Below, one piece after another: positions 1 to 64,000 of a stretch of DNA of 64,000 nucleotides. Made by a program: the position numbers and the translations under genes. Under the pieces are notes generated by a model. That model searched no databases and was not told the origin of the DNA. It was given only the letters and a program-made list of their open reading frames with translations. Every line of letters starts with the position of its first letter. Positions within the stretch are counted from its first letter, which is position 1. Source of the stretch: Seonamhaeicola sediminis (GTDB lineage Bacteria > Bacteroidota > Bacteroidia > Flavobacteriales > Flavobacteriaceae); assembly GCF_004358095.2 (NCBI RefSeq), contig NZ_SMZJ02000003.1, positions 62,001 through 126,000 on the forward strand. The letters run 5' to 3'.

Positions 1-385
1 TTCTGCTCATATTGCTCAAAAAGATAGGTGGACTTATAATGCATCAAAAGGAGCTGTAAACCAATTAACTAAATGCCAAGCTCTAGATTTTGCTCCTCAT
101 AACATACGAGTAAACAGTATAGATCCTGGTTGGATATGGACTCATGAAACAGATAAAGCTGCTAATCTAGATGGAGGCGGTCGAGAAAAATGGGATCCTA
201 TCTGGGGACGTTTTCATATGTTAAGACGTATGGGTAACGCTGTAGAAGTGGCAAGACCCGTACTCTTTTTACTAAGCAATGACGCCTCTTTTATTACGGG
301 CACTAATCTAGCAGTTGATGGAGGCTACCTCTCAATAGGTCCCGAAGGCTTAGGAGAAAACACTATTAATGCAGGATCTCAATAA
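1..385 (+). CDS. short-chain dehydrogenase/reductase, 3' part only (SDR)
   Basis: The window starts inside this gene, and about 127 C-terminal residues are visible. They carry the SDR active-site pair Y-x-x-x-K (YNASK), the following NIRVNSIDPGW stretch and the family's C-terminal signature (SNDASFITGTNLAVDGGY). The N-terminal nucleotide-binding half lies outside. SDRs of this type oxidise sugars or sugar-acid hydroxyls with NAD(P). The gene ends 21 bp before a FAD-linked oxidase and lies in a rhamnosidase/sulfatase locus, so a role in deoxysugar oxidation, such as rhamnose or 3-deoxy-sugar-acid dehydrogenase, is a reasonable inference. The exact substrate cannot be read from the sequence. 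Confidence 0.85.
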   Translation, partial: SAHIAQKDRWTYNASKGAVNQLTKCQALDFAPHNIRVNSIDPGWIWTHETDKAANLDGGGREKWDPIWGRFHMLRRMGNAVEVARPVLFLLSNDASFITGTNLAVDGGYLSIGPEGLGENTINAGSQ

Positions 386-406
386 TTCAGAATTAAGTTT
401 AAGATT

Positions 407-1801
407 ATGATTGAAGAACATATTAAACAAATTGAACAAAAACTTGGAGTTAACAAAGTTCTTATAGGAGAAAAAGTTAAAGAGAGATATGAGCATATAT
501 GGGAAATGGACAAGCCTTTGTGTGCCAAAGCTGTAGTATTTCCGTCAACAACTCAGGATGTCTCAGATATCCTAACTATTTGTCATAAATACCACCAGCC
601 CATTGTAGTACATGGAGGATTAACAAATCTTACAGGGAGTACAGAAACCAACGCTGATGAATTAGTCATTTGTATGGAAAAAATGAATGTCATTGAAGAA
701 TTGGACTTATCTAGCCGTACAATAACCGTACAATCAGGGGTAGTCCTAGAAACTATACATCAGGAAGTAGAAAAAGAAAATTTATTATTCCCTATGAGTT
801 TTGGCGCTCAAGGTTCAGCTCAAATAGGAGGAGTAATTGCAACAAATGCTGGTGGACTTCGTGTTTTTCGATATGGCATGACAAGAAATTTAATTTTAGG
901 GTTGGAGGTGGTTTTAGCTGATGGGACTATTATCTCTTCCCTGAAAAAAATCATAAAAGATAATTCAGGTTATGATTTAAAACAATTATTTATTGGCTCT
1001 GAAGGCACTTTAGGAGTAATCACTAAAGCCATATTAAGGCTACAACAAAAACCCAAAAGTAGAAATAGTGCATTTGTAGCTATGAACGATTTTGAAAATG
1101 TAGTGTCATTTTTAAAATTTATAGATGAAGGTTTAGCGGGTACCCTAAGTGGTTATGAGTTATTATGGGAACGTAATTTTAAAGCTATGACCAATCCTTC
1201 TACAAATATTTCAAAGCCTTTATCCTACGGATATAAATATTACGTTCTTATAGAAAGTTTGGGCAGTAATCACGAGCAAGATCAACAAAGATTAGAATCA
1301 TTACTGGAAGAAGCTTTGATGGCTAAACTTATCTTAGATGCTGCTTTGGCGCAATCAGTGCAACATACAGAGTTGTTTTGGAGAATTAGAGAAGATGTAG
1401 ATATTCTTGTTTCCCAATGCAATAATGTACAGAATTTTGATGTAAGTCTTCCTGTTTCAGAAATAGGCACCTACGTTGACACTGTTTTTAATATTTTAAA
1501 TAAAATACCAGAAATAGACAACTTTTTTGCTCATGGCCATGTAGCCGATGGAAATATTCACTTTTTAATAAGTAAAAGCAATAATTCGACTGAACTCATA
1601 GATAAAATTAATAATATTATATATACTCCCTTAACTGGTCTTGGAGGATCGGTCTCTGCAGAGCATGGTATAGGGATCCATAAAAAACCTTACCTAAAAT
1701 TTTGTCGCTCAAATGAGGAAATAAAACTTATGCAATCTTTAAAAACTGCCTTGGACTCCAGAGGTATCTTAAATAGAGATAAAATACTTAATCATCAATA
1801 A
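407..1801 (+). CDS. FAD-linked oxidase, GlcD/D-lactate dehydrogenase family
   Basis: This 464-residue protein has the PCMH-type FAD-binding fold in its N-terminal half: VVHGGLTNLTGS around residues 67-78 and the glycine-rich GGVIATNAGG around 141-150. The FAD-oxidase C-terminal domain follows, with HGHVADGNIH near 376-385 and AEHGIGIHK near 425. The family oxidises 2-hydroxyacids (D-lactate, glycolate, 2-hydroxyglutarate) to 2-ketoacids and passes electrons to the respiratory chain. It lies 21 bp after an SDR, so the two are probably co-transcribed. Since the locus also has an enzyme expected to release lactate plus pyruvate (18419-19267), I infer a role in oxidising the lactate-like product. 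Stereochemistry and substrate are uncertain. Confidence 0.8.
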   Translation: MIEEHIKQIEQKLGVNKVLIGEKVKERYEHIWEMDKPLCAKAVVFPSTTQDVSDILTICHKYHQPIVVHGGLTNLTGSTETNADELVICMEKMNVIEELDLSSRTITVQSGVVLETIHQEVEKENLLFPMSFGAQGSAQIGGVIATNAGGLRVFRYGMTRNLILGLEVVLADGTIISSLKKIIKDNSGYDLKQLFIGSEGTLGVITKAILRLQQKPKSRNSAFVAMNDFENVVSFLKFIDEGLAGTLSGYELLWERNFKAMTNPSTNISKPLSYGYKYYVLIESLGSNHEQDQQRLESLLEEALMAKLILDAALAQSVQHTELFWRIREDVDILVSQCNNVQNFDVSLPVSEIGTYVDTVFNILNKIPEIDNFFAHGHVADGNIHFLISKSNNSTELIDKINNIIYTPLTGLGGSVSAEHGIGIHKKPYLKFCRSNEEIKLMQSLKTALDSRGILNRDKILNHQ

Positions 1802-2245
1802 TATCTAGGTCTCTTCAAAAATAATTATGTCAAAGTTTTAACCAGTTCAAATATTTTTTGCTTTAGGGTACTATTTAGCCTTAACACTTTCAGTAAACTT
1901 TAAACTATTTTAAAAATTGCTTACCCTATCTAAAAAATGGTTTTAAGATGTATTATTATCCTACAATAAAGATAAATAAAATAAAAGATAAATCTTACAA
2001 ACTTAAATTTAAGAAAGAGCACCTTCAATATATAGTAAAACACACTTTTACAGAGTATTAAATTTAATAAAGATGGTTATAACACCTTGTCAACAATATC
2101 TTATTGAACTGAAAAACCAAATTTAATTATACTAAAATCATTACAAATATCACAGATTCGACAGGATGGAATTCTCTTTGAAATGATATAGTTTTACCAA
2201 TATCCAAAATAAATTAACTAAATCCAATTAACTAAATTTAAGTAA
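1802..2245. other. AT-rich intergenic region upstream of susC
   Basis: This is 444 bp without a credible gene. It separates the SDR/oxidase pair from susC and must hold the susCD promoter. I see only near-matches to TAnnTTTG (a TATTTTTTG around 1850 and a TAGTTTTA near 2189), none with a good -33 partner, so I do not call a promoter. No strong hairpin followed by a T-run is evident. Confidence 0.5.
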
Positions 2246-5200
2246 ATGATGAAAAAACAACTTAAAAAAACTCACAAAAAAGTACTGTTTTTGTGCTTTA
2301 TTTTAATGTCTCTTGGAATGTATTCGCAGGAGAGTACTGTAACTGGTAATGTTACTTCAGAAGATGGAATGCCATTAGCTGGGGTAAATATTATTCAAAA
2401 AGGAACAAAAAACGGTCAGGTAACTGATTTTGAAGGTAATTTTAAAATAAAGTTAACATCTGGTTCACAAGTATTAGTTTTCTCTTATTTAGGCTTTAGT
2501 ACTAAAGAGATATCTGTGGCTGGAAAATCTACAATAAATATTGTTCTAGAAGAAGATACAGAAGGGCTTGATGCTGTTGTTGTGGTTGGGTATGGCTCCC
2601 AAACTAGAGCTGATTTAGTTGGCTCGGTAGGATCTGTTAAAGGTGAAGATATTGCTAAAATGCCAGTTCCTACTTTTGATATGGCACTTCAAGGTCGTAC
2701 AGCAGGATTAAACATTACTAATACATCTAGTGAGCCTGGTGGAGAGGTTACTATTAGAATTAGAGGTAATAACTCCATACTAGGAGATAATTCGCCTTTA
2801 ATAGTAATAGATGGCTACCCTATGCCTACAGGAAATGAAGCTTCTGCCAGAGGAGCAGGAGATGGTAACCAAACCTCATCGAACCTTTTAAGTTTTCTAA
2901 ACCCGGCTGAAATTGAATCTGTTGAGGTTCTTAAAGATGCCTCGTCAACTGCTATTTATGGGTCGAGAGGTGCAAATGGAGTAATAATTGTTACCACAAA
3001 AAAAGGGAATTATGAGCAGGCTACTCAAATTAATTTAACAGCAGAAACAGGATTTAGTGATATTAAAGATTTTCCAGAAGTTTTAGATGGACCAACGTAT
3101 GCTAAATGGAGAAATGAAGTAGCTGTTATAAACAATACACCTATACTGTTTGACGGGGTTGATAGACCCTTGCCAGAAAACGCATCGACCACAGATTGGT
3201 TGGATAGAATTTTGAGAACAGCTATGACCAACAGATATCAACTTACTGCATCTGGCGGAGGCAGTAAGTCAAGATATTTCTTATCGGCTAATTACTTGAA
3301 AAATGAAGGAATCGTAAAATTCACAGATTTTTCTAGAGGTAATATCAGGCTAAATGTAGATAATAACCTTACTGATCGTTTAACTACCAGCACATCTGTG
3401 AACTATGTGCGTTCACAAAATAATAGATCAGGAGAAGGGTCTGGTTCTATTATAAACTCAGGTTCTGTTTTTTCAGCTTACAAAAATGCTCCAACAGCAA
3501 CTCCTGATGACCCTATCGACGAAGGTGATGGTACAAGTAATTTTTTTACGGATCCTTTGGTAGAACTAAGAGACATAAGAAATGAAACCTATAATGAGAA
3601 TTTAATTTTAAGTATCTTAACAAAGTATAAAATATCAGAAAATTTCACCTTTAACCTTTCGTTAGGTACAAATAGTTCTAACAGTAGAAGAGAAGTTTAT
3701 TTCCCTAAAACAACCAGACAAGGACGATTACGTAATTCTAGAGCTGTTTATAATGTTAGTAGTAATCGTAATTATTTAGTTGAATCGTATTTAAACTATA
3801 ACAAAGCATTTGAGCTAAGCAATATTGATTTAACTGGAGGGTATTCTTATCAAATTGATAACACACGCCGTTTAAATACTATCGTAGATAATTTTCCTGT
3901 TGATAACTTAGAAACCGATAATGTTGGTTTGGGCTTAGACCCTATAATTCCCACAAGCTCTAGGATTGAAAGAATTTTATCATCTTACTATGCTAGATTT
4001 AACTACAACTACGATAAAAGATATTACTTATCACTAACAGCTCGTGCTGATGGCTCCAGCGTTTTTGCTGAAAACAAAAAATGGGGGTATTTCCCTTCTA
4101 TAGGTCTAGGTTGGACTATATCAAATGAAAATTTTCTAAAAGAATCAGAAACGGTATCTAACTTGAAGTTTAGAGCTAGTTATGGTATTACAGGGTCTCA
4201 ATCTATATCGCCATTGCAGTCTTTAACCCTTTTAGGGACTGCGAATGCTGTATATGGTGATATTTTATATTCTGGTTTAGCACCTATAAGAATTGGAAAC
4301 CCAAATTTAGAATGGGAAAAAACAAAGCAGTTTAACATTGGATTGGACGCCGGGTTTCTAAAAAACAGATTTAATGCTTCTATAGATTATTACAAAAAAA
4401 CGACAGACGATTTATTATTAAATTTCCCACTTCCAAATTCAGCTGGAATTAACTCTCTTACTGCCAATGCAGGGAGCATTGAAAACAAAGGATTTGAAAT
4501 TGTATTGGGAGGATATATAATAGATAAAAAAGACTTTAAGTGGAACACTAATTTTAACTGGAGTAACAATAAAGCAACTGTTGTAAGCCTTGGAGACAAT
4601 GATGCCGATATATTTGGCCCTGGACCTGCCACAAATATTGTAACAGACCCTACAAACGTTATGCGAGTAGGTGAGCCATTTGGCGCTTTATATGGATATA
4701 AGGTAATTGGTATATTACAAGAAAGTGATTTTGACACTTCTGGTACAGCAACAGTTCCAACACTTGGCGGACAAGCTCCTGGCCATTATAAATTCCAAGA
4801 TATAAGTGGTCCAAATGGAGTTCCAGATGGTATAATAAGTGGTTTAGATCGAGGTATTATAGGTAATCCAAACCCCGATTATATTTTTGGTTGGAACAAC
4901 GACTTTACGTATAAAAATTTTACTTTAAGTGTATTTTTTCAAGGATCTATTGGAAATGATGTCATGAATCTCAACAACTCTTTTATGGGCACTGGTAGAA
5001 TTGTGAATAATGCCTTTAAAGATTGGTATGAAAACCGATGGACACCTGAAAACCCTACAAATAATACTCGATATCCTAATTATACTGGAGGTAATGGAGG
5101 TTTTTTTGCACCAAACTCTGCTACTATAGAAGATGCGTCATATATTAGGTTAAAAAACCTTAGTGTTGGATATAATGTTCCTGTTGAAAAAATTAAGGTA

Positions 5201-5374
5201 ATAGCATCTGCAAGAATTTATGTAACAGGAACCAACCTACTAACCTTTACAGACTATTCAGGCTTTGACCCAGAGGTAAATATTCGCGGTGGCAATAATC
5301 TTGCTCAAGGTATAGATTTCGCAACCTATCCAAGAGCGCAAACTTTTACTTTAGGTATAAATGTTGGTTTCTAA
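2246..5374 (+). CDS. SusC/RagA family TonB-dependent outer-membrane transporter
   Basis: This 1042-residue protein starts with a signal peptide (hydrophobic stretch near residues 13-25, cleavage probably after MYSQ). Next come a carboxypeptidase-regulatory-like beta domain (about 28-105), the TonB-box area DAVVVVGYGSQTR, and a plug domain with RIRGNNSILGDNSPLIVIDG near 173-192 and the DASSTAIYGSRGANGVI plug end. The rest is a long beta-barrel ending in F. Such proteins import oligosaccharides together with a SusD lipoprotein, encoded here 28 bp downstream. ATG-ATG gives two adjacent possible starts. The substrate is inferred from the neighbours (rhamnosidase and sulfatases): a sulfated, deoxyhexose-containing glycan. 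Confidence 0.95.
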   Translation: MMKKQLKKTHKKVLFLCFILMSLGMYSQESTVTGNVTSEDGMPLAGVNIIQKGTKNGQVTDFEGNFKIKLTSGSQVLVFSYLGFSTKEISVAGKSTINIVLEEDTEGLDAVVVVGYGSQTRADLVGSVGSVKGEDIAKMPVPTFDMALQGRTAGLNITNTSSEPGGEVTIRIRGNNSILGDNSPLIVIDGYPMPTGNEASARGAGDGNQTSSNLLSFLNPAEIESVEVLKDASSTAIYGSRGANGVIIVTTKKGNYEQATQINLTAETGFSDIKDFPEVLDGPTYAKWRNEVAVINNTPILFDGVDRPLPENASTTDWLDRILRTAMTNRYQLTASGGGSKSRYFLSANYLKNEGIVKFTDFSRGNIRLNVDNNLTDRLTTSTSVNYVRSQNNRSGEGSGSIINSGSVFSAYKNAPTATPDDPIDEGDGTSNFFTDPLVELRDIRNETYNENLILSILTKYKISENFTFNLSLGTNSSNSRREVYFPKTTRQGRLRNSRAVYNVSSNRNYLVESYLNYNKAFELSNIDLTGGYSYQIDNTRRLNTIVDNFPVDNLETDNVGLGLDPIIPTSSRIERILSSYYARFNYNYDKRYYLSLTARADGSSVFAENKKWGYFPSIGLGWTISNENFLKESETVSNLKFRASYGITGSQSISPLQSLTLLGTANAVYGDILYSGLAPIRIGNPNLEWEKTKQFNIGLDAGFLKNRFNASIDYYKKTTDDLLLNFPLPNSAGINSLTANAGSIENKGFEIVLGGYIIDKKDFKWNTNFNWSNNKATVVSLGDNDADIFGPGPATNIVTDPTNVMRVGEPFGALYGYKVIGILQESDFDTSGTATVPTLGGQAPGHYKFQDISGPNGVPDGIISGLDRGIIGNPNPDYIFGWNNDFTYKNFTLSVFFQGSIGNDVMNLNNSFMGTGRIVNNAFKDWYENRWTPENPTNNTRYPNYTGGNGGFFAPNSATIEDASYIRLKNLSVGYNVPVEKIKVIASARIYVTGTNLLTFTDYSGFDPEVNIRGGNNLAQGIDFATYPRAQTFTLGINVGF

Positions 5375-5401
5375 TAATAGTTTAATTTAAATAAAACAAT
5401 A

Positions 5402-6898
5402 ATGAAAAAATTAAAATATATAATTCTACTGGCCGGTCTCGTAGCTTGTTCTGATTTAGAAGAAGAAGTGTATTCAGAAATCAGCCCATCAAACTTTTAT
5501 CAAAACGTAGATGAGGCCGAAGTGGCAGTGACCTCAATTTATAATTCATTTAACAGAGCTGTTAGCCTCTATGATTTTGGTTTGGCATCATTAACTGTGG
5601 TCCCTTCACCAAAAATGCAATCTAGAGTGTGGTGGAGAAGAATGTGGGCTAACTATACTACTGATGCTACTGAGGCTATTTCTTTACCTCGTGTTTGGAA
5701 CCCCTTTTATCAAGGTATCTTTAGATCTAATGTCCTTATTGCAGAATTAGAAGGAAGAGAATTTGACAGTGAAGAAGAAATAGCACGAAAAGAAATAATT
5801 GCTGAGGCTAAATTTTTAAGATCATGGTCTTTCTTCAATCTAGTTCAACTTTTTGGAGACGTTCCAATGCCTTTAAAGCCTGCTATTACAGCTGAAGAAG
5901 CTCAACTTCCTAGAACACCAATAGCAGATGTATACCAGCAAATTATTTTAGATTTACAAGAAGCCGAAACCAACTTGCCAAGCGATAAAAGAAGTGCAAC
6001 TCAAATAGGAAGACCTATTCAGGCCACCGCTAAGTTTCTCCTAGCCAAAGTTTACTTAACTATGGCAGGACTTCCATTGCAGGATGCAAGTGCTATGTCA
6101 TTAGCTAAAGCTAAATTACAAGAAGTTATTGATTTAGAAGACACCGCTCAAGGTTATAAATTATTAGCAAGCTATGACGATGCTATTCGTATAGACAATA
6201 ACGATGAACGCATATTTGCTATTCAACAAACACAATCTACCGCAAGTCAAGGTACGGCTTTTGGACATGTTTGGGGTTCTGCAAATAGACTTAACAACCC
6301 AGGTCTTGGTCAAACTCATGGTGGATTTACAGAGGACTTTTACAATTCTTTTGATACTACCGACACCAGAAGAGACGTTACTATGTCATACTCTTATGTT
6401 GATAGAGATGGAGTCACTAGAACCTATAAGGATGATAATTATCCCGAGCGTAACGGTATATACCAAAACAAGTATATAGATATTGATCAAGAAGCGGTTA
6501 ATGGTGATCCAGATATGATTGTTTATAGATATTCTGATGCACTACTAATGGCTGCTGAAATTGAGAATAGTTTAAATGGTCCAACAGCTACAGCCTATGG
6601 TTATTTAAACAGAGTAAGGTCAAGAGCACTAGCAACTGATGCTCCAGATGGTATGACGCAAGAAGAATTTGCTGAATATGTGTATGAAGAACGTTATAAA
6701 GAGCTTTCTTTTGAATTTCAAGAAATCTATGACATTAGAAGGTTAGGTAAAGTAGAAGAAGTTTTATCACAACATCCTGAGAACATAATTTGGTCACCAA
6801 CAAATACACCATACAATCCAAATTTCAATTTGTGGCCTATACCTGTAAGTGAAGTTAATAATAATCCTCAAATCCCTGAAAATAACCCTGGTTGGTAA
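5402..6898 (+). CDS. SusD/RagB family glycan-binding lipoprotein
   Basis: This 498-residue protein has a short lipoprotein signal with a lipobox ending in Cys16 (GLVAC). The fold follows SusD: an N-terminal SusD-like domain (ISPSNFYQNVDEAEVAVTSI), helical TPR-like segments with AKFLRSWSFFNLVQLFGDVP around 138-157, and the RagB C-terminal region ending in NNPQIPENNPGW. It caps the SusC transporter at the cell surface and binds oligosaccharides. It lies 28 bp after susC and is followed by a strong terminator, so susCD form a transcription unit, possibly with partial readthrough into the rhamnosidase. Confidence 0.95.
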   Translation: MKKLKYIILLAGLVACSDLEEEVYSEISPSNFYQNVDEAEVAVTSIYNSFNRAVSLYDFGLASLTVVPSPKMQSRVWWRRMWANYTTDATEAISLPRVWNPFYQGIFRSNVLIAELEGREFDSEEEIARKEIIAEAKFLRSWSFFNLVQLFGDVPMPLKPAITAEEAQLPRTPIADVYQQIILDLQEAETNLPSDKRSATQIGRPIQATAKFLLAKVYLTMAGLPLQDASAMSLAKAKLQEVIDLEDTAQGYKLLASYDDAIRIDNNDERIFAIQQTQSTASQGTAFGHVWGSANRLNNPGLGQTHGGFTEDFYNSFDTTDTRRDVTMSYSYVDRDGVTRTYKDDNYPERNGIYQNKYIDIDQEAVNGDPDMIVYRYSDALLMAAEIENSLNGPTATAYGYLNRVRSRALATDAPDGMTQEEFAEYVYEERYKELSFEFQEIYDIRRLGKVEEVLSQHPENIIWSPTNTPYNPNFNLWPIPVSEVNNNPQIPENNPGW

Positions 6899-6923
6899 TT
6901 TTTTTGAGTTAGTTTTAGTTTTT

Positions 6924-6950
6924 AAAGGCTACTTTAAGGTAGCCTTTTTT
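6924..6950 (+). terminator. intrinsic terminator after susD
   Basis: A perfect 9-bp stem (6924-6932 with 6939-6947) closes a 6-nt TTTAAG loop and runs into a T-tract, 25 bp after the susD stop. Confidence 0.9.
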
Positions 6951-6977
6951 TCAGTTTAACAAAAAATATTGTGCATT

Positions 6978-9737
6978 ATGAAAATTAAAGTTATCGTTTT
7001 TTTACTAATCACTCATTTTACAAGTATCTATAATGTATTAGTTAACAAAACACCCCTAAACATTGATACATTAAAAATAGAATACCTTACAAACCCTATA
7101 GGGATGGATGTTTTAAAACCCAGATTTAGCTGGGTTTTAGAAGCAGAGGGAAGAAACAGGTACCAAACAGCCTATAGAATACTCGTATCCTCTTCTCTAG
7201 AAAAGTTAAGTGAAAATGAAGGAGATATATGGGACAGTGGAAAAATTACCTCTAGTGATACTAATCAGGTTGAATATGGAGGCGTTTCATTAAGGTCTCA
7301 TACAACATATTATTGGAAAGTAAAGGTTTGGGATGAATCAAATACTGAATCCAGTTGGAGCGAAACAGCTCACTGGTCTATGGGATTATTAAAATTTTCA
7401 AATTGGAAAGGACTTTTTATTAGTCATGACGTTGGATACGATAAAACAGATAAATATGATAGTTTATATCTACCTCCCGCAAGATACCTTCGTAAGTCAT
7501 TTACTCCTAAAAAAAAGATAAAAAAGGCAATAGCCTATACAACCGCTTTAGGCTTATATGAATTGAGACTAAACGGAAGTAAAGTGGGAGATGACTATTT
7601 TGCTCCAGGATGGACAGACTACAACAAGCGTTTGTATTACCAAACGTATGATATTACCAAATATATTAACGAAGGAGAAAATGTTGTAGGTGCCATAGTT
7701 GCTGATGGGTGGTATGCTGGATACATTGGCTATGGTTTATTGGTTCGTTTAGATAAAGTGCGTGAATATTATGGAGTTAATCCATCATTCATGGGACAAA
7801 TACATTTAGAATATGAAGATGGTAGTATAGAAATTATTCCAACTGATACAACTTGGAAGTCTAGCCAAGGTGCTATTTGTGAGGCTGATATTTTAATGGG
7901 AGAAACTTACGATGCTACTATGGAAAACACAGGTTGGGATAGTCCAAATTATGATGATAAATCTTGGGAAACACCTAAAGTATACACCTACCCTAATGGA
8001 AAATTACAAGTACACCCTGGTAACCTAGTAAAAAACACAGAACGTATTCGCCCTATTAAAATAACTGAACCAAAACCTGGAACTTATGTTTTTGATATGG
8101 GCAAAAACATTGCTGGTATAGCAGAGTTAAAAGTAAAAGGCCTAAAAGGCACTAAAATCTCACTTAGGTTTGGAGAGATTTTAAAAAGAGATGGCAACAT
8201 TTTAACAGAAAACCTTCGTTTAGCAAGAGCAACGGATACATATATTCTAAAAGGAGAGGGAGAGGAAGTTTGGCAACCTAGATTCACTTATCATGGTTTT
8301 CAATATGTAGAAGTTATTGGGTTTCCCGGTAAACCTACATTAGATGCTATTACTGGTTTAGTATTGAGCTCTATTGAAACCCATACGAGTACTTTCAGTT
8401 CGTCTAATACAATGAATAATAAGCTTTATGGAAATATTAAAACGACTCAAGAAGCTAATTTTTTTGACATTCCAACCGATTGCCCTCAAAGAGATGAGCG
8501 TTTAGGCTGGCTTGGAGATGCGCAAACCTTTATGCGTTCTGCATCTTTTAATGCCGATGTAGCTCCTTTTATGTCAAAATTTTTAATTGATGTAGACGAT
8601 GCCCAACGTTGGTATGGTGCTTACCCTAATTTTGCACCATTTCCCTATTCAAGACCAAATCAATACGCTCCTGCTTGGATGGATGCGGGTATTATTATTC
8701 CGTATAACATGTACAAAGTGTATAACGATTCTCGAATTTTAGAATATATGTATTCTGGGATGGAGAAGTTTATGGAATTTCAAGCTGATGCCAGTACGGA
8801 TTTTATTAGACCTGGTGGAGGGAATAATTGGGGTGATTGGCTCTCGGTAAACGAAAAGACAAGTCATGACTTTATTGGGGCATCTTTTTATGGTTTTGAT
8901 GCTAAATTAATGGCTGAAATGGCTGAAGCATTAGGAAAAACAGCTGATGCTAAAAAGTATAAGACGCTATTCCAAAACATAAAAACAGCTTTTGCTAAAA
9001 AATACATTTTAGAAAATGGATATACATCTGAAGACACACAAACCACCTATGCCCTCGCCTTATATTTTGATTTATTTCCAGAACATCTCGCAAAAAAAGG
9101 AGCTGCTCGATTAGCAGAAAAAATTGAAAAGAATGGATTTAAGTTTTCATCCGGTTTTCTGGGAACAAAACATGTTATGCTCTCATTATCAAAATACGGA
9201 TATGATGATATCGCTTACAAACTATTTAAGCAAACCGAATACCCAAGTTGGGGATATTCTGTTGTAAATGGTAGCACCTCTATTTGGGAGCGTTGGAATA
9301 GTTATACCAAAGATGAATTGTCAAATTCAGATATTAATAGTAAAATGAACTCATTTAGCCATTATGCTTTTGGATCTGTGGCAGAATGGATGTTTATAAA
9401 TGCTGTTGGGATAGATACGGAAGATTCTGGTTACAGAAATATAATTATAAAACCAGCAGTAAGTAGAGAGATGAACTTTATAAAAGGGAGTTATAAGAGT
9501 ATTAACGGTACTATATCTTCAGCTTGGGATTGGGAAAAAAATCATTTAAATATGGATATTAAAATACCAACAAATACAAGTGCTAAAGTATATATTCCAA
9601 CATCTGAAGTTTATAAAATTAAAGAAAGTAATATGCCTTTAAATAAAAACTCAGATATCAAGGTTTTGCAGTCTGATGATAAATTTACAATACTTAAAGT
9701 TGGCTCAGGTAAATATTCATTCAAAATAAAAACCTAA
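6978..9737 (+). CDS. alpha-L-rhamnosidase, GH78 family
   Basis: This 919-residue secreted enzyme removes terminal alpha-L-rhamnose. The ATG at 6978 is preferred; an in-frame TTG lies 9 bp upstream. An N-terminal hydrophobic signal is followed by a fibronectin-III-like domain (LEYLTNPIGMD type, about 30-140) and the rhamnosidase N-terminal jelly-roll domain (ALGLYELRLNGSKVGDDYFAPGWTDY). Then come the central beta domain, the (alpha/alpha)6 barrel with the general-acid motif CPQRDERLGWLGD near 502-514, and the catalytic-base region STSIWERW near 765-772. The C-terminal jelly-roll ends in SGKYSFKIKT. Length fits bacterial GH78. Its position between susCD and two sulfatases supports a role in degrading a rhamnose-containing polysaccharide. 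Confidence 0.93.
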   Translation: MKIKVIVFLLITHFTSIYNVLVNKTPLNIDTLKIEYLTNPIGMDVLKPRFSWVLEAEGRNRYQTAYRILVSSSLEKLSENEGDIWDSGKITSSDTNQVEYGGVSLRSHTTYYWKVKVWDESNTESSWSETAHWSMGLLKFSNWKGLFISHDVGYDKTDKYDSLYLPPARYLRKSFTPKKKIKKAIAYTTALGLYELRLNGSKVGDDYFAPGWTDYNKRLYYQTYDITKYINEGENVVGAIVADGWYAGYIGYGLLVRLDKVREYYGVNPSFMGQIHLEYEDGSIEIIPTDTTWKSSQGAICEADILMGETYDATMENTGWDSPNYDDKSWETPKVYTYPNGKLQVHPGNLVKNTERIRPIKITEPKPGTYVFDMGKNIAGIAELKVKGLKGTKISLRFGEILKRDGNILTENLRLARATDTYILKGEGEEVWQPRFTYHGFQYVEVIGFPGKPTLDAITGLVLSSIETHTSTFSSSNTMNNKLYGNIKTTQEANFFDIPTDCPQRDERLGWLGDAQTFMRSASFNADVAPFMSKFLIDVDDAQRWYGAYPNFAPFPYSRPNQYAPAWMDAGIIIPYNMYKVYNDSRILEYMYSGMEKFMEFQADASTDFIRPGGGNNWGDWLSVNEKTSHDFIGASFYGFDAKLMAEMAEALGKTADAKKYKTLFQNIKTAFAKKYILENGYTSEDTQTTYALALYFDLFPEHLAKKGAARLAEKIEKNGFKFSSGFLGTKHVMLSLSKYGYDDIAYKLFKQTEYPSWGYSVVNGSTSIWERWNSYTKDELSNSDINSKMNSFSHYAFGSVAEWMFINAVGIDTEDSGYRNIIIKPAVSREMNFIKGSYKSINGTISSAWDWEKNHLNMDIKIPTNTSAKVYIPTSEVYKIKESNMPLNKNSDIKVLQSDDKFTILKVGSGKYSFKIKT

Positions 9738-9862
9738 TTATCCTATTTTCTTTATTCATCTATTTGACAAGTTGCTGCCAAAGTTCAGATCAGGAGCAAA
9801 TCCCATCAATTGTATTTTTGATGAAAAACGCGTTGGACAAAAAAAATGAGGTAAGTAAGTAA
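9713..9862 (+). pseudogene. remnant of a lipoprotein gene 5' end
   Basis: In the frame overlapping the end of the rhamnosidase gene, about 49 codons read as a typical lipoprotein leader: a hydrophobic run LIILFSLFIYLTSCC, then a hydrophilic SSDQEQ linker and IPSIVFLM, ending at a stop at 9860-9862. No ATG starts it; an ATT or CTA would be needed. The run after the cysteine pair resembles the start of a sulfatase (lipid anchor, then PNIVFIM-like), so a decayed sulfatase start is possible. This is inference from a short stretch, and chance is not excluded. Confidence 0.35.
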
Positions 9863-9998
9863 TGTTACAATAGTAGGCAGATATATATGTTAGAAACACA
9901 TTAAATTCTTTCTTAACAACATAGAAAAGATATCATGATTTTACTTTTGAGTGTTTTTAATACTAATATTTAGTTATTAATTAGTTGGAAGTTTTTTT

Positions 9999-10107
9999 GA
10001 GGCTGTCTGAAAAGTTTTTTTAAGTCCTTGAGAATCGGGTATTTGAAAAATCTCTCCTACACCTACCCGAATAAAAAAGAGGCTGTCTTGACTTTTCAGA
10101 CAGCCTC
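9999..10107. mobile_element. 109-bp MITE-like element with 17-bp terminal inverted repeats
   Basis: The left end 9999-10015 (gaggctgtctgaaaagt) is the perfect reverse complement of 10091-10107. A second copy of the first ten bases (10079-10088) lies just inside the right end, so a short hairpin 10079-10088/10098-10107 can also form. An inner 7-bp inverted repeat (10035-10041 with 10064-10070) nests inside. No transposase is present. The ends look like those of insertion sequences, so a non-autonomous element is likely. T-runs on both sides (TTTT) could be a short target duplication but are ambiguous. The right hairpin sits 12 bp past the sulfatase stop and could act as its terminator. Confidence 0.6.
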
Positions 10108-10119
10108 TTTTATTTCCTG

Positions 10120-11766
10120 CTACCCTTTTATACTATATTTTTTGCTCAATTTTTCAGGCATTGCTGAAGGGGAGTACATAACACCAGTTCCACGATCGCC
10201 CTGTGGTTTATAGTGAGGGCTTTCCTCTGTGCTTTTAGGTTGATAATCAGACTCTCCGCTTTCGGTTATCCACCAATTAAGCCACTTTTTTTCCAGTTCT
10301 AATACTTGGTCTTTATAAATGTTAGATACATCATTAGTTTCTAAAGGGTCTTTTATGGTATTGTATAACTCCCAACCACTACCATCTACTTCAATTAAAC
10401 TCCATTCCGAAGTGCGCATAGCGCGATTATCCATAAACTGAAAGTACATTGGAGCCTCTCGTTTCCATGATTCCCCCTTTAACATTGGTAGAAAAGATTG
10501 TCCTGAAAATGTGTTATTTTCTGATACTGAAACTGATTTTGCAGCCTCTAAAAATGTTGGCATAAAGTCTACTAAGTTAATAGCTTCAGTGTTTATAGAA
10601 TTAGGGTTTTCTATAGATTCTGGCCACCTTACGATTGCAGCAGTTTTTACACCTCCAGAGTGTTGGCTTATTTTATAAAGTCTTAAAGGGCTAACACTTG
10701 CATAAGCCCAACCTGTACCCAATTGATAGTTGGAACCTACATCCCCAGGCAAAAGCCCTTTTTTGAGTAATATTTTATCAAGCACTGAAAAAGAATCTGT
10801 ACCATTATCACTTAAAAATAGTATTAATGTGTTTTTATCTTGATTGGTGGCCTTTAAAGCATCTATTAATTGCCCAATACCTTTATCCATACGTTCTACC
10901 ATAGCGGCATAAACAGACATTCTTAAATCTTCTAAATCCATTTGGGCGTCTGTTAAAGTGCTCCAGTCTGGTAAGTTTTGAGGATAGTCTGGAAGAGGAA
11001 CTCCATCTGCTATAAGCCCTAAAGCTTTTTGTTTTTCTATACGCTGTTTTCTAACAGATTGCCAACCTTTTAAATAAGAACCGCGATATTTCATAATATC
11101 TTCCTTCGGTGCTTGCAACGGATTATGAGGAGATTGATAACTTAAATACAAAAAGAAAGGTGCTTTATTTTGTGCATTGTCAGATTTCACAAATTCAACG
11201 GCACTCTCAGAAAAAGCATCTGTAGAATAGAAAGCGTTACCAAAGTCTTCATATTTTTCTTCATTAATCCTATAGTCTTTACCTCCTTTAAAATAAGAAG
11301 AATAACCTCCTAAAAAACCAAAGAAGTAATCAAATCCTTTTTCATTTGGTGTGCCATCTAAATGCCATTTTCCTATTAAACCTGTTCTGTAGCCTTCTTT
11401 CTTTAGTTCTTGGGCAATATTGGGTCCGTTTTGAGCGCCAAAACCAGCTCTTGGCCACCATTTACCCGTTAGCATTGCACTTCTTGAAGCTACACACATG
11501 CCAGCATTGAAAACATTAGGAAGACGAATCCCTTCACTAGCCATGTTGTCTAGAGATGGCGTACTTATTTCTCCACCATAGCACCCTAAATCGCTATAAC
11601 CCAAATCGTCTGCCATAATTACAATAATATTTGGTGACTCTGTTTCTTTTGTTATTTCAGTTTTACAGCTTACCGTAAAACAAATAGCAATAAAAAGTAA
11701 AAAATATCTAATATTAAAAGATGTATTTTTAGAATAATGAGTGTAGAACGGGCAATTTTTTTTCAT
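10120..11766 (-). CDS. S1-family sulfatase, lipoprotein
   Basis: This 548-residue arylsulfatase-like protein has a long N-region and a lipobox ending at Cys34 (FTVSC). Metal-binding aspartates lie in MADDLGYSDLG (D53, D54). The sulfatase signature is C91-V-A-S-R95 followed by SAMLTGKW; its cysteine must be converted to formylglycine. GKWHLDGTPNEKGFDYFFG and LSDNGTD supply further active-site positions. It hydrolyses sulfate esters, probably on polysaccharide fragments in the periplasm or at the cell surface. It follows a second sulfatase by 28 bp on the same strand (11795-13498), so they form an operon. It lies convergent to the GH78 gene. The substrate subfamily is not determinable by eye. 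Confidence 0.92.
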   Translation of the reverse strand: MKKNCPFYTHYSKNTSFNIRYFLLFIAICFTVSCKTEITKETESPNIIVIMADDLGYSDLGCYGGEISTPSLDNMASEGIRLPNVFNAGMCVASRSAMLTGKWWPRAGFGAQNGPNIAQELKKEGYRTGLIGKWHLDGTPNEKGFDYFFGFLGGYSSYFKGGKDYRINEEKYEDFGNAFYSTDAFSESAVEFVKSDNAQNKAPFFLYLSYQSPHNPLQAPKEDIMKYRGSYLKGWQSVRKQRIEKQKALGLIADGVPLPDYPQNLPDWSTLTDAQMDLEDLRMSVYAAMVERMDKGIGQLIDALKATNQDKNTLILFLSDNGTDSFSVLDKILLKKGLLPGDVGSNYQLGTGWAYASVSPLRLYKISQHSGGVKTAAIVRWPESIENPNSINTEAINLVDFMPTFLEAAKSVSVSENNTFSGQSFLPMLKGESWKREAPMYFQFMDNRAMRTSEWSLIEVDGSGWELYNTIKDPLETNDVSNIYKDQVLELEKKWLNWWITESGESDYQPKSTEESPHYKPQGDRGTGVMYSPSAMPEKLSKKYSIKG

Positions 11767-11794
11767 TGGTAGTTTATTTGTGAAAATATTAGAA

Positions 11795-13498
11795 TTAGAT
11801 GTCTGCTTTTAATGATGAAAACATATCTACAAATGGTGTATCTCTAACTTCTTTTTTAGGGTTATAATTTTCATTAACCGTTGGCCAATAACGTATATCT
11901 ACATTCAGTTTTAACCAACTCATCAATTTGTTAAACATTGTATCTTTAAGTTCTGGGTTTTCTGTTATTAAGTTGTTTTTCTCATAGGGGTCTTTCTCTA
12001 TATTATATAGATACAACCTCCCATACCAATCGAAAATTAGCTTGTAATCGCCGTCTCGAATTGCAGAATGAGGTGTAAGTGCAAAAGGTTCAAAAGGACT
12101 ATTATAAATAACATTAAAAGGGTAATGCCAATAATGAGTTGTTTTAGTATAACTATTTTTCTTATTTTTAATATCAGAAAGCACTGGCATTAAGCTTTCA
12201 CCATCAAGATTATTTTTAGATACAATGTCTCTAGCGTTATAACCTGCCGCATCCAATAAAGAGGGATAAATATCTGTGCAGTCTACAGGAACGTCTACCC
12301 ATTTACCTTTTTGAACTTTACCTTTCCATTTAAAAACCAAAGGTACTCGAATGCCGCCTTCTGTTACACAAGCTTTACCACCTAAAAAAGGATCGTTGTT
12401 AGTGCCTTTATTATTTGGGGTAACTTCGGCATCAATACCCCCGTTATCAGACATGAAAACAACAAGTGAGTTATCTTCAATGTTAAGCTCTTTTAGTTTA
12501 TTTAAAATATCTCCAACGGAGCGGTCTAAACTCTTAATCATAGAAGCGTAAACTGGATCATTGTGTCCATTCCACCCTTTATTTTCTTTATTTTCAAAAT
12601 GAGATATTTCGTCTGCTTTACCCTGATAAGGTGTATGTATAGCAAAATGAGAAAAGTACAAGAAAAATGGTTTGTCCTTTATTTTTGCTCTATCTTCTAT
12701 AAACTGTAAAGCTTGTACGGTTAAATCATCTGTTAAATACGTTTCATTAGTTTCTTTCCCTGAACCTCCTATTTCTAGAGCTTCTGGAGCAACTTTTGGA
12801 AACATTTTATTTGTTTTATCATTCCATATTTTTCTCCAATTATAATAGGTAGACCCTCCAGCATCAAACCAGGCTAAAGACTCAAAGCCTTGGTCTTTGG
12901 GTTGATACCCTTTAGCTCCAAAACCCCCAAGATGCCATTTTCCAATAAAGCCTGAATGATAATCTTTAAGCGCCTCGGCGATAGAAAGCTCATCTCTCCC
13001 CCCATCAAGTTCACTGCCTGTTGGGATAGCCGAATTAGAAATTCCGTTAGTGAGTGCTTGCTCAATTTTTATGGGGTCTTTGTGTTCAAAAATATCATGT
13101 ATATAATAGCCGTTAGGGACTTCTTCGTTTTGATTGTAATAAGTGGCTGTTGGCGGCATAGCTGTAGTAAAACCAATTCTCCCTGCATATTTACCTGTTA
13201 ATATACTGGCTCTTGTAGGCGAACATAATTGATTTGCATAGGCTTGCGAAAAGGATGTTCCTTCACTTACCAATTTATCAATGTTTGGTGTCTCATAAAA
13301 CATTTCGTCTGGATGTGTGCCAGTAAATTTATTAGCGTAAACTTGACTATCCATAATACCATAATCGTCGGCAAGTATAAAGATGATATTAGGGCGGGAG
13401 GTGTTTTTATCTTCTATACTATTCTTATTTGCTTTTGATTCGCACCCTAATAAGAATAATGCGCAAAGACAAATACTGCTTAATTTTAAATTTTTCAT
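11795..13498 (-). CDS. S1-family sulfatase, lipoprotein (second)
   Basis: This 567-residue sulfatase has a classical lipoprotein signal, with lipobox LLGC and lipidated Cys19. Metal ligands are in ILADDYGIMD (D44, D45), and the modification motif is C92-S-P-T-R96 followed by ASILTGKY. GKWHLGGFG and VVFMSDNGG complete the active site. It differs clearly from the neighbouring sulfatase in the insert after the signature and in the C-terminal part, so the two probably act on different sulfate positions. It lies 25 bp after the DUF5722-like gene and 28 bp before the other sulfatase, in a three-gene minus-strand operon. Confidence 0.92.
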   Translation of the reverse strand: MKNLKLSSICLCALFLLGCESKANKNSIEDKNTSRPNIIFILADDYGIMDSQVYANKFTGTHPDEMFYETPNIDKLVSEGTSFSQAYANQLCSPTRASILTGKYAGRIGFTTAMPPTATYYNQNEEVPNGYYIHDIFEHKDPIKIEQALTNGISNSAIPTGSELDGGRDELSIAEALKDYHSGFIGKWHLGGFGAKGYQPKDQGFESLAWFDAGGSTYYNWRKIWNDKTNKMFPKVAPEALEIGGSGKETNETYLTDDLTVQALQFIEDRAKIKDKPFFLYFSHFAIHTPYQGKADEISHFENKENKGWNGHNDPVYASMIKSLDRSVGDILNKLKELNIEDNSLVVFMSDNGGIDAEVTPNNKGTNNDPFLGGKACVTEGGIRVPLVFKWKGKVQKGKWVDVPVDCTDIYPSLLDAAGYNARDIVSKNNLDGESLMPVLSDIKNKKNSYTKTTHYWHYPFNVIYNSPFEPFALTPHSAIRDGDYKLIFDWYGRLYLYNIEKDPYEKNNLITENPELKDTMFNKLMSWLKLNVDIRYWPTVNENYNPKKEVRDTPFVDMFSSLKADI

Positions 13499-13523
13499 TG
13501 GCTATAGTGTAATTACTGTCTGT

Positions 13524-15647
13524 TTAGTTTTGGTTTCGTGTTTCATTAACAGGGCCTATATGGCGAATTTCATCCCAACTATTTATGCCTATAATTGATT
13601 TGTATTGGTCGTAAACTTCATTTTCCATTTCTGTTCCAAAAGCTTGATATACTTTCCAAACAGGTTTAATGCCTCCAGGATCGTCTTTGTCGTCTGGAAA
13701 ACGTCTAAGACCTATACGTAAGCCTCCTTCATTTCTATTGTCTTGCCAATTATGGTATTGAAATCCATCAATGCCGTCTAGAAATTTAATTTTTTTCATC
13801 GCATAAGCCATTCCTGCCGCCTGTTCCTTTAAATCCTGTTCTCTATAGGTGGGTGAGTTAGTTCCGTTTTCAGATAAATAAACCAGACGCTTGCTTTTTC
13901 CTTTAAATAATACTTCTGGTTGCTTTACCCAAGCATCTAATACTTCAATATTTTTAAATGTTATAAGTTGTGTATCAAAATCAAAACTCACTTTTTTATC
14001 TAACCATGTCTTAGGTTCTCGTAAAGACTCTGGGTAGGGGTGATAAGCTATTGCCCATTCAAAATCGCCTTCTTTGTTTGAAAATTTTAATAACATCTCC
14101 AACAGCTCTTTGGAATGATAAAAGTGTGGATTTGATGTCCAATTCCAATAGTGCGTCAGAGTAATAAACACTTTTGAATTAGGATTATACTTTCTAGCAA
14201 TATTATGAGAGATCCGCATAGATTTATGATAAATATCCATAAATACTAACGCTGTTTTTTCTCCAGCATTGGTCCATACCCAACCAGCATCTACTTCATT
14301 GTGAATAATCCAATGATGAATGCGTCCAAATTTTTTGTCTGGTCTACTATACCTAGCTGCTAAAAAATCAAGAATTGCAGAATAATATTGAACACCTTTA
14401 GGGTTAGTTAAGTTAGGCATACTATATATCCCTGAAGGATCACAATCTGGATGCTCAAGTATTTGCCCTATTTTTTTATCAGGAGTTCTTGAGGCTTTAT
14501 CTACAAGCAAAATAGCTGATACCTCAATATCTCGTTCTGAGGTACTTAAAAATGTATTGTCAAGATTATTAATTTGTTTTTTATTTACATAATAGGTGTC
14601 TCCCATGTATTCAAAAGGCATGTTTTCAGGAGAGGGATTTGAGCGAAAAAATTTTGAAATCCAAATATTAACGGTTACGCTGGTAATGCCTAAACTGTCT
14701 AAATCTGTGTATGGTGCTTTTCTATTAATACTATATCCTCCCAACCCCTTTTTTGTGGATGGTTTTTTAAATGGGTAATTATATTTTGGCACTATAGAAT
14801 CTGCGTAGCGTGCATGAGAAGCTACTTTATATTTATCTTCTTTTTTTTCTACAATTATCCATTTTGAAAGTAGTCTATCTTGTTTATATCCGTGCTGAGT
14901 TTTAAAACGATTAAGTGTAATATTAAAGGTTTTATCTTTAGGTTTGATAGCTTCTAAAAAGCTAAAATCTTTAAGTTCTGTGGCATCTTCATAAACCCCT
15001 ACTTCTGCTAAATATAATTTTTTATTGTCTGACACTTTACCTTTTAATCTTACGATTTCATCTGTTAGCAATACATTTGAAATTTGACTAGGAAAGTCTT
15101 TTTCTAAATAAGCAACTAAATTACGCTCAAGTATAGCTTCTTGTTTCTTTTTAAGTACTTTGTTTTTGGAAATCTCCAGTTCTCGTTTTGTTTGCTGTCT
15201 AAAAACTAAATGCTTTAACTGTATATTTAGAGCAGGTACTGAGCCTAAATCTAATCTTAAATAATCTCCTTTTTTACCCCAATTTTTTAATGCTTCAGAC
15301 AAATCGATGCTAAACGTAACCCATCCTTCAGTGGAACCAATATCTCTAATTATTTTCGGCTTTAAGTCTTTATTTTGAGGATAAAAATGAATTTCTAAAA
15401 AATCTAATCCTGTAGGACAAAAATATTCAAATACCAAACGATTATTTTTTTTATCTAAATCTTTTTCTAAAGGATTAAAAAATAAATAAGGGTCTTTTCC
15501 TGAGGTTTTAATATTATATATATCACCATCTAAAACACTTAATTCTATTTGATTATACGTATTTGTATTTATACTCAAAGAGGTTTTAGAATCCTGAGCA
15601 AAAAAGGCAATAGGATATAATAGAAGAAACAAAAAAGACTTACACAT
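13524..15647 (-). CDS. DUF5722-like secreted protein, putative glycoside hydrolase
   Basis: This is a 707-residue protein from the ATG at 15647. The open frame extends 28 codons upstream, but only the internal Met gives a good signal peptide (CKSFLFLLLYPIAFFAQ). The N-terminal 180 residues look beta-rich and may bind carbohydrate. From about 330 the sequence matches what I recall of DUF5722 (GLGGYSINRKAPYTDLDSLGI). Two motifs are typical of TIM-barrel retaining glycosidases: an Asn-Glu pair in IHNEVDAGWVW (Glu near 450) and SENG near 593. I infer a glycosidase of clan-A type acting on the locus's polysaccharide. It begins the operon with both sulfatases. Confidence 0.7.
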   Translation of the reverse strand: MCKSFLFLLLYPIAFFAQDSKTSLSINTNTYNQIELSVLDGDIYNIKTSGKDPYLFFNPLEKDLDKKNNRLVFEYFCPTGLDFLEIHFYPQNKDLKPKIIRDIGSTEGWVTFSIDLSEALKNWGKKGDYLRLDLGSVPALNIQLKHLVFRQQTKRELEISKNKVLKKKQEAILERNLVAYLEKDFPSQISNVLLTDEIVRLKGKVSDNKKLYLAEVGVYEDATELKDFSFLEAIKPKDKTFNITLNRFKTQHGYKQDRLLSKWIIVEKKEDKYKVASHARYADSIVPKYNYPFKKPSTKKGLGGYSINRKAPYTDLDSLGITSVTVNIWISKFFRSNPSPENMPFEYMGDTYYVNKKQINNLDNTFLSTSERDIEVSAILLVDKASRTPDKKIGQILEHPDCDPSGIYSMPNLTNPKGVQYYSAILDFLAARYSRPDKKFGRIHHWIIHNEVDAGWVWTNAGEKTALVFMDIYHKSMRISHNIARKYNPNSKVFITLTHYWNWTSNPHFYHSKELLEMLLKFSNKEGDFEWAIAYHPYPESLREPKTWLDKKVSFDFDTQLITFKNIEVLDAWVKQPEVLFKGKSKRLVYLSENGTNSPTYREQDLKEQAAGMAYAMKKIKFLDGIDGFQYHNWQDNRNEGGLRIGLRRFPDDKDDPGGIKPVWKVYQAFGTEMENEVYDQYKSIIGINSWDEIRHIGPVNETRNQN

Positions 15648-15858
15648 AATAATTTTCTGAAGGTAATTTATATCATATAAAATTACGTTACCTATTCCAA
15701 AAAACCATCCTGCCGAATATGGTCGTTCCACAGAAGGGGCATGATTGTTTTTTTAATCTTTATCGATAAATTAGCTCTTCTTAATTTAGTGTTGAACATT
15801 TATAAAATTTCAAAACCATTTTAAAACAAACACATTAATATAACGTAAGAACTTATAA

Positions 15859-17526
15859 ATGAAATCTTTAATAAAATTATTATTTTTTGTTTTATCAATG
15901 TACATAGGAGCTCAGGGCATTGATAAATCTTTGTACGCTTTTGACTTTAAGATGGATAGTTTAACCATTCCCCGGCGGGCAGAACTTTTTGATAAACTTG
16001 GCTACAGTGGAACTACTTTTATTGTAAAAAACGATGAACAAATAAAAAAACTACAAGACTATTTAGATACTGAAGTATTTTCTTCAGGAAAATTATCAAT
16101 TCCCGTAATTTATTTTCCGTTTAATTTCTCTAATGATTTTGAAAAAGAAAACAAATCATGGCGTAAAGTATTAAGTCTATTGCCAGAAGGAACAGATTTA
16201 TGGGTTATCATCTTGAAGAAAGATGCTACAGAGGAAAAAACCTTAAAGCTTTTGAAAGACATGACATCTGAAGCCCAAAAATTAAATAAGAACATTGTTA
16301 TATATCCGCACGATAATTGTTTCATAGAATCTGCCGAAGAAGCCATTCCTTACATTGAGGAATTGAATGCACCAAACCTCTATCTAACATTACATTTATG
16401 TCATGAATTAAGAGCCGGTAATGGAAACCGTTTGTTAGATGTTGCTATAAAATCAGCTCCATATTTAAAGTTTGCTTCCATTTCAGGTTCTAATATAACC
16501 ATGTTTGGTAATGATGAAGGAAATTGGTCTGACGCCATAAAACCTTTAGATAAAGGTGATTATGATGTGTCTAAATTTGTATCAGCCTTGCAAAAAATAA
16601 AATTTAAAGGCAAAACCATATTACATACTTTTGGTATAGAAGAAGTCCCTCAAGATCACCTGTCTCGTTCTATTAATAAATGGAATACTTTGGTGGACAC
16701 TACATACAAAACACTACATACTAATCTAAATAACATTCTAGACAATCCAGAAAATGCGTATTGGGACGGTGTTTCAAAAAATTGGTTCATTTCTAGCCTT
16801 GGCGGAGAAAAAGTAACGATTGAAAAAGATGGTTACGGGTGGATTACTCGCTTAGACGAAAACGGAAATGTTATATCAAATAGATGGATTGAAGATTTAG
16901 ATGCACCAACAGGTATGGCATCTCATAAAAACCTGTTGTATGTTGCAGATAGAGGTGTTCTAGTAGAAATAGACATTTCTAAAGGAAAAATTATTAGAAA
17001 AATAACTTTACCAAATTCTGAGTTCGCTAATGATGTTGCGGCTACCTCAAACGGAGATATTTACGTATCAGACACATTTACAAACAGTATTTACAAACTA
17101 CCGAAAGATAAAAATATAGAGATTTTTATAAAAGATGATATCCTAGAGTGTCCTAATGGTTTATGGGTAGATGGACAACATTTAATTGTGGTCACATGGG
17201 GTCCAATGACCAATCGTGCAACTTTTGAAACTAGCAGGAAAGGCACGTTAATGAAAATTAATCTAAAAACAAAAGAGATAAAGCCTATAGGTAAAGGGTT
17301 ACCTATAGCAAACTTTGATGGTGTTATAAAGTATGGCAAGTTCTATTATGCAACAGATTGGACAGGAGGAAGGCTATTAAAGATTAGTGAAGATGGAGAT
17401 GTAGAAGAAGTAATCTCTGGCTTTTCGCAATTTGCCGATTTAGGTATTAATGCGAAAAAGGGATTAATCATGGTTCCTGAAATGAGTAAAAATCGATTTA
17501 TTTTTTTAAATCTGAAATCCCTGTAA
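15859..17526 (+). CDS. secreted fusion of sugar-isomerase-like TIM barrel and SMP-30-like beta-propeller
   Basis: This 555-residue protein has a signal peptide (hydrophobic run, then GAQG). Residues 20-285 resemble the xylose-isomerase/AP-endonuclease-2 TIM barrel of sugar phosphate isomerases (IPVIYFPF, NIVIYPHDN, LYLTLHLCHELRAGNG, LHTFGIEE). Residues 290-555 are a beta-propeller of the SMP-30/gluconolactonase/NHL sort with repeated blades (NGDIYVSDTFTNSIYKL, CPNGLWVDGQHLIV, FDGVIKYGKFYYATDWTGG). Sugar lactone hydrolysis by the propeller is plausible given the dehydrogenases next door, but export to the periplasm argues against a simple cytoplasmic role. It is divergent from the DUF5722/sulfatase operon and 68 bp before an SDR. 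Confidence 0.65.
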   Translation: MKSLIKLLFFVLSMYIGAQGIDKSLYAFDFKMDSLTIPRRAELFDKLGYSGTTFIVKNDEQIKKLQDYLDTEVFSSGKLSIPVIYFPFNFSNDFEKENKSWRKVLSLLPEGTDLWVIILKKDATEEKTLKLLKDMTSEAQKLNKNIVIYPHDNCFIESAEEAIPYIEELNAPNLYLTLHLCHELRAGNGNRLLDVAIKSAPYLKFASISGSNITMFGNDEGNWSDAIKPLDKGDYDVSKFVSALQKIKFKGKTILHTFGIEEVPQDHLSRSINKWNTLVDTTYKTLHTNLNNILDNPENAYWDGVSKNWFISSLGGEKVTIEKDGYGWITRLDENGNVISNRWIEDLDAPTGMASHKNLLYVADRGVLVEIDISKGKIIRKITLPNSEFANDVAATSNGDIYVSDTFTNSIYKLPKDKNIEIFIKDDILECPNGLWVDGQHLIVVTWGPMTNRATFETSRKGTLMKINLKTKEIKPIGKGLPIANFDGVIKYGKFYYATDWTGGRLLKISEDGDVEEVISGFSQFADLGINAKKGLIMVPEMSKNRFIFLNLKSL

Positions 17527-17594
17527 GCTAAAAGACAATTAAAGTACTTTTCTTAATAAACAATACTATAAACATAATAGCTAGTTGATGTAAA

Positions 17595-18374
17595 ATGAAC
17601 ATATTTAGTTTAAAAAACAAAAAGGCTATTGTTACTGGAGGTAGTAGCGGTATTGGAAGCGCTATTAGCAAAGTTTTAGCGCAACAAGGAGCGTTGGTTT
17701 ATATTTTAGATTTTGACGAAATAGGAGCTAATAGTGTCATCATGGATATTTTTAAAAAAGGAGGGCAAGCAGTTTTTAAAAAATGTGATATATCTATTAA
17801 GAAAGAGGTTGATGATGCGATTAAGTCTGCTGCTGGATCCGAAAAAAAGCTAGATATTATTATTAATAATGCGGGTATAGCTCATATAGGAAGCCTTGAA
17901 AAAACAGCTATAGAAGATTTTGACAAACTGTTTTCTGTAAATGTAAAAGGTGTTTTTCATGTAATGAAATCTTCCTTACCCTTTTTGAAATCTACTGGAG
18001 GTGTTATTATTAATATGGCTTCTATTGCAGCTTCAGTTGGGATAAAAGACAGGTTTGCTTACAGTATGACCAAAAGTGCTGTAGTTGGGATGACACGCTC
18101 AGTAGCTAAAGATTATATAAACTACAATATTCGTTGCAATTGTATTTCACCAGGTAGAGTACATACCCCTTTTGTAAACGGATTTTTAAAGAAAAACTAC
18201 CCTGGTCAAGAAATGGCCATGTTTAAAAAATTATCAAAGTCCCAGCCTATTGGCAGAATGGGACGACCAGAGGAAGTAGCAAACCTTGTCCTCTATCTAT
18301 GTTCTGATGAAGCTTCATTTATTACAGGCAGTAATTATGATATTGATGGAGGTTTTACACATTTAACCAATTGA
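17595..18374 (+). CDS. short-chain dehydrogenase/reductase (SDR)
   Basis: This 259-residue classical SDR has the dinucleotide motif TGGSSGIG near 14-21, NNAG in IIINNAGIAHIG, the catalytic Ser in INMASIAAS, Y-x-x-x-K in YSMTKSAV, and the C-terminal SFITGSNYDIDGGF. It probably oxidises or reduces a sugar-acid hydroxyl with NAD(P). It is 44 bp upstream of a fumarylacetoacetate-hydrolase-like gene. In the non-phosphorylating deoxyhexose pathways, a 2-keto-3-deoxy-rhamnonate (or fuconate) 4-dehydrogenase works just before such a hydrolase, so that is the favoured inferred role. Confidence 0.85.
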   Translation: MNIFSLKNKKAIVTGGSSGIGSAISKVLAQQGALVYILDFDEIGANSVIMDIFKKGGQAVFKKCDISIKKEVDDAIKSAAGSEKKLDIIINNAGIAHIGSLEKTAIEDFDKLFSVNVKGVFHVMKSSLPFLKSTGGVIINMASIAASVGIKDRFAYSMTKSAVVGMTRSVAKDYINYNIRCNCISPGRVHTPFVNGFLKKNYPGQEMAMFKKLSKSQPIGRMGRPEEVANLVLYLCSDEASFITGSNYDIDGGFTHLTN

Positions 18375-18418
18375 TACTTTTACTTTATAAATAATCTACA
18401 AATTTTAAAAACAAGACA

Positions 18419-19267
18419 ATGAAATTAATTCGTTTTGGAGCTTTAGAGCAAGAAAAACCTGGTGTTCTAATCAAAGGCGTACGTAAAGACTTATCTTCTG
18501 AATTCAAGGACTGGGATAAAGATTTTTTTAATAATGAAGGGCTTAAAAAATTAGATGAATGTCTGAAAAATATTTCGATTTATCCTAATATAGATGAATC
18601 TGAACGTTGGGGAGCCTGTGTAGCGCGCCCAGGTAAGGTAATATGCATTGGGCTAAACTATTCTGATCATGCCGAGGAATCTGGAATGGCTATTCCTGAA
18701 GAACCCATTATATTTCAAAAAGGTTCTAATACCGTAGTTGGTCCATATGATGATATTATCATCCCTAGAAATTCTAAAAAAACAGATTGGGAAGTGGAAT
18801 TAGGTGTTATTATTAAAAAAGATACCAGATATCTAAATTCTATTGAAGAAGCCAAAGACTGTATTGCAGGATATTGTACTTCTCATGATGTGTCCGAAAG
18901 AGCATTTCAGTTAGAACGAGGTGGCCAATGGACCAAAGGTAAATCTTGCGATAATTTCAACCCTTTAGGCCCTTATTTAGTGACACCTGATGAGATTAAT
19001 AATGTTCATAACCTTAACATGAGATTATTGGTTAATGGGGTTCAAAAACAAAATGGCAATACTAGTTTTATGATTTTTGGTGTATATCAGATCATTCATC
19101 ATTTATCTCAATTTATGACATTAGAAGCAGGAGACATCATAAATACAGGAACACCTCCCGGAGTTGGATTAGGTTTTAACCCGCCTCAATATTTAAAAGA
19201 GAATGATGTTGTAGAACTTGAAATTGAAGGCTTGGGAAGTCAGAAGCAAGTTTGTGTAAATGCTTAA
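18419..19267 (+). CDS. fumarylacetoacetate hydrolase family protein, likely 2,4-diketo-3-deoxy-sugar-acid hydrolase
   Basis: This 282-residue protein has a short N-terminal domain followed by the FAH catalytic domain. KVICIGLNYSDHAEESG opens the domain, metal ligands are in DWEVELGVII, and TKGKSCDNFNPLGPYLV and GDIINTGTPPGVGLG complete the fold. The family cleaves C-C bonds of diketo acids. In L-rhamnose and L-fucose oxidation a member hydrolyses the 2,4-diketo-3-deoxy acid to pyruvate plus L-lactate. Pairing with an SDR, next to a GH78 rhamnosidase locus, makes this the best inference. It is the last gene of the + strand group. Confidence 0.82.
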   Translation: MKLIRFGALEQEKPGVLIKGVRKDLSSEFKDWDKDFFNNEGLKKLDECLKNISIYPNIDESERWGACVARPGKVICIGLNYSDHAEESGMAIPEEPIIFQKGSNTVVGPYDDIIIPRNSKKTDWEVELGVIIKKDTRYLNSIEEAKDCIAGYCTSHDVSERAFQLERGGQWTKGKSCDNFNPLGPYLVTPDEINNVHNLNMRLLVNGVQKQNGNTSFMIFGVYQIIHHLSQFMTLEAGDIINTGTPPGVGLGFNPPQYLKENDVVELEIEGLGSQKQVCVNA

Positions 19268-19528
19268 CTTTTTCATTAAGTGAAAGTAAAAATATTTAGG
19301 TATTATATAAAAATGACTGTTTGAAATATAAACAATAAAGTACTTTGACAAAACATCGTTTTTCCATTCGAATAATCTTAAAGAACCCCTTTTCTTTAAG
19401 CTATTAAATTTAACAAAAAGACCAGCAAGTTAGCTTTAAAAGTTATTATGGCTATGCCTTGCAACTACAAAAAAATATGGCTACTTTTTTACAAAAAGAT
19501 ATCAAGTTCTAGAAGTGAATTCTAAAAA

Positions 19529-20158
19529 TTAGACTTTATACTTCATGGGCAAGTGTACCAATTTCTTTGTTTCAAAAAAGTCTTCCGTATAAAAGTCTGA
19601 AAGGTTATAAATAGTAACGGTAGTATAATCTTTTAACTCTTCTGTTAAATCACCCCCTTTTAAATACAGAATCCCATTTTTTAAATTGTTGTTTTGATTT
19701 TTTGCAATTTTACCTTTTACCCAATGTACAAAAGTAGGCATAGCAGCAACAGCTCTACTAACAATAAAGTCGTAAGTATCAGTTATATCTTCAACTCTAC
19801 TGTGAGTGGTTTTTACGTTGGTTAGCCCTAAACCTTCAACCACTTCATTTACTACCTTTAGTTTTTTGGCAATACTATCAACTAAATGAAAAGAACATTC
19901 AGGAAACATAATGGCTAATGGAATTCCTGGAAATCCACCACCAGTACCAACATCCATTATTTTTGTACCTGCTTTAAAATTTATCAATTTTGATATTGCC
20001 AAGGAGTGCAGTACATGGCGCAAATAAAGCTCATCTATATCTTTACGCGACACCACATTTATCTTTAAATTCCAGTCTTGATAAAGCGTTTCTAGCTTTT
20101 TAAACTTTATAATTTGGTCTTCGGAAAGATTAGGAAAATACTTTAATATGAGGTCCAT
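19529..20158 (-). CDS. rsmG: 16S rRNA (guanine527-N7)-methyltransferase RsmG
   Basis: This 209-residue protein has the RsmG/GidB architecture: a helical start, LNLKINVVSRKD-type residues with WNLKINVVSR near 29-38, the SAM-binding IMDVGTGGGFPGIPLAI near 66-82, and FIVSRAVAAMPTF. It methylates N7 of G527 in 16S rRNA. Length is normal. The preceding gap (19268-19528) is AT-rich and holds only a weak 7-bp hairpin (19377-19383/19394-19400) between these convergent genes. Confidence 0.95.
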   Translation of the reverse strand: MDLILKYFPNLSEDQIIKFKKLETLYQDWNLKINVVSRKDIDELYLRHVLHSLAISKLINFKAGTKIMDVGTGGGFPGIPLAIMFPECSFHLVDSIAKKLKVVNEVVEGLGLTNVKTTHSRVEDITDTYDFIVSRAVAAMPTFVHWVKGKIAKNQNNNLKNGILYLKGGDLTEELKDYTTVTIYNLSDFYTEDFFETKKLVHLPMKYKV

Positions 20159-20174
20159 TCTGTTAAATTTTCAA

Positions 20175-20182
20175 CAAAAATA
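20175..20182 (-). promoter_or_regulatory. -7 promoter element for rsmG
   Basis: On the minus strand this reads TATTTTTG, a full match to the Bacteroidota -7 consensus TAnnTTTG, 17-24 bp before the rsmG ATG. No clear -33 TTG is seen. Confidence 0.5.
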
Positions 20183-20239
20183 TACTTTTTATGTGCATAT
20201 TTTTAATAAAAAACGTTATTACATAAATGGGTTTATCCC

Positions 20240-20247
20240 TATCTTTG
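20240..20247 (+). promoter_or_regulatory. -7 promoter element for the desaturase gene
   Basis: TATCTTTG matches TAnnTTTG, about 50 bp upstream of the desaturase ATG and divergent from the rsmG promoter. A convincing -33 box is not visible. Confidence 0.55.
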
Positions 20248-20297
20248 CGCCCGGTAAGTAAAATACCCACTCTACAAAAACTGAATAAATTAATAGT

Positions 20298-21392
20298 ATG
20301 TCAAAACAAGCTCTGTCTTTTTCAAGAAATGACTCCGCAAAGTTTTTTAAAACGTTAAACAAACGTGTTAACTCTTACTTCAAAGAAAATAACCTAAAAA
20401 AAACAGGTAACTGGAAACTGTATGTCAAAGCCATTGTAATGTTCTCATTACTAATTGTTCCTGTGATTTTGGTTTTATCTTATGAATTACCGGGTTGGCT
20501 ACAGATTTTATGCATGGTTATAGTTGGAATTGGAATGGCTGGTGTTGGTATGAATGTGATGCATGATGCTAACCACGGTTCTTTTTCAAGTAAAAAATGG
20601 GTTAATAAACTTATGGGTAGTAGTATTTACATTTTAGCTGGTAACGATTACAACTGGAAAGTTCAGCACAATGTACTACACCATACATATACAAACATTC
20701 AAGGCCATGATGAAGATATTGATGCCGGAAGAATTATTAGATTTTCTAAGCATGCCAAATGGTATAAATTTCATAAATACCAAAAGTTTTATGCGTTCTT
20801 TTTATATGGTTTACTAACGGCTAATTGGGCTATTGTAACAGATTTTATTCAATCATACAATTACCTAAAAAGAAAACTATCTTATGGTAAATTTCCTAAT
20901 CCTGCTACGCAATGGACAAAACTTATCATAGGAAAAATTGTGTATTATGCTCTTTGGATTGTATTACCGCTTTCCCTTGGAATGGTTTGGTGGAAGGTTT
21001 TAATTGGATTTTTTGTAATGCACTATACAGCAGGTATTATTTTAAGTGTTATTTTTCAATTGGCACATGTAATGCCAAATACTGAAATGCCACTACCTGA
21101 TAATGAAGGAAATATGAAAAACACTTGGGCCATTCATCAATTGTTCACCACATCAAACTTTTCACCTAAAAGCTGGTTTGTTGGGTTTTATACCGGTGGT
21201 TTGAACAGACAAGTTGAACATCATTTATTTGCTAACATAAGCCACATTCACTACAAGAAAATAGCAAAAATAGTAAAGGAAACTGCAAAAGAATTTAGCC
21301 TACCATACAATGAATATAAAACATTTTGGGGAGCTGTTGCAGAACACTATAATCAGTTAAAAGAACTGGGGAAAAAACCTAGTTTCGCTTAA
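20298..21392 (+). CDS. membrane fatty acid desaturase
   Basis: This 364-residue integral-membrane protein has the three histidine boxes of acyl-lipid/linoleoyl-CoA-type desaturases: HDANHGS near 90, HNVLHHT near 127 and QVEHHLF near 310. They bind the di-iron centre. Hydrophobic segments occur near 47-85 and 175-255. It introduces a double bond in membrane lipid acyl chains using O2. It is followed 33 bp later by an aminotransferase gene, with which it may be co-transcribed. The position of the double bond cannot be predicted. Confidence 0.9.
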   Translation: MSKQALSFSRNDSAKFFKTLNKRVNSYFKENNLKKTGNWKLYVKAIVMFSLLIVPVILVLSYELPGWLQILCMVIVGIGMAGVGMNVMHDANHGSFSSKKWVNKLMGSSIYILAGNDYNWKVQHNVLHHTYTNIQGHDEDIDAGRIIRFSKHAKWYKFHKYQKFYAFFLYGLLTANWAIVTDFIQSYNYLKRKLSYGKFPNPATQWTKLIIGKIVYYALWIVLPLSLGMVWWKVLIGFFVMHYTAGIILSVIFQLAHVMPNTEMPLPDNEGNMKNTWAIHQLFTTSNFSPKSWFVGFYTGGLNRQVEHHLFANISHIHYKKIAKIVKETAKEFSLPYNEYKTFWGAVAEHYNQLKELGKKPSFA

Positions 21393-21425
21393 AACCTATT
21401 AATCAACAATAAATAAAAAAATACA

Positions 21426-22610
21426 ATGAGCTTATTATCTGACAGAATTTTAAGTATGTCAACATCTGCTACTTTGGCTATGGCAGCTAAAGCACGCGAA
21501 CTTAGAGGGGAAGGCAAAGATATTATTGGATTAAGTCTTGGGGAACCCGATTTTAAAGTGCCTGATTTTGTGAAAGAAGCAGCCATTGATGCTATTAATG
21601 AGGGGTACAATTCTTATACACCTGTTGATGGTTATGGCGACTTAAAAGATGCCATCATTACTAAATTCAAAAGAGATAATAATCTAAAATATACTCCATC
21701 TCAAATAGTAGTTTCAACGGGTGCTAAACAAGCGTTATTTAATATTGCAGGTGTAATGTTAAATGATGGTGACGAGGTTATTTTACCTTGTCCTTACTGG
21801 GTAAGTTATGCAGATATTGTAAAATTATTTGGTGGTGTTCCTGTAGAAGTTAAAACCTCTATTAACACAGACTTTAAAATGACTGCGGAACAACTAGAGG
21901 CGGCCATTACACCCAAAACCAAAATGATGTGGTTTAGCTCACCTTGTAACCCAAGTGGGTCTGTTTACAGCAAAGAGGAGTTAAAAGCCCTAGTTGGTGT
22001 ATTAGCAAAACATCCTGATATTTATGTAGTTTCTGATGAAATTTATGAGCATATTAATTACGGAGAAGGACACACCAGTATTGCCGAATTTGAAGAATTG
22101 TATGATCGTACCATCACTGTAAATGGTGTTTCTAAGGCCTATGCTATGACTGGGTGGCGTATTGGATACATTGGTGCTCCTGAAAAAATTGCCCGAGCAT
22201 GCAATAAATTACAAGGTCAGACCACTAGTGGGGCTAACTGTATTGCACAACGTGCTGTAATAACTGCATTGAATGAACCACCATCTCGTATTCAATATAT
22301 GATTGATGAATTTAATGTACGTAGAGATTTAATTCTAAATTTATTAGGTGACATTGAAGGGTTTAAAACCAACACTCCAGAAGGAGCATTTTATGTTTTC
22401 CCAAATGTTTCACATTTTTTCGGAAAAACGCTCAGAGGTAAAACCATTAATAATGCGTCTGATTTTTCGCTTTATCTATTAGAAGAAGCTTTAGTAGCTA
22501 CCGTAACAGGTGATGCTTTTGGAAATCCGGATTGTATTAGAATTTCATATGCTGCGTCACAAGAACAAATTATTGAAGCAGTAAGAAGAATTAAAGAAGC
22601 AGTAAGCTAA
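21426..22610 (+). CDS. class I/II PLP-dependent aminotransferase, aspartate aminotransferase-like
   Basis: This 394-residue fold-type I aminotransferase contains GLSLGEPDFKVPDFV near the N-terminus, the NPSG motif in SSPCNPSGSVYS, VVSDEIYEHINY (PLP-contacting Asp/Tyr), and the PLP lysine in NGVSKAYAMTGWRIGY. RISYAASQEQI near the end holds the substrate carboxylate-binding arginine. These features fit the prephenate/aspartate aminotransferase subgroup. It ends just before a strong terminator. Confidence 0.92.
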   Translation: MSLLSDRILSMSTSATLAMAAKARELRGEGKDIIGLSLGEPDFKVPDFVKEAAIDAINEGYNSYTPVDGYGDLKDAIITKFKRDNNLKYTPSQIVVSTGAKQALFNIAGVMLNDGDEVILPCPYWVSYADIVKLFGGVPVEVKTSINTDFKMTAEQLEAAITPKTKMMWFSSPCNPSGSVYSKEELKALVGVLAKHPDIYVVSDEIYEHINYGEGHTSIAEFEELYDRTITVNGVSKAYAMTGWRIGYIGAPEKIARACNKLQGQTTSGANCIAQRAVITALNEPPSRIQYMIDEFNVRRDLILNLLGDIEGFKTNTPEGAFYVFPNVSHFFGKTLRGKTINNASDFSLYLLEEALVATVTGDAFGNPDCIRISYAASQEQIIEAVRRIKEAVS

Positions 22611-22635
22611 AACTAAACTTACTTACATATATATT

Positions 22636-22672
22636 AAAAAGCCACTGATTAAATGATACGGTGGCTTTTTTT
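22636..22672 (+). terminator. intrinsic terminator after the aminotransferase
   Basis: The 10-bp stem 22636-22645 (aaaaagccac) pairs with 22661-22670 (gtggcttttt) and runs into more T residues. The A-rich left arm could also serve the convergent gene ending at 22676. Confidence 0.85.
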
Positions 22673-22675
22673 TGT

Positions 22676-22945
22676 TTAATATTTTATCAGGTAAAAAAGT
22701 AATAAAGCAAAAGTTAGTAATATAATCGAAAAGAAAGACCATTGTTTTACATTGGAGCATATATTTTCCTTTTGAATACGTTTTCTAATTTCTACTAATT
22801 CATTTTCTGATACTTTTGGAAGATTAGGAAGTTGATTATTTGACCACTTATAGCCTCCTTTGGTTTTTCTAAACCGCCTAGATTTATCAAGCATAATATT
22901 CTTATTGCTTTTAAGAGTACTCAACATAGATTCAGACAAAGGCAT
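22676..22945 (-). CDS. small protein with C-terminal membrane anchor, unknown
   Basis: This is 89 residues from the ATG at 22945; a longer frame from a TTG at 23005 is possible but has a poor start. The protein is basic in the first half (SRRFRKTKGGYKW) and ends with a single hydrophobic helix (FFSIILLTFALLLFYLI) and KY. No domain is recognised. It could be tail-anchored in the inner membrane. It sits in a small pocket with another unknown single-helix protein (23137-23355). Confidence 0.5.
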   Translation of the reverse strand: MPLSESMLSTLKSNKNIMLDKSRRFRKTKGGYKWSNNQLPNLPKVSENELVEIRKRIQKENICSNVKQWSFFSIILLTFALLLFYLIKY

Positions 22946-23094
22946 TTGCAAAATAGTTTTATCTACATTATTAGTGGCAAGTAAATAGAAAATGTTACAA
23001 TCCAAACTATCATAAATAAGTTACTTTGCGTTAGGGATTGTAGTATTTGTTTGAGTTCTTTTGTGGACACAAAAAACGAGTACGTAAAGCCCGA

Positions 23095-23114
23095 CCTGTT
23101 TTTTATAAAACAGG
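23095..23114. repeat. 20-bp hairpin
   Basis: An 8-bp perfect stem (23095-23102 with 23107-23114, cctgtttt/aaaacagg) has a TTAT loop, between two small minus-strand genes. No T-run follows on the minus strand, so it is not a classical terminator for the gene at 23137. Confidence 0.5.
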
Positions 23115-23136
23115 AAGCGCCCAAAAGATTAGTGTA

Positions 23137-23355
23137 TTAAGAATAAACCGTTATTAGTAAAATGACAAAAGCACACACTTTTAAAGCAATTTCAATACCT
23201 GAATTTAATTTTTGTTGAGCGCTTTTTATTTGTTGCTTTACACCAAAAAGTGAACTTGGTTTATTTTTATAAAAGTTACTTTTTACGACGCTTTTGTAAG
23301 ATGAATTTAAGATGCCTCTCCATTCAAACTCTTGATTTGTTACTATTGTTTCCAC
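23137..23355 (-). CDS. small single-helix protein, unknown
   Basis: This is 72 residues with an ATG start. A charged N-terminal part (FEWRGILNSSYKSVVKSNFYKNKPSSLFG) is followed by a hydrophobic C-terminal helix (IEIALKVCAFVILLITVYS). It shows no recognisable domain and no signal peptide. The layout (soluble head, C-terminal membrane helix) is the same as in the neighbour at 22676-22945, but the sequences are not evidently related. It could be a genuine orphan gene. Confidence 0.45.
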   Translation of the reverse strand: METIVTNQEFEWRGILNSSYKSVVKSNFYKNKPSSLFGVKQQIKSAQQKLNSGIEIALKVCAFVILLITVYS

Positions 23356-23450
23356 GGTTAATATTTTTTGATTAGTTTATAACAATAAGACGTCTAAACC
23401 ACACTTTTGTTACAATAACACCTTAAAAACCAGTGTTTAACAAACTAAAA

Positions 23451-24944
23451 TCATCGGTTGCGCCAAAAGAAAGGCGTAAATAAAATAAGCACCGTAAAGA
23501 GCTCTAAACGCCCTATAAGCATTAAAAAAGATGCCCACCATTTTGCTAAAGATGGCAAGGAGGCATAATTATTTACTGGACCGAAATCACCCAGTGCTGG
23601 CCCTACATTACCTAAAGTTGAAGCGGATAAACCAATAGCAGATTTAAAATCAATATCAAACATTGAGAATACTAAACTACCGATTATAAACGACAGCATA
23701 TAAAGAATGAAAAATGCCAATACATTAAATACAATAAATCTATTAATAGCTTTTTTATTATAACGCACAGGTACAATAGCGTTGGGATGTAGCGTACGTT
23801 TAAACTCTAAAAAACCATTCTTTATTAATATTAAATGACGTACCACTTTTACGCCTCCTGAAGTACTTCCCGCAGAACCACCAAGAAACATAAGTCCAAA
23901 AAAGAAAACCACCAAGAAAGGTGTCCACATGGTATAATCTGCAGTTACAAAACCAGTAGTTGTAATAATGGCTAAAACCTGAAACAATGAATGCCTAAAA
24001 GCACTTTCGGCTTCACCTAACACCATGGGGTGATTAACAGAAGAGGCGCTAACATCTGCCCTAAAATAAATTATTACAGCTGCAATAATGGTGAAAACTG
24101 CAATAAACTTGAAGTAAAGTTTGAACTCTTCGTCTTGAATAATTTTTTGAACGCGTCCTTTAAATGCAAAATAACTCAATACAAAATTGGTTCCTGCCAA
24201 AAACATAAACAGTATGATAATGTATTGTATTAGAGGTTGCCCATTCCAGTGCGCTATACTGGCATTTTTTGTTGAAAACCCACCCGTTGATAGGGTACAT
24301 AATGCATGATTTATGGCATCAAAAAACGACATACCTGCCAGTTGCAATAGTATAGTTTCAGCAGCAGTATAGCCGAAGTAAATAAGCCACAAACGCTTAG
24401 CTGTATCTGTTATTCTTGGATGCAGTTTATCTCCGCTAGGCCCTGGAGCTTCGGCAGCAAAAAGTTGCATACCTCCAATACCCAATAATGGTAAAATAGC
24501 TATAGCCAATACTATGATTCCCATACCACCTATCCAATGGGTTAAACTTCTCCAAAACAGAACACCTTTTGGCATAGCTTCAATATCATTTAAAATAGAA
24601 GCTCCAGTGGTTGTATAACCCGACATTGTTTCAAAAAAAGCATTTGTAAACTCAGGAATACTCTGAGTAAACACATAAGGCAAGGTTCCAGAAAGCGACA
24701 TAATTATCCAGCCAAAAGTAACAACTACATAACCGTCCCGTTTATTGATTTCCTTTTTATGATTTCTTGTAAAAAGCATTCCTACAAGTCCTATGGCTAA
24801 AGTGATGATTCCGGCATAAAATATTTGCAAGGTAACCCCATCTTTATAAAGTAAGCTTACCAATGCCGATAGTAACATAAAACCACCATTAAACAAAAGT
24901 AGCAGCCCTAAAAAGTGTAAAATAATTTTGTAGTTAAGCTTCAT
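23451..24944 (-). CDS. trkH: Trk-type potassium uptake protein TrkH
   Basis: This 497-residue polytopic membrane protein has the four pore-loop repeats of the Trk/Ktr family. Selectivity-filter glycine segments are seen in SGYTTTGASIL, CTLSTGGFSTKNAS, TTTGFVTADY and ASTLGNVGPALGDFG. It conducts K+ across the inner membrane, gated by TrkA, whose gene lies 9 bp upstream on the same strand. Length is normal. The end FTPFFWRNR is the usual basic tail. Confidence 0.95.
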   Translation of the reverse strand: MKLNYKIILHFLGLLLLFNGGFMLLSALVSLLYKDGVTLQIFYAGIITLAIGLVGMLFTRNHKKEINKRDGYVVVTFGWIIMSLSGTLPYVFTQSIPEFTNAFFETMSGYTTTGASILNDIEAMPKGVLFWRSLTHWIGGMGIIVLAIAILPLLGIGGMQLFAAEAPGPSGDKLHPRITDTAKRLWLIYFGYTAAETILLQLAGMSFFDAINHALCTLSTGGFSTKNASIAHWNGQPLIQYIIILFMFLAGTNFVLSYFAFKGRVQKIIQDEEFKLYFKFIAVFTIIAAVIIYFRADVSASSVNHPMVLGEAESAFRHSLFQVLAIITTTGFVTADYTMWTPFLVVFFFGLMFLGGSAGSTSGGVKVVRHLILIKNGFLEFKRTLHPNAIVPVRYNKKAINRFIVFNVLAFFILYMLSFIIGSLVFSMFDIDFKSAIGLSASTLGNVGPALGDFGPVNNYASLPSLAKWWASFLMLIGRLELFTVLILFTPFFWRNR

Positions 24945-24953
24945 AAACAGCTT

Positions 24954-26303
24954 TTAAAGGAATAACTTTTCAACACGTTTTATAGACTTCAGTAAACAAC
25001 ACACTACAACCCTATCTCCTTCTCTAATAACAAAACTTCCTAAAGCAATCATACCAATTCCATCCCTTATAACACCACCAATAATTGCTGTTCTAGGAAA
25101 ATCAATAGACCTTATGGCTTTATTACAAACTTCTGACGTTTTCTTTACTTCAAACTCTAGTAGTTCTGCATTAAGATTACTCAATTTGGTCATAGCCACC
25201 ACTTCTCCTCTACGTATATATCTAAAAATATTATTGGCAGCAAGCAGTTTTTTATTTATTAAAGTATCAATACCAATGGAGTGTGATAAATCAAAATAGT
25301 CCATATTCTCAACCAAAGCGATGGTTTTTTTAACCTCTTTTGACTTTGCAACTAAGCAGGACATGATATTGGTTTCAGAATTAGGTCCTACCGCTATAAA
25401 GGCATCCATATCTCCAATATTCTCTTCATCAAGCATGTCAACATTACGTCCGTCGCTATTAATTACTAGTACTTTGGTAAGTTCCTCAGCTACTTCAAAA
25501 GCCCTATCTCTGTTGCCCTCAAAAAGTTTCACATTCAGTCCTTTTTCACTTAAATCCCTAGCTGTTTTATAGGCTATTTGAGTTCCACCAAGAATCATAA
25601 CGTTTTTAATTTCCCTATTTACCTTTCCTGTAAGTCTGCAAAGTTCATCAGCACCACCTTCAGATGTAATAAAAACGACGTTATCACCTCTTTTAAATTT
25701 GGTATCACCTCTAGGAATGATAGTGTACTGAGTTCCAAAACGCTGAATGGCAATAGGCACAAAATGAATCTCTGGAAATATTTGAGCAGCCTCCTTAACT
25801 GTTTTCCCAACAAAAGAAGCACTTCTTGAAAGGGTTAAACCTGCCATGGTTAAAGCTCCATCTTCAAACTCATAATTTTCATTAAAAGACGATTGCTTTA
25901 AGGATAGTTCAATTTCGGCCGCAGCTAATGCCTCTGGTGAAATAAGTTCATCGATACCAAACTTCGTAAAACCAACCTCATCTTTATAATGGATAAACTC
26001 TGTGTTTGAAATTCTAGCAATAGTTTTTTCTGCACCTAATTGTTTTGCTAAAACACACACTGTAATATTGGTTGTTTCGCTAGAAGTAACCGCTATAAAT
26101 AGGTCTGCATTTTGTATTCGGGCTTCTTTTAAAATAGCTATAGAGGTGGCATCACCACGAACTACTCTAATATCTAACTGAGAATCGGCATATGCTAAAC
26201 TCTTTTTATTGGGGTCTATTAGGGTAATTTCTTGAGATTCGTAAGACAATAATTTTGCCAAATGAAATCCAACTTCACCAGCTCCAGCAATAATTATTTT
26301 CAT
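24954..26303 (-). CDS. trkA: Trk system regulatory NAD-binding protein TrkA
   Basis: This 449-residue cytoplasmic protein consists of two RCK modules. The first begins with a Rossmann nucleotide-binding motif (IIIAGAGEVGFHLAKLL), followed by a TrkA_C domain. The second begins with VMILGGTQIAYKTARDL near residue 230 and is again followed by a TrkA_C domain (GDRVVVCCLLKSIKRVEKLFL). It binds NAD(H)/ATP and gates TrkH, encoded 9 bp downstream. A promoter box lies 26 bp upstream of its ATG. Confidence 0.95.
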   Translation of the reverse strand: MKIIIAGAGEVGFHLAKLLSYESQEITLIDPNKKSLAYADSQLDIRVVRGDATSIAILKEARIQNADLFIAVTSSETTNITVCVLAKQLGAEKTIARISNTEFIHYKDEVGFTKFGIDELISPEALAAAEIELSLKQSSFNENYEFEDGALTMAGLTLSRSASFVGKTVKEAAQIFPEIHFVPIAIQRFGTQYTIIPRGDTKFKRGDNVVFITSEGGADELCRLTGKVNREIKNVMILGGTQIAYKTARDLSEKGLNVKLFEGNRDRAFEVAEELTKVLVINSDGRNVDMLDEENIGDMDAFIAVGPNSETNIMSCLVAKSKEVKKTIALVENMDYFDLSHSIGIDTLINKKLLAANNIFRYIRRGEVVAMTKLSNLNAELLEFEVKKTSEVCNKAIRSIDFPRTAIIGGVIRDGIGMIALGSFVIREGDRVVVCCLLKSIKRVEKLFL

Positions 26304-26328
26304 GTTGATTTAATCATAAAAAGTAGAA

Positions 26329-26336
26329 CAAAAATA
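26329..26336 (-). promoter_or_regulatory. -7 promoter element for trkA-trkH
   Basis: TATTTTTG on the minus strand matches TAnnTTTG and lies 26-33 bp upstream of the trkA start. The -33 box is not distinct. Confidence 0.5.
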
Positions 26337-26555
26337 CATTAATTTTTTCATTTAAAAATTGATAAATATTAAAGGAAAAATATAAGTTGTAAATAAATTG
26401 CCTTAAACGGCTAAACTAAATTTCATAATTTATATCCAACAAAATTTAACATCTACAAAAGGCATATAACACAAGCAAGCTAAAAACTAGAAAATGAACA
26501 ATATATTATTTAGTAAAGTATTGAATATTGCCTTTTTAAACTAGGAATAATTATG

Positions 26556-26563
26556 TAGGTTTG
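26556..26563 (+). promoter_or_regulatory. -7 promoter element overlapping the ubiE start
   Basis: TAGGTTTG fully matches TAnnTTTG, and its last three bases are the TTG that opens the ubiE reading frame. If used, the transcript would begin near 26570, downstream of that TTG. Confidence 0.45.
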
Positions 26564-27304
26564 CCAAAAACTATTGATTTGTCAAAAATAAAACCTTATA
26601 AAGACAGTACTTTAGGTAAGAAAGAACAGGTCACCAAAATGTTTGACAATATTTCTGGAGATTATGATGGTTTAAACCGCGTGATTTCTTTCGGAATTGA
26701 TGTTAAATGGCGAAAAAAAGTAGTAAAACTTGTAAATGGAACCAATCCGGAGTCTATTTTAGATATTGCCACTGGCACTGGTGATTTAGCTATAAACCTA
26801 GCACAAACAAAGGCTTCTAGAATTATCGGTTTAGATATTAGTAGTGGTATGCTTGAAATTGGCAAAGCAAAAGTTTCAAGCAAAAGTTTGGATAACAGAA
26901 TAGAAATGGTGTTGGGAGACAGTGAAAACATGCCTTTTGATGATAACACCTTTGATGCTATCACGGTTGCATTTGGTATTAGAAATTTTGAGAATCTAGA
27001 GAAGGGGTTAAAAGAGATTCTGCGTGTATTAAAACCAAATGGCACCTTTGTTATTTTAGAAACCTCTGTACCAACAAAAACAGTATACAAACAAGGTTAT
27101 AAATTTTACACCAAAAATATTTTACCCTTAATTGGAAAAGTATTTTCAAAAGACAGGAGTGCGTATAAATATTTAAGTGAATCTGCTTCCGTTTTTCCTT
27201 ATGGAGAAGCATTAAACAATATTTTGCGTAAAATTGGGTTTATTAATGTGGAAGATTTTCCACAAACCTTTGGGGTGGCTACAATTTATAAATCGTCTAA
27301 ATGA
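26561..27304 (+). CDS. ubiE: demethylmenaquinone methyltransferase UbiE/MenG
   Basis: This protein of up to 247 residues has the UbiE family start [25 protein letters not shown]-binding [14 protein letters not shown] near 67-80, and the family motif [26 protein letters not shown]. It makes the last methylation in menaquinone biosynthesis. No ATG precedes Met27, which is too late for the family, so a TTG start is required: 26561, or 26579 if the overlapping promoter box is real. porT follows 4 bp after the stop. Confidence 0.93.
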
Positions 27305-27308
27305 TACC

Positions 27309-28034
27309 ATGAAATATTTTTTTGTTTTAATATCATTCTCATTCATAATTCAGACATCTAATGCTCAACTTTTTACAAAGAAAAAGGTACAGTACGATGC
27401 TAACCAAGGAAGACGGTCTACTGATAATGATTTATTAAGATGGGGTTATTTCTTGGGTATTAGTAACTACGATTTTAATTTTGATTATAAACAAGACTTA
27501 CGAGATATTTACACACAAAAAAGTCCGGGTTTTAATGTTGGTTTAATAGGGAATCTCCGTATAAACAGCTTTTTAGATTTACGTTTAGAACCTGGTTTAA
27601 TGATTACTAGTAGAGAGTTAAATTACAGTGATAGTTATTTTACTGAAACTGTTTCAGATAATGATTTAATCCGAGAAGTAAAATCCACTTACATCCATAT
27701 CCCTTTGTTATTGAAAGTTTCAACAAAGCGAATTAACAACTTTAAGCCTTTTATTGTTGGTGGATTTTCAACCGCACTAAACTTATCCAGTAACGAAAAT
27801 AACCCCAACGATAATAGCAACGGACAATTTAGGACCACAAAAAACAACCTATTCTATGAATTAGGCTTTGGTATTGATTTTTACTTATACAACTTTAAGT
27901 TTACGCCCTCTATACGTGGTGTATTTGGCATGAATGATGAATTAGTCAGAGACAAAGACCCCTTAAGTCCATGGACTAGTAACATACACAGTATGCAAAC
28001 CAGAGCTGTTTTTGTGAATTTTACGTTTCAATAA
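27309..28034 (+). CDS. porT: type IX secretion/gliding protein PorT
   Basis: This is a 241-residue outer-membrane beta-barrel protein from the ATG at 27309; an overlapping upstream extension is unlikely. It has a signal peptide (FFVLISFSFIIQTSNAQ), then the PorT-like RRSTDNDLLRWGYFLGISNYDF, with alternating strands such as LDLRLEPGLMIT and a C-terminal FVNFTFQ. PorT is needed for assembly of the type IX secretion system that exports surface enzymes. The ubiE-porT order is one I know from other flavobacteria. It starts 4 bp after ubiE, so the two are likely co-translated. Confidence 0.85.
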   Translation: MKYFFVLISFSFIIQTSNAQLFTKKKVQYDANQGRRSTDNDLLRWGYFLGISNYDFNFDYKQDLRDIYTQKSPGFNVGLIGNLRINSFLDLRLEPGLMITSRELNYSDSYFTETVSDNDLIREVKSTYIHIPLLLKVSTKRINNFKPFIVGGFSTALNLSSNENNPNDNSNGQFRTTKNNLFYELGFGIDFYLYNFKFTPSIRGVFGMNDELVRDKDPLSPWTSNIHSMQTRAVFVNFTFQ

Positions 28035-28076
28035 GATCAGGGATAAAGTTTTTAAGACACTTACTAGGTCGTAGGT

Positions 28077-28802
28077 CTAACAACTACTTCTTCTAAACTC
28101 ACTTAATAAAATAGCAGTGGCCGTAGCAACATTTAAACTTTCTGTCTCTTGAAGTTCACCAAATCTTGGTATTGAAATTTTTTTCTTAACTAAACTTTCA
28201 ACTTCTTTTGATATACCATTTGCTTCATTACCCATAACTAAAACCCCTTCACTAGGTATTTTAATTTTATAAATACTATTACCATCCATAAAAGCTCCAA
28301 ATGAAGTGAGTTCTGAATCACTTAAAAATTCAATCAAATCAACATAACATATATTAACTCTGGTAATAGACCCCATAGTGGCTTGGATTACTTTTGGGTT
28401 AAAACAATCAACCGTTTCTTTACTACACACCAAGTCTTTAATTCCAAACCAGTCACATAGTCTAATAATAGTTCCTAAATTCCCTGGATCCCTTACATCG
28501 TCTAAAGCCACTATTAATTGTGTTTTATCAATTGATTTTGATTTAGGAATTTTAAAAATAGACAAAGCCCTATTTGGCGTTTTCAAAAAACTAATTTTTT
28601 TAAGTTCTACCTCAGAAATTAAAAATTCGCTTTTGGCATCAATATTGAAGGTTTCTGTCGTATATATTGAATGAAGTTCTAAATTGGATTGTAATAGTTC
28701 TCTAATTGTTTTAACGCCCTCAACAACAAATAAACCATGTTGCTGTCTATATTTTTTTTGCTTTAAACTCGTTATTAATTTTATCTGATTTTTAGACAAC
28801 AT
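28077..28802 (-). CDS. TrmH/SpoU-family RNA 2'-O-methyltransferase
   Basis: This 241-residue protein has an N-terminal substrate-binding domain (QKKYRQQHGLFVVEGVKTIREL) and a C-terminal SPOUT knot carrying the three motifs: DVRDPGNLGTIIRLCDWFG, VMGNEANGIS, and SLNVATATAILLSEFRR. It methylates ribose in rRNA or tRNA with SAM. The target is not determinable. It is convergent with porT, 42 bp apart. Confidence 0.92.
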   Translation of the reverse strand: MLSKNQIKLITSLKQKKYRQQHGLFVVEGVKTIRELLQSNLELHSIYTTETFNIDAKSEFLISEVELKKISFLKTPNRALSIFKIPKSKSIDKTQLIVALDDVRDPGNLGTIIRLCDWFGIKDLVCSKETVDCFNPKVIQATMGSITRVNICYVDLIEFLSDSELTSFGAFMDGNSIYKIKIPSEGVLVMGNEANGISKEVESLVKKKISIPRFGELQETESLNVATATAILLSEFRRSSC

Positions 28803-28961
28803 GTAATCCGTTTTATATAAAGAAAAAGAAAATATCTGGTTAAATATACTTTAGACCTAAATTATTTATTTAAACTTATAAAAATGAGCATAAATTTCTG
28901 AATGTATATAAATTTTTAAAAATTTTCAGAAATCAAAAAAATTTAAACAGATGAAATAATG

Positions 28962-28969
28962 TATTTTTG
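28962..28969 (+). promoter_or_regulatory. -7 promoter element for the TamL-like gene
   Basis: TATTTTTG matches TAnnTTTG, about 70 bp upstream of the TTG start at 29041. Confidence 0.4.
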
Positions 28970-29040
28970 AGCAGGTTATCGGCAAGCATTATTTCTAATT
29001 ATTAATTTATAAACTGTAACCAGAATAATTGTAGTTTCAT

Positions 29041-31569
29041 TTGAAAAAGCTTCTCTTAAAAATACTGTTTTCTCTAATAATAATTCCATTTTTTACGGGT
29101 TGTGAAGCTACTAAAAGAGTTGCCGAAGATGACTATTTACTAACTGATAATACAATACTAATAAACGGCAAAAAAGTAGGTTCTGAATCTATTGATAATT
29201 TAATTGTTCAAAACCCTAACAGAAAAATTTTAGGAATACCATTAAGGCTTCACCTTTACAATTTAGCACGTAATAATAGAGACTCTTTATTTGAAGCTTG
29301 GTTAGACAAAAAGCCTAAACGCAGAGAACGATTAACTAAAAAACTTTCTAAAAAACAAGTAGACAGACTAAAGGCTTCTTCAGTTGGTTTTAACAGTTGG
29401 CTTAAAACTACTGGAGAGGCACCAGTTATTTTGGATAATGCAAAAACAGAAAAAACTAAGAAAAGATTAGAACTATATTATAAAGCTAATGGATGGTTTA
29501 AAAATGAGGTGTCTTACCAATTAAGTAAAACCAAAAATAAAAGAGCTAGTGTTACCTACAATGTGACTACTGGTAAACCAAAAATTATAGATTCCATTTA
29601 TTCATCAATTAGCTCACCTGTAATTGACTCGCTATATAAAATATCTAAAGAAAATAGCCTCTTAAAAAAAGGGGAGCAATATAGAGATGCTAATTTTGTA
29701 AACGAAAGAGATAGATTAAATAACGCTTTTAGAAACTCTGGCGTGTATCACTTTAATCAAGAAAACATAAGCTTTGATGTTATTTACAATGATGAAAATG
29801 AAAGTGTAGATGTTGACATAGACATATCAGACAGAGCTATTGTAACTCCAGATTCTATAACTAGAGAACCATTTAACATCTATGATATAAGAGAGGTAAA
29901 CATTTATACAGATTATGCATTTAACAAAAGAAATCAAATTCCACAAGACACCATCAAGTTTGGTGGCTATACATTTTATAGCTATGGTAAAATGCGTTAT
30001 AAACCCAGGGCTTTAACTGATGCTATTTTTATTACCCCTGGAGATATTTTTAAAGACAGAGACCGTACCTTAACATACAGGCATATTAATCAGTTACGAA
30101 CCTTTAAATACCCAAACATTGAATATACCGAAAACCTTGACAATTCATTATCAAGTACCATTAGGTTATCTCCACTAAAAAAGTTTAGTCTTAGCTTGGG
30201 TACTGATGTTTCTACAAGTAATATCCAAAAAGTTGGCTTATCAGTAAATCCTAGTCTTAAAATTAGGAATATTTTTAGGGGGGCCGAAACTTTAGATGTT
30301 TCTGCTCTTGGTGCCATAGGCGCATCGGTAGATGCTAATAAAAATGAAGCCGATCCATTTTTTGATATCGTTGAATACGGTCTAGATTTAAAACTCACTA
30401 TTCCAAGGATACTATCACCTTTTTATACGGAGCGAATCATTCCAAAACACATGTCTCCCAACACTAGAATTGGGTTATCAACTTCTAGTCAAACCAATAT
30501 TGGTTTAGACAAAACATCCTTACGAGGCACCATAAATTACAATTGGCTCCCTAACAGCAAAAAAACTAATAAACTAGATTTATTCAATGTTCAATACGTA
30601 AGAAACTTGAATATAGATAACTATTTTGATGTATATCAAAATTCATTTAGTCTATTAAACAAAATAGCTCAAGACGTTAATTATGTGGCACCTGGAACTG
30701 ATTTAATTATTCCTAGTGAAACCAATGATTTTATTGATTATGCTTTGGGTGATAGTACACCAGCCGAAATTTCAGATGAGCAATTAAGTGACATAATTAA
30801 TATCAATGAAAGAAAGCAACGATTAACAGAAGACAACCTAATTCTTTCTTCAAGTTTCAGTTTTGTTAATGATGGTAGAACTAATCTATTTGACGAAAAC
30901 TTCTCCATTTTTAGGTTTAAAATAGAGTTTGCTGGAAATCTGCTAGCCAATACTTCAAAATTACTGGGACTTAAAAAAGACTCTAATGACAGGTATCAAT
31001 TATTTAATGTAGCCTTCTCTCAATATGCCAAAACAGAGTTAGAGTTTACCAGACATTGGGATTTGGGAAGTAAAAATGTACTTGCTATGAGAAGTTTCTT
31101 TGGTATAGCCATTCCCTATGGAAACTCAAGCAATATACCATTCTCCAAAAGTTTCTTTGCAGGTGGGCCTAATGACAACAGAGCGTGGTCTGCCTATCGC
31201 TTAGGTCCTGGAAGTTTAGAATCTGCAAACGAGTTTAACGAAGCTAACCTGAAACTAGCCTTTAATGTTGAACAGCGCTTTAATATTTTTGAAAATTTAA
31301 ATGGAGCTATTTTTGTTGATGCCGGAAATATCTGGAATGCTCTAGACGATGTTGAAGATCCAAGAGCCACCTTTACTAATTTAAGTTCTTTAAAGAATAT
31401 TGCTGTAGGGTCTGGTTTTGGTTTACGTTATGACTTTAGTTTTTTTGTCTTCCGTTTTGATATTGGTTTTAAAACCTATAACCCTATCTATACAGAAAAT
31501 AACAGGTGGTTTAATGATTATAACTTCTCAAATGCTGTTTACAATATTGGTATAAACTATCCTTTCTAG
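29041..31569 (+). CDS. TamL-like Omp85 outer-membrane lipoprotein
   Basis: This 842-residue BamA/TamA-family protein starts at TTG; there is no upstream ATG, and KKLLLKILFSLIIIPFFTGC gives a good lipobox. Lipidation of an Omp85 protein is the known hallmark of TamL in Bacteroidota. POTRA-like segments occupy about 30-360 (VTPDSITREPFNIYDIREVNIYTDY, GDIFKDRDRTLTYRHINQLRTF). The C-terminal barrel contains the surface-antigen motif FFAGGPNDNRAWSAYRLGPGS and ends in FDIGFKTYNP...YNIGINYPF. It probably works with TamB in outer-membrane assembly. No tamB is in this window. Confidence 0.85.
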   Translation: MKKLLLKILFSLIIIPFFTGCEATKRVAEDDYLLTDNTILINGKKVGSESIDNLIVQNPNRKILGIPLRLHLYNLARNNRDSLFEAWLDKKPKRRERLTKKLSKKQVDRLKASSVGFNSWLKTTGEAPVILDNAKTEKTKKRLELYYKANGWFKNEVSYQLSKTKNKRASVTYNVTTGKPKIIDSIYSSISSPVIDSLYKISKENSLLKKGEQYRDANFVNERDRLNNAFRNSGVYHFNQENISFDVIYNDENESVDVDIDISDRAIVTPDSITREPFNIYDIREVNIYTDYAFNKRNQIPQDTIKFGGYTFYSYGKMRYKPRALTDAIFITPGDIFKDRDRTLTYRHINQLRTFKYPNIEYTENLDNSLSSTIRLSPLKKFSLSLGTDVSTSNIQKVGLSVNPSLKIRNIFRGAETLDVSALGAIGASVDANKNEADPFFDIVEYGLDLKLTIPRILSPFYTERIIPKHMSPNTRIGLSTSSQTNIGLDKTSLRGTINYNWLPNSKKTNKLDLFNVQYVRNLNIDNYFDVYQNSFSLLNKIAQDVNYVAPGTDLIIPSETNDFIDYALGDSTPAEISDEQLSDIININERKQRLTEDNLILSSSFSFVNDGRTNLFDENFSIFRFKIEFAGNLLANTSKLLGLKKDSNDRYQLFNVAFSQYAKTELEFTRHWDLGSKNVLAMRSFFGIAIPYGNSSNIPFSKSFFAGGPNDNRAWSAYRLGPGSLESANEFNEANLKLAFNVEQRFNIFENLNGAIFVDAGNIWNALDDVEDPRATFTNLSSLKNIAVGSGFGLRYDFSFFVFRFDIGFKTYNPIYTENNRWFNDYNFSNAVYNIGINYPF

Positions 31570-31657
31570 TGTTAACATAGTTATTTACCTATAACGTTTT
31601 AGTGAATATTTATCGTTTTCAGTCAAAAAAACCAGCCGTAATTCTCTAAAATTTAAT

Positions 31658-31665
31658 TACTTTTG
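31658..31665 (+). promoter_or_regulatory. -7 promoter element for fbaA
   Basis: TACTTTTG matches TAnnTTTG and lies 29-36 bp upstream of the fbaA ATG. No distinct -33 TTG is found. Confidence 0.5.
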
Positions 31666-31693
31666 AAGCCTATAGAAATTAAAATTAAAGAAA

Positions 31694-32761
31694 ATGGGAC
31701 ATAACATAAAACCAGGTGTAGCCACAGGATATGAGGTACAGGAAATATTTAAATTAGCAAAAGAAAAAGGATTTGCTCTACCCGCTGTAAATGTAATAGG
31801 ATCTAACACAATAAATGGTGTATTAGAAACTGCTAGAGATTTAAATGCCCCGGTAATTATACAGTTTTCTAATGGTGGCGCACAATTTAACGCCGGTAAA
31901 GGCTTAAGTAATGATGGCCAAAAAGCCTCTGTTGCAGGTGCAATTGCAGGAGCAAAACATGTTCAAAAATTAGCTTTGGAATATGGAGTTCCTGTAATAT
32001 TACATACAGATCACTGTGCAAAAAAACTATTACCTTGGATAGACGGTTTGTTAGAGGCTAGTGAAGAGCATTTTGCTCAAACTGGAAAATCATTGTTCAG
32101 TTCTCATATGATTGATCTTTCTGAAGAACCAATTGAAGAAAACATAGAACTCTGTAAGAAATATTTAGAGCGCATGAGCAAAATGAATATGACGCTTGAA
32201 ATAGAATTAGGAATTACTGGAGGTGAAGAAGATGGTGTTGATAATACCGATGTTGATGATTCTAAATTATACACTCAACCAGAAGAAGTTGCGTATGCTT
32301 ATGAAGAATTAAGTAAAGTAAGTGATCAGTTTACTATTGCTGCCGCTTTTGGAAATGTTCATGGGGTTTACAAACCAGGCAATGTGAAATTAACACCTAA
32401 AATCTTAAAGAATTCGCAAGAGTTCATTTCCAAAAAATATGGTGTTGAAAATAATCACATAGATTTCGTTTTTCATGGTGGTTCTGGTTCTACAGTAGAG
32501 GAAATTAGAGAAGGTATAAGCTACGGTGTTATTAAAATGAATATCGATACAGATTTACAATATGCTTTCATGAGTGGCATTAGAAATTATATGAAAGACA
32601 AAGAAGCATATTTACAATCTCAAATTGGTAACCCTGAAGGTGATGATGTTCCTAATAAGAAATTCTATGATCCACGTGTTTGGTTACGTGAAGGTGAAAA
32701 ATCATTTGTTGAGAGATTAAAAAAAGCATTTGAAGACTTAAACAACGTAAATACCTTATAA
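31694..32761 (+). CDS. fbaA: class II fructose-bisphosphate aldolase
   Basis: This 355-residue zinc aldolase is of the E. coli FbaA type. Metal-binding and catalytic stretches are VPVILHTDHCAKK (His/Asp), LEIELGITGGEEDGVDN, AAFGNVHGVY and the phosphate-binding HGGSGST. It cleaves fructose 1,6-bisphosphate to DHAP and glyceraldehyde 3-phosphate in glycolysis and gluconeogenesis. It is a single-gene unit with its own promoter box and terminator. Confidence 0.96.
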   Translation: MGHNIKPGVATGYEVQEIFKLAKEKGFALPAVNVIGSNTINGVLETARDLNAPVIIQFSNGGAQFNAGKGLSNDGQKASVAGAIAGAKHVQKLALEYGVPVILHTDHCAKKLLPWIDGLLEASEEHFAQTGKSLFSSHMIDLSEEPIEENIELCKKYLERMSKMNMTLEIELGITGGEEDGVDNTDVDDSKLYTQPEEVAYAYEELSKVSDQFTIAAAFGNVHGVYKPGNVKLTPKILKNSQEFISKKYGVENNHIDFVFHGGSGSTVEEIREGISYGVIKMNIDTDLQYAFMSGIRNYMKDKEAYLQSQIGNPEGDDVPNKKFYDPRVWLREGEKSFVERLKKAFEDLNNVNTL

Positions 32762-32784
32762 TAAAAGGTTAATATATTCACATC

Positions 32785-32818
32785 AAAAAGGCTCTGATTT
32801 ATCAGGGCCTTTTTTTTT
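32785..32818 (+). terminator. intrinsic terminator after fbaA
   Basis: The stem aaaaaggctctga (32785-32797) pairs with tcagggcc and the following T-run (32802 on), with one G-U pair and a 4-nt loop. A nine-residue T-tract follows. Confidence 0.9.
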
Positions 32819-33028
32819 GCAGAAATTACCAAAAGTAATATGCATGCATTATAATAAAGTACTTGCTTTTACTCCAAAACTAAAAAAAGGTTTAATTTTG
32901 TCCTCAGGCTTTAACTGTTTCCTTAAAGATTTTAAATCTAATTAAGGTTTAACAAATGCCTTATCTAAAAGAAAACAATGGTAATTTAATTAAATTATTT
33001 TATCATTGTAGAACTAAAAATAGCAAGT

Positions 33029-33889
33029 ATGTCATCTTGGTTTAAAAGAAAAACAAAAGGAATAACCACCTCTACCGAAGAGAAAAAAGACACTCCTAAA
33101 GGACTGTGGTACAAAACACCAACTGGTAAAATAGTAGATACTGAAGAACTAGAAAAAAATTTCTATGTGAGTCCAGAAGATGGTTATCACGTACGCATTG
33201 GAAGTAAAGAATATTTCGAAATACTTTTTGACAATAATACGTTTAAAGAGTTAGATGCTGGCTTAGAGTCTAAAGACCCACTAAAGTTTGAAGACACTAA
33301 AAAATACCCCGATAGGTTAAAAGCGGCCCAAGAAAAAACCAAGCTAAAAGATGCTGTTCGTACCGCAGTTGGTAAATCTAAAGGAAAAGATTTAGTAGTG
33401 GCTTGTATGGATTTCAGCTTTATTGGTGGTTCTATGGGTAGTGTAGTAGGAGAAAAAATTGCTCGTGCTGCAGATTATGCACTTCAGAATAAATTACCAT
33501 TAATGGTTATCTCAAAATCTGGTGGTGCCAGAATGATGGAAGCTGCTCTTTCACTAATGCAATTGGCAAAAACATCGGTTAAACTAGCACAATTGGCAGA
33601 AGCAAAACTTCCCTATATATCATTATGTACTGACCCAACCACAGGAGGAACTACAGCCTCTTTTGCTATGTTGGGTGATATTAACATTAGTGAACCAGGA
33701 GCGTTAATTGGTTTTGCAGGACCACGCGTGGTTAAAGATACTACAGGACAAGATTTACCCGAAGGTTTTCAAACATCTGAGTTCTTGTTAGAACACGGTT
33801 TTTTAGATTTTATAACTATTAGAAAAGAATTAAAAAATAAAGTAAATCAGTATTTAGATTTAATATTGAACCAACCTTTACGAGCTTAA
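33029..33889 (+). CDS. accD: acetyl-CoA carboxylase carboxyltransferase subunit beta
   Basis: This 286-residue AccD has the crotonase-like core [58 protein letters not shown] and GFAGPRVV. With AccA it transfers the carboxyl group from biotin to acetyl-CoA in fatty acid synthesis. The N-terminal region that normally forms a four-cysteine zinc ribbon is present in outline ([23 protein letters not shown] near 25-58) but contains no cysteine, so no zinc site can form. I recall the same in other flavobacterial AccD proteins. Length is otherwise normal. Confidence 0.95.
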
Positions 33890-33918
33890 AAAAAGCGACC
33901 ATTTTGGTCGCTTTTTCT
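33890..33918 (+). terminator. intrinsic terminator after accD
   Basis: The 11-bp stem aaaaagcgacc (33890-33900) pairs with ggtcgcttttt (33906-33916) around a 5-nt loop. It begins right at the accD stop. Confidence 0.92.
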
Positions 33919-33933
33919 TTTTGATACATTCGC

Positions 33934-33962
33934 TTGCAAATTAATAAAAAAGCGTATATTTG
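33934..33962 (+). promoter_or_regulatory. promoter of rpsO
   Basis: TTG at 33934-33936, an 18-bp spacer and TATATTTG at 33955-33962 give the best -33/-7 pair of the Bacteroidota type in the window. It lies 54 bp before the rpsO ATG. Confidence 0.7.
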
Positions 33963-34016
33963 CCGCTCGAAAGAAAGACTTTCTAATACATAAAAATCAT
34001 TTACAATAATATTAGC

Positions 34017-34286
34017 ATGTATCTAACAAAAGAAATTAAAGAAGAAATTTTCGCAAAACACGGAAAGGGAAAGAATGATTCTGGAACTGCGGAAGCTCAA
34101 ATTGCATTATTCACTCACAGAATTAACCACTTAACTGAACATTTAAAGAACAACAGAAAAGACTTTAATACAGAACGTTCATTAGTAAAATTAGTTGGTA
34201 AGCGTAGAGCGTTACTAGATTATTTAACTAAGAAAGATATTTTAAGATATCGTGCCATAGTTAAAGAATTAGGATTAAGAAAATAA
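34017..34286 (+). CDS. rpsO: 30S ribosomal protein S15
   Basis: This 89-residue protein is of standard length, with the S15 signature from residue 15 on (HGKGKNDSGTAEAQIALFTHRI, then HLKNNRKDFNTERSLVKLVGKRRALLDYL). It binds 16S rRNA in the small subunit's central domain. Its own promoter and terminator flank it. pnp follows, as in many bacteria. Confidence 0.98.
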   Translation: MYLTKEIKEEIFAKHGKGKNDSGTAEAQIALFTHRINHLTEHLKNNRKDFNTERSLVKLVGKRRALLDYLTKKDILRYRAIVKELGLRK

Positions 34287-34288
34287 TT

Positions 34289-34315
34289 AAAAGAGGCTTT
34301 AGTAGCCTCTTTTTT
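34289..34315 (+). terminator. intrinsic terminator after rpsO
   Basis: The 10-bp stem 34289-34298 (aaaagaggct) pairs with 34304-34313 (agcctctttt) around a TTAGT loop, followed by T residues. Confidence 0.92.
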
Positions 34316-34326
34316 GTTTAAATATA

Positions 34327-34342
34327 ACTCTTTCGAAAGAGT
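34327..34342. repeat. perfect 16-bp palindrome in the rpsO-pnp gap
   Basis: actctttcgaaagagt is fully self-complementary. A second ctttcgaaa follows at about 34347-34355. It could be an operator or an RNA processing stem in the pnp leader. Confidence 0.5.
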
Positions 34343-34444
34343 ATAACTTTCGAAAATAAGAAGCTAATTATAGTTTTTCATTGGTCAAGGCTTTCATGCC
34401 ATACACAACAACTACAACAACACAACGACCATTGTTTAACAAGA

Positions 34445-34466
34445 TTCAAGCATGAGGTTGCTTGAA
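34445..34466 (+). promoter_or_regulatory. leader hairpin just upstream of pnp
   Basis: ttcaagca (34445-34452) pairs perfectly with tgcttgaa (34459-34466) around a TGAGGT loop, 16 bp before the pnp ATG. The loop and downstream bases would carry the ribosome-binding region. pnp mRNAs in other bacteria are autoregulated through leader stems, so a similar role is possible but unproven. Confidence 0.4.
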
Positions 34467-34482
34467 CAAGAAGAAAAAATTT

Positions 34483-36702
34483 ATGATTCCAAATGTATTT
34501 AAAGAGGTCATAGACCTTGGTGACGGTAGAGAAATTTCTATTGAAACCGGAAAACTAGCTAAACAAGCTCATGGTAGCGTTGTTGTGCAATCTGGCGAAA
34601 CAATGTTACTGTGTACAGTAGTATCTAACTACGATGCTGCCGATGTTGATTTCTTACCATTAACAGTAGATTATCGCGAAAAATTCGCTGCTGCAGGCCG
34701 TTACCCTGGTGGTTTTTTTAAACGTGAAGCACGACCAAGTACCGAAGAGATTTTAGTAATGCGAATAGTGGACCGTGTATTACGTCCGTTATTCCCAAAA
34801 GATTACCACGCTGAAACTCAAGTCATGATTCAATTAATGTCTTTAGACAAAGAAGTTATGCCAGATGCTTTAGCTGGTTTAGCAGCTTCTGCAGCTATTC
34901 AGTTATCTGACATTCCATTTGAAACTCCCATTTCTGAAGTTCGTGTGGGGCGTCTTGATGGTGAGTTTATCATCAATCCAAGTTTATCACAATTAGAACA
35001 ATGTGATATTGACATGGTAATTGGTGCTTCTGAAGATTCTGTGATGATGGTTGAAGGTGAAATGAGTGAGATTTCTGAAGAAGAAATGGTTGAAGCTATT
35101 AAAGTAGCACACGAAGCTATTAAAGTTCAGATTGAAGCTCAAAAGCGTTTAGTTGCTCAAGTGGGCGCCAAAGAAACTCGTGAGTACGAGTCTGAAACTG
35201 AAAACGAAGCTGTACTTGAAAAAGTAAAAGCCTTTGCATACGATAAGTGCTACGAAATTGCTAAAAGTGCTTCTTCTAAAAGCGATAGAGGTTTAGCTTT
35301 TTCTGAATTAAAAGATGCTTTAAAAGCTGAATTTACTGAAGAAGAATTAGAAGAAGTTGGAGGATTAGTTTCTAAATACTTTAGTAAAGTTCAAAAAGAA
35401 GCAGTACGTAACTTAGTACTAGAAGAAGGTATTCGTTTGGATGGGCGAAAAACAACTGAAGTGAGACCAATTTGGTGTGAGGTTGATTATTTACCATCAA
35501 CACATGGTTCGTCTATCTTTACACGTGGTGAAACTCAAGCATTAGCCACAGTAACTTTAGGAACATCTCGTGAAGCTAACATGATAGATAATCCATCATT
35601 AGAAGGGGAAGAACGTTTTTATTTACACTATAACTTCCCTCCTTTCTCAACTGGTGAAGCCAGACCTTTAAGAGGTACTTCAAGAAGAGAGATTGGACAT
35701 GGAAACTTAGCCCAACGCGCATTAAAACGCATGGTACCTTTAGATTGTCCTTACACGGTTCGTATCGTATCTGAAGTATTAGAATCTAACGGTTCATCCT
35801 CTATGGCTACAGTTTGTGCTGGTACTATGGCTATGATGGATGCTGGTGTACAAATGAAAAAACCAGTATCTGGTATCGCTATGGGATTAATTTCTGATGG
35901 TGAGCGTTATGCCGTTCTTTCTGATATTCTTGGTGATGAAGATCACCTAGGTGATATGGACTTTAAGGTTACTGGTACTGAAGATGGTATCACAGCTTGC
36001 CAAATGGATATCAAAATTAAAGGATTAAGCTACGAGATTTTAGTAAATGCTTTACAACAAGCTAAAGACGGTAGATTACATATCCTTGGTAAATTAACCG
36101 AGACCATTGCTACACCAAACGCAGACGTAAAAGTACATGCTCCTAAAATGGTTACTGCTAAGTTACCAAATGATTTAATTGGAGCCTTTATAGGTCCTGG
36201 TGGAAAAGTGATTCAAGAATTACAAAAAGAAACTGGAACAACAATTGTTATTAACGAAGACCCTGTAACTGGAGAAGGAATTGTAGAAATTCTAGGAACT
36301 GACCAGGCTGGTATTGATGCTGTTTTAGCAAAAATAGACTCATTGACATTTAAACCTGAAGTTGGGAGTGTTTACGAAGTAAAAGTTATTAAAATGCTTG
36401 ACTTTGGTGCTGTTGTAGAATACACTGAAGCGCCTGGTAATGAAGTTCTTTTGCATGTAAGCGAATTGGCTTGGGAACGTACCGAAAATGTTTCTGATGT
36501 TGTAAAAATGGGAGATGTATTTGATGTAAAATACTTTGGTATTGACCAAAGAACCAGAAAAGAAAAAGTTTCTAGAAAAGCTATTTTACCAAAACCTGAA
36601 GGTTGGGAAGCTAGACCTCCAAGAGATAATAAAGGTGGCAATAGAAATAACCGAGGACGTGATAATAGAAGCAGAGATAATCGTAGAGACGATAGAAGAT
36701 AA
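34483..36702 (+). CDS. pnp: polyribonucleotide nucleotidyltransferase (PNPase)
   Basis: This is 739 residues from the ATG at 34483; a frame from a TTG 21 bp upstream adds only NKKKKF and is less likely. Domains in order are RNase PH 1 ([24 protein letters not shown]), a helical linker, RNase PH 2 ([36 protein letters not shown]), KH ([21 protein letters not shown]) and S1 ([17 protein letters not shown]). It degrades RNA 3' to 5' with phosphate. The C-terminus is an unusual Arg/Asn/Asp-rich tail ([20 protein letters not shown]), probably disordered and RNA-binding. Confidence 0.97.
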
Positions 36703-36732
36703 ACAAGAAGATTAATTTCTATTTTTAGTTAT

Positions 36733-36766
36733 AATAAGCCTTTCAATATTGAAAGGCTTATTTTAT
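36733..36766. terminator. bidirectional terminator between pnp and the LysR gene
   Basis: The 30-bp segment 36733-36762 is a perfect palindrome with 15-bp arms, flanked by T-rich (right) and A/T-rich (left) sequence. It lies between two convergent genes and ends 6 bp before the LysR stop. Confidence 0.85.
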
Positions 36767-36767
36767 T

Positions 36768-37691
36768 TTAATATTTATCTAACCAATCAAAATGTTTTTT
36801 TATAATTGCCTCTTTATTTAATTCAATATGTTTTATTAATGCCTTAGCTATATTGGTTAGGTTTTTTGAACTCAACCAAATTAAATTCCAATTAGTAATT
36901 ATGGGTAATTGCTTTACAGGAATTATTTGTAAATCTTTATTTGCTATCGCATTTTTAATACCAATTAATGGCATTATAGAGCACCCTAAACCAGAAATGA
37001 CGGCCTGTTTTAGAGCCTCATTAGATTTTAATTCCATTTTTTTATAAGTGGATATTTTTCTTGAATCGATAAATTTCTCCATAGCAAGACGCGTTGCTGA
37101 CCCCTGCTCCCTATATATCAAGGGTAATTTTTGAAATTCTGAATAAGATAGATACTTACCTTTTAGTTTATAATCTGTCCCAGCAACCATAAATAATTTA
37201 TTTTCCATCAACTCTATTCTGTTAATTTTTAAATGACTAGGAATAGTAGAAACCATAGCAAAATCTACTTCGTTATTTTCTAACGCTCTAACCACTTCGG
37301 CCTTATTAGTTACATCCATAATTAAATCTATACCCTTATTCTGATTCATAAAATCTGACAGAAAATAAGGCATCACATATTTAGCTGTTGATACAATCGC
37401 TATTTTAAGTTTTCCAGCTAGTTCACCTTGAAATGAAAGTGCTTTGTAATTAATAGCCTGTACTTCATTAAGAATATTTTCGGCTGCCTTAGCTATTTCC
37501 TCACCAAATTCTGTGATGTAAATTTTCCTTCCAACCACTTCAAAAAGAGGTGTTTTAAACTGTTCTTGAAACTTTTTTAACTGAATTGAAACAGCTGGCT
37601 GTGTTAAATAAAGAGCTTCTGATGCCTTTGTAACACTCTGTAATTGAGCTATTTTAAGAAATATCTCAAGCTGATGTAAAGTATAATTCAT
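36768..37691 (-). CDS. LysR-family transcriptional regulator
   Basis: This 307-residue protein has an N-terminal winged HTH (YTLHQLEIFLKIAQLQSVTKA, TQPAVSIQLKKFQEQF) and a LysR substrate-binding domain (GKLKIAIVSTAKYVMPYFLSDF, VISGLGCSIMPLIGI). It resembles the CbbR/CmpR group that governs inorganic-carbon genes. It is divergent from an SbtA-like bicarbonate permease operon with an 80-bp shared control region, so it very probably regulates that operon. The effector is unknown. Confidence 0.9.
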   Translation of the reverse strand: MNYTLHQLEIFLKIAQLQSVTKASEALYLTQPAVSIQLKKFQEQFKTPLFEVVGRKIYITEFGEEIAKAAENILNEVQAINYKALSFQGELAGKLKIAIVSTAKYVMPYFLSDFMNQNKGIDLIMDVTNKAEVVRALENNEVDFAMVSTIPSHLKINRIELMENKLFMVAGTDYKLKGKYLSYSEFQKLPLIYREQGSATRLAMEKFIDSRKISTYKKMELKSNEALKQAVISGLGCSIMPLIGIKNAIANKDLQIIPVKQLPIITNWNLIWLSSKNLTNIAKALIKHIELNKEAIIKKHFDWLDKY

Positions 37692-37698
37692 AAATAAG

Positions 37699-37747
37699 GT
37701 TTATATATTTCATAATAAATATAAATAAAAATATATAAACAAAAATA
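37699..37747. promoter_or_regulatory. divergent control region: inverted repeat and -7 box
   Basis: gtttatatat (37699-37708) is the perfect inverted complement of atatataaac (37731-37740), with 22 bp between, a candidate LysR operator. On the minus strand 37747-37740 reads TATTTTTG, a full TAnnTTTG box for the LysR gene itself. On the plus strand TAACCTTTG near 37748 is a near-match (one extra base) for the permease operon. Confidence 0.45.
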
Positions 37748-37771
37748 ATAACCTTTGCAAAAATAAATTAC

Positions 37772-37972
37772 ATGAGAGAAGCAATTAATAACAGTTTAAA
37801 AAGACTTAAAGAAAAACCAAGTACCCTTGAAGAAGTAATTTTGGTAATTATCTACTTTATTTTTTTATCCTTATCAATATCAAACAACAACCTATTTTTA
37901 AAAGAACTAACCTTATGCGGACTAATAATACTTTTTGCATTGATGGGTGCACAAGCAAAAAACAAGTATTAA
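37772..37972 (+). CDS. small membrane protein upstream of the SbtA-like permease
   Basis: This 66-residue protein has a charged N-terminus (NNSLKRLKEKPSTLEE) and two predicted transmembrane helices (VILVIIYFIFLSLSI and TLCGLIILFALMGAQA). No known family is recognised. It lies 18 bp before the permease gene and starts the operon divergent from LysR. It may be a small partner of the permease. Confidence 0.65.
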   Translation: MREAINNSLKRLKEKPSTLEEVILVIIYFIFLSLSISNNNLFLKELTLCGLIILFALMGAQAKNKY

Positions 37973-37990
37973 AATATTTAGAAAAAACTT

Positions 37991-38959
37991 ATGGATTTAC
38001 ATTTACTCATAGATAACTTATCAAACCCAGCGCTTTTATTCTTCTTTTTAGGCGTTATTGCTGTACAACTAAAAAGTGACTTAAAAATACCAGAAAACTC
38101 TTCAAAGTTCATTTCCTTATATCTTTTATTAGCGATAGGTTTTAAAGGAGGACAAGAATTAGCTCATAGTGAGTTTAGCTTAGAAATTTTATGGTCCCTC
38201 CTTTTTGGTATTTTTCTAGCTGTGGCGGTACCAGTTTACGCATATTTTATCCTTAGAAGAAAGTTTAGCGTTGAAAATGCAGGAGCCATAGCGGCCTCTT
38301 ACGGATCTGTAAGTGCTGTTACGTTTGTAACAGCCATTTCATTTTTAGAACTAGAGCAAATAGCTTTTAGTGGTCATATGGTTGCTGTAATGGCATTAAT
38401 GGAAGCTCCTTCCATTATGATTGGTCTTCTTTTAATCATGCTTTTTAAAGGTGGCAAGGAAAAAACTAATATACCTATGAAAAACGTTTTGCAACATGCC
38501 CTTTTTAATGGAAGTGTGTTGTTAATTCTGGGGAGTCTAGTAATAGGATTTTTGGCTAGTGAAGCCCAAGCAGAGGGTATTAAACCTTTTACAACAGATA
38601 TCTTTAAAGGGTTTCTTGCCGTTTTCTTGTTAGATATGGGAATAACAAGTGGAAAAAAGTTAAATGAATTTGTAAAGAAAGGGAAGTTTGCACTTGTATT
38701 TGCAATAATTGTACCTATTGTCAATGGATGTATAGTAGCCTTCTCAACCGGAAGTTTTATTACAGGAACAGGAAATAGACTATTGTTTGCCATTCTAGCA
38801 GCAAGTGCCTCTTATATTGCCGTACCAGCAGCCATGAAAATTGCAGTTCCTAAAGCAAGCCCAAGTTTATACATACCAATGGCCTTAGCCATTACATTCC
38901 CTTTTAATATAACCTTGGGAATGCCACTATACTTATACATTATTCAAAATACATTTTAA
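37991..38959 (+). CDS. SbtA-like sodium-dependent bicarbonate permease
   Basis: This 322-residue, roughly ten-helix membrane protein has the SbtA family features: NPALLFFFLGVIAVQLKSDL at the start, LYLLLAIGFKGGQEL, NAGAIAASYGSVSAVTFVTA and, near the end, AILAASASYIAVPAAMKIA-type sequence. SbtA proteins import HCO3- with Na+. In heterotrophs they may feed carboxylases. No SbtB-type PII regulator follows; an unrelated 103-residue protein does. The operon is divergent from a LysR regulator. Confidence 0.88.
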   Translation: MDLHLLIDNLSNPALLFFFLGVIAVQLKSDLKIPENSSKFISLYLLLAIGFKGGQELAHSEFSLEILWSLLFGIFLAVAVPVYAYFILRRKFSVENAGAIAASYGSVSAVTFVTAISFLELEQIAFSGHMVAVMALMEAPSIMIGLLLIMLFKGGKEKTNIPMKNVLQHALFNGSVLLILGSLVIGFLASEAQAEGIKPFTTDIFKGFLAVFLLDMGITSGKKLNEFVKKGKFALVFAIIVPIVNGCIVAFSTGSFITGTGNRLLFAILAASASYIAVPAAMKIAVPKASPSLYIPMALAITFPFNITLGMPLYLYIIQNTF

Positions 38960-38977
38960 TTTATAAACTCAAGAATT

Positions 38978-39289
38978 ATGAAAAAATCAATAACACAAAA
39001 AACCATGAGTAGAGCAAAAAATAAAAGCATTGATCTAATAGATGGTGTTTTTAACATATCTGACGCAGCAGACATTATTAATAGCGTGTTAGATGTAAAA
39101 ATAAACTACCACAAGCTAAAAAGATTATCTATAACAGAAGGTAATATTAACGATCTATGTGAATACGACAATGGTAGAATTGATGAGCTTATAAAAGCGA
39201 AAGAAGATACTAGAATTTTCTTTAATGAGTTACGACAATCTGGTAAAAAGTTAAAGATTAACGGTATTATAAGTATTGAGGAAGCATAG
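38978..39289 (+). CDS. unknown soluble protein in the SbtA operon
   Basis: This 103-residue charged protein, 18 bp after the permease, has no signal or membrane segment. The sequence includes FNISDAADIINSVLDVKINYHKLKRL and repeated short helices with Lys/Glu. It shows no PII-like T-loop or other signature I recognise. Its place matches that of sbtB in cyanobacterial operons, so a regulatory role on the permease is an inference from position only. Confidence 0.65.
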   Translation: MKKSITQKTMSRAKNKSIDLIDGVFNISDAADIINSVLDVKINYHKLKRLSITEGNINDLCEYDNGRIDELIKAKEDTRIFFNELRQSGKKLKINGIISIEEA

Positions 39290-39329
39290 TAAATTCTATT
39301 TGTTACATAATAATTTAAGTTTATTAGTT

Positions 39330-39368
39330 TATAACCCCTTCATAAAATTGATGGGGTTATATTTTTTT
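39330..39368 (+). terminator. intrinsic terminator after the SbtA operon
   Basis: tataacccc (39330-39338) pairs with ggggttata (39353-39361) around a 14-nt loop, followed by seven T residues. It could also partly serve the convergent UbiA gene. Confidence 0.85.
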
Positions 39369-39385
39369 CTAAATTATTATCGTTT

Positions 39386-40363
39386 TCATATTTGTGACTT
39401 TTCAGGTCTAAAAAACAAAAATGCCTCAAAAAAAAGATAGAATATTATAATAACTACTAACCAATTAGGGTGGTTATCTAAAATCACTGCAATTTGCCAT
39501 AATATAAAGCTCCTAACTGTCATTTCAATTGGAATTGAAGCATATGATTCTTCCTTAACCTTTGCTAAATGTGCATATATCTGACCATAAATAGTTAATA
39601 TTGTAGCAATAGATGCTATGCCTATTCCAATCCCTGTTTCTACTATTAATAGAACTAAAACTGTACTTAATAAAACAATAATATCTCCAATCCACACCGT
39701 TCTATTCCAACCAAAAACAACTGGAAAAGTTTTGTATCCAGTTTCTCTATCTGCCGATATATCTTTTAAATAACCCATTAACACGAAATTGGTATAAGAC
39801 ATGAAACTTAATAAAACCAGCATTAATAATTTACTAGAAAATAACTTGGAATCTACAACAGAAATGTATCCCATTATCGGTAATAGAGCCACAATCCAAG
39901 CATTATAAAATGGTCCAACAAACCAAAAGTTCTTTTTAAAATGTGAATATGTTATTAACCCAAAAACACTTAAAGCTCCTAAGATAATATTCCAAAAATT
40001 CAAGTAAACTAAAATCACCACACTTAAAACAAGACCGAGTATACTAACTATTCTAACTGATTTGATTGAAATTACACCTTTTGATAAAGGTCGATAAGGA
40101 GCCGATATTGAATCAGTATCTGTCTGCCATGTATCTGTAAGTGCTTGCCCAAAACCATAACCCAAAAACAACGGAACAAAAGCCAAATATATTGACCATA
40201 AGTTTGTACTGATGTTTTCTGTTACAGCAATAGCTATTCCACTCAATCCTACAATTCCTGATAGGAACAATAAATATGGCCGACACTGTATTAAATAAGC
40301 TTTAAAGAATTTAAAACTAAAAATGGGATAGGTATTTTTCATCATAGAGTTATTTCTATTCAT
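39386..40363 (-). CDS. UbiA-family prenyltransferase
   Basis: This 325-residue polytopic membrane enzyme has two Asp-rich motifs of the UbiA superfamily: TDTWQTDTDS near 76-85, followed by APYRPLSKGVIS, and YLKDISADRETGYKTFP near 198-214. These bind the Mg-diphosphate of an isoprenoid donor. The APYRPLSKG pattern recalls chlorophyll-synthase and geranylgeranyl-glyceryl-type members more than the ubiquinone enzymes. It is the last gene of the seven-gene operon, 10 bp after the DAG-kinase-like gene. The acceptor is unknown but presumably lipid-like. Confidence 0.85.
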   Translation of the reverse strand: MNRNNSMMKNTYPIFSFKFFKAYLIQCRPYLLFLSGIVGLSGIAIAVTENISTNLWSIYLAFVPLFLGYGFGQALTDTWQTDTDSISAPYRPLSKGVISIKSVRIVSILGLVLSVVILVYLNFWNIILGALSVFGLITYSHFKKNFWFVGPFYNAWIVALLPIMGYISVVDSKLFSSKLLMLVLLSFMSYTNFVLMGYLKDISADRETGYKTFPVVFGWNRTVWIGDIIVLLSTVLVLLIVETGIGIGIASIATILTIYGQIYAHLAKVKEESYASIPIEMTVRSFILWQIAVILDNHPNWLVVIIIFYLFFEAFLFFRPEKSQI

Positions 40364-40373
40364 CTTTAATACA

Positions 40374-41318
40374 TTAATGCATTATATATATTGCATTAGG
40401 AACAACTGAAAACCTACAATTTTTTCCTATGAAAACCTCTCCATCTGCCTCAATAGGCATAGGCTTACCGATGAATACTTTTAAACTCTTTAGTTTATAT
40501 GTTTTCCTTTTAGAATTTGGACTAAATTCACCCTTAATAAGAGCAATTAAAGTTCTCAAAAGCTCAAACTTATTCATTCTATCACAATAGTTCAACCCTA
40601 AAACATTATCATTAAAAGATATATTTTGTTCATACCTAAAACTACCTGAAATATTTGGGTTTTTAATTACTGATAAATTAGACAAAGTAATAGTTTCGTT
40701 AATTTTATCATCTATTAATAGTTCTGCGTTATAATTCCTATATAAAAAAATAGTTTTTACAGCAGTAAAAAAAATAGCAGCATCTACCCAATATCTTTTT
40801 AGAAATTTAAGAAAAAACTTTGGATGATTAAACCTATAATTAGCTTCAGCAGTAATACCCATGCTTGCATTTATTATAAAATATCTTGTATGAAAATTCT
40901 TATTAATATCTTCGTATGTAATTTTCCCTACATCATATAATTGACAACTCTTCCAATTAATTTTCACGGGTACATTCTTCACATATTTATTAAAAGGTTT
41001 ATGAAAATCGTTGCTGGAACCCAGACCTATGCCTCCAACATATACTTGCCTAGAGTCACTTTTTTTTATATTTAATAGAACATTAAGCATATAATTCAGG
41101 CTTCCATCACCGCCTGCACTAACAAACCCATCAATTTTTTTATCATGATATAAACTCTTTATCATCCCATTAAAATCACACGGAGGCTCATATGTAATGA
41201 TTTCTGTTTCCGCAGGAAAAATATCAAGTATACTTGAACATATTTCTTCCCACTTATTAGCAGACTTTCCTTGTCTTGCATTTAGATTGACTAATATTAC
41301 TAGTTTTTTTGGTTTCAT
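40374..41318 (-). CDS. diacylglycerol kinase-like lipid kinase
   Basis: This 314-residue protein has the DAGK catalytic fold: the N-terminal VILVNLNARQGKS, the nucleotide-binding GFVSAGGDGSLNYMLN near 65-79, VYVGGIGLGSSNDFHK and, near the end, LKSLKVFIGKPMPIEADGEVF. Members phosphorylate lipid hydroxyls (diacylglycerol, sphingoid bases, ceramide). Its start codon shares one base with the stop of the MMPL gene (TAATG), so translation is coupled. In this operon it may phosphorylate an amino-lipid intermediate. Confidence 0.88.
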   Translation of the reverse strand: MKPKKLVILVNLNARQGKSANKWEEICSSILDIFPAETEIITYEPPCDFNGMIKSLYHDKKIDGFVSAGGDGSLNYMLNVLLNIKKSDSRQVYVGGIGLGSSNDFHKPFNKYVKNVPVKINWKSCQLYDVGKITYEDINKNFHTRYFIINASMGITAEANYRFNHPKFFLKFLKRYWVDAAIFFTAVKTIFLYRNYNAELLIDDKINETITLSNLSVIKNPNISGSFRYEQNISFNDNVLGLNYCDRMNKFELLRTLIALIKGEFSPNSKRKTYKLKSLKVFIGKPMPIEADGEVFIGKNCRFSVVPNAIYIMH

Positions 41319-43564
41319 TAAATATATTTTTTAAACCAGGTTAACATTAGTACGGGAGCCAAAATTAAATCCACCGTCAGAGTTATAAATACCGTTATTC
41401 CTATAAGAATTCCAAGAGTAAATACTTCCATAAATCCAGAACAAATTAATACGCTAAATCCACCTAATAAAATAAAACTAGTACCTAGTATTGCTTTGCC
41501 ACATTCTTCCAAAGCTTTTAAAATTGAATATTTCAAACTACTTCCTTTTTTTCTTTCTAATTGAAAACTACTCAGGAAATGTATGGTATCATCAATAGCT
41601 ATTACAAATCCTATGGTAAAAATAATAGAGGTTGCTCCTCTTAATTCTATACCTGTAAACCCCATTATACCCGCAACAATTAAAATTGGCACAAGGTTTA
41701 AAACTAGGGTCAAAAAAACTAATGCTACTTTTTTATATATATAGCCTAAGGTTATTGCTACAGAAATAATTGCTATTATTAATCCATAAATCATATTATC
41801 TATGCGTACTTTATGTGCTCTATCAACCAAATAATCTTTTCCAGTTATTCTTGCTTGAACTTTTGTGGTATCAATTAATGTGTTTACATAACCTAATATT
41901 TCATTATTTTTTTTATTAATATTCAACCTTCCTATGTCCTTCATTCTTCCCGAAAATTTATAAATACTATGTTCTTCATTAAATAAATAATTTCCATTTT
42001 TAAATACACCTATATGCTTATCATATTTTGAAATACTTTTTTCATCACTAGGAATAGGGTTCGTTTTGAACGAAAAAGGCTTGTAGGCTCTATGAAATAA
42101 TTTATAAAACAAAATTGGTGACTTAACTGAATTTACATAATCTAAACTATCGAGGAAATTTTGAATGTTCAAACCCATTTCTAATATATCGGGTTCATTT
42201 AATTTAATATCTTTTTTTGCTATTAAAAGCAATTCAAAATCTCTTGAGCCACCAAAGTTTTTTTCAAAAAAAGAATAATTATTAGAAAGTTCACTACTAC
42301 TTGGTACATTAGACAATTTATAGTTATTCACATTAATAAAAAAAATCGAAATAACAGAGGCAATTGATATGATTATATATGTTACCAAAACACTTTTAGG
42401 TCGACCATTAAACCATTGAGCTTTCTTAATAATCACTTTTGACAAGTTTTCAAAAAAATTACTTAGTGAAAAAGTAATTTTACTTTTAGTCATTAAGAAA
42501 AATACAGGAGTAAGAGAAACGGTTATTAAATAAACCAAAAGTATTGACAATCCAGCCTCCAAACCAAACTCTCTAATTGCTGGCATTGGAGAAATATACA
42601 TAACAAAAAAACCAATAGCTGTTGTAAAAGAGGTTACAAATGTTGTTTTACCAACTTCTTTTAACGTAACATAAAGTGCTTTTTTTTTGCAAACCTCATT
42701 TACCCTCAACGTATTGTATTTGTATGACAAATGGATGACATCTGAAATTCCAATTATTAATATTATTACTGGAAATAAATTAGCCATAATACCTAATGGC
42801 TTATTAAAGTAAGCCATAACTCCTAAAAAAATGATAAGTGAAACAAAAACGACAACCAATGGAAATATAATTGCAACAAATTTTCTAAATATTAAGACAA
42901 GTGTGACTATTAAAAAAACAAAAAACCAAAGTGTAAAATTTTTTATTTCAATAGAGAGCAAATCCTTGAAGGAAGTTTCAAGGTACTTATCACCAATTAT
43001 ATAAGAGTTTATTGTTAAACTATTTCTTAATTTTTCTAGTTTATTTAATAATACTACCGTATCTCTATTATCTAAATTATCTTCAATTTCAATCCAAACA
43101 AATAAAGCATTACCTTCTTTACTAATGAAGTATTGTGTCCATTCATAATCTTTAAAAACTTTTTTAAGATCTATGGCTATGTTGGAACTATCATCTTTAT
43201 TTAAATAATCTAATTGTGTTAAACCAAGAAACGTATTGTACGGGTAGGATAAATCAATTAATGAACTAACTTTTCTTATTTCAGCAAATCTCTTTAGACT
43301 ATCTATGAAACTTTTAGAAGTATTTAAAAAGGTTTGGTCAAAAGAAAACTTCGGATTCTCTAAAGCTATTACAAGAATATTACTATGATCTTTAAATTGA
43401 GAATTCACTTGTTTATAAAAAGTATACTCTGGGTCATTTTCGGGGAAAAACTGATAAAAATCTGTGTTATACTTTATTCGATTTAATATGGATATAGAAA
43501 AAACCGTAAATACAATTACAATTACTAGTAAAACATAACGATATTTAATCCATTGCTTTATCAT
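41318..43564 (-). CDS. MMPL/RND-family lipid transporter
   Basis: This is 748 residues from the ATG at 43564, which overlaps the upstream stop as ATGA. The two-fold RND layout shows a first helix (YVLLVIVIVFTVFSISIL), a periplasmic loop, a helix block with ILIIGISDVIHLSYKYN, a second loop, and a helix block with FTIGFVIAIDDTIHFLSSF. The GIxDxxH and AIDDTIHF motifs with acidic residues in the proton-relay helix are typical. HpnN/MmpL-type relatives export lipids to the outer membrane. Within this operon it is the likely exporter of the product. Confidence 0.9.
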   Translation of the reverse strand: MIKQWIKYRYVLLVIVIVFTVFSISILNRIKYNTDFYQFFPENDPEYTFYKQVNSQFKDHSNILVIALENPKFSFDQTFLNTSKSFIDSLKRFAEIRKVSSLIDLSYPYNTFLGLTQLDYLNKDDSSNIAIDLKKVFKDYEWTQYFISKEGNALFVWIEIEDNLDNRDTVVLLNKLEKLRNSLTINSYIIGDKYLETSFKDLLSIEIKNFTLWFFVFLIVTLVLIFRKFVAIIFPLVVVFVSLIIFLGVMAYFNKPLGIMANLFPVIILIIGISDVIHLSYKYNTLRVNEVCKKKALYVTLKEVGKTTFVTSFTTAIGFFVMYISPMPAIREFGLEAGLSILLVYLITVSLTPVFFLMTKSKITFSLSNFFENLSKVIIKKAQWFNGRPKSVLVTYIIISIASVISIFFINVNNYKLSNVPSSSELSNNYSFFEKNFGGSRDFELLLIAKKDIKLNEPDILEMGLNIQNFLDSLDYVNSVKSPILFYKLFHRAYKPFSFKTNPIPSDEKSISKYDKHIGVFKNGNYLFNEEHSIYKFSGRMKDIGRLNINKKNNEILGYVNTLIDTTKVQARITGKDYLVDRAHKVRIDNMIYGLIIAIISVAITLGYIYKKVALVFLTLVLNLVPILIVAGIMGFTGIELRGATSIIFTIGFVIAIDDTIHFLSSFQLERKKGSSLKYSILKALEECGKAILGTSFILLGGFSVLICSGFMEVFTLGILIGITVFITLTVDLILAPVLMLTWFKKYI

Positions 43565-44502
43565 AAACACCTAACATCTAAACTTATAAAATCATTTTGA
43601 TCTACAGGGAAAGTGCTACATATCTGGTAAGCATAAGAATTAATTGAAATAGGTTTTAAAACCGAATATAAGCCTGAGCTTTTAGTACAAGCTACTAACA
43701 GGTATCCAATATTTTGCTTTTCCAGAAAATCTAATATGGAGTTTACTTCGTCTTTTGAAGGCATATTATCATAAACTAAGATGCCAAAGTTTAGTTCATC
43801 TCCTTCTTTGGGGAGTTGTTTACTATATGCTTGAAAGAGGGTTAAAATATAATTGATTAACTTAATTAAAAAGTGAAGTTTTCTAATTTTTAAATGATAT
43901 ATAAGGTTTGTTTTCCAAACTCTTGGTTTTCCGTTGATAACGTAAAAATAAGACTTTACTTTTTGTTTATTTATTGGAGTATATACAGTTAATTTTTCAG
44001 AAATAGATTGGTTATAGCTTTTTTTCAATCTTCTGTTGGTTGGTATAGTGAGATACGAAAAAGGGTATTTATAGAGTTTTAGACCTAAAATTCCAGCAGA
44101 TTTACGAACTGCTTTGTTACCTTTTTTCATTGTCAGAAAGACGTTTGAGACGTTGTTAGGTAAATAAAAATTCTTATAAGCGTACATCCCCATTTTCTTT
44201 GTTAAACCTTCTCCCCTTGCATGTTTTGCTACCCTTACATCATAACAATAACCAAGATTCCTTATTGTATTATTAATGACAATTGACACAATTGAGGCAG
44301 CCAAAACACCTAATAATTCACCATTAAAATCAACTGCAAGATATATTTGATACTTTTCAAAATTCTCCGAACGCCTAACAAAAGAATTTTTAACCATTTC
44401 AAGTTGAATCCATTTTCCTTGAAGTGCATTCTTTTCTAAAGCAAGTAAAGCAGTTTCATACTTTTCTGAGTATGGAATTATTTCATATTGAAAACTGTTC
44501 AT
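43561..44502 (-). CDS. GNAT-like acyltransferase with extra C-terminal domain
   Basis: This 313-residue protein has an N-terminal half that follows the GNAT fold: IYLAVDFNGELLGVLAASIV, then YDVRVAKHARGEGLTKKMGMYAY in the acyl-CoA-binding position, and KKGNKAVRKSAGILGLKLYK. The C-terminal 150 residues are unassigned (FGILVYDNMPSKDEVNSILDF). It probably transfers an acyl or amino-acyl group. It overlaps both neighbours by ATGA (44499-44502 and 43561-43564), so it is firmly part of the operon. Confidence 0.7.
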   Translation of the reverse strand: MNSFQYEIIPYSEKYETALLALEKNALQGKWIQLEMVKNSFVRRSENFEKYQIYLAVDFNGELLGVLAASIVSIVINNTIRNLGYCYDVRVAKHARGEGLTKKMGMYAYKNFYLPNNVSNVFLTMKKGNKAVRKSAGILGLKLYKYPFSYLTIPTNRRLKKSYNQSISEKLTVYTPINKQKVKSYFYVINGKPRVWKTNLIYHLKIRKLHFLIKLINYILTLFQAYSKQLPKEGDELNFGILVYDNMPSKDEVNSILDFLEKQNIGYLLVACTKSSGLYSVLKPISINSYAYQICSTFPVDQNDFISLDVRCL

Positions 44503-45554
44503 AACTTTTCTACTAAATGAACTTTGTACATTTTAGTGCTTTCCATATTTGAAACATCTTTAATCTTATATCCCAATGCTGTAATTTTTTTGATAATATC
44601 AGTATCAATATGATTTCTTAAGTAAGATCTAAACACAAAAGCACATTTACATTTATTAGATACTTTCAAAGCTTTTATACATTTTATAACATAGTCTGTT
44701 TTATGAAAACTTAAAATATCAGACATTGATAAAAAAACATTAAAATTAAATGTTGTAGAGGTATTATCCTCAAGAAAGCTCAATGCGTCATTATTTATAA
44801 ATTGTATTTTAATCTCTCTGTTTTTTAATTTGGCCTGTATTTTTTTTAAAATTTTCCGGTTTTGAGAAGCAGGTAAAAACTCTATATCCATTTGTTTTAA
44901 TGACCCCAAAAAAACAAGATGTGCCATAAAAGATTTGTGGAATTCTTTTTTGTCAATTAATTCTTGAAAGCCATTGGTAATTAATGAGGTATCCACCCCT
45001 TTGCCAATAAATGCAGGATCTTTATTACCTAATAACAAATAACTTACTTTTTTTGAGAAAACACTTTTTACAATTTTCCATCTAAACTTTGAAAAACTAT
45101 TATAATCATTATTAAAAACTTTCATAAACGAAGGCCCTAAAAACCATTTCAATAAAGGTCTGGCTTTAGATAGAAATTGTTCGTATTGACCAATGTATAG
45201 TATCCCCTTTTTGATAAAATGATGGTTTTTACTCCAATAAATTATCGTAGAAGATTCCAATTTATTTTGGAGTTTTATAAAACACCGCATTCTTTCTCTT
45301 GAAGACATTTCTTCAGCACCAATAAATCTCAAATAGTCCTCTACATCTAGCTCACTTAATGCTACTAATTTCAATTTTAATAATTCAATAGCACTCATAT
45401 TTGTATCAACTACAAACAACTGTTCCAAGTTGGCATTATCAAGTAATGCAATGAGTCTTTCACCACTACCTGCAACTGCAATTACCGAGTTATATCCCGT
45501 GCTGCAAACTATTTCTGGTAAGGAGTCTTCGTTAACATGAGAATACCAAATCAT
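44499..45554 (-). CDS. DUF3419/BtaA-like aminocarboxypropyl transferase
   Basis: This 351-residue protein has the SAM-binding start NSVIAVAGSGERLIALLDN near 22-40 and VVDTNMSAIELLKLKL, typical of DUF3419. BtaA members transfer the 3-amino-3-carboxypropyl group of SAM to diacylglycerol, the first step to betaine lipids. The expected methyltransferase partner BtaB is not seen. The gene begins one base after the stop of the oxoamine synthase (TGA-T-ATG). A homoserine-type lipid head group is a reasonable inference. Confidence 0.8.
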   Translation of the reverse strand: MIWYSHVNEDSLPEIVCSTGYNSVIAVAGSGERLIALLDNANLEQLFVVDTNMSAIELLKLKLVALSELDVEDYLRFIGAEEMSSRERMRCFIKLQNKLESSTIIYWSKNHHFIKKGILYIGQYEQFLSKARPLLKWFLGPSFMKVFNNDYNSFSKFRWKIVKSVFSKKVSYLLLGNKDPAFIGKGVDTSLITNGFQELIDKKEFHKSFMAHLVFLGSLKQMDIEFLPASQNRKILKKIQAKLKNREIKIQFINNDALSFLEDNTSTTFNFNVFLSMSDILSFHKTDYVIKCIKALKVSNKCKCAFVFRSYLRNHIDTDIIKKITALGYKIKDVSNMESTKMYKVHLVEKL

Positions 45555-45555
45555 A

Positions 45556-46836
45556 TCATGAAGTTTTTACAGAATCTTGCCACACTTTTTCTAAACAGCT
45601 CACCAGTTTATCGATATCTTGCAACGTATGTTCTGCTGAAATGCTAATTCTGAATCGTTGATCATTTTGAGATACCGCAGGAAACTCAATGGCATTTAGA
45701 AATACGCCCATCTTATCAAGCTGAACATTTGCCTTTCGAATATTTATCCATTCTGGCACTCTAACAGAAATAATTGCAGCCTTAGGCTCTGCTGTTAGCT
45801 CAAATTTTTGAAGTTTCTCAATTGTATATCTTGTATTTTCTAAAACTTTTTTTCGTCTCCATGGTTCATTTTCAATAAGGTCTAATCCTGCTAAAACAGA
45901 TGCTATTGTAATTGGCGGAAGTGCAGCCGAAAACACATAGGGCCTAGAATAATAACGGATATAATCTATTAGATCTCTATTGGCTGACAAGAAGCCTCCA
46001 GTTAAAGCAAATACTTTACTAAACGTTCCCATAGAAATATCAATCTCTTTCTCCAGTTTAAAGTACTCTGCAGTTCCACCTCCATTTTCTCCTAATATAC
46101 CAGTACCATGTGCATCATCTAATATAAGTGCAGCACCATATTTTTTACACTTGTTTACTATTTGCGGTAATTCTGCTAAATCTCCATCCATGGAGTAAAC
46201 ACCTTCAACACAAACAAACGTTTCTTTATAGTTTTTTGATTCCAATTTAATTAAAACATCCTGTAAGGATTCTAAATTATTATGTTTAAAAGTAATGAGA
46301 TTAGCATTGTTAAGTTTAATACCATCATATAACGAAGCATGACTATATTTATCTAAAACAAAATTATTTTGCTTTGTTGAAATAGCCGAAACCAGCCCTA
46401 AATTAGCCATATATCCTGATGGAAAAATGAGGGTGCCTTCTTTCTTTTTCAGAGTTGAAAGTCTTTCTTCTAATTCTTTCATAAGAGAAGTATAACCATT
46501 CAATAAAGGAGGTCCCCCAACACCTGTGCCATATTTTTTTAAAACAATTCCTATTTTTTCCTGTATATATGGATGATTAGCAAACCCTAGGTAATTATTA
46601 GAGGCAAACATGAGCATTTTACGTTCCTTATTTAGTTCTTTATCGAACACTAACACCGTTCTTCCTGTTGCAGATACAATTATTCTTCTATATGTAAATT
46701 GCTTATTTGCTTCTAGCGAATTCAACATTACATTAAAATTGAAACTTTTATCTTTTAGTGAATTATTTCTATTCGCTTTTTCAAAATGATACAAATCATT
46801 TTTTTCCTCTGGTGTTTGTTTTAACAAATTTCTCAT
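45556..46836 (-). CDS. alpha-oxoamine synthase (AONS/serine palmitoyltransferase-like)
   Basis: This 426-residue PLP enzyme of the family includes 8-amino-7-oxononanoate synthase, 2-amino-3-ketobutyrate ligase and serine palmitoyltransferase. Features are FASNNYLGFANHP near 77-89, the ring-stacking His166 in KYSHASLYDG, DDAHGTGILG near 240-249 and the PLP lysine 274 in MGTFSKVFALTGG. An N-terminal extension of about 75 residues is longer than in BioF. It condenses an amino acid with an acyl-CoA or acyl-ACP, releasing CO2. No other biotin genes are near, so a sphingolipid- or sulfonolipid-like base is a better guess than biotin. Confidence 0.88.
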   Translation of the reverse strand: MRNLLKQTPEEKNDLYHFEKANRNNSLKDKSFNFNVMLNSLEANKQFTYRRIIVSATGRTVLVFDKELNKERKMLMFASNNYLGFANHPYIQEKIGIVLKKYGTGVGGPPLLNGYTSLMKELEERLSTLKKKEGTLIFPSGYMANLGLVSAISTKQNNFVLDKYSHASLYDGIKLNNANLITFKHNNLESLQDVLIKLESKNYKETFVCVEGVYSMDGDLAELPQIVNKCKKYGAALILDDAHGTGILGENGGGTAEYFKLEKEIDISMGTFSKVFALTGGFLSANRDLIDYIRYYSRPYVFSAALPPITIASVLAGLDLIENEPWRRKKVLENTRYTIEKLQKFELTAEPKAAIISVRVPEWINIRKANVQLDKMGVFLNAIEFPAVSQNDQRFRISISAEHTLQDIDKLVSCLEKVWQDSVKTS

Positions 46837-47852
46837 AATCGCATTTCTTTATCTAGTTTCAATAACTCCATCATATATTGTTCTGGGCTTTTAATATGTT
46901 GTTTTTCGTAAAGATTAGTTGTCTCAAAAGGATTTATTGATATGCCATCAATATTAGTAAGCAGTTTTTGTTTGTTAGTAACCTCTCCTAACCTAATGGG
47001 TCTCCAATGAATTCGTTTTGCCTCGTCCTCAAACTTCTGAACATTTTTCAAAGGAATTGTAAATAATAGTTCATATTCACCATGTGGTCCACACATAAAA
47101 ATCCAATGAGGTAAACCTGTTTCTTTACAAATTTTTAAACAAGAATTGTGAAGCATATCCTTGAATAAAATATTAAGATTAAACCCTAAGTTGTTCACCT
47201 CCATTAATTGACATAATGCAGGGAATAAACCATCACTTGTATCTATACATGAACTGGCAAATTTGCTGAGTAATTGACCTTCTTTAATTTTAGCTTTTGG
47301 TAAATATTCACTTTTAGTGTTTGATATAAAACGAGAATAAGCGTAAGAAGAGCCCAAGCCTACATTATCTGAAACATATAAAACATCTGAGGCACTCAAG
47401 CCTTTTCTCATGAGTTTATTTTCACAAAACCCAAGGGCGGTAGACCCAACCTGAAGTATGTTATTTTTATTAGTATCACCACCAAAGACATAACAACCAT
47501 AAAAATCACAAGCATCATTTATTCCCTGTTGTAAGTTTTTCAAACGAATAGCATCAAAGTGTTTTGGAACTTTTAAATCTAACAACACACCCAACACTTT
47601 AGCTCCAACTGCAGCAAGATCACTTACACTAACTGTTATGGCCATCCATCCTATTTGGTAAGCATCTTCATAAAGCCCTTCTTCAATTTCTTCTACAATG
47701 GCATCATAGGTTATTGCCAAAATTTTATCATTGTTAAAACCTATCAATTCAGCATCCGACTCGAAAATAGCATTAAGCTGAAATGGCGCTCTAGAAAAGG
47801 ATCCAACCATTGATTTTAAATTCTCATTTTCTGTAATTCTGTAATGATTCAA
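46833..47852 (-). CDS. ThiL/AIR-synthase-like ATP-dependent kinase
   Basis: This 339-residue protein has the AIR-synthase/ThiL fold: ITYDAIVEEI, VSDLAAVGAKVLG near 76-88, FGGDTNK near 122-128, and SSCIDTSDGLFPAL. These motifs bind Mg-ATP in thiamine-monophosphate kinase, but no thiamine genes are near, so the substrate may differ. The open frame starts with TTG at 47852; the first ATG is at 47810. This is the first gene of the seven-gene operon, overlapping the next by ATGA. Confidence 0.78.
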   Translation of the reverse strand: MNHYRITENENLKSMVGSFSRAPFQLNAIFESDAELIGFNNDKILAITYDAIVEEIEEGLYEDAYQIGWMAITVSVSDLAAVGAKVLGVLLDLKVPKHFDAIRLKNLQQGINDACDFYGCYVFGGDTNKNNILQVGSTALGFCENKLMRKGLSASDVLYVSDNVGLGSSYAYSRFISNTKSEYLPKAKIKEGQLLSKFASSCIDTSDGLFPALCQLMEVNNLGFNLNILFKDMLHNSCLKICKETGLPHWIFMCGPHGEYELLFTIPLKNVQKFEDEAKRIHWRPIRLGEVTNKQKLLTNIDGISINPFETTNLYEKQHIKSPEQYMMELLKLDKEMRL

Positions 47853-47972
47853 ATCTTGAAATTTTTAAACAATTAAAAGTTAAAAAAAAAGTGGCTACAT
47901 CTAACAAAATCAGGATTCGAATTATTTTTAAACCAAACAAATGACTACTGATAAAAAACGCCTCTCATAAAA

Positions 47973-48452
47973 TTAAATTTCAGATATAAATTCTTTAAAT
48001 TCATTCCATTTAGATTGTTTGCCTTCAATAATGAAAACTCTTGTTTTTTTAAACAATATTGTAGCCACCTATAGCCGCACCCGCAGGTGCGCCTAAGACC
48101 ACTCCTGTTTTGGTATTATCTCCTCTAGAAAAAAAACTGTCGGACTCAAATAAAGTAGCTCCAGAAATTGCTCCAACTGTTGTGCCTATTAAAATACCCA
48201 TACCAAAATTATGCCCTCCTAATCGCTTTGTTTTTATCTTCCAAATATCATTTGCCCTTATTTCTACTTTTTTATTATTACTTTTTGTAAGTATGAGCAT
48301 ATCTTCACTAACAGAGTATATATATCCCTTTCCTATTTTTTTCCTTCAAGGTTAAAGACTCTTAAAAATGTGTTCTTATTTGTACTTTGGGAAAACCCGT
48401 TTAACATAAAAAGAAATAGGATGCTCTTTAAAATGATTTTTATTGTTTTCAT
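47973..48452 (-). pseudogene. frame-disrupted glycine-zipper exported protein
   Basis: The gene starts at the ATG at 48452 with a good signal peptide (SILFLFMLNGFSQ). The frame hits a TAG (48335-48333) straight after an A7 run, and the protein continues in the -1 frame (GKGYIYSVSEDMLIL). It then runs through a glycine-rich helix pair until TAA (48051-48049) at a second A7 run. The expected C-terminus (KTRVFIIEGKQSKWNEF) continues in a third frame to the stop at 47975-47973. The total is 480 bp, or 160 codons. Signal, middle and tail all parallel the intact gene at 49446-49970. The A7 run in register (GGA AAA AAA TAG) also looks like a -1 slippery site, but two breaks favour decay, phase variation or sequence error. 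Confidence 0.75.
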
Positions 48453-48471
48453 AATCGAAATATTAAAGATT
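48445..48471. repeat. direct repeat, copy 1 (module junction)
   Basis: This 27-bp segment spans the start of the broken glycine-zipper gene and the end of the upstream barrel gene. It matches 49963-49989 except at two positions. Confidence 0.7.
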
Positions 48472-49116
48472 GAATTTTATACCAAAACTGGTTAATACAT
48501 TTTCTACTTTGTATGTTTTTTTTCCAAAGAGGTTTACAACGTGCCCTTTTTTACTTCCTGTAAACGATTCAACATCAAGGTATATAGCTGTTTTTTTATT
48601 TATAGAATAGTTTAATCCAGCTCCAGAGACAACATTTCCGTATTGTTTTGGATAATCGATTGATATATTGTTTGAGTAATTGCTATAAGTACTTTTAGTT
48701 TCAATATTAAATGCATACCCAATTTTAAGATTTGCTTTTAAATTCTTATAAACCCCAAATTCCCATTTTACACTAAAAGGTAATGCTACTACTGACCCTT
48801 CAAAGGTTCCTGAGTATTGATCTCTACAAAAAACACAAAATGGGTCACTAGAACTAGGTTGAAAAAAAGAAACTCCAGTATTAAATTTCTTTACCTTAAC
48901 CGATAAACTCCAATGTTTGGAAAAATAGTATTCTGCTAAAATCCCGCCTTGAAAGGAAGTATTAGATTCTCCATTGTTAAAAGAGTTAATTTTGTTTATT
49001 CCCATTTCTACTCCAAAATACCATTGCCCTTTTGGATTTATAATTTCGTTTGTTTGAGATATCACACTCCCAGAAAATAAACTTAGACATATAATAATCA
49101 ATATTGTTTTAATCAT
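48463..49116 (-). CDS. outer-membrane beta-barrel protein, unknown
   Basis: This 217-residue protein has a signal peptide (ILIIICLSLFSGSVISQ) and alternating amphipathic strands: GQWYFGVEMGINKI, FQGGILAEYYFSKHWSLSVKVK, LNYSINKKTAIYLDVE and the C-terminal TSFGIKFNL ending in a hydrophobic residue. Two Cys in DPFCVFCRD could form a disulfide in a loop. It looks like a small porin-type or OmpW-like barrel of unknown role. It is the middle gene of the second lipoprotein-barrel-zipper module. Confidence 0.75.
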   Translation of the reverse strand: MIKTILIIICLSLFSGSVISQTNEIINPKGQWYFGVEMGINKINSFNNGESNTSFQGGILAEYYFSKHWSLSVKVKKFNTGVSFFQPSSSDPFCVFCRDQYSGTFEGSVVALPFSVKWEFGVYKNLKANLKIGYAFNIETKSTYSNYSNNISIDYPKQYGNVVSGAGLNYSINKKTAIYLDVESFTGSKKGHVVNLFGKKTYKVENVLTSFGIKFNL

Positions 49117-49154
49117 TTTAAATTTTATTTGTTGTTTTTAAGCTGTTTAATAAT

Positions 49155-49421
49155 TTATCTACTCGTTCTAGTAGCTTCACAATATTCATCTCCAACTTTA
49201 TAGATTTCACTAATAATGCTATCAGCCTCTACCGTATCATATCTTAATGAGCCATCTGGCAACTTTACTGTTATATGATGGTATCCACTTAAATTTACAA
49301 AAGAGGCAGACCATGTTATATCTGTTATTGTACCGCAATCTATATCTGGATCTTTTGAACATCCTAGACATGTGGCGAAACAAAAAACTATTACTATGGT
49401 AAATTTTAATAAAGTTTTCAT
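49155..49421 (-). CDS. small lipoprotein, unknown
   Basis: This 88-residue protein has a lipobox (CLGC, lipid Cys21) following a hydrophobic signal. The mature part is short, with SKDPDIDCGTITDITWSA and two more cysteines (residues near 29 and 82). No family is recognised. It lies 38 bp upstream of the barrel gene at 48463-49116 and parallels the lipoprotein gene at 50558-51028 at the head of the other module. Confidence 0.65.
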   Translation of the reverse strand: MKTLLKFTIVIVFCFATCLGCSKDPDIDCGTITDITWSASFVNLSGYHHITVKLPDGSLRYDTVEADSIISEIYKVGDEYCEATRTSR

Positions 49422-49445
49422 TTTATGATTATTTATATCTGTATT

Positions 49446-49970
49446 TTATTCCGATTGCTTTACCATAGCGTATCTATTAAGTTCTTCATATTTTGCTTTA
49501 AAAACGCTCTCATATCCATTGATTATAAATTCCTTTCTTCTTATGCCTAGTAATGCTCCAATTGGTGCTCCTAAGGCAACTCCAATTGCTACTGCAGCGG
49601 CCTCATTTGAAACCAATGAGCCACCATCTCCAGAAACCATCATAAGCTCTACAACTACAGCTATGCCTAACATTCCTGTTAGTGCACTTCTCCAAACTTT
49701 TCCTCTCCTTTTAATATAAACCTCATAAATATCCTTAGCATTTATTGTTGTAATCTCGTTTAAATCTTTTAAAGATTTTTTTGAAACAATCTTTAGAGAT
49801 GTATCATCTACCGCATACAAAAAACCCTTTTGTTTGGTTTTATCAGTAAGCTCTACCCATATCTTATAAATTTTTACTTTTTTAGTTTCCTCTTGTGAAT
49901 TTACTTTGAAACACAATAAAAGTGTTAAGCATAGTATTACTGTACTTAAATGGATTGTCATTGTTTTCAT
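49446..49970 (-). CDS. exported glycine-zipper protein, unknown
   Basis: This is 174 residues from the ATG at 49970; the frame extends to 50054 but the signal peptide starts here (VILCLTLLLCFKVNSQ). A beta-rich part (IWVELTDKTKQKGFLYAVDD, INAKDIYEVYIKRRGK) is followed by two hydrophobic small-residue helices (MLGIAVVVELMMVSG and VAIGVALGAPIGALLGI) that resemble glycine zippers. It ends EFIINGYESVFKAKYEEL. It is the intact relative of the broken gene at 47973-48452. The helices might insert in a membrane. Confidence 0.7.
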   Translation of the reverse strand: MKTMTIHLSTVILCLTLLLCFKVNSQEETKKVKIYKIWVELTDKTKQKGFLYAVDDTSLKIVSKKSLKDLNEITTINAKDIYEVYIKRRGKVWRSALTGMLGIAVVVELMMVSGDGGSLVSNEAAAVAIGVALGAPIGALLGIRRKEFIINGYESVFKAKYEELNRYAMVKQSE

Positions 49971-49989
49971 AATTGAAGTATTAAAGATT
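49963..49989. repeat. direct repeat, copy 2 (module junction)
   Basis: This 27-bp counterpart of 48445-48471 differs at two positions and covers the start of the glycine-zipper gene. Together the copies mark a tandem duplication. Confidence 0.7.
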
Positions 49990-49998
49990 TCTACTTTT

Positions 49999-50541
49999 TC
50001 AAAACCTAAAATTAACACCAAGGTTAATTGATGATGAATTATATCCGTTCTCACTAATTGATGTATATGAAAGTGCTAGGTCTAACTTTTCTTTTACTTT
50101 ATATGCAAATAAAGGTCTAAAGAAAAACCCTCCAGTTTCCTCATCTATAAAACTACCATCACTATCACCAAACCCATTGGCATTTAGAGCATAACCAATA
50201 TCCAATCCTATATAAAATAACTCTGAAAGCTTTACTCTGGATGCCATTGCAATAGGAATAAACACATCTGGAATTGAACTAAATAATCCACCTGAGTCAT
50301 CAGCATTATTGCCTTCACCTAGAAATACAAGTGCACCCGCAGTTGCTCCTATATAAATATCATCTGATACACTCCATAAATATTGAAAATCAGCTTGAAG
50401 TGTATATAAGAAATATTCACTTGAATCTCCTAAAGTTGGACCAACACTAATAGCTATTCTAAACCCTTTTTGAGCATAAACTGAAGAGGTAATCAAAAAA
50501 AGAGTTCCGAAAACGAATAATCTAAAATACTTTTTATACAT
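49999..50541 (-). CDS. outer-membrane beta-barrel protein, unknown (second)
   Basis: This is 180 residues from the ATG at 50541; a GTG six bases upstream is in frame. A signal peptide (FGTLFLITSSVYAQ) is followed by strands FRIAISVGPTLG, TLQADFQYLWSV, IYIGATAGALVF, and the C-terminal INLGVNFRF. The ending in F is typical of outer-membrane barrels. It is the middle gene of the first module, parallel in position to 48463-49116, though sequence similarity by eye is low. Confidence 0.72.
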   Translation of the reverse strand: MYKKYFRLFVFGTLFLITSSVYAQKGFRIAISVGPTLGDSSEYFLYTLQADFQYLWSVSDDIYIGATAGALVFLGEGNNADDSGGLFSSIPDVFIPIAMASRVKLSELFYIGLDIGYALNANGFGDSDGSFIDEETGGFFFRPLFAYKVKEKLDLALSYTSISENGYNSSSINLGVNFRF

Positions 50542-50557
50542 AATCACTGTTTTTAAA

Positions 50558-51028
50558 TTATATTCTTACATATTCCATATAATAGAGTGATGAAGCATCA
50601 GTATCATCACACAGTTCATTATCGTACTGACCTATTTTTAGTGTATTTCCTGAAATCTCAAAAAAAGTAATCTCTATATTATTTCCTGAGCCATTTTCTA
50701 TAACCGTCACCGTCAATTCATTCCCATTTATTGCCCATGTATCATTTGATGCGCCATCATCTTCACAAACATTATTATACTCATAGAAAGAATTTTCAAC
50801 CCAAGTGCCGTTAGAACTAACAGTTAATCGTCCTGTTTGTTCACAAGCTGAACTGATTACAACCTCATCTCCACTAGTACATGAAAAAACAAATTTTACT
50901 GGTTTCCATTCTCCAATGAACTGTTCTGACAAAGTATCTTTTTTTTCTTCATTCACATCATTATTACTAGAACATCCTAAACATAGAATCATCAATACAA
51001 TGAAACTTTTAACAAATAATTTTTTCAT
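50558..51028 (-). CDS. lipocalin-like lipoprotein
   Basis: This is 156 residues from the ATG at 51028, with lipobox CLGC (lipid Cys about 19), followed by SSNNDVNEEKKD and a lipocalin-like beta domain: LIGEWK-type start (FIGEWKPVKFVF), GRLTVSSNGTWVEN, TWAINGNELTV and FEISGNTLKIG. Several cysteines suggest disulfides. The family binds unknown small ligands at the outer membrane. It heads the first module, 16 bp before a barrel gene. Confidence 0.7.
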   Translation of the reverse strand: MKKLFVKSFIVLMILCLGCSSNNDVNEEKKDTLSEQFIGEWKPVKFVFSCTSGDEVVISSACEQTGRLTVSSNGTWVENSFYEYNNVCEDDGASNDTWAINGNELTVTVIENGSGNNIEITFFEISGNTLKIGQYDNELCDDTDASSLYYMEYVRI

Positions 51029-51034
51029 AATCAA

Positions 51035-51362
51035 GTTTTTTTAAATTTTACATTGATAAAACTCATATCTAACAAATAGCAATTAGTTACTCCAAAAGTA
51101 GACCTGAAATAAATTTTGCTCTTTAACTATTTTGTCAAAACTTGGGAGTATTTAAGCACACTTTACAACAAACCCTTTAGATTCCTTAATCTCATTAAGC
51201 ACTTTTATTAAAAAGAACCCTATAAATTCTACCCCCTTTTATAGTTTTCTTAGCTGTAACCCAAAGCTACATTATAATTACTACATGAATGTCCTAAAAA
51301 AAGTATGGTAGATTATTTAGGACATGTTTTAATCTCTTTGTAACCTCTAACTTTATAGTGTG
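51035..51362. other. intergenic region with a hairpin
   Basis: This is 328 bp without a gene between two minus-strand groups. The notable element is a 10-bp inverted repeat atgtcctaaa (51289-51298) / tttaggacat (51316-51325) with a 17-nt loop, beyond the SDR stop at 51363. No T-run follows on the minus strand. It could be a weak terminator of the SDR group or a binding site for the module downstream. Confidence 0.5.
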
Positions 51363-52163
51363 TCATAATTTAGTTTTAGGCCTATTTTTTTCTTGAATCT
51401 TCCTAACAATAGATGTTGCTATATCTCTTGGAACAAACCTTGATACAAAAGCAATAAATTTATTAAGATACCCAGGAACCGCAATTGTTTTTCCTTCCAT
51501 CATAGCAGTATAACCATATTGGGCAACGGTTCTAGCATCTGCAATATTGATATTAATTTTATTAGGTGTAGATGATACAGAAACCTCTTTTTGAAATCCG
51601 GTTTTAGTCTGTCCGGGACATAAAACTGTTACCGTAACTCCGCTACCTTTCAATTCATTTGCTATAGCTTGTGAAAATGATAAAATATAGGCCTTTGAAG
51701 CGTAGTAAATAGCCATTAAAGGCCCTGGTTGAAAAGCAGCTAATGAAGCTACATTTAATATCCTTCCGCAACCATGCCTTGCCATAGGGCTTAAAGCAAG
51801 TTTTGTTAATTGCGTAGTGGTATTAACATGGAGATTTAACATCTTTGATTCTAATTGCCAATTGGTACTTGTAAAATGCCCGAAAAGACCAAAGCCTGCA
51901 TTATTAATTAAAACATCAACAGTTGTATCTAATTCTTTAAATATTTCCTCAGCGACATTATGTCTACTCAAATCTTTGACTAATGTTTTTATTACTACAG
52001 GATATTTGCTTTCAATTTGCCTCTTTGTTTTATTAAGTTGTAAATTATCTATATCTACCAATACAAGGTTATATCCATCTTTAGCTAATAATAACGAAAA
52101 CTCAAACCCAAGTCCGGATGCTGCACCAGTTACTAAAGCTGTTTTATACTTTATTCTTTTCAT
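51363..52163 (-). CDS. short-chain dehydrogenase, fatty-acyl type
   Basis: This 266-residue SDR has TGAASGLGFEFSLLLA near 14-29, NNAGFGLFG, the catalytic LNVASLAAFQPGPLMAIYYASKAY (Ser, Tyr, Lys) and LCPGQTKTGF. The sequence resembles DltE/YqjQ-type SDRs with wide substrate range, often acting on lipids. Its start overlaps the stop of the sterol-desaturase gene by 4 bp (52160-52163), so they are coupled. The C-terminus has a hydrophobic piece and a basic end (KIQEKNRPKTKL). Confidence 0.85.
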   Translation of the reverse strand: MKRIKYKTALVTGAASGLGFEFSLLLAKDGYNLVLVDIDNLQLNKTKRQIESKYPVVIKTLVKDLSRHNVAEEIFKELDTTVDVLINNAGFGLFGHFTSTNWQLESKMLNLHVNTTTQLTKLALSPMARHGCGRILNVASLAAFQPGPLMAIYYASKAYILSFSQAIANELKGSGVTVTVLCPGQTKTGFQKEVSVSSTPNKININIADARTVAQYGYTAMMEGKTIAVPGYLNKFIAFVSRFVPRDIATSIVRKIQEKNRPKTKL

Positions 52164-53062
52164 AATTTCTGTTTTAATAATTCTTTTTGAAGTTGTCTTG
52201 TTGTAAGTGTCTTTCTATCTGGACTCCATCCAGGTGGATAAAAAATATATTTTAACTTATTTAACCAACTAGATGTGTTTTTTACATCTTTTAAAATACT
52301 ATAAAACTCGTGCGTATTTAAAATAAATGGGTTATGGGTTTTTGGGTCTTTTAATATTCCTAATTGGGGTTCAATTTCAGCAACATAGGGTTTATATGTC
52401 CCAAACAATTTATCCCATATAATCAATATACCTCCATGGTTTTTATCTAGAAGATATTCTAGATTACATGAATGGTGTACAATATGCAGTTTTGGTGTGT
52501 TAAATATTCTTTCAAATATTCCAAGATTAGGAACCATTTGGGTATGCAAAAAAAATTGATATATACTATTTATGATTAAGCAACCAGCTATCATTAATGG
52601 TTCAAAACCCATTGCTGCCATCCATACCCAATAAATTGGTTTATATAAACTAATAAACCAGCCATTACGCAAACCAATAATAAAGTTAAAAGATTTGCTG
52701 GAATGATGTGGCACATGTGCCGCCCAAAGTAATCTTATACTATGACTTAACCGATGATGCCAATAAAAATTGAAATCATCACATAGTATTGCCAAAATCC
52801 AAATATACCAACTCCAACCTAAAGAATTATAACAAAAAAAATCTAATCTTAATTCTTTAAATACATTAAAAAAGAGAATAAAAACCCCTAAGGTGAAAGT
52901 TTTTGATATCAAAGACATTATAGAAGCGCCTATGCCAATAGCAATTCCTGAAAGTGACTCTTTTAGATCAAAATAATGACGAGCCAATAGATATTCAAAT
53001 ACTATCAAAAAACTAAATACTGGAATAACATATTTAGACAATTCATTTAATTCTAGTTCCAT
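52160..53062 (-). CDS. sterol desaturase/fatty acid hydroxylase family membrane protein
   Basis: This 300-residue integral-membrane protein has the histidine clusters of the superfamily: FYWHHRLSH, AAHVPHHSS, FFLHTQMVP and LHIVHHSCNLEYLLDKNHGG. These bind a di-iron site and hydroxylate, desaturate or cleave lipid chains with O2; alkylglycerol-monooxygenase-like members exist. The gene overlaps the SDR by ATGA and is 43 bp after a DUF6134 gene. A lipid modification role is inferred, the substrate unknown. Confidence 0.85.
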   Translation of the reverse strand: MELELNELSKYVIPVFSFLIVFEYLLARHYFDLKESLSGIAIGIGASIMSLISKTFTLGVFILFFNVFKELRLDFFCYNSLGWSWYIWILAILCDDFNFYWHHRLSHSIRLLWAAHVPHHSSKSFNFIIGLRNGWFISLYKPIYWVWMAAMGFEPLMIAGCLIINSIYQFFLHTQMVPNLGIFERIFNTPKLHIVHHSCNLEYLLDKNHGGILIIWDKLFGTYKPYVAEIEPQLGILKDPKTHNPFILNTHEFYSILKDVKNTSSWLNKLKYIFYPPGWSPDRKTLTTRQLQKELLKQKL

Positions 53063-53105
53063 AATAAAATGTTTTTAGTTTATTCTACTTTTTACTTCCT
53101 TCAGT

Positions 53106-53798
53106 TCATAAAATCTCAGGCACAAGTTTCACTTTATAAAATGGCCCCTTAGCTTCAATCATGGTACACTTGCCGTTCTCATAATGATATACATTACTAG
53201 TATTATGGGAGAAATTTATTTTATATTTACCATTACCTAGAGGTATAATGGAAATCATTTTTTTGAACTTATCTGAATATATTTTTTTAACGTTGATTGG
53301 TTCATTAAAAAAGAGCGTAATTAAATTTCTGTAAATTACATTAAGGCTAAGTGCCTCGGTAGCATCCAAACTTTTTAGAACATATTGTCCTTCAACAAGT
53401 GACAATGACTGATTTAATTTTACTTTATCATTTAACTTTCTAAAAATTGATGAATAAACTAAAGCTCCTTCTTTATAAATTGATTTTTCCTCTGCTTCAA
53501 TATCAAACTCAACAATGAATTTGGCTTTTATTTTACTGCTTAAAGTATATGCTATAGAGTTGCCTAATTTTTCCCTTTTAATAGTTATAGACCCTACCGA
53601 TTTATTGTTTTTCACAATTCTATATGTTATTGTTTTAGGTAATCTATTTAAATTGCTTGCGCCTGCATTTGTTACAAAAAAGATAAAAACAAAACATATT
53701 CCACGTCCAAAGATTCTTTTAAAAGCATTGAATTTTTTAATAATACTCTTACCAAAAGTGGACTGCTTTAAAATGTAGATAATTAACATTGGTATCAT
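53106..53798 (-). CDS. DUF6134-like exported protein
   Basis: This 230-residue protein has a basic N-region, then a hydrophobic signal (GICFVFIFFVTNAGAS). The mature part is beta-rich: ITYRIVKNNKSVGSITIKRE, AKFIVEFDIEAEEKSIYKEG and YRNLITLFFNEP. I recognise it as similar to DUF6134 proteins of unknown function. The start is at the ATG at 53798 (a second Met lies three codons on). It precedes the sterol-desaturase/SDR pair on the same strand, probably in one transcript. Confidence 0.7.
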   Translation of the reverse strand: MIPMLIIYILKQSTFGKSIIKKFNAFKRIFGRGICFVFIFFVTNAGASNLNRLPKTITYRIVKNNKSVGSITIKREKLGNSIAYTLSSKIKAKFIVEFDIEAEEKSIYKEGALVYSSIFRKLNDKVKLNQSLSLVEGQYVLKSLDATEALSLNVIYRNLITLFFNEPINVKKIYSDKFKKMISIIPLGNGKYKINFSHNTSNVYHYENGKCTMIEAKGPFYKVKLVPEIL

Positions 53799-53910
53799 AA
53801 CACTTTGCTTTTACGATTAATAACAATCATAAAATTACAGGCATGATATCATGTAATTATCCTATAAGGTCTAGGAAGTAAGAATTAGGATGTCCAACGA
53901 TAATCTTGGA

Positions 53911-55053
53911 CTAGTATTGCTCCCTAAAAGCACTGGGAGTTTTTGAAGTAAACTTTTTAAACGCCGAATAAAATGTAGATTTAGAGTTAAACCCACATTC
54001 CAGCCCTATGGCAACAATGGTATATTCACTAAATTCATTATTAGATAAAAACTTTTTGGCTTGTTCTACCCGTAATGAATTAATAAAATCTGAAAAATTA
54101 AAATTGCTGTAAGAGTTAATAAGTTTAGAAAAATAACTTTTACTCATTCTCATGTCTGTAGCTATGGATTCCATGCTCAAAAGCGGATCTAAATAAAACT
54201 TATTATCAACAATATAGCTTCTAATTTTTTCAAAATCTTTTAAATGCTTTTCATTAAGAAAATCATCTTCTTTTTTAGCATCATAAGCTATTTTACTTGA
54301 ACCAATTAATACTTGATCTGTTTCAATAGAGTTTCTTAATGATATTCTATCTTGTACTACACTATATCTGTAAAACCCTTGATAACCCAACCAATAAAGT
54401 AATATTGAAGTACCAAACCTAAGAAATATATAAGCATCATCGTTACCACTAAATATTCTTACAGTTAATGCCAAAGCCCATAATCCAAGAACAATTGTAC
54501 CTAATCTAATGAACCACTTCATCCAGGTTAAATCATCAAACGATAAAATATATTCTGTTAAATGATGCCTTCTAAATATTATAACACAAGCATTTACAAA
54601 TAAAAATATCATATACATCAAATTAAAAACATCTTCAATTAGCGTATAAGTTTTAATAATTTGAGGATTTCTTTCTGGAACAGAGTGATAAACAATTGCA
54701 ATTAGAGATAAACGTATAATCAATTCTGCAACAAAAATAATAAGGGACAGTTTGATAAAACCACGTACCTTATTTTCAACTTTTAAAAAATGTGTTGTAA
54801 AGGCATAAAACATAGGTATAATAAGCAGATACCATGGCACCAATAATTGCTGAATTACAAACAAATCTGAAATGAGACCTTTCTCAATGAGCCAACGTTG
54901 AAGATTATTTAAAGAAATAAAAAGAATTATTAGATTGAGGAAAAGAATTGTTTTATTAAACTTTTTTCTAATAAATACAGTTACTAGATTAAATCCAAAA
55001 CCTTGAACAACCCCTGCTATTAGTAAAAAATTAACAATAGAAACAATACTCAT
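53911..55053 (-). CDS. AraC-family regulator with N-terminal membrane domain
   Basis: This 380-residue protein has about seven hydrophobic segments in the first 240 residues (such as FLLIAGVVQGFGFNLVTVFI, LFLNLIILFISL, LLIIPMFYAFTTHFL). A cytoplasmic AraC-type HTH follows (FEKIRSYIVDNKFYLDPLLSM, MRMSKSYFSKLINSY, FSDFINSLRVEQAKKFL, CGFNSKSTFYSAFKKFT). This layout is common in flavobacteria and suggests sensing in the membrane. It may regulate the DUF6134/desaturase/SDR genes just downstream on the same strand. Confidence 0.88.
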   Translation of the reverse strand: MSIVSIVNFLLIAGVVQGFGFNLVTVFIRKKFNKTILFLNLIILFISLNNLQRWLIEKGLISDLFVIQQLLVPWYLLIIPMFYAFTTHFLKVENKVRGFIKLSLIIFVAELIIRLSLIAIVYHSVPERNPQIIKTYTLIEDVFNLMYMIFLFVNACVIIFRRHHLTEYILSFDDLTWMKWFIRLGTIVLGLWALALTVRIFSGNDDAYIFLRFGTSILLYWLGYQGFYRYSVVQDRISLRNSIETDQVLIGSSKIAYDAKKEDDFLNEKHLKDFEKIRSYIVDNKFYLDPLLSMESIATDMRMSKSYFSKLINSYSNFNFSDFINSLRVEQAKKFLSNNEFSEYTIVAIGLECGFNSKSTFYSAFKKFTSKTPSAFREQY

Positions 55054-55387
55054 AATAACTTAACAACTATAATCTCGGGGAGAAACGTAAAATAATTAAC
55101 TCTGTTATCTGACAGAAAAGCCATCACACAACAAAAGCTAAGATAATAAAAACTTAATAATAAGGATTATAGCACAGTAATATAAGTGTGTAGTGAATTT
55201 ATAATGAGGAAAACTATACAATAACTAACAATAGATCATTATTAAATACTAAGATTTGTATTTTTAATTTTCTCTTTATATTCCTTGTTTATGATAAAAT
55301 AAAAGAGATAACTATCAATCATTTCTAGAATAAGTTTGCCCTGTCTTTGTATTTTATTTTGAATTGCTCCAATCATTTTAATAAATT
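55054..55387. other. AT-rich intergenic region
   Basis: This is 334 bp without a convincing gene, upstream of the AraC-type gene. I see no strong hairpin with a T-run and no good TAnnTTTG pair on the minus strand. A short tctgt/acaga inverted repeat near 55100 is too weak to call. Confidence 0.4.
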
Positions 55388-55666
55388 TTAAAGTAAAACA
55401 ATTTGTTTTATGTGATTAATATTCAATAATATTTTCTTTATCTGTCCATTTATCTTATTCACGCCAAAATAGGTGCCAGATTCAATTCCAATCTCTATAA
55501 GGTTTAAAATTTCGTTTTCAATAGTTATTATTTCAACACAACTCAATTTTTTAATAGCCTGATTTAATTGGTTACATTTTTCTTTATACGCCTTTATCAT
55601 AGAAACACTTGGCAAAGACCAAAAAAGGAAAATTCCCGTTGTTTTTATGTTATTGTTTGTTTTCAT
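55388..55666 (-). CDS. unknown small protein
   Basis: This 92-residue protein has a start at the ATG at 55666. The sequence is rich in Ile, Asn and Lys, with KKLSCVEIITIENEILNLIEIGIESGTYFGVN, and lacks a signal or a clear membrane helix. No family is recognised. It is isolated between an AraC gene and a divergent HTH gene. It may be real, but codon bias in AT-rich DNA makes chance open frames of this size possible. Confidence 0.4.
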   Translation of the reverse strand: MKTNNNIKTTGIFLFWSLPSVSMIKAYKEKCNQLNQAIKKLSCVEIITIENEILNLIEIGIESGTYFGVNKINGQIKKILLNINHIKQIVLL

Positions 55667-55804
55667 TTATTGACATATAACTGATTCTGATACAAATTTA
55701 CTTTGCGAATATTGATAATCATTAGACCATAACCATAAATCTTTAAATAACTTTTTGTACTTTTCACAAGCACTATTAACTTTCCTACTTGTAATTCTCA
55801 AAAA

Positions 55805-56803
55805 ATGCAAGAGCAATTTATTAAATACTTAAAGGAAAAGGCGCAGGATAATACCTCGTTTGTTGATGAAATAGCTGGTATTTTAGATATTGGTTATGAT
55901 GCAGCATACAGGCGTATTAACTTAAAAACAAACCTTTCTTTAGAAGAAAGCGTAGTTCTAGCTAGACATTACAAAATTTCTTTAAATAAGCTTTTTGAAA
56001 TTGGTAATCAAAATACCATAATAGCAGAACTACCTCCAGAACCTAAAAATGAGATTGCTTTAGAGCATTGGCTAAAAGTATCATTACAAAATGTTCAAAC
56101 CATATCTAAGGTAAAAAGTGCAGAAATTTTTTATTCTGCAAAAGACATTCCTGTATTTCATACCCTGAGCGATTCTTTTTTAACCAGATACAAAATGTAT
56201 GTATGGCTAAAAGATTTGAATATAGATATGGCTAAAAGCCAAATTTCATTTGATGAGTGGATGAAAACCATTCCAGATTCGCTTTTACAAAGCGCTTTCG
56301 CCTTAGGAAATATTTATAAAAATATTAATATAACTGAATTATGGAATGATAATACGGTGACAGGTACACTACAACAAATCCTTTATTATTTTGAAGCAGG
56401 ACTTGTTTCTAAAGATGTGGCGCTTAAAATTTGTGAGGATGTACATAATGTAATTAGCGAAACCGAAAAACAAACCATAGAGCAAAGCATAGGCCCCGCT
56501 AATAATCAAAGATTCTTTCATCTTTATAAATGTGACCTTCACATGTTAACCAACACCATTATGGTAAGAACCCCTCATAAAAAGGTGTTCTATTCTCCTT
56601 TTACGGTGTTGAGCTATTTTAAAATAGAACATAAAGACACTTGTGAAATGATGAATGACTTTTTAAATAAGCAAATGTCGAATTCTAAGTTATTAGCTAC
56701 TGCAGGAGAAAGAGACAGAACACTATTTTTCAAAACAGTACACCAAAAAATTTCTATAGCCCAAGAACGTATAAATATGGATCATAAAATGACTTTCTTA
56801 TAG
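55805..56803 (+). CDS. HTH-domain protein, putative transcriptional regulator
   Basis: This 332-residue protein has an N-terminal 70 residues that read as a helix-turn-helix (ILDIGYDAAYRRINLKTNLSLEESVVLARHYKISLNKLF). The rest is helical and unassigned (LKVSLQNVQTISKVKSAEIFYSAKDIPVFHTLSDSF, FYSPFTVLSYFKIEH). The type is common in flavobacteria. Ligand and targets are unknown. The next gene (56869) follows 65 bp later. Confidence 0.7.
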   Translation: MQEQFIKYLKEKAQDNTSFVDEIAGILDIGYDAAYRRINLKTNLSLEESVVLARHYKISLNKLFEIGNQNTIIAELPPEPKNEIALEHWLKVSLQNVQTISKVKSAEIFYSAKDIPVFHTLSDSFLTRYKMYVWLKDLNIDMAKSQISFDEWMKTIPDSLLQSAFALGNIYKNINITELWNDNTVTGTLQQILYYFEAGLVSKDVALKICEDVHNVISETEKQTIEQSIGPANNQRFFHLYKCDLHMLTNTIMVRTPHKKVFYSPFTVLSYFKIEHKDTCEMMNDFLNKQMSNSKLLATAGERDRTLFFKTVHQKISIAQERINMDHKMTFL

Positions 56804-56868
56804 CCACTCTATTTGTTAAATCTTGTTAAAAACTTGCTTTTTAGATTATTTACAATATATTATTGGCT

Positions 56869-57243
56869 ATGATTAAAGAAGATAAAGAAAAATACACAGA
56901 CATTTTAGAAGACTCTATTACGTATCTTGAAAACCATAACTTTGAAAATATTAAAGCGGATTTGGAAGGATATGAAACGCCAAAATCTTTTACAAAAGCT
57001 GGTAGCAACATCTCAATAACTCCTGATGTGGTGGCCACTAAAGAAGGTAGAACCTATTATTTTGACATTAGCTTAAAATCTGAAAAACCAAAACTCCTGA
57101 AATCAAAATGGTTATTTCTAAATACGCTAAGCAACCTTAAATCCCGTAGATTTAAGTTAATTACCACTAGAGGACATATTCAGTTTTCAAAAGAAATGTT
57201 AGATGATATTAATCTAGGAGAAAAAAAACTTATTCGTATTTAA
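56869..57243 (+). CDS. unknown small protein, possible restriction-endonuclease-like fold
   Basis: This is 124 residues from the ATG at 56869; a TTG six bases upstream is in frame. The centre ITPDVVATKEGRTYYFDISLKSEK has the spacing of a D...D/E-x-K nuclease core (Asp, then Asp-Ile-Ser-Leu-Lys), but the match is loose. N-terminal helices (YTDILEDSITYLENHNFENIK) precede it. No signal peptide is seen. A structural role unrelated to DNA cleavage cannot be excluded. Confidence 0.55.
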   Translation: MIKEDKEKYTDILEDSITYLENHNFENIKADLEGYETPKSFTKAGSNISITPDVVATKEGRTYYFDISLKSEKPKLLKSKWLFLNTLSNLKSRRFKLITTRGHIQFSKEMLDDINLGEKKLIRI

Positions 57244-57402
57244 GCAAACTCATCCATTACAATAAAAGAAACAAATTAGTGACTTTTTGTTCTTTTAAGT
57301 GTCTAAAACCTAAAAGAAACAAATATTTTAAATCTTTTTGTAACATTATCTAGTTTGTTTACGTATAACCAATAAATGCTTGATTATTCACAATTAAATT
57401 AC

Positions 57403-57407
57403 AGGAG
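57403..57407 (+). promoter_or_regulatory. Shine-Dalgarno site of the sigma factor gene
   Basis: AGGAG lies 8 nt before the ATG at 57416. Strong Shine-Dalgarno sites are rare in this window, where most starts have A/T-rich leaders. Confidence 0.6.
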
Positions 57408-57415
57408 ATTTTTAG

Positions 57416-58279
57416 ATGAGACAACTTAAAATTACGAAGCAGGTTACTAATAGAGAAACTGCTTCGTTAGACAAATATTTGCAAGAAATTGGCAAGGTAG
57501 ATTTAATTACTGCCGATGAAGAAGTAGAGTTAGCACAGCGTATTAAAGCAGGTGATCAAATAGCTTTAGAGAAGTTAACAAAAGCTAACCTTCGGTTTGT
57601 AGTATCGGTAGCAAAACAATATCAAAACCAAGGTCTTACATTGCCAGATTTAATTAATGAAGGTAACTTAGGACTAATTAAAGCCGCTCAAAGATTTGAT
57701 GAAACGCGCGGTTTTAAATTTATCTCTTATGCTGTTTGGTGGATTCGTCAGTCTATATTACAAGCTTTAGCAGAGCAATCTAGAATTGTACGTTTACCTT
57801 TAAACAAGATTGGTTCTATTAACAAGATTAATAAAACTTTTGCTTTTTTAGAGCAAAGTCATGAGCGCCCACCAAGTGCAGAGGAAATTGCTAAAGAGTT
57901 AGATATGACCATTAACGATGTTAAGGAGTCTATGAAAAACTCTGGTCGCCACGTAAGTATGGATGCTCCTTTAGTTGAAGGAGAAGACTCTAATTTATAT
58001 GATGTATTAAATAGCGGTGAATCTCCAAATCCTGATAAAGAGTTGTTGCATGAATCTTTACGTACAGAAATTGAAAGAGCATTAGAGACTTTAACACCTC
58101 GGGAAGCTGATGTAATTAGGTTATACTTTGGTTTAGGAAACCAACATCCAATGACATTAGAAGAAATAGGTGAAACTTTTGATTTAACTCGAGAGCGTGT
58201 AAGACAAATTAAAGAAAAAGCTATTAGAAGATTAAAACATACTTCTAGAAGTAAAATATTAAAAACTTATTTAGGATAA
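57416..58279 (+). CDS. rpoD: primary sigma factor RpoD (short Bacteroidota type)
   Basis: This 287-residue sigma-70 has region 1.2 ([21 protein letters not shown]), region 2 ([67 protein letters not shown]), region 3, and region 4 ([45 protein letters not shown]). Region 1.1 is absent, as in the Bacteroidota primary sigma that reads TTG/TAnnTTTG promoters. It directs most housekeeping transcription. A terminator and rpe follow. Confidence 0.95.
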
Positions 58280-58348
58280 TTATCAAATTACCCCTAAATT
58301 ACTGCAACAACAGTTACACATAACTGTTCGTTTTTTGATTGATGAAAG

Positions 58349-58378
58349 AACCCCCGGCTGATTACCGGGGGTTTATTT
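58349..58378 (+). terminator. intrinsic terminator after rpoD
   Basis: aacccccgg (58349-58357) pairs with ccgggggtt (58365-58373) around a 7-nt loop, then TATTTT. This is a strongly GC-rich stem for this genome. Confidence 0.9.
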
Positions 58379-58429
58379 TGGTTCTAACCTAAATCCTTCC
58401 CAAAGTCGAGTGACTTCAAAAAAGAGTTT

Positions 58430-58437
58430 TATATTTG
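58430..58437 (+). promoter_or_regulatory. -7 promoter element for rpe
   Basis: TATATTTG matches TAnnTTTG, 19 bp before the rpe ATG. No clear -33 TTG partner is seen. Confidence 0.5.
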
Positions 58438-58456
58438 TACAAAACATTTTTATTGC

Positions 58457-59116
58457 ATGAACAAACTAATTGCACCTTCAATTTTAGCAGCAGATTTTGG
58501 AAATCTTCAACGCGATGTAGAAATGGTAAACAATAGTGATGCAGACTGGTTTCACATTGATGTTATGGATGGTCATTTTGTTCCAAATATTTCCTATGGA
58601 ATGCCCGTTATTCAAGCAATAAAAAAACATGCAAAAAAACCGCTTGACGTTCATTTAATGATAGAAAAACCTGAACGTTATATTGAAACGTTTGCTAAAA
58701 TTGGAGCTGATATTATAACGGTTCATTACGAATCTACTATACATTTACATAGAACACTTTCCCAAATTGAAGCCACTGGATGTAAGGCTGGTGTAGTCTT
58801 AAATTTAACCACACCTGTATCTGTTTTAGAAGATATTTTATCTAAATGCTATATGGTGTTATTGATGTCTATTAACCCTGGTTTTGGTGGGCAAAAATTT
58901 GAAGACATCACTTATAACAGAGTTAAAAAACTTAGAAAAATGATTAACGACCAAGGCTTAAGCACCCGAATAGAAATAGACGGAGGTGTATCTAACAAAA
59001 ATATTGAAGCCTTAGTTGACGCTGGAGCAGACACCTTTGTTGCTGGAAGCTATATTTTTAAGAGTAACAACCAAATTGAAACTATAAGAGACTTAAAAGC
59101 TCTGGCTAATTCCTAG
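58457..59116 (+). CDS. rpe: ribulose-phosphate 3-epimerase
   Basis: This 219-residue TIM barrel has the family motifs APSILAADFGNLQRDVEMV, WFHIDVMDGHFVPNISYG, LDVHLMIEKPERYI, MSINPGFGGQKF and IEIDGGVSNKN. It interconverts ribulose 5-phosphate and xylulose 5-phosphate in the pentose phosphate pathway. Its TAG stop overlaps that of the convergent CBS gene in a shared CTAG (59113-59116). Confidence 0.96.
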   Translation: MNKLIAPSILAADFGNLQRDVEMVNNSDADWFHIDVMDGHFVPNISYGMPVIQAIKKHAKKPLDVHLMIEKPERYIETFAKIGADIITVHYESTIHLHRTLSQIEATGCKAGVVLNLTTPVSVLEDILSKCYMVLLMSINPGFGGQKFEDITYNRVKKLRKMINDQGLSTRIEIDGGVSNKNIEALVDAGADTFVAGSYIFKSNNQIETIRDLKALANS

Positions 59117-59532
59117 AACTCCTTTATAAAGTAATTAAGTAAATCTGTGGTTGTTACTATGCCAACAAGAGTACTACCATCTACAACTGGTAACGCGTGA
59201 AAATCTTTATCTGCTAATATTTTTGCTACCTCTTTTATAGATGTTTTACTATTTACGGTAACAACATCTTTTACCATTACCTGTTCAATAGTAAACATAT
59301 TATAAACTACAGAATCAACGGAGTAACTATTGTCTTCCGCAGCTTCAGCATAACTTATCCGCATTAAATCTGTATAACTCAGCATACCAATGACTGTCTC
59401 CTTAGAAACTACAGGAATATGCTTAATTTTATGCCTTTTAAAAAGCATCTCAGCTCTTTGCAAATCATCAGAACGGGTAATAGCAACCACTTTTTGGGTC
59501 ATTATGTTAGAAACTGGTACATGATGTATCAT
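59113..59532 (-). CDS. stand-alone CBS-pair protein
   Basis: This 139-residue protein consists only of two CBS repeats: VSNIMTQKVVAITRSDDLQRAEMLFKR with HIPVVSKETVIGMLSYTDL, and VMVKDVVTVNSKTSIKEVAKIL with HALPVVDGSTLVGIVTTTDLL. Such modules bind adenine nucleotides and regulate partner proteins. A near copy lies 45 bp upstream (59578-59997), so the two arose by tandem duplication and may pair. The partner is not evident from context. Confidence 0.9.
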   Translation of the reverse strand: MIHHVPVSNIMTQKVVAITRSDDLQRAEMLFKRHKIKHIPVVSKETVIGMLSYTDLMRISYAEAAEDNSYSVDSVVYNMFTIEQVMVKDVVTVNSKTSIKEVAKILADKDFHALPVVDGSTLVGIVTTTDLLNYFIKEF

Positions 59533-59577
59533 AACTTAAGATTTTAGAAAAATATAAATGTCATGAAAAGACTTAAG

Positions 59578-59997
59578 TTAGAATTGCTTTAAAAGATACT
59601 TTATTAAATCGGTAGTAGTAACTATTCCAATTAGCCTATTATTATCTACCACTGGAAGCGCATGAAATTCTCTAGTTGCTAATATTTCAGCTACCTCTTT
59701 AATGGAATTTGATGGTGATACACAAATCACTTTTTTCTTCATAATTTGGTTAATAGTAAACATACTATATACCAAAGCATCAATATCTGCTTCGTCCTCA
59801 TTAGTAATATCGGCAAAACTTAAACGCATTAAATCTGTATAACTTAGCATACCCACAACTGCCTTACCTTCAACCACAGGAATGTGCCTAATATTATGAT
59901 GTTTAAATAAATATTCTGCTTTTTCTAAAGAATCTGTTTTGTTCAATGTAATAACTCGCTCGGTCATTATCATTGAAATAGGTGCTTTTCTAATCAT
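59578..59997 (-). CDS. stand-alone CBS-pair protein (tandem copy)
   Basis: This 139-residue two-CBS protein is the same length as its neighbour and closely similar throughout (IMTERVITLNKTDSLEKAEYLF, HIPVVEGKAVVGMLSYTDLMRLSFAD, EFHALPVVDNNRLIGIVTTTDL). Differences concentrate in the linker (ITNEDEADIDALVYS). It probably precedes the other copy in a two-gene transcript. Ligand is unknown, with AMP or ATP likely for the family. Confidence 0.9.
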   Translation of the reverse strand: MIRKAPISMIMTERVITLNKTDSLEKAEYLFKHHNIRHIPVVEGKAVVGMLSYTDLMRLSFADITNEDEADIDALVYSMFTINQIMKKKVICVSPSNSIKEVAEILATREFHALPVVDNNRLIGIVTTTDLIKYLLKQF

Positions 59998-60078
59998 GAC
60001 ATTTATATTTTTAGTTTAGTTATCTCTAAAGTTATTAAAGAACTGTTTTCTAAATTATGATAAATATCATATAGAGCA

Positions 60079-60915
60079 CTAGTAGTCAGCAAAATCAAAG
60101 TTTAACATCTGCTTTACCTTTTTGTAAACTACTGGAAACTGACTTTTAAATTCTTGTGGCGTTTCTATAAAACTTTCAATCGCTACCGCTAAAAATTCAA
60201 ACTGATTAGTAAATGCATACCTTCTAAAATATTCTGAAGAAATTAATGCTTCTCTTATTTGTTCATGCCTTGATAGTAGTTCTGATAATTCTTTGAAAGA
60301 ATCACTAAAAATGGTGGAGCTAACATCACGTTCTTTCATACTATTTAAGTGAATGGCGTGAGTAATCTCATGAATACCAAGATTTAAGTTATCATTTCCA
60401 TTTTCATAACCTTTTTCAAAATCCTCCCATGACAGCACTAAGGCCTTGAACTTAGGATTAAACTCTCCTTTATGGTATGCATTATTAGATTTAGAGTAGA
60501 ACTCCTTAGGATAAATAACAATTTTAGAAATTAAACCAATGTAAAAGTCACGAAATCCAAAAGTTAACATAACTGCGGTAGCCGATATTAACACTTTCAT
60601 TTCTTCTGAAACAATGACACCTTGTCTTCCTAAAAAGTCCTTATCTTTTATAAACGAGGCTAACCTGTGTTCAAAATAAAGCTTATGCGCTTTTGGTAAT
60701 CTATTGTAAAAAGAAAACTTTCTTTTTAAAATTGACTTTTGAGATGTACTAAGTTTTCTTTTGAAAAAATAAAAATGCGTATAAAGTGGCTTTTTATGCT
60801 TTATAACATAGGCTATTTCAACTAGCTTAATAACATAACGTAAAATCATAAAGAGCAATATTGCAAATAGAATTGCCAAAATCACTTTGCTTCCAAAAGA
60901 ATAATTTTCTAGCAC
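60079..60915 (-). CDS. MtfA-like zinc peptidase with N-terminal membrane helix
   Basis: This 278-residue protein has one N-terminal hydrophobic helix (VILAILFAILLFMILRYVI). The MtfA/M90-type core follows: FLGRQGVIVSEEMKVLISATAVML, YPKEFY, LSWEDFEKGY, and the zinc-binding HEITH (H182, E183, H186), with a third-ligand region FEFLAVAIESFIETPQEF. MtfA is a metallopeptidase linked to sugar uptake control in enterobacteria. Here only the family can be stated. The membrane anchor differs from the soluble E. coli protein. Confidence 0.85.
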   Translation of the reverse strand: MLENYSFGSKVILAILFAILLFMILRYVIKLVEIAYVIKHKKPLYTHFYFFKRKLSTSQKSILKRKFSFYNRLPKAHKLYFEHRLASFIKDKDFLGRQGVIVSEEMKVLISATAVMLTFGFRDFYIGLISKIVIYPKEFYSKSNNAYHKGEFNPKFKALVLSWEDFEKGYENGNDNLNLGIHEITHAIHLNSMKERDVSSTIFSDSFKELSELLSRHEQIREALISSEYFRRYAFTNQFEFLAVAIESFIETPQEFKSQFPVVYKKVKQMLNFDFADY

Positions 60916-61005
60916 TAAATTTATTTTTAGCTTATAACGTAAATGTATACATGAAATTATTATAATCTTAAATTAAGAGTATTTAACACCTGTAAAATTA
61001 TGAAT

Positions 61006-61035
61006 AAAAAAGCAAGCTTTGAAAGCTTGCCTTTT
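61006..61035 (-). terminator. intrinsic terminator after tRNA-Arg
   Basis: On the minus strand an A/G-rich arm with GGCAAGC pairs with GCTTGC and runs into TTTTTT (hairpin about 61009-61033). It lies just past the 3' end of the tRNA at 61045. Confidence 0.8.
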
Positions 61036-61044
61036 TAAAACCTG

Positions 61045-61118
61045 TGACCGCGGAGGGATTCGAACCCCCAACCCTCAGAGCCGAAATCTGATATTCTATC
61101 CAGTTGAACTACGCAGCC
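61045..61118 (-). tRNA. tRNA-Arg (anticodon TCG)
   Basis: This is 74 nt on the minus strand. The acceptor stem GGCTGCG/CGCGGTC has G-U pairs, and the anticodon stem TCAGA/TCTGA has loop TTTCGGC giving anticodon TCG (reads CGA). The T-arm has TTCGAAT in its loop, flanked by GGGGG and CCCTC. The 3' CCA is not encoded (ACA follows). It lies 11 bp downstream of the YqeY gene on the same strand. Confidence 0.93.
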
Positions 61119-61129
61119 TTTATCTATAA

Positions 61130-61579
61130 TTATGCCAGTTTAGCCTTTACAATTCCAGAAATAGTTTTACCATCTGCTTGTCCTGCTAATTGCTTACTAA
61201 CAACCCCCATGACTTTTCCCATATCTTTCATGCCCTCTGCCCCAATTTGTTCAATAACGGCAACTACTACTTTTTCAATTTCTTCTTTAGATAATGCTTC
61301 TGGTAAAAACTGACTGATAACTTTGGCCTCTGCAAGCTCTGGAGCGGCTAAATCTTCTCTCCCTTGATCCATATAAACAGCAGCGCTATCTTTACGCTGC
61401 TTTACTTGTTTTTGAAGTATCTTAAGTTCTTGCGCTTCTGTTAATTCATCTCCGGCACCACTTTCTGTTTTAGCTAATAGAATTGCAGATTTAACAGCAC
61501 GTAATGCTACTAAGGCTGTTTGATCTTTTGCTTTCATAGCGTCTTTTAAAGCTGTCATTATATCTTGTTGTAAGCCCAT
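61130..61579 (-). CDS. GatB/YqeY domain protein
   Basis: This 149-residue protein is of family length: LQQDIMTALKDAMKAKDQTALVALRAVKSAI at the start, QKQVKQRKDSAAVYMDQGREDLA in the middle, and the C-terminal helical part AEGMKDMGKVMGVVSKQLAGQADGKTIS. The domain resembles the tail domain of the amidotransferase GatB and may bind tRNA. It lies just upstream of tRNA-Arg and after ftsZ on the same strand. Confidence 0.92.
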   Translation of the reverse strand: MGLQQDIMTALKDAMKAKDQTALVALRAVKSAILLAKTESGAGDELTEAQELKILQKQVKQRKDSAAVYMDQGREDLAAPELAEAKVISQFLPEALSKEEIEKVVVAVIEQIGAEGMKDMGKVMGVVSKQLAGQADGKTISGIVKAKLA

Positions 61580-61639
61580 TTCATATAAATTTTAATAGAC
61601 TGCGAAGATAAAAAAATTAACTACCTTAATTAAAATTAT

Positions 61640-61672
61640 AAACCCGAAAAGGCACAAATTCTTTTCGGGTTT
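61640..61672 (-). terminator. intrinsic terminator after ftsZ
   Basis: aaacccgaaaa (61640-61650) pairs with ttttcgggttt (61662-61672) around an 11-nt loop. It lies 23 bp past the ftsZ stop on the minus strand. No long T-run follows on that strand, so efficiency is uncertain. Confidence 0.75.
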
Positions 61673-61694
61673 AAAACATGAGTTAGTCCAATCA

Positions 61695-63653
61695 TCAATC
61701 TACATTATCATGCAGAAAAGAATTATTACTTCTTAGTTGAATATCATCGTTATCATCTAAACCTACACTGGTTCTAGATATATCCGTTTCAGAAGAATGT
61801 TTAGCATCTGTTAAATCTACACCTTGACGCTTGTATGCGGGGACTTTTTCTATATCATCAATTTTGGCATTATTGAATTTATAGTTAAAGTCTTTCATTT
61901 TACGTCTTCGCTCAGCAGCTCGTTCTTTGAGCAATTCTGAAATTGGGCTGTTCATAGGGTCAATTTCTTCCTCTATTTCTTCTTCTACAACATTTTCATG
62001 TACAACCTTTTTCTCAAATACAATGTCATCATCAACTTCTTCAAGAACTTCTTGTGATTGCTTTTGGTTCATTGATGACTCTACCTCAACGTACTCTTCA
62101 AGTGTATAACGAACATCTGAATCTTCATTGGTTTCTGTTACTGTTATAAGTTCTGTGTAATCATTAACAGAAATATCTTTAATATCATCATTTAAATCGA
62201 AAGAAATAATATCCTCTTCATTCTCTTTTTCATTTTCCTTATTATTTGAAAGCGGTAAATCAAAAGTCAAGGTAATTTGTTGTTCCTCCTCAAAGGTGTC
62301 AGAATCAACTTCAATACCGTTTATATCATCTACATCAGTAGCCATTTTTGTCACTGGCTTTATAATAAAATCTTCTTCCTCTTCAATGTTTGCCTTAACC
62401 TCTTCGTAAACCACGTTAATGTTTTTAATATCCTTTGAAGTAGAAATCAAATCTATATCTTCAGGGGCATTTTTAACTGCAGGTACTTGTTCTTCCTCGC
62501 TATCTAAATCCAAGGTATGACGAACAATTGGTGATTCCTCCTTTTTTTCTAATTCAATTACGGGTGCTATTATAACTGGTTCTTTTTCTTGTGGACTTAA
62601 ATCTTGGTCTTCTGAGGTTAAAGAATGAATAACTTTTTTAGTTTCTGTATTAGAAATTTCATCCTGCTGCTCTATATTGAAACCTGTAGCAATAATAGTA
62701 ACAGCAATGGATTCCTCCAAAGATTCATCTTCACCAACACCCATTATTATATTTGCCCCATGACCAGCCTCATCTTGAATATGGTCATTAATCTCACCTA
62801 TTTCATCAATAGTAATTTCATGTGAACCAGAAACTATTAGCAACAGTACATTTTTAGCACCAGTAATTTTATTATCGTTTAATAATGGTGAATCTAAAGC
62901 TTTTCTGATAGCGTCTTGTGCTCTATTTTGACCAGATGCCACTGCAGACCCCATAATAGCCGTTCCGCTATTACTCAACACAGTTTTAGCATCGCGCAAA
63001 TCGATATTTTGAGTATAGTGATGTGTAATAACCTCAGCAATACCACGAGCAGCAGTAGATAAGACTTCGTCTGCCTTAGAGAAACCAGCTTTAAAACCAA
63101 GGTTTCCGTAAACTTCACGAAGTTTATTATTATTTATCACTATTAAAGAGTCTACAACATTTCTTATTTTTTCAATCCCTTTTTGGGACTGCTCCAAGCG
63201 CATTCTACCTTCAAATTGAAATGGCATAGTAACAATACCAACTGTTAAAATATCTAAATCTTTAGCCATTTTAGCAATAATTGGTGCAGCTCCTGTACCT
63301 GTACCACCCCCCATTCCGGCTGTGATAAATACCATTTTAGTGTTAGAGTCTAACATTCTGGAAATTTCCTCAAAGCTTTCAACTGCCGCTTGTTCTCCCA
63401 CATCAGGATTCGCACCAGCTCCTAAACCTTCGGTTAAGTTTACGCCCAATTGTATTTTGTTAGGCACACCACTATTTTGAAGTGCTTGAGCATCGGTATT
63501 ACACACATAAAAATCTACACCTTTTATGCCTTGTTGAAACATGTGGTTTATTGCATTACTTCCTCCGCCGCCAACACCGATGACCTTAATAACATTTGAT
63601 TGGTTTTTGGGTAAATCAAATGCGATGCTTTCGAATTCTTTGTTGCTGCTCAT
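61695..63653 (-). CDS. ftsZ: cell division protein FtsZ
   Basis: This 652-residue tubulin homologue has a GTPase domain in the first 320 residues with VIGVGGGGSNAINHM, the tubulin signature AGMGGGTGTGAAP and NNNKLREVYGNLGF. A long acidic, Glu/Asp-rich linker (about 340-600, with EEEEDFIIKP and NEKENEEDIISFDLNDD) is much longer than in E. coli. It leads to the C-terminal peptide PAYKRQGVDL, which binds FtsA and other partners. It polymerises into the division ring. It starts 51 bp after ftsA. Confidence 0.97.
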   Translation of the reverse strand: MSSNKEFESIAFDLPKNQSNVIKVIGVGGGGSNAINHMFQQGIKGVDFYVCNTDAQALQNSGVPNKIQLGVNLTEGLGAGANPDVGEQAAVESFEEISRMLDSNTKMVFITAGMGGGTGTGAAPIIAKMAKDLDILTVGIVTMPFQFEGRMRLEQSQKGIEKIRNVVDSLIVINNNKLREVYGNLGFKAGFSKADEVLSTAARGIAEVITHHYTQNIDLRDAKTVLSNSGTAIMGSAVASGQNRAQDAIRKALDSPLLNDNKITGAKNVLLLIVSGSHEITIDEIGEINDHIQDEAGHGANIIMGVGEDESLEESIAVTIIATGFNIEQQDEISNTETKKVIHSLTSEDQDLSPQEKEPVIIAPVIELEKKEESPIVRHTLDLDSEEEQVPAVKNAPEDIDLISTSKDIKNINVVYEEVKANIEEEEDFIIKPVTKMATDVDDINGIEVDSDTFEEEQQITLTFDLPLSNNKENEKENEEDIISFDLNDDIKDISVNDYTELITVTETNEDSDVRYTLEEYVEVESSMNQKQSQEVLEEVDDDIVFEKKVVHENVVEEEIEEEIDPMNSPISELLKERAAERRRKMKDFNYKFNNAKIDDIEKVPAYKRQGVDLTDAKHSSETDISRTSVGLDDNDDIQLRSNNSFLHDNVD

Positions 63654-63704
63654 AAATTCTTTTTTTCTGGGGTTTTTGTACTATTTTTTATTCAATGAAA
63701 TATA

Positions 63705-64000
63705 TTATTCTGCGTTGTCTAGAAAATCTTTAACTCTATCGGTTAATTTATCTAAAAACGATCTACGTTCCTTTTTTGGTTCTTCTTTAATTGTTTCTGG
63801 TTGGTTTTCTTCAGTTATTTGTTCAGCTTGTGCCTCAACTTTTTTTCTTTCCTGACGCTTCAACCCATCTAAAACCAAACCAACTGCTGTTGCAAATAGC
63901 GGGCTCGTGATATCTTCATCACTATCACCTGCTAAATGCTCATTAGGATAACCTATTCTAGTATCCATTCCTGTGATATATTCAACTAACTGCTTTAAAT
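63705..64000 (-). CDS. ftsA: cell division protein FtsA, 3' end only
   Basis: About 97 C-terminal residues are visible; the rest lies beyond the window. The reading frame is open to the edge (LKQLVEYITGMDTRIGYPNEH). SPLFATAVGLVLDGL matches the end of the actin-like domain. The tail is charged (KKVEAQAEQITEENQPET) and finishes with an amphipathic stretch DKLTDRVKDFLDNAE, which fits FtsA's membrane-targeting helix. It tethers FtsZ to the membrane. The order ftsA-ftsZ is standard. Confidence 0.93.
   Translation of the reverse strand, partial: LKQLVEYITGMDTRIGYPNEHLAGDSDEDITSPLFATAVGLVLDGLKRQERKKVEAQAEQITEENQPETIKEEPKKERRSFLDKLTDRVKDFLDNAE

Follow-up and report, generated by a model that had tools for sequence, protein, structure and literature searches.

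Several described systems resemble, in one enzyme or another, the locus studied here. In Bacteroidota, the sulfonolipid (capnine) pathway (the cysteate synthase CapA, SulA/CapB as cysteate acyl-ACP transferase, and later steps) has a first step of the alpha-oxoamine synthase (AOS) type, as the present cluster does, and the AOS fold is also common to bacterial sphingolipid synthesis (SPT, 3-ketoreductase and ceramide synthase). Betaine lipid synthesis by BtaA and BtaB involves DUF3419, with BtaA taking the 3-amino-3-carboxypropyl group of SAM and attaching it to a lipid hydroxyl. Enzymes of the ThiL family add a phosphate to a phosphate monoester, giving a diphosphate, and the DAGK family also includes sphingosine kinases. 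Another UbiA-containing gene set is the ebo operon (EboA-F, with the UbiA-like EboC), which the available part of its report (PMC5133447) presents as a mobile operon with an unknown product in Bacteroidetes, cyanobacteria and eustigmatophyte plastids; the words 'oxoamine' and 'kinase' do not occur in that part of the text, and the EboC model gives 26.9 bits on the UbiA protein of our locus against a cut-off of 250.

In the window, that is, the whole stretch of 64,000 nucleotides of DNA of the marine bacterium Seonamhaeicola sediminis analysed here, seven coupled open reading frames follow one another between positions 39386 and 47852, all of them on the minus strand (Table 1). The initial annotation had placed seven genes of these families at the same positions, and both the ORF coordinates and the Pfam matches confirm it: AIRS N-terminal domain for the ThiL-like protein (70.3 bits, cut-off 24), Aminotran_1_2 for the AOS (157.3, cut-off 19.7), MMPL (98.4, cut-off 20.5), DAGK_cat and YegS_C for the DAGK-like protein (36.7, cut-off 23.6, and 30, cut-off 27, with the GGDG motif) and PF01040 for UbiA (96.4, cut-off 34.2). 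The ThiL-like and AOS genes overlap at 46833-46836, a gap of 1 bp (45555) separates AOS from DUF3419, DUF3419 and GNAT overlap at 44499-44502, and GNAT and MMPL do so at 43561-43564 provided that the MMPL gene starts at the in-frame ATG 43564 (the mechanically called ORF begins at GTG 43570). Base 41318 is common to the MMPL and DAGK genes, and a gap (40364-40373) lies between DAGK and UbiA.

Table 1. Operon genes and associated features, in coordinates of the window.
Feature	Position	Strand	Remarks
ThiL-like (AIRS/PurM fold) kinase	46833..47852	-	TTG start; thiamine-phosphate kinase paralogue, GGEDYE motif altered
Alpha-oxoamine synthase (AOS; PLP, BioF/SPT fold)	45556..46836	-	cluster signature GPPxLNG (Pro at SPT Ser81)
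DUF3419 protein	44499..45554	-	distant BtaA-type relative; model with weak methyltransferase-fold matches
GNAT acyl/acetyltransferase-like protein	43561..44502	-	candidate tandem GNAT
MMPL/RND (HAE3-type) transporter	41318..43570	-	probable ATG 43564; optional in the cluster family
YegS/DAGK-type lipid kinase	40374..41318	-	motifs GGDG, GSSNDFHKP
UbiA-superfamily prenyltransferase	39386..40363	-	closest solved relative: digeranylgeranylglyceryl phosphate synthase
SDR oxidoreductase	51363..52163	-	same variable segment as the operon; tentatively a ketoreductase acting on the AOS product
Fatty-acid-hydroxylase family protein	52160..53062	-	overlaps the SDR gene by 4 bp; tentative tailoring enzyme
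Segment lacking in two congeners that have the same flanks	39322..57311		approximate borders from BLAST match ends

The recurrence of these genes was analysed in 26 loci, the window and 25 others, gathered with UbiA as the search key; all counts refer to UbiA-bearing clusters only. Gene presence was called at E <= 1e-5 inside the available DNA of each locus, and distant genes may be missed because L043, L046, L050, L054, L057, L059 and L089 end early. L040 and L024 were left out before counting, being the same loci as L022 and L058, respectively. One locus (L055) is labelled Williamsia and was read as a mis-binned contig, and counted, because its AOS groups with those of Chitinophagaceae and Lunatimonas.

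DAGK-like and ThiL-like genes were found nearby in all 26 loci and AOS in 21 of them. DAGK adjoins UbiA in every locus (26/26), and the ThiL-like gene adjoins AOS wherever the latter is present (21/21). AOS is not universal in the cluster, since a dedicated one is lacking from L042 and from four clusters of Dyadobacter; in L042 the ThiL-like gene is on the opposite strand, 1.8 kb off. DUF3419 and GNAT always come as a pair (both in 14 of the 26 loci, neither in the rest), with a 4-bp overlap between the two genes in 13 of these 14 and the GNAT gene lying directly after DUF3419 in L043, and MMPL is present in 5/26. The possibility raised by the initial annotation itself, that the seven families might occur together nowhere else, does not hold: a gene-neighbourhood search found the identical families in identical order in four of the 25 other loci (L022, L041, L043 and L059). 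Regions of 20 kb elsewhere in this genome served as a negative control: around four UbiA and two AOS genes outside the operon, and around the true thiL, no match to the remaining operon families was seen at E <= 1e-3. A second, weak AOS-type match lies in the region of the AOS linked to CapA.

The seven genes are thus a real recurrent biosynthetic operon and not chance neighbours, made of lipid-type enzymes and an exporter gene as first proposed, but the counts across the loci show that the unit is a core of four enzymes (AOS, ThiL-like, DAGK-like and UbiA) with variable, optional tailoring. Among the papers listed in a literature search on these genes, together or in part, the cluster is not described, in agreement with the earlier statement that no pathway with all seven was known. 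This gene-cluster family is apparently undescribed.

The AOS shows the features of its family, that is, those of a fold-type I PLP enzyme with AOS motifs, a His over the PLP and the catalytic Lys in TFSK, and the solved structures that it matches best are those of S. multivorum SPT (8guh/3a2b). In that enzyme, Ser81 water-bridges the serine carboxylate according to the available part of PMC10196870, and the active-site Lys281 of SulA is proposed, in the available part of PMC9304779, to tell sulfonolipid from sphingolipid enzymes. The 21 cluster AOSs all carry Pro at SPT Ser81, within a Pro-Pro that replaces Ser81-Arg82, and Ala at SulA Lys281, where the CapA-linked AOS of the genome has Lys. 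The signature of the cluster AOS also includes FSA and EYPAVP, and the Pro of the pocket is at position 109. Outside the cluster, a Dyadobacter SPT-like AOS has Ser at position 81. A Pro in place of Arg82 also occurs outside the cluster, in the Dyadobacter AOS L072, which has Ser at 81. Judging from the aligned residues, the active site of the cluster AOS differs from those of serine- and cysteate-using enzymes, and in these residues it does not resemble a sphingoid or capnine synthase, the types of AOS to which the initial annotation refers. Bacterial sphingolipid synthesis also differs from the cluster in that the latter has ThiL-like and UbiA enzymes. Moreover, the sulfonolipid pathway has separate genes in the same genome: the cysteate synthase CapA (650.6 bits, cut-off 600) is encoded beside a different AOS, around which no match to the operon kinases or UbiA was found, and it is not linked to the cluster AOS. 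The NCBIfam cut-offs cannot name the enzyme, because the bioF-like AOS located elsewhere in the genome (345.5 bits) falls short of the BioF equivalog cut-off (426.45) as the cluster AOS does (344.1). In a tree of 29 rows, with no row from five of the nine extra non-cluster loci and without named reference enzymes, the 21 cluster AOSs lie on one side of a branch (support only 69/98; 66% of 200 bootstrap trees).

Regarding the DUF3419 protein, the Pfam match (73.7 bits, cut-off 28.2) upholds the family membership proposed earlier, but another DUF3419 protein of the phylum, one fused to PEMT, reaches 265.4 bits, so the window's protein is a remote member and aminocarboxypropyl transfer by it is a guess. 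A profile search for a solved DUF3419 relative found none, and the fold search with its model returned nothing at E <= 0.001, with weak methyltransferase-fold matches only, including the nicotianamine-synthase-like MtNAS. Besides this far weaker match, the cluster differs from BtaA/BtaB in the partner, which is GNAT-like instead of an N-methyltransferase. This partner has a borderline match to Acetyltransf_9 (25.6 bits, cut-off 25), with a single GNAT domain detected. Its AF2 model (pLDDT 89.1) resembles Eis-like and N-myristoyl transferases (NMTs). Most of the chain can be aligned with 2hv2, 3n7z and NMTs, with a loose fit (TM-scores by query length 0.41-0.61, rmsd 6.4-12.3, among the 50 matches listed), and the protein may be a tandem GNAT. 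The capnine-linked GNAT-like protein of L063 shows no clear kinship with it (hhalign probability 15%).

With a probability of about 0.6, these sequence data point to a patchy, modular pathway that makes a specialised lipid or something lipid-like, and whose product, amino acid, prenyl donor and order of steps we infer as follows. The AOS would join an amino acid, neither serine nor cysteate, to an acyl thioester, giving a 2-amino-3-ketone that a linked SDR, where present, may reduce; here the candidate is the SDR of Table 1, which lies with the hydroxylase gene 3.5 kb from the operon, with other genes between. The DAGK-like enzyme would phosphorylate a lipid hydroxyl and UbiA would then prenylate that phospholipid, in the manner of DGGGP synthase, which would account for the adjacency of both genes. 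The ThiL-like enzyme would convert a pathway phosphate monoester into a diphosphate, the reaction of its family. In the window's version, DUF3419 would transfer an aminocarboxypropyl (or other SAM-derived) group to the product and the GNAT-like protein would N-acylate it. It is doubtful that the steps from the DAGK-like kinase to this acylation run exactly as written. Finally, export of the product would fall to MMPL or, in Rhodothermales, to an ABC system.

The two kinases allow another order of events. The nearest NCBIfam model of the ThiL-like protein is ThiL (TIGR01379, 147.7-148.2 bits, under the cut-off of 184.15); it shares the GGD and DxSDG motifs with ThiL, whereas GGEDYE is replaced in the window's protein and altered in the 25 others aligned, and the true thiL (319.5 bits) is elsewhere in the genome. 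By analogy with phytol salvage, the DAGK-like and then the ThiL-like enzyme could make a lipid or prenol diphosphate that UbiA would use as donor. This would agree with the presence of both kinases and UbiA in all the loci, including the five without AOS, and with a family that acts on phosphate monoesters and keeps those two motifs here. However, the usual donors of UbiA enzymes are allylic diphosphates that the cell makes anyway, and where other genes (DUF3419, MMPL and others) split the core, the ThiL-like gene keeps with AOS and not with DAGK, so we consider this order possible but hold it for the less probable one.

The distribution of the cluster over Bacteroidota is scattered. The UbiA clade (E <= 1e-50) was found in 7 of 395 phylum genomes, and from the record titles, with order assignments that we partly presume, the core linkage spans Flavobacteriales, Cytophagales, Bacteroidales, Chitinophagales/Saprospirales and Rhodothermales. 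The operon sits in a segment of ~18 kb that two congeners do not have, and its left flank is also found in Hyunsoonleella. Since the Hyunsoonleella operon has this same flank, a gain is no likelier than a loss from the two congeners, and the operon is not called 'recently gained' or 'horizontally mobile' here. A plasmid search gave no match with UbiA and one weak match, in Rhizobium, with DUF3419. DUF3419 served poorly as a search key, with matches in 3/199 family genomes (two weak), 18/395 phylum genomes and 2/7 congeners, the own genome being included in each count. When 17 of these neighbourhoods were widened (L022-L038), the cluster appeared in L022 and L024 only; L036 had no match whatever, and the remaining ones had no core set, with a stray MMPL (L030, L037) or a weak UbiA (L032). 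In L023, the DUF3419 match (32% identity) is on a 4.2-kb contig, too short to judge its neighbourhood, and in L028 a PEMT-fused DUF3419 protein adjoins DAGK, with an AOS 4.4 kb away.

Tailoring and transport also vary among the loci, with DUF3419 and GNAT, radical SAM and SDR, or P450 with desaturase or carbamoyltransferase, and with MMPL or ABC transport, the ABC system being the transport genes of the Rhodothermales version. Tailoring by P450, carbamoyltransferase and radical SAM enzymes suits non-membrane natural products equally well. Instead of a membrane lipid, the AOS may start a small natural product, prenylated or acylated, that serves as a signal, pigment or inhibitor. The sporadic spread, the presence or absence among congeners and the natural-product style of the P450, the NodU-type carbamoyltransferase and the B12-type radical SAM, together with a sulfotransferase gene near L042, are consistent with this, but DAGK/YegS, MMPL, the NMT-resembling GNAT model and the fatty-acid desaturase/hydroxylase genes indicate long-chain substrates and make it rather unlikely.

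The UbiA protein keeps both Asp-rich motifs (in 16 aligned sequences), and the first solved match of its profile search is the archaeal DGGGP synthase 6m31 (E 2.2e-12); unlike that enzyme, the cluster UbiA has the conserved motif LGYGFGQALTD..Q.DTD..S...RPL. It might be a true DGGGP synthase in an archaeal-type ether lipid route, supplied with substrate by PcrB, the GGGP synthase homologue encoded in the genome, and FCB bacteria are proposed to make such lipids in the available part of PMC7852524. Nevertheless, a PcrB/GGGPS match is present in eight of the 13 cluster genomes tested and absent from the other five, the PcrB gene of the window's genome, like that of G581, lies a long way from the operon, and the AOS and the ThiL-like enzyme would be left unexplained, which makes this route very improbable. 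The weakest alternative, a housekeeping operon in disguise (thiamine, biotin, betaine-lipid, sphingolipid or capnine), agrees with the family names of individual genes but hardly with the sporadic spread, and the dedicated thiL, bioF-like AOS and capA/AOS genes elsewhere in the genome, together with the absence of Ser81 and Lys281 from all the cluster AOSs, set it apart from thiamine, biotin and sulfonolipid synthesis.

AOS-initiated lipids such as sphingolipids and sulfonolipids are bioactive at the interface between Bacteroidota and their hosts. If the operon does encode such a specialised pathway, one more type of AOS, whose amino-acid pocket differs, together with two kinases and a prenyltransferase, would mean an added lipid class, and the ThiL fold would have a lipid role. 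More speculatively, it may belong to a new family of prenylated or diphosphorylated AOS-derived lipids in Bacteroidota, with a ThiL-fold enzyme turned lipid-phosphate kinase beside a YegS-type kinase and UbiA, and a four-gene scaffold on which SAM-derived head groups or radical-SAM, P450 or carbamoyl decorations would be swapped between species. The shared core and the differing tailoring in Dyadobacter, Draconibacterium, Lunatimonas and Seonamhaeicola would offer ready comparisons through which comparative lipidomics could find the product.

The minus strand of the window carries seven consecutive open reading frames from 47852 to 39386, whose coordinates bear out the seven genes and the gene junctions that the initial annotation had placed at 39386-47852. 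In operon order, they were assigned by Pfam to AIRS-N (the ThiL-like protein), Aminotran_1_2 (the alpha-oxoamine synthase, AOS), DUF3419, Acetyltransf_9 (the GNAT-like protein, a borderline assignment), MMPL, DAGK_cat with YegS_C, and UbiA, and among the NCBIfam models listed none reached its cut-off for any of the seven proteins. The nearest named locus bearing the operon is that of S. aphaedonensis (UbiA identity 96%). No description of this gene set was found among the open-access papers listed by the literature searches. We consider that the operon probably encodes a specialised-lipid or lipid-like pathway, with a probability of roughly 0.6.

DUF3419 was a rare and poor search key, but one distant match (in G325) showed UbiA, DAGK, ThiL-like, AOS, a MacB/FtsX permease, an ABC ATPase, DUF3419 and GNAT consecutively. 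A pattern scan based on the UbiA alignment, run over a one-genome-per-species collection (84,980 species), gave 20 loci, and a UbiA profile (E <= 1e-50) matched seven of 395 genomes of the phylum, five of which gave new loci. Once two duplicates were dropped, 25 loci plus the window (26) were counted. UbiA, as the search key, is present in 26/26 by construction; the DAGK-like and ThiL-like genes were each found in all 26, the AOS in 21, DUF3419 and GNAT in an identical set of 14, and MMPL in five. DAGK adjoins UbiA at every locus (26/26, gap <= 185 bp), the ThiL-like gene adjoins the AOS wherever there is one (21/21), and DUF3419 and GNAT overlap by 4 bp in 13 of their 14 loci, GNAT directly following DUF3419 in the other one (L043). 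L042 differs in having its ThiL-like gene on the other strand, at a distance of 1.8 kb from UbiA. The full set of seven, in the window's order, occurs in the window, the sister Seonamhaeicola locus (L022), Hyunsoonleella (L041), L043 and L059.

Judged by record titles, the loci cover about five orders, but the number of independent cases is below 26 owing to close relatives among them: two Seonamhaeicola together with Hyunsoonleella, four Dyadobacter, two Lunatimonas and two Draconibacterium. L055, on a contig labelled Williamsia (Actinomycetota), is probably mis-binned; its cluster AOS groups with Chitinophagaceae/Lunatimonas. As a control, 20-kb regions of the window's genome around four UbiA genes and two AOS genes outside the operon, and around the true thiL, were inspected; they held no partner family.

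Regarding the AOS, PMC10196870 describes how the main-chain NH and side chain of Ser81 in S. multivorum serine palmitoyltransferase (SPT) bind the substrate carboxylate through a water bridge, and PMC9304779 gives Lys281 as diagnostic of the sulfonolipid synthase SulA. Pro109 of the window AOS aligns with Ser81 in the phmmer alignment; this position is Pro in 21/21 cluster AOSs, four AOSs from outside the cluster having Ala or Ser there, and the Lys281 position is Ala in 21/21 and Lys in the CapA-linked AOS. From these two residues, the amino-acid substrate of the cluster AOS is probably neither serine nor cysteate. Furthermore, the Glu of an EYPAV motif is present in 20 of the 21 cluster AOSs but absent from all four of these outside AOSs. 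The cluster lacks an AOS at four Dyadobacter loci and at L042, and the genomes concerned hold only other AOSs (best 258 bits, versus 437 for a true Draconibacterium cluster AOS); in each Dyadobacter genome, the top-scoring AOS bears an SPT-like GSR motif.

The GGD and DxSDG motifs are conserved in the ThiL-like proteins apart from minor variations, but the GGEDYE motif is replaced in 26/26 aligned sequences, those of L044, L046, L049 and L056 being more divergent than the rest. The GNAT-like model (pLDDT 89.1) aligned over most of its length to Eis-like proteins and N-myristoyltransferases, with TM-scores of 0.41-0.61 (query length) and a loose rmsd of 6.4-12.3 among the 50 matches listed. Going by this model, the protein is probably a tandem GNAT, and on that basis N-acylation is proposed, as a guess, as its role. 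The DUF3419 model (pLDDT 87.8) gave weak methyltransferase-fold matches only.

Both Asp-rich motifs are conserved in UbiA; among solved structures DGGGP synthase is its best relative, followed by chlorophyll synthase. Betaine-lipid synthesis, phytol salvage and sphingosine kinases serve as comparisons. Within such a lipid-type pathway the DAGK product may be the acceptor for UbiA, and this scheme is tentatively favoured because DAGK and UbiA are paired; a two-kinase model for the UbiA donor is slightly less favoured. A GGGP synthase homologue was found in only eight of the 13 cluster genomes tested, so a plain route of the archaeal type is excluded as the general one. Thiamine, biotin or sulfonolipid synthesis was rejected, since thiL (contig C45, 319.5 bits, above cut-off), a bioF-like AOS (C12) and the CapA cysteate synthase adjoining its own AOS (C34, 650.6 bits versus a cut-off of 600) sit elsewhere in the genome.

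Beside the AOS, ThiL-like, DAGK-like and UbiA core, a B12-type radical SAM gene was identified by HMM at L049, L087, L088 and L089, by BLAST at L044 and by clustering at L046 and L056. It is accompanied by an SDR at L044, L049 and L089 (HMM) and at L046 and L056 (clustering). Other neighbouring genes are collected in the table. The 332-336-aa family occurs close to the cluster at four loci, of which two are closely related.

Tailoring, transport and neighbouring features of the window and the compared loci
Locus	Position	Feature	Remark
Window	39322-57311	segment missing in G583 and G584	
Window	44499-47852	ThiL-like, AOS and DUF3419 half of operon	
Window	48463-51034	run with small outer-membrane barrel, lipocalin-like and uncharacterised proteins	beside operon; partly common to Hyunsoonleella (L041)
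Window	49410-49989	small segment gene	
Window	51363-53062	SDR + fatty-acid hydroxylase	3.5 kb beyond ThiL-like
Window	55805-56803	332-336-aa family	no Pfam match
Window	61044	tRNA	only one in window
L046	11772-12779	332-336-aa family	by eye, reads like a helix-turn-helix regulator
L049	13218-14225	332-336-aa family	
L056	13145-14152	332-336-aa family	
L028	9076-10986	DUF3419 fused with PEMT-type methyltransferase domain	adjoins DAGK-like gene; probably a genuine Bacteroidota betaine-lipid locus
L042	7529-9049	507-aa ORF	immediately upstream of DAGK-UbiA in AOS-less cluster; no Pfam or NCBIfam match
L042		DUF3089-like protein (BLAST)	sulfotransferase and radical SAM gene close by
L052		P450 + fatty-acid desaturase	
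L053		NodU-type carbamoyltransferase + DUF3089 protein + fatty-acid hydroxylase	
L058/L024		ABC transport	same locus

In two congeners, G583 and G584, the match to the window runs up to 38959 and 39321, respectively, and within about 310 bases the region before the sigma-factor gene resumes (window 57312-57321 on), about 18 kb being missing between the same flanks. G583 nevertheless has copies of the small segment gene at the other side (L094). This comparison covers G583 and G584; three other congeners gave no match to the flanking-transporter probe. Since the Hyunsoonleella operon has the same left flank as the window, loss in G583 and G584 and gain in the others fit equally. The tRNA is outside the segment, and no integrase showed up when the operon proteins and 11 further segment proteins were scanned with Pfam.

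Moreover, DNA identity between the window and the congener G581 is 95-97% for UbiA, DAGK, MMPL and GNAT and falls to 82% for DUF3419, 78% for AOS and 76% for the ThiL-like gene, about the same distance as from Hyunsoonleella (79, 81 and 77%). This difference between the two halves suggests allele exchange, which would make the operon a mosaic relative to L022. The half that appears to have been exchanged is the one that would set the product.
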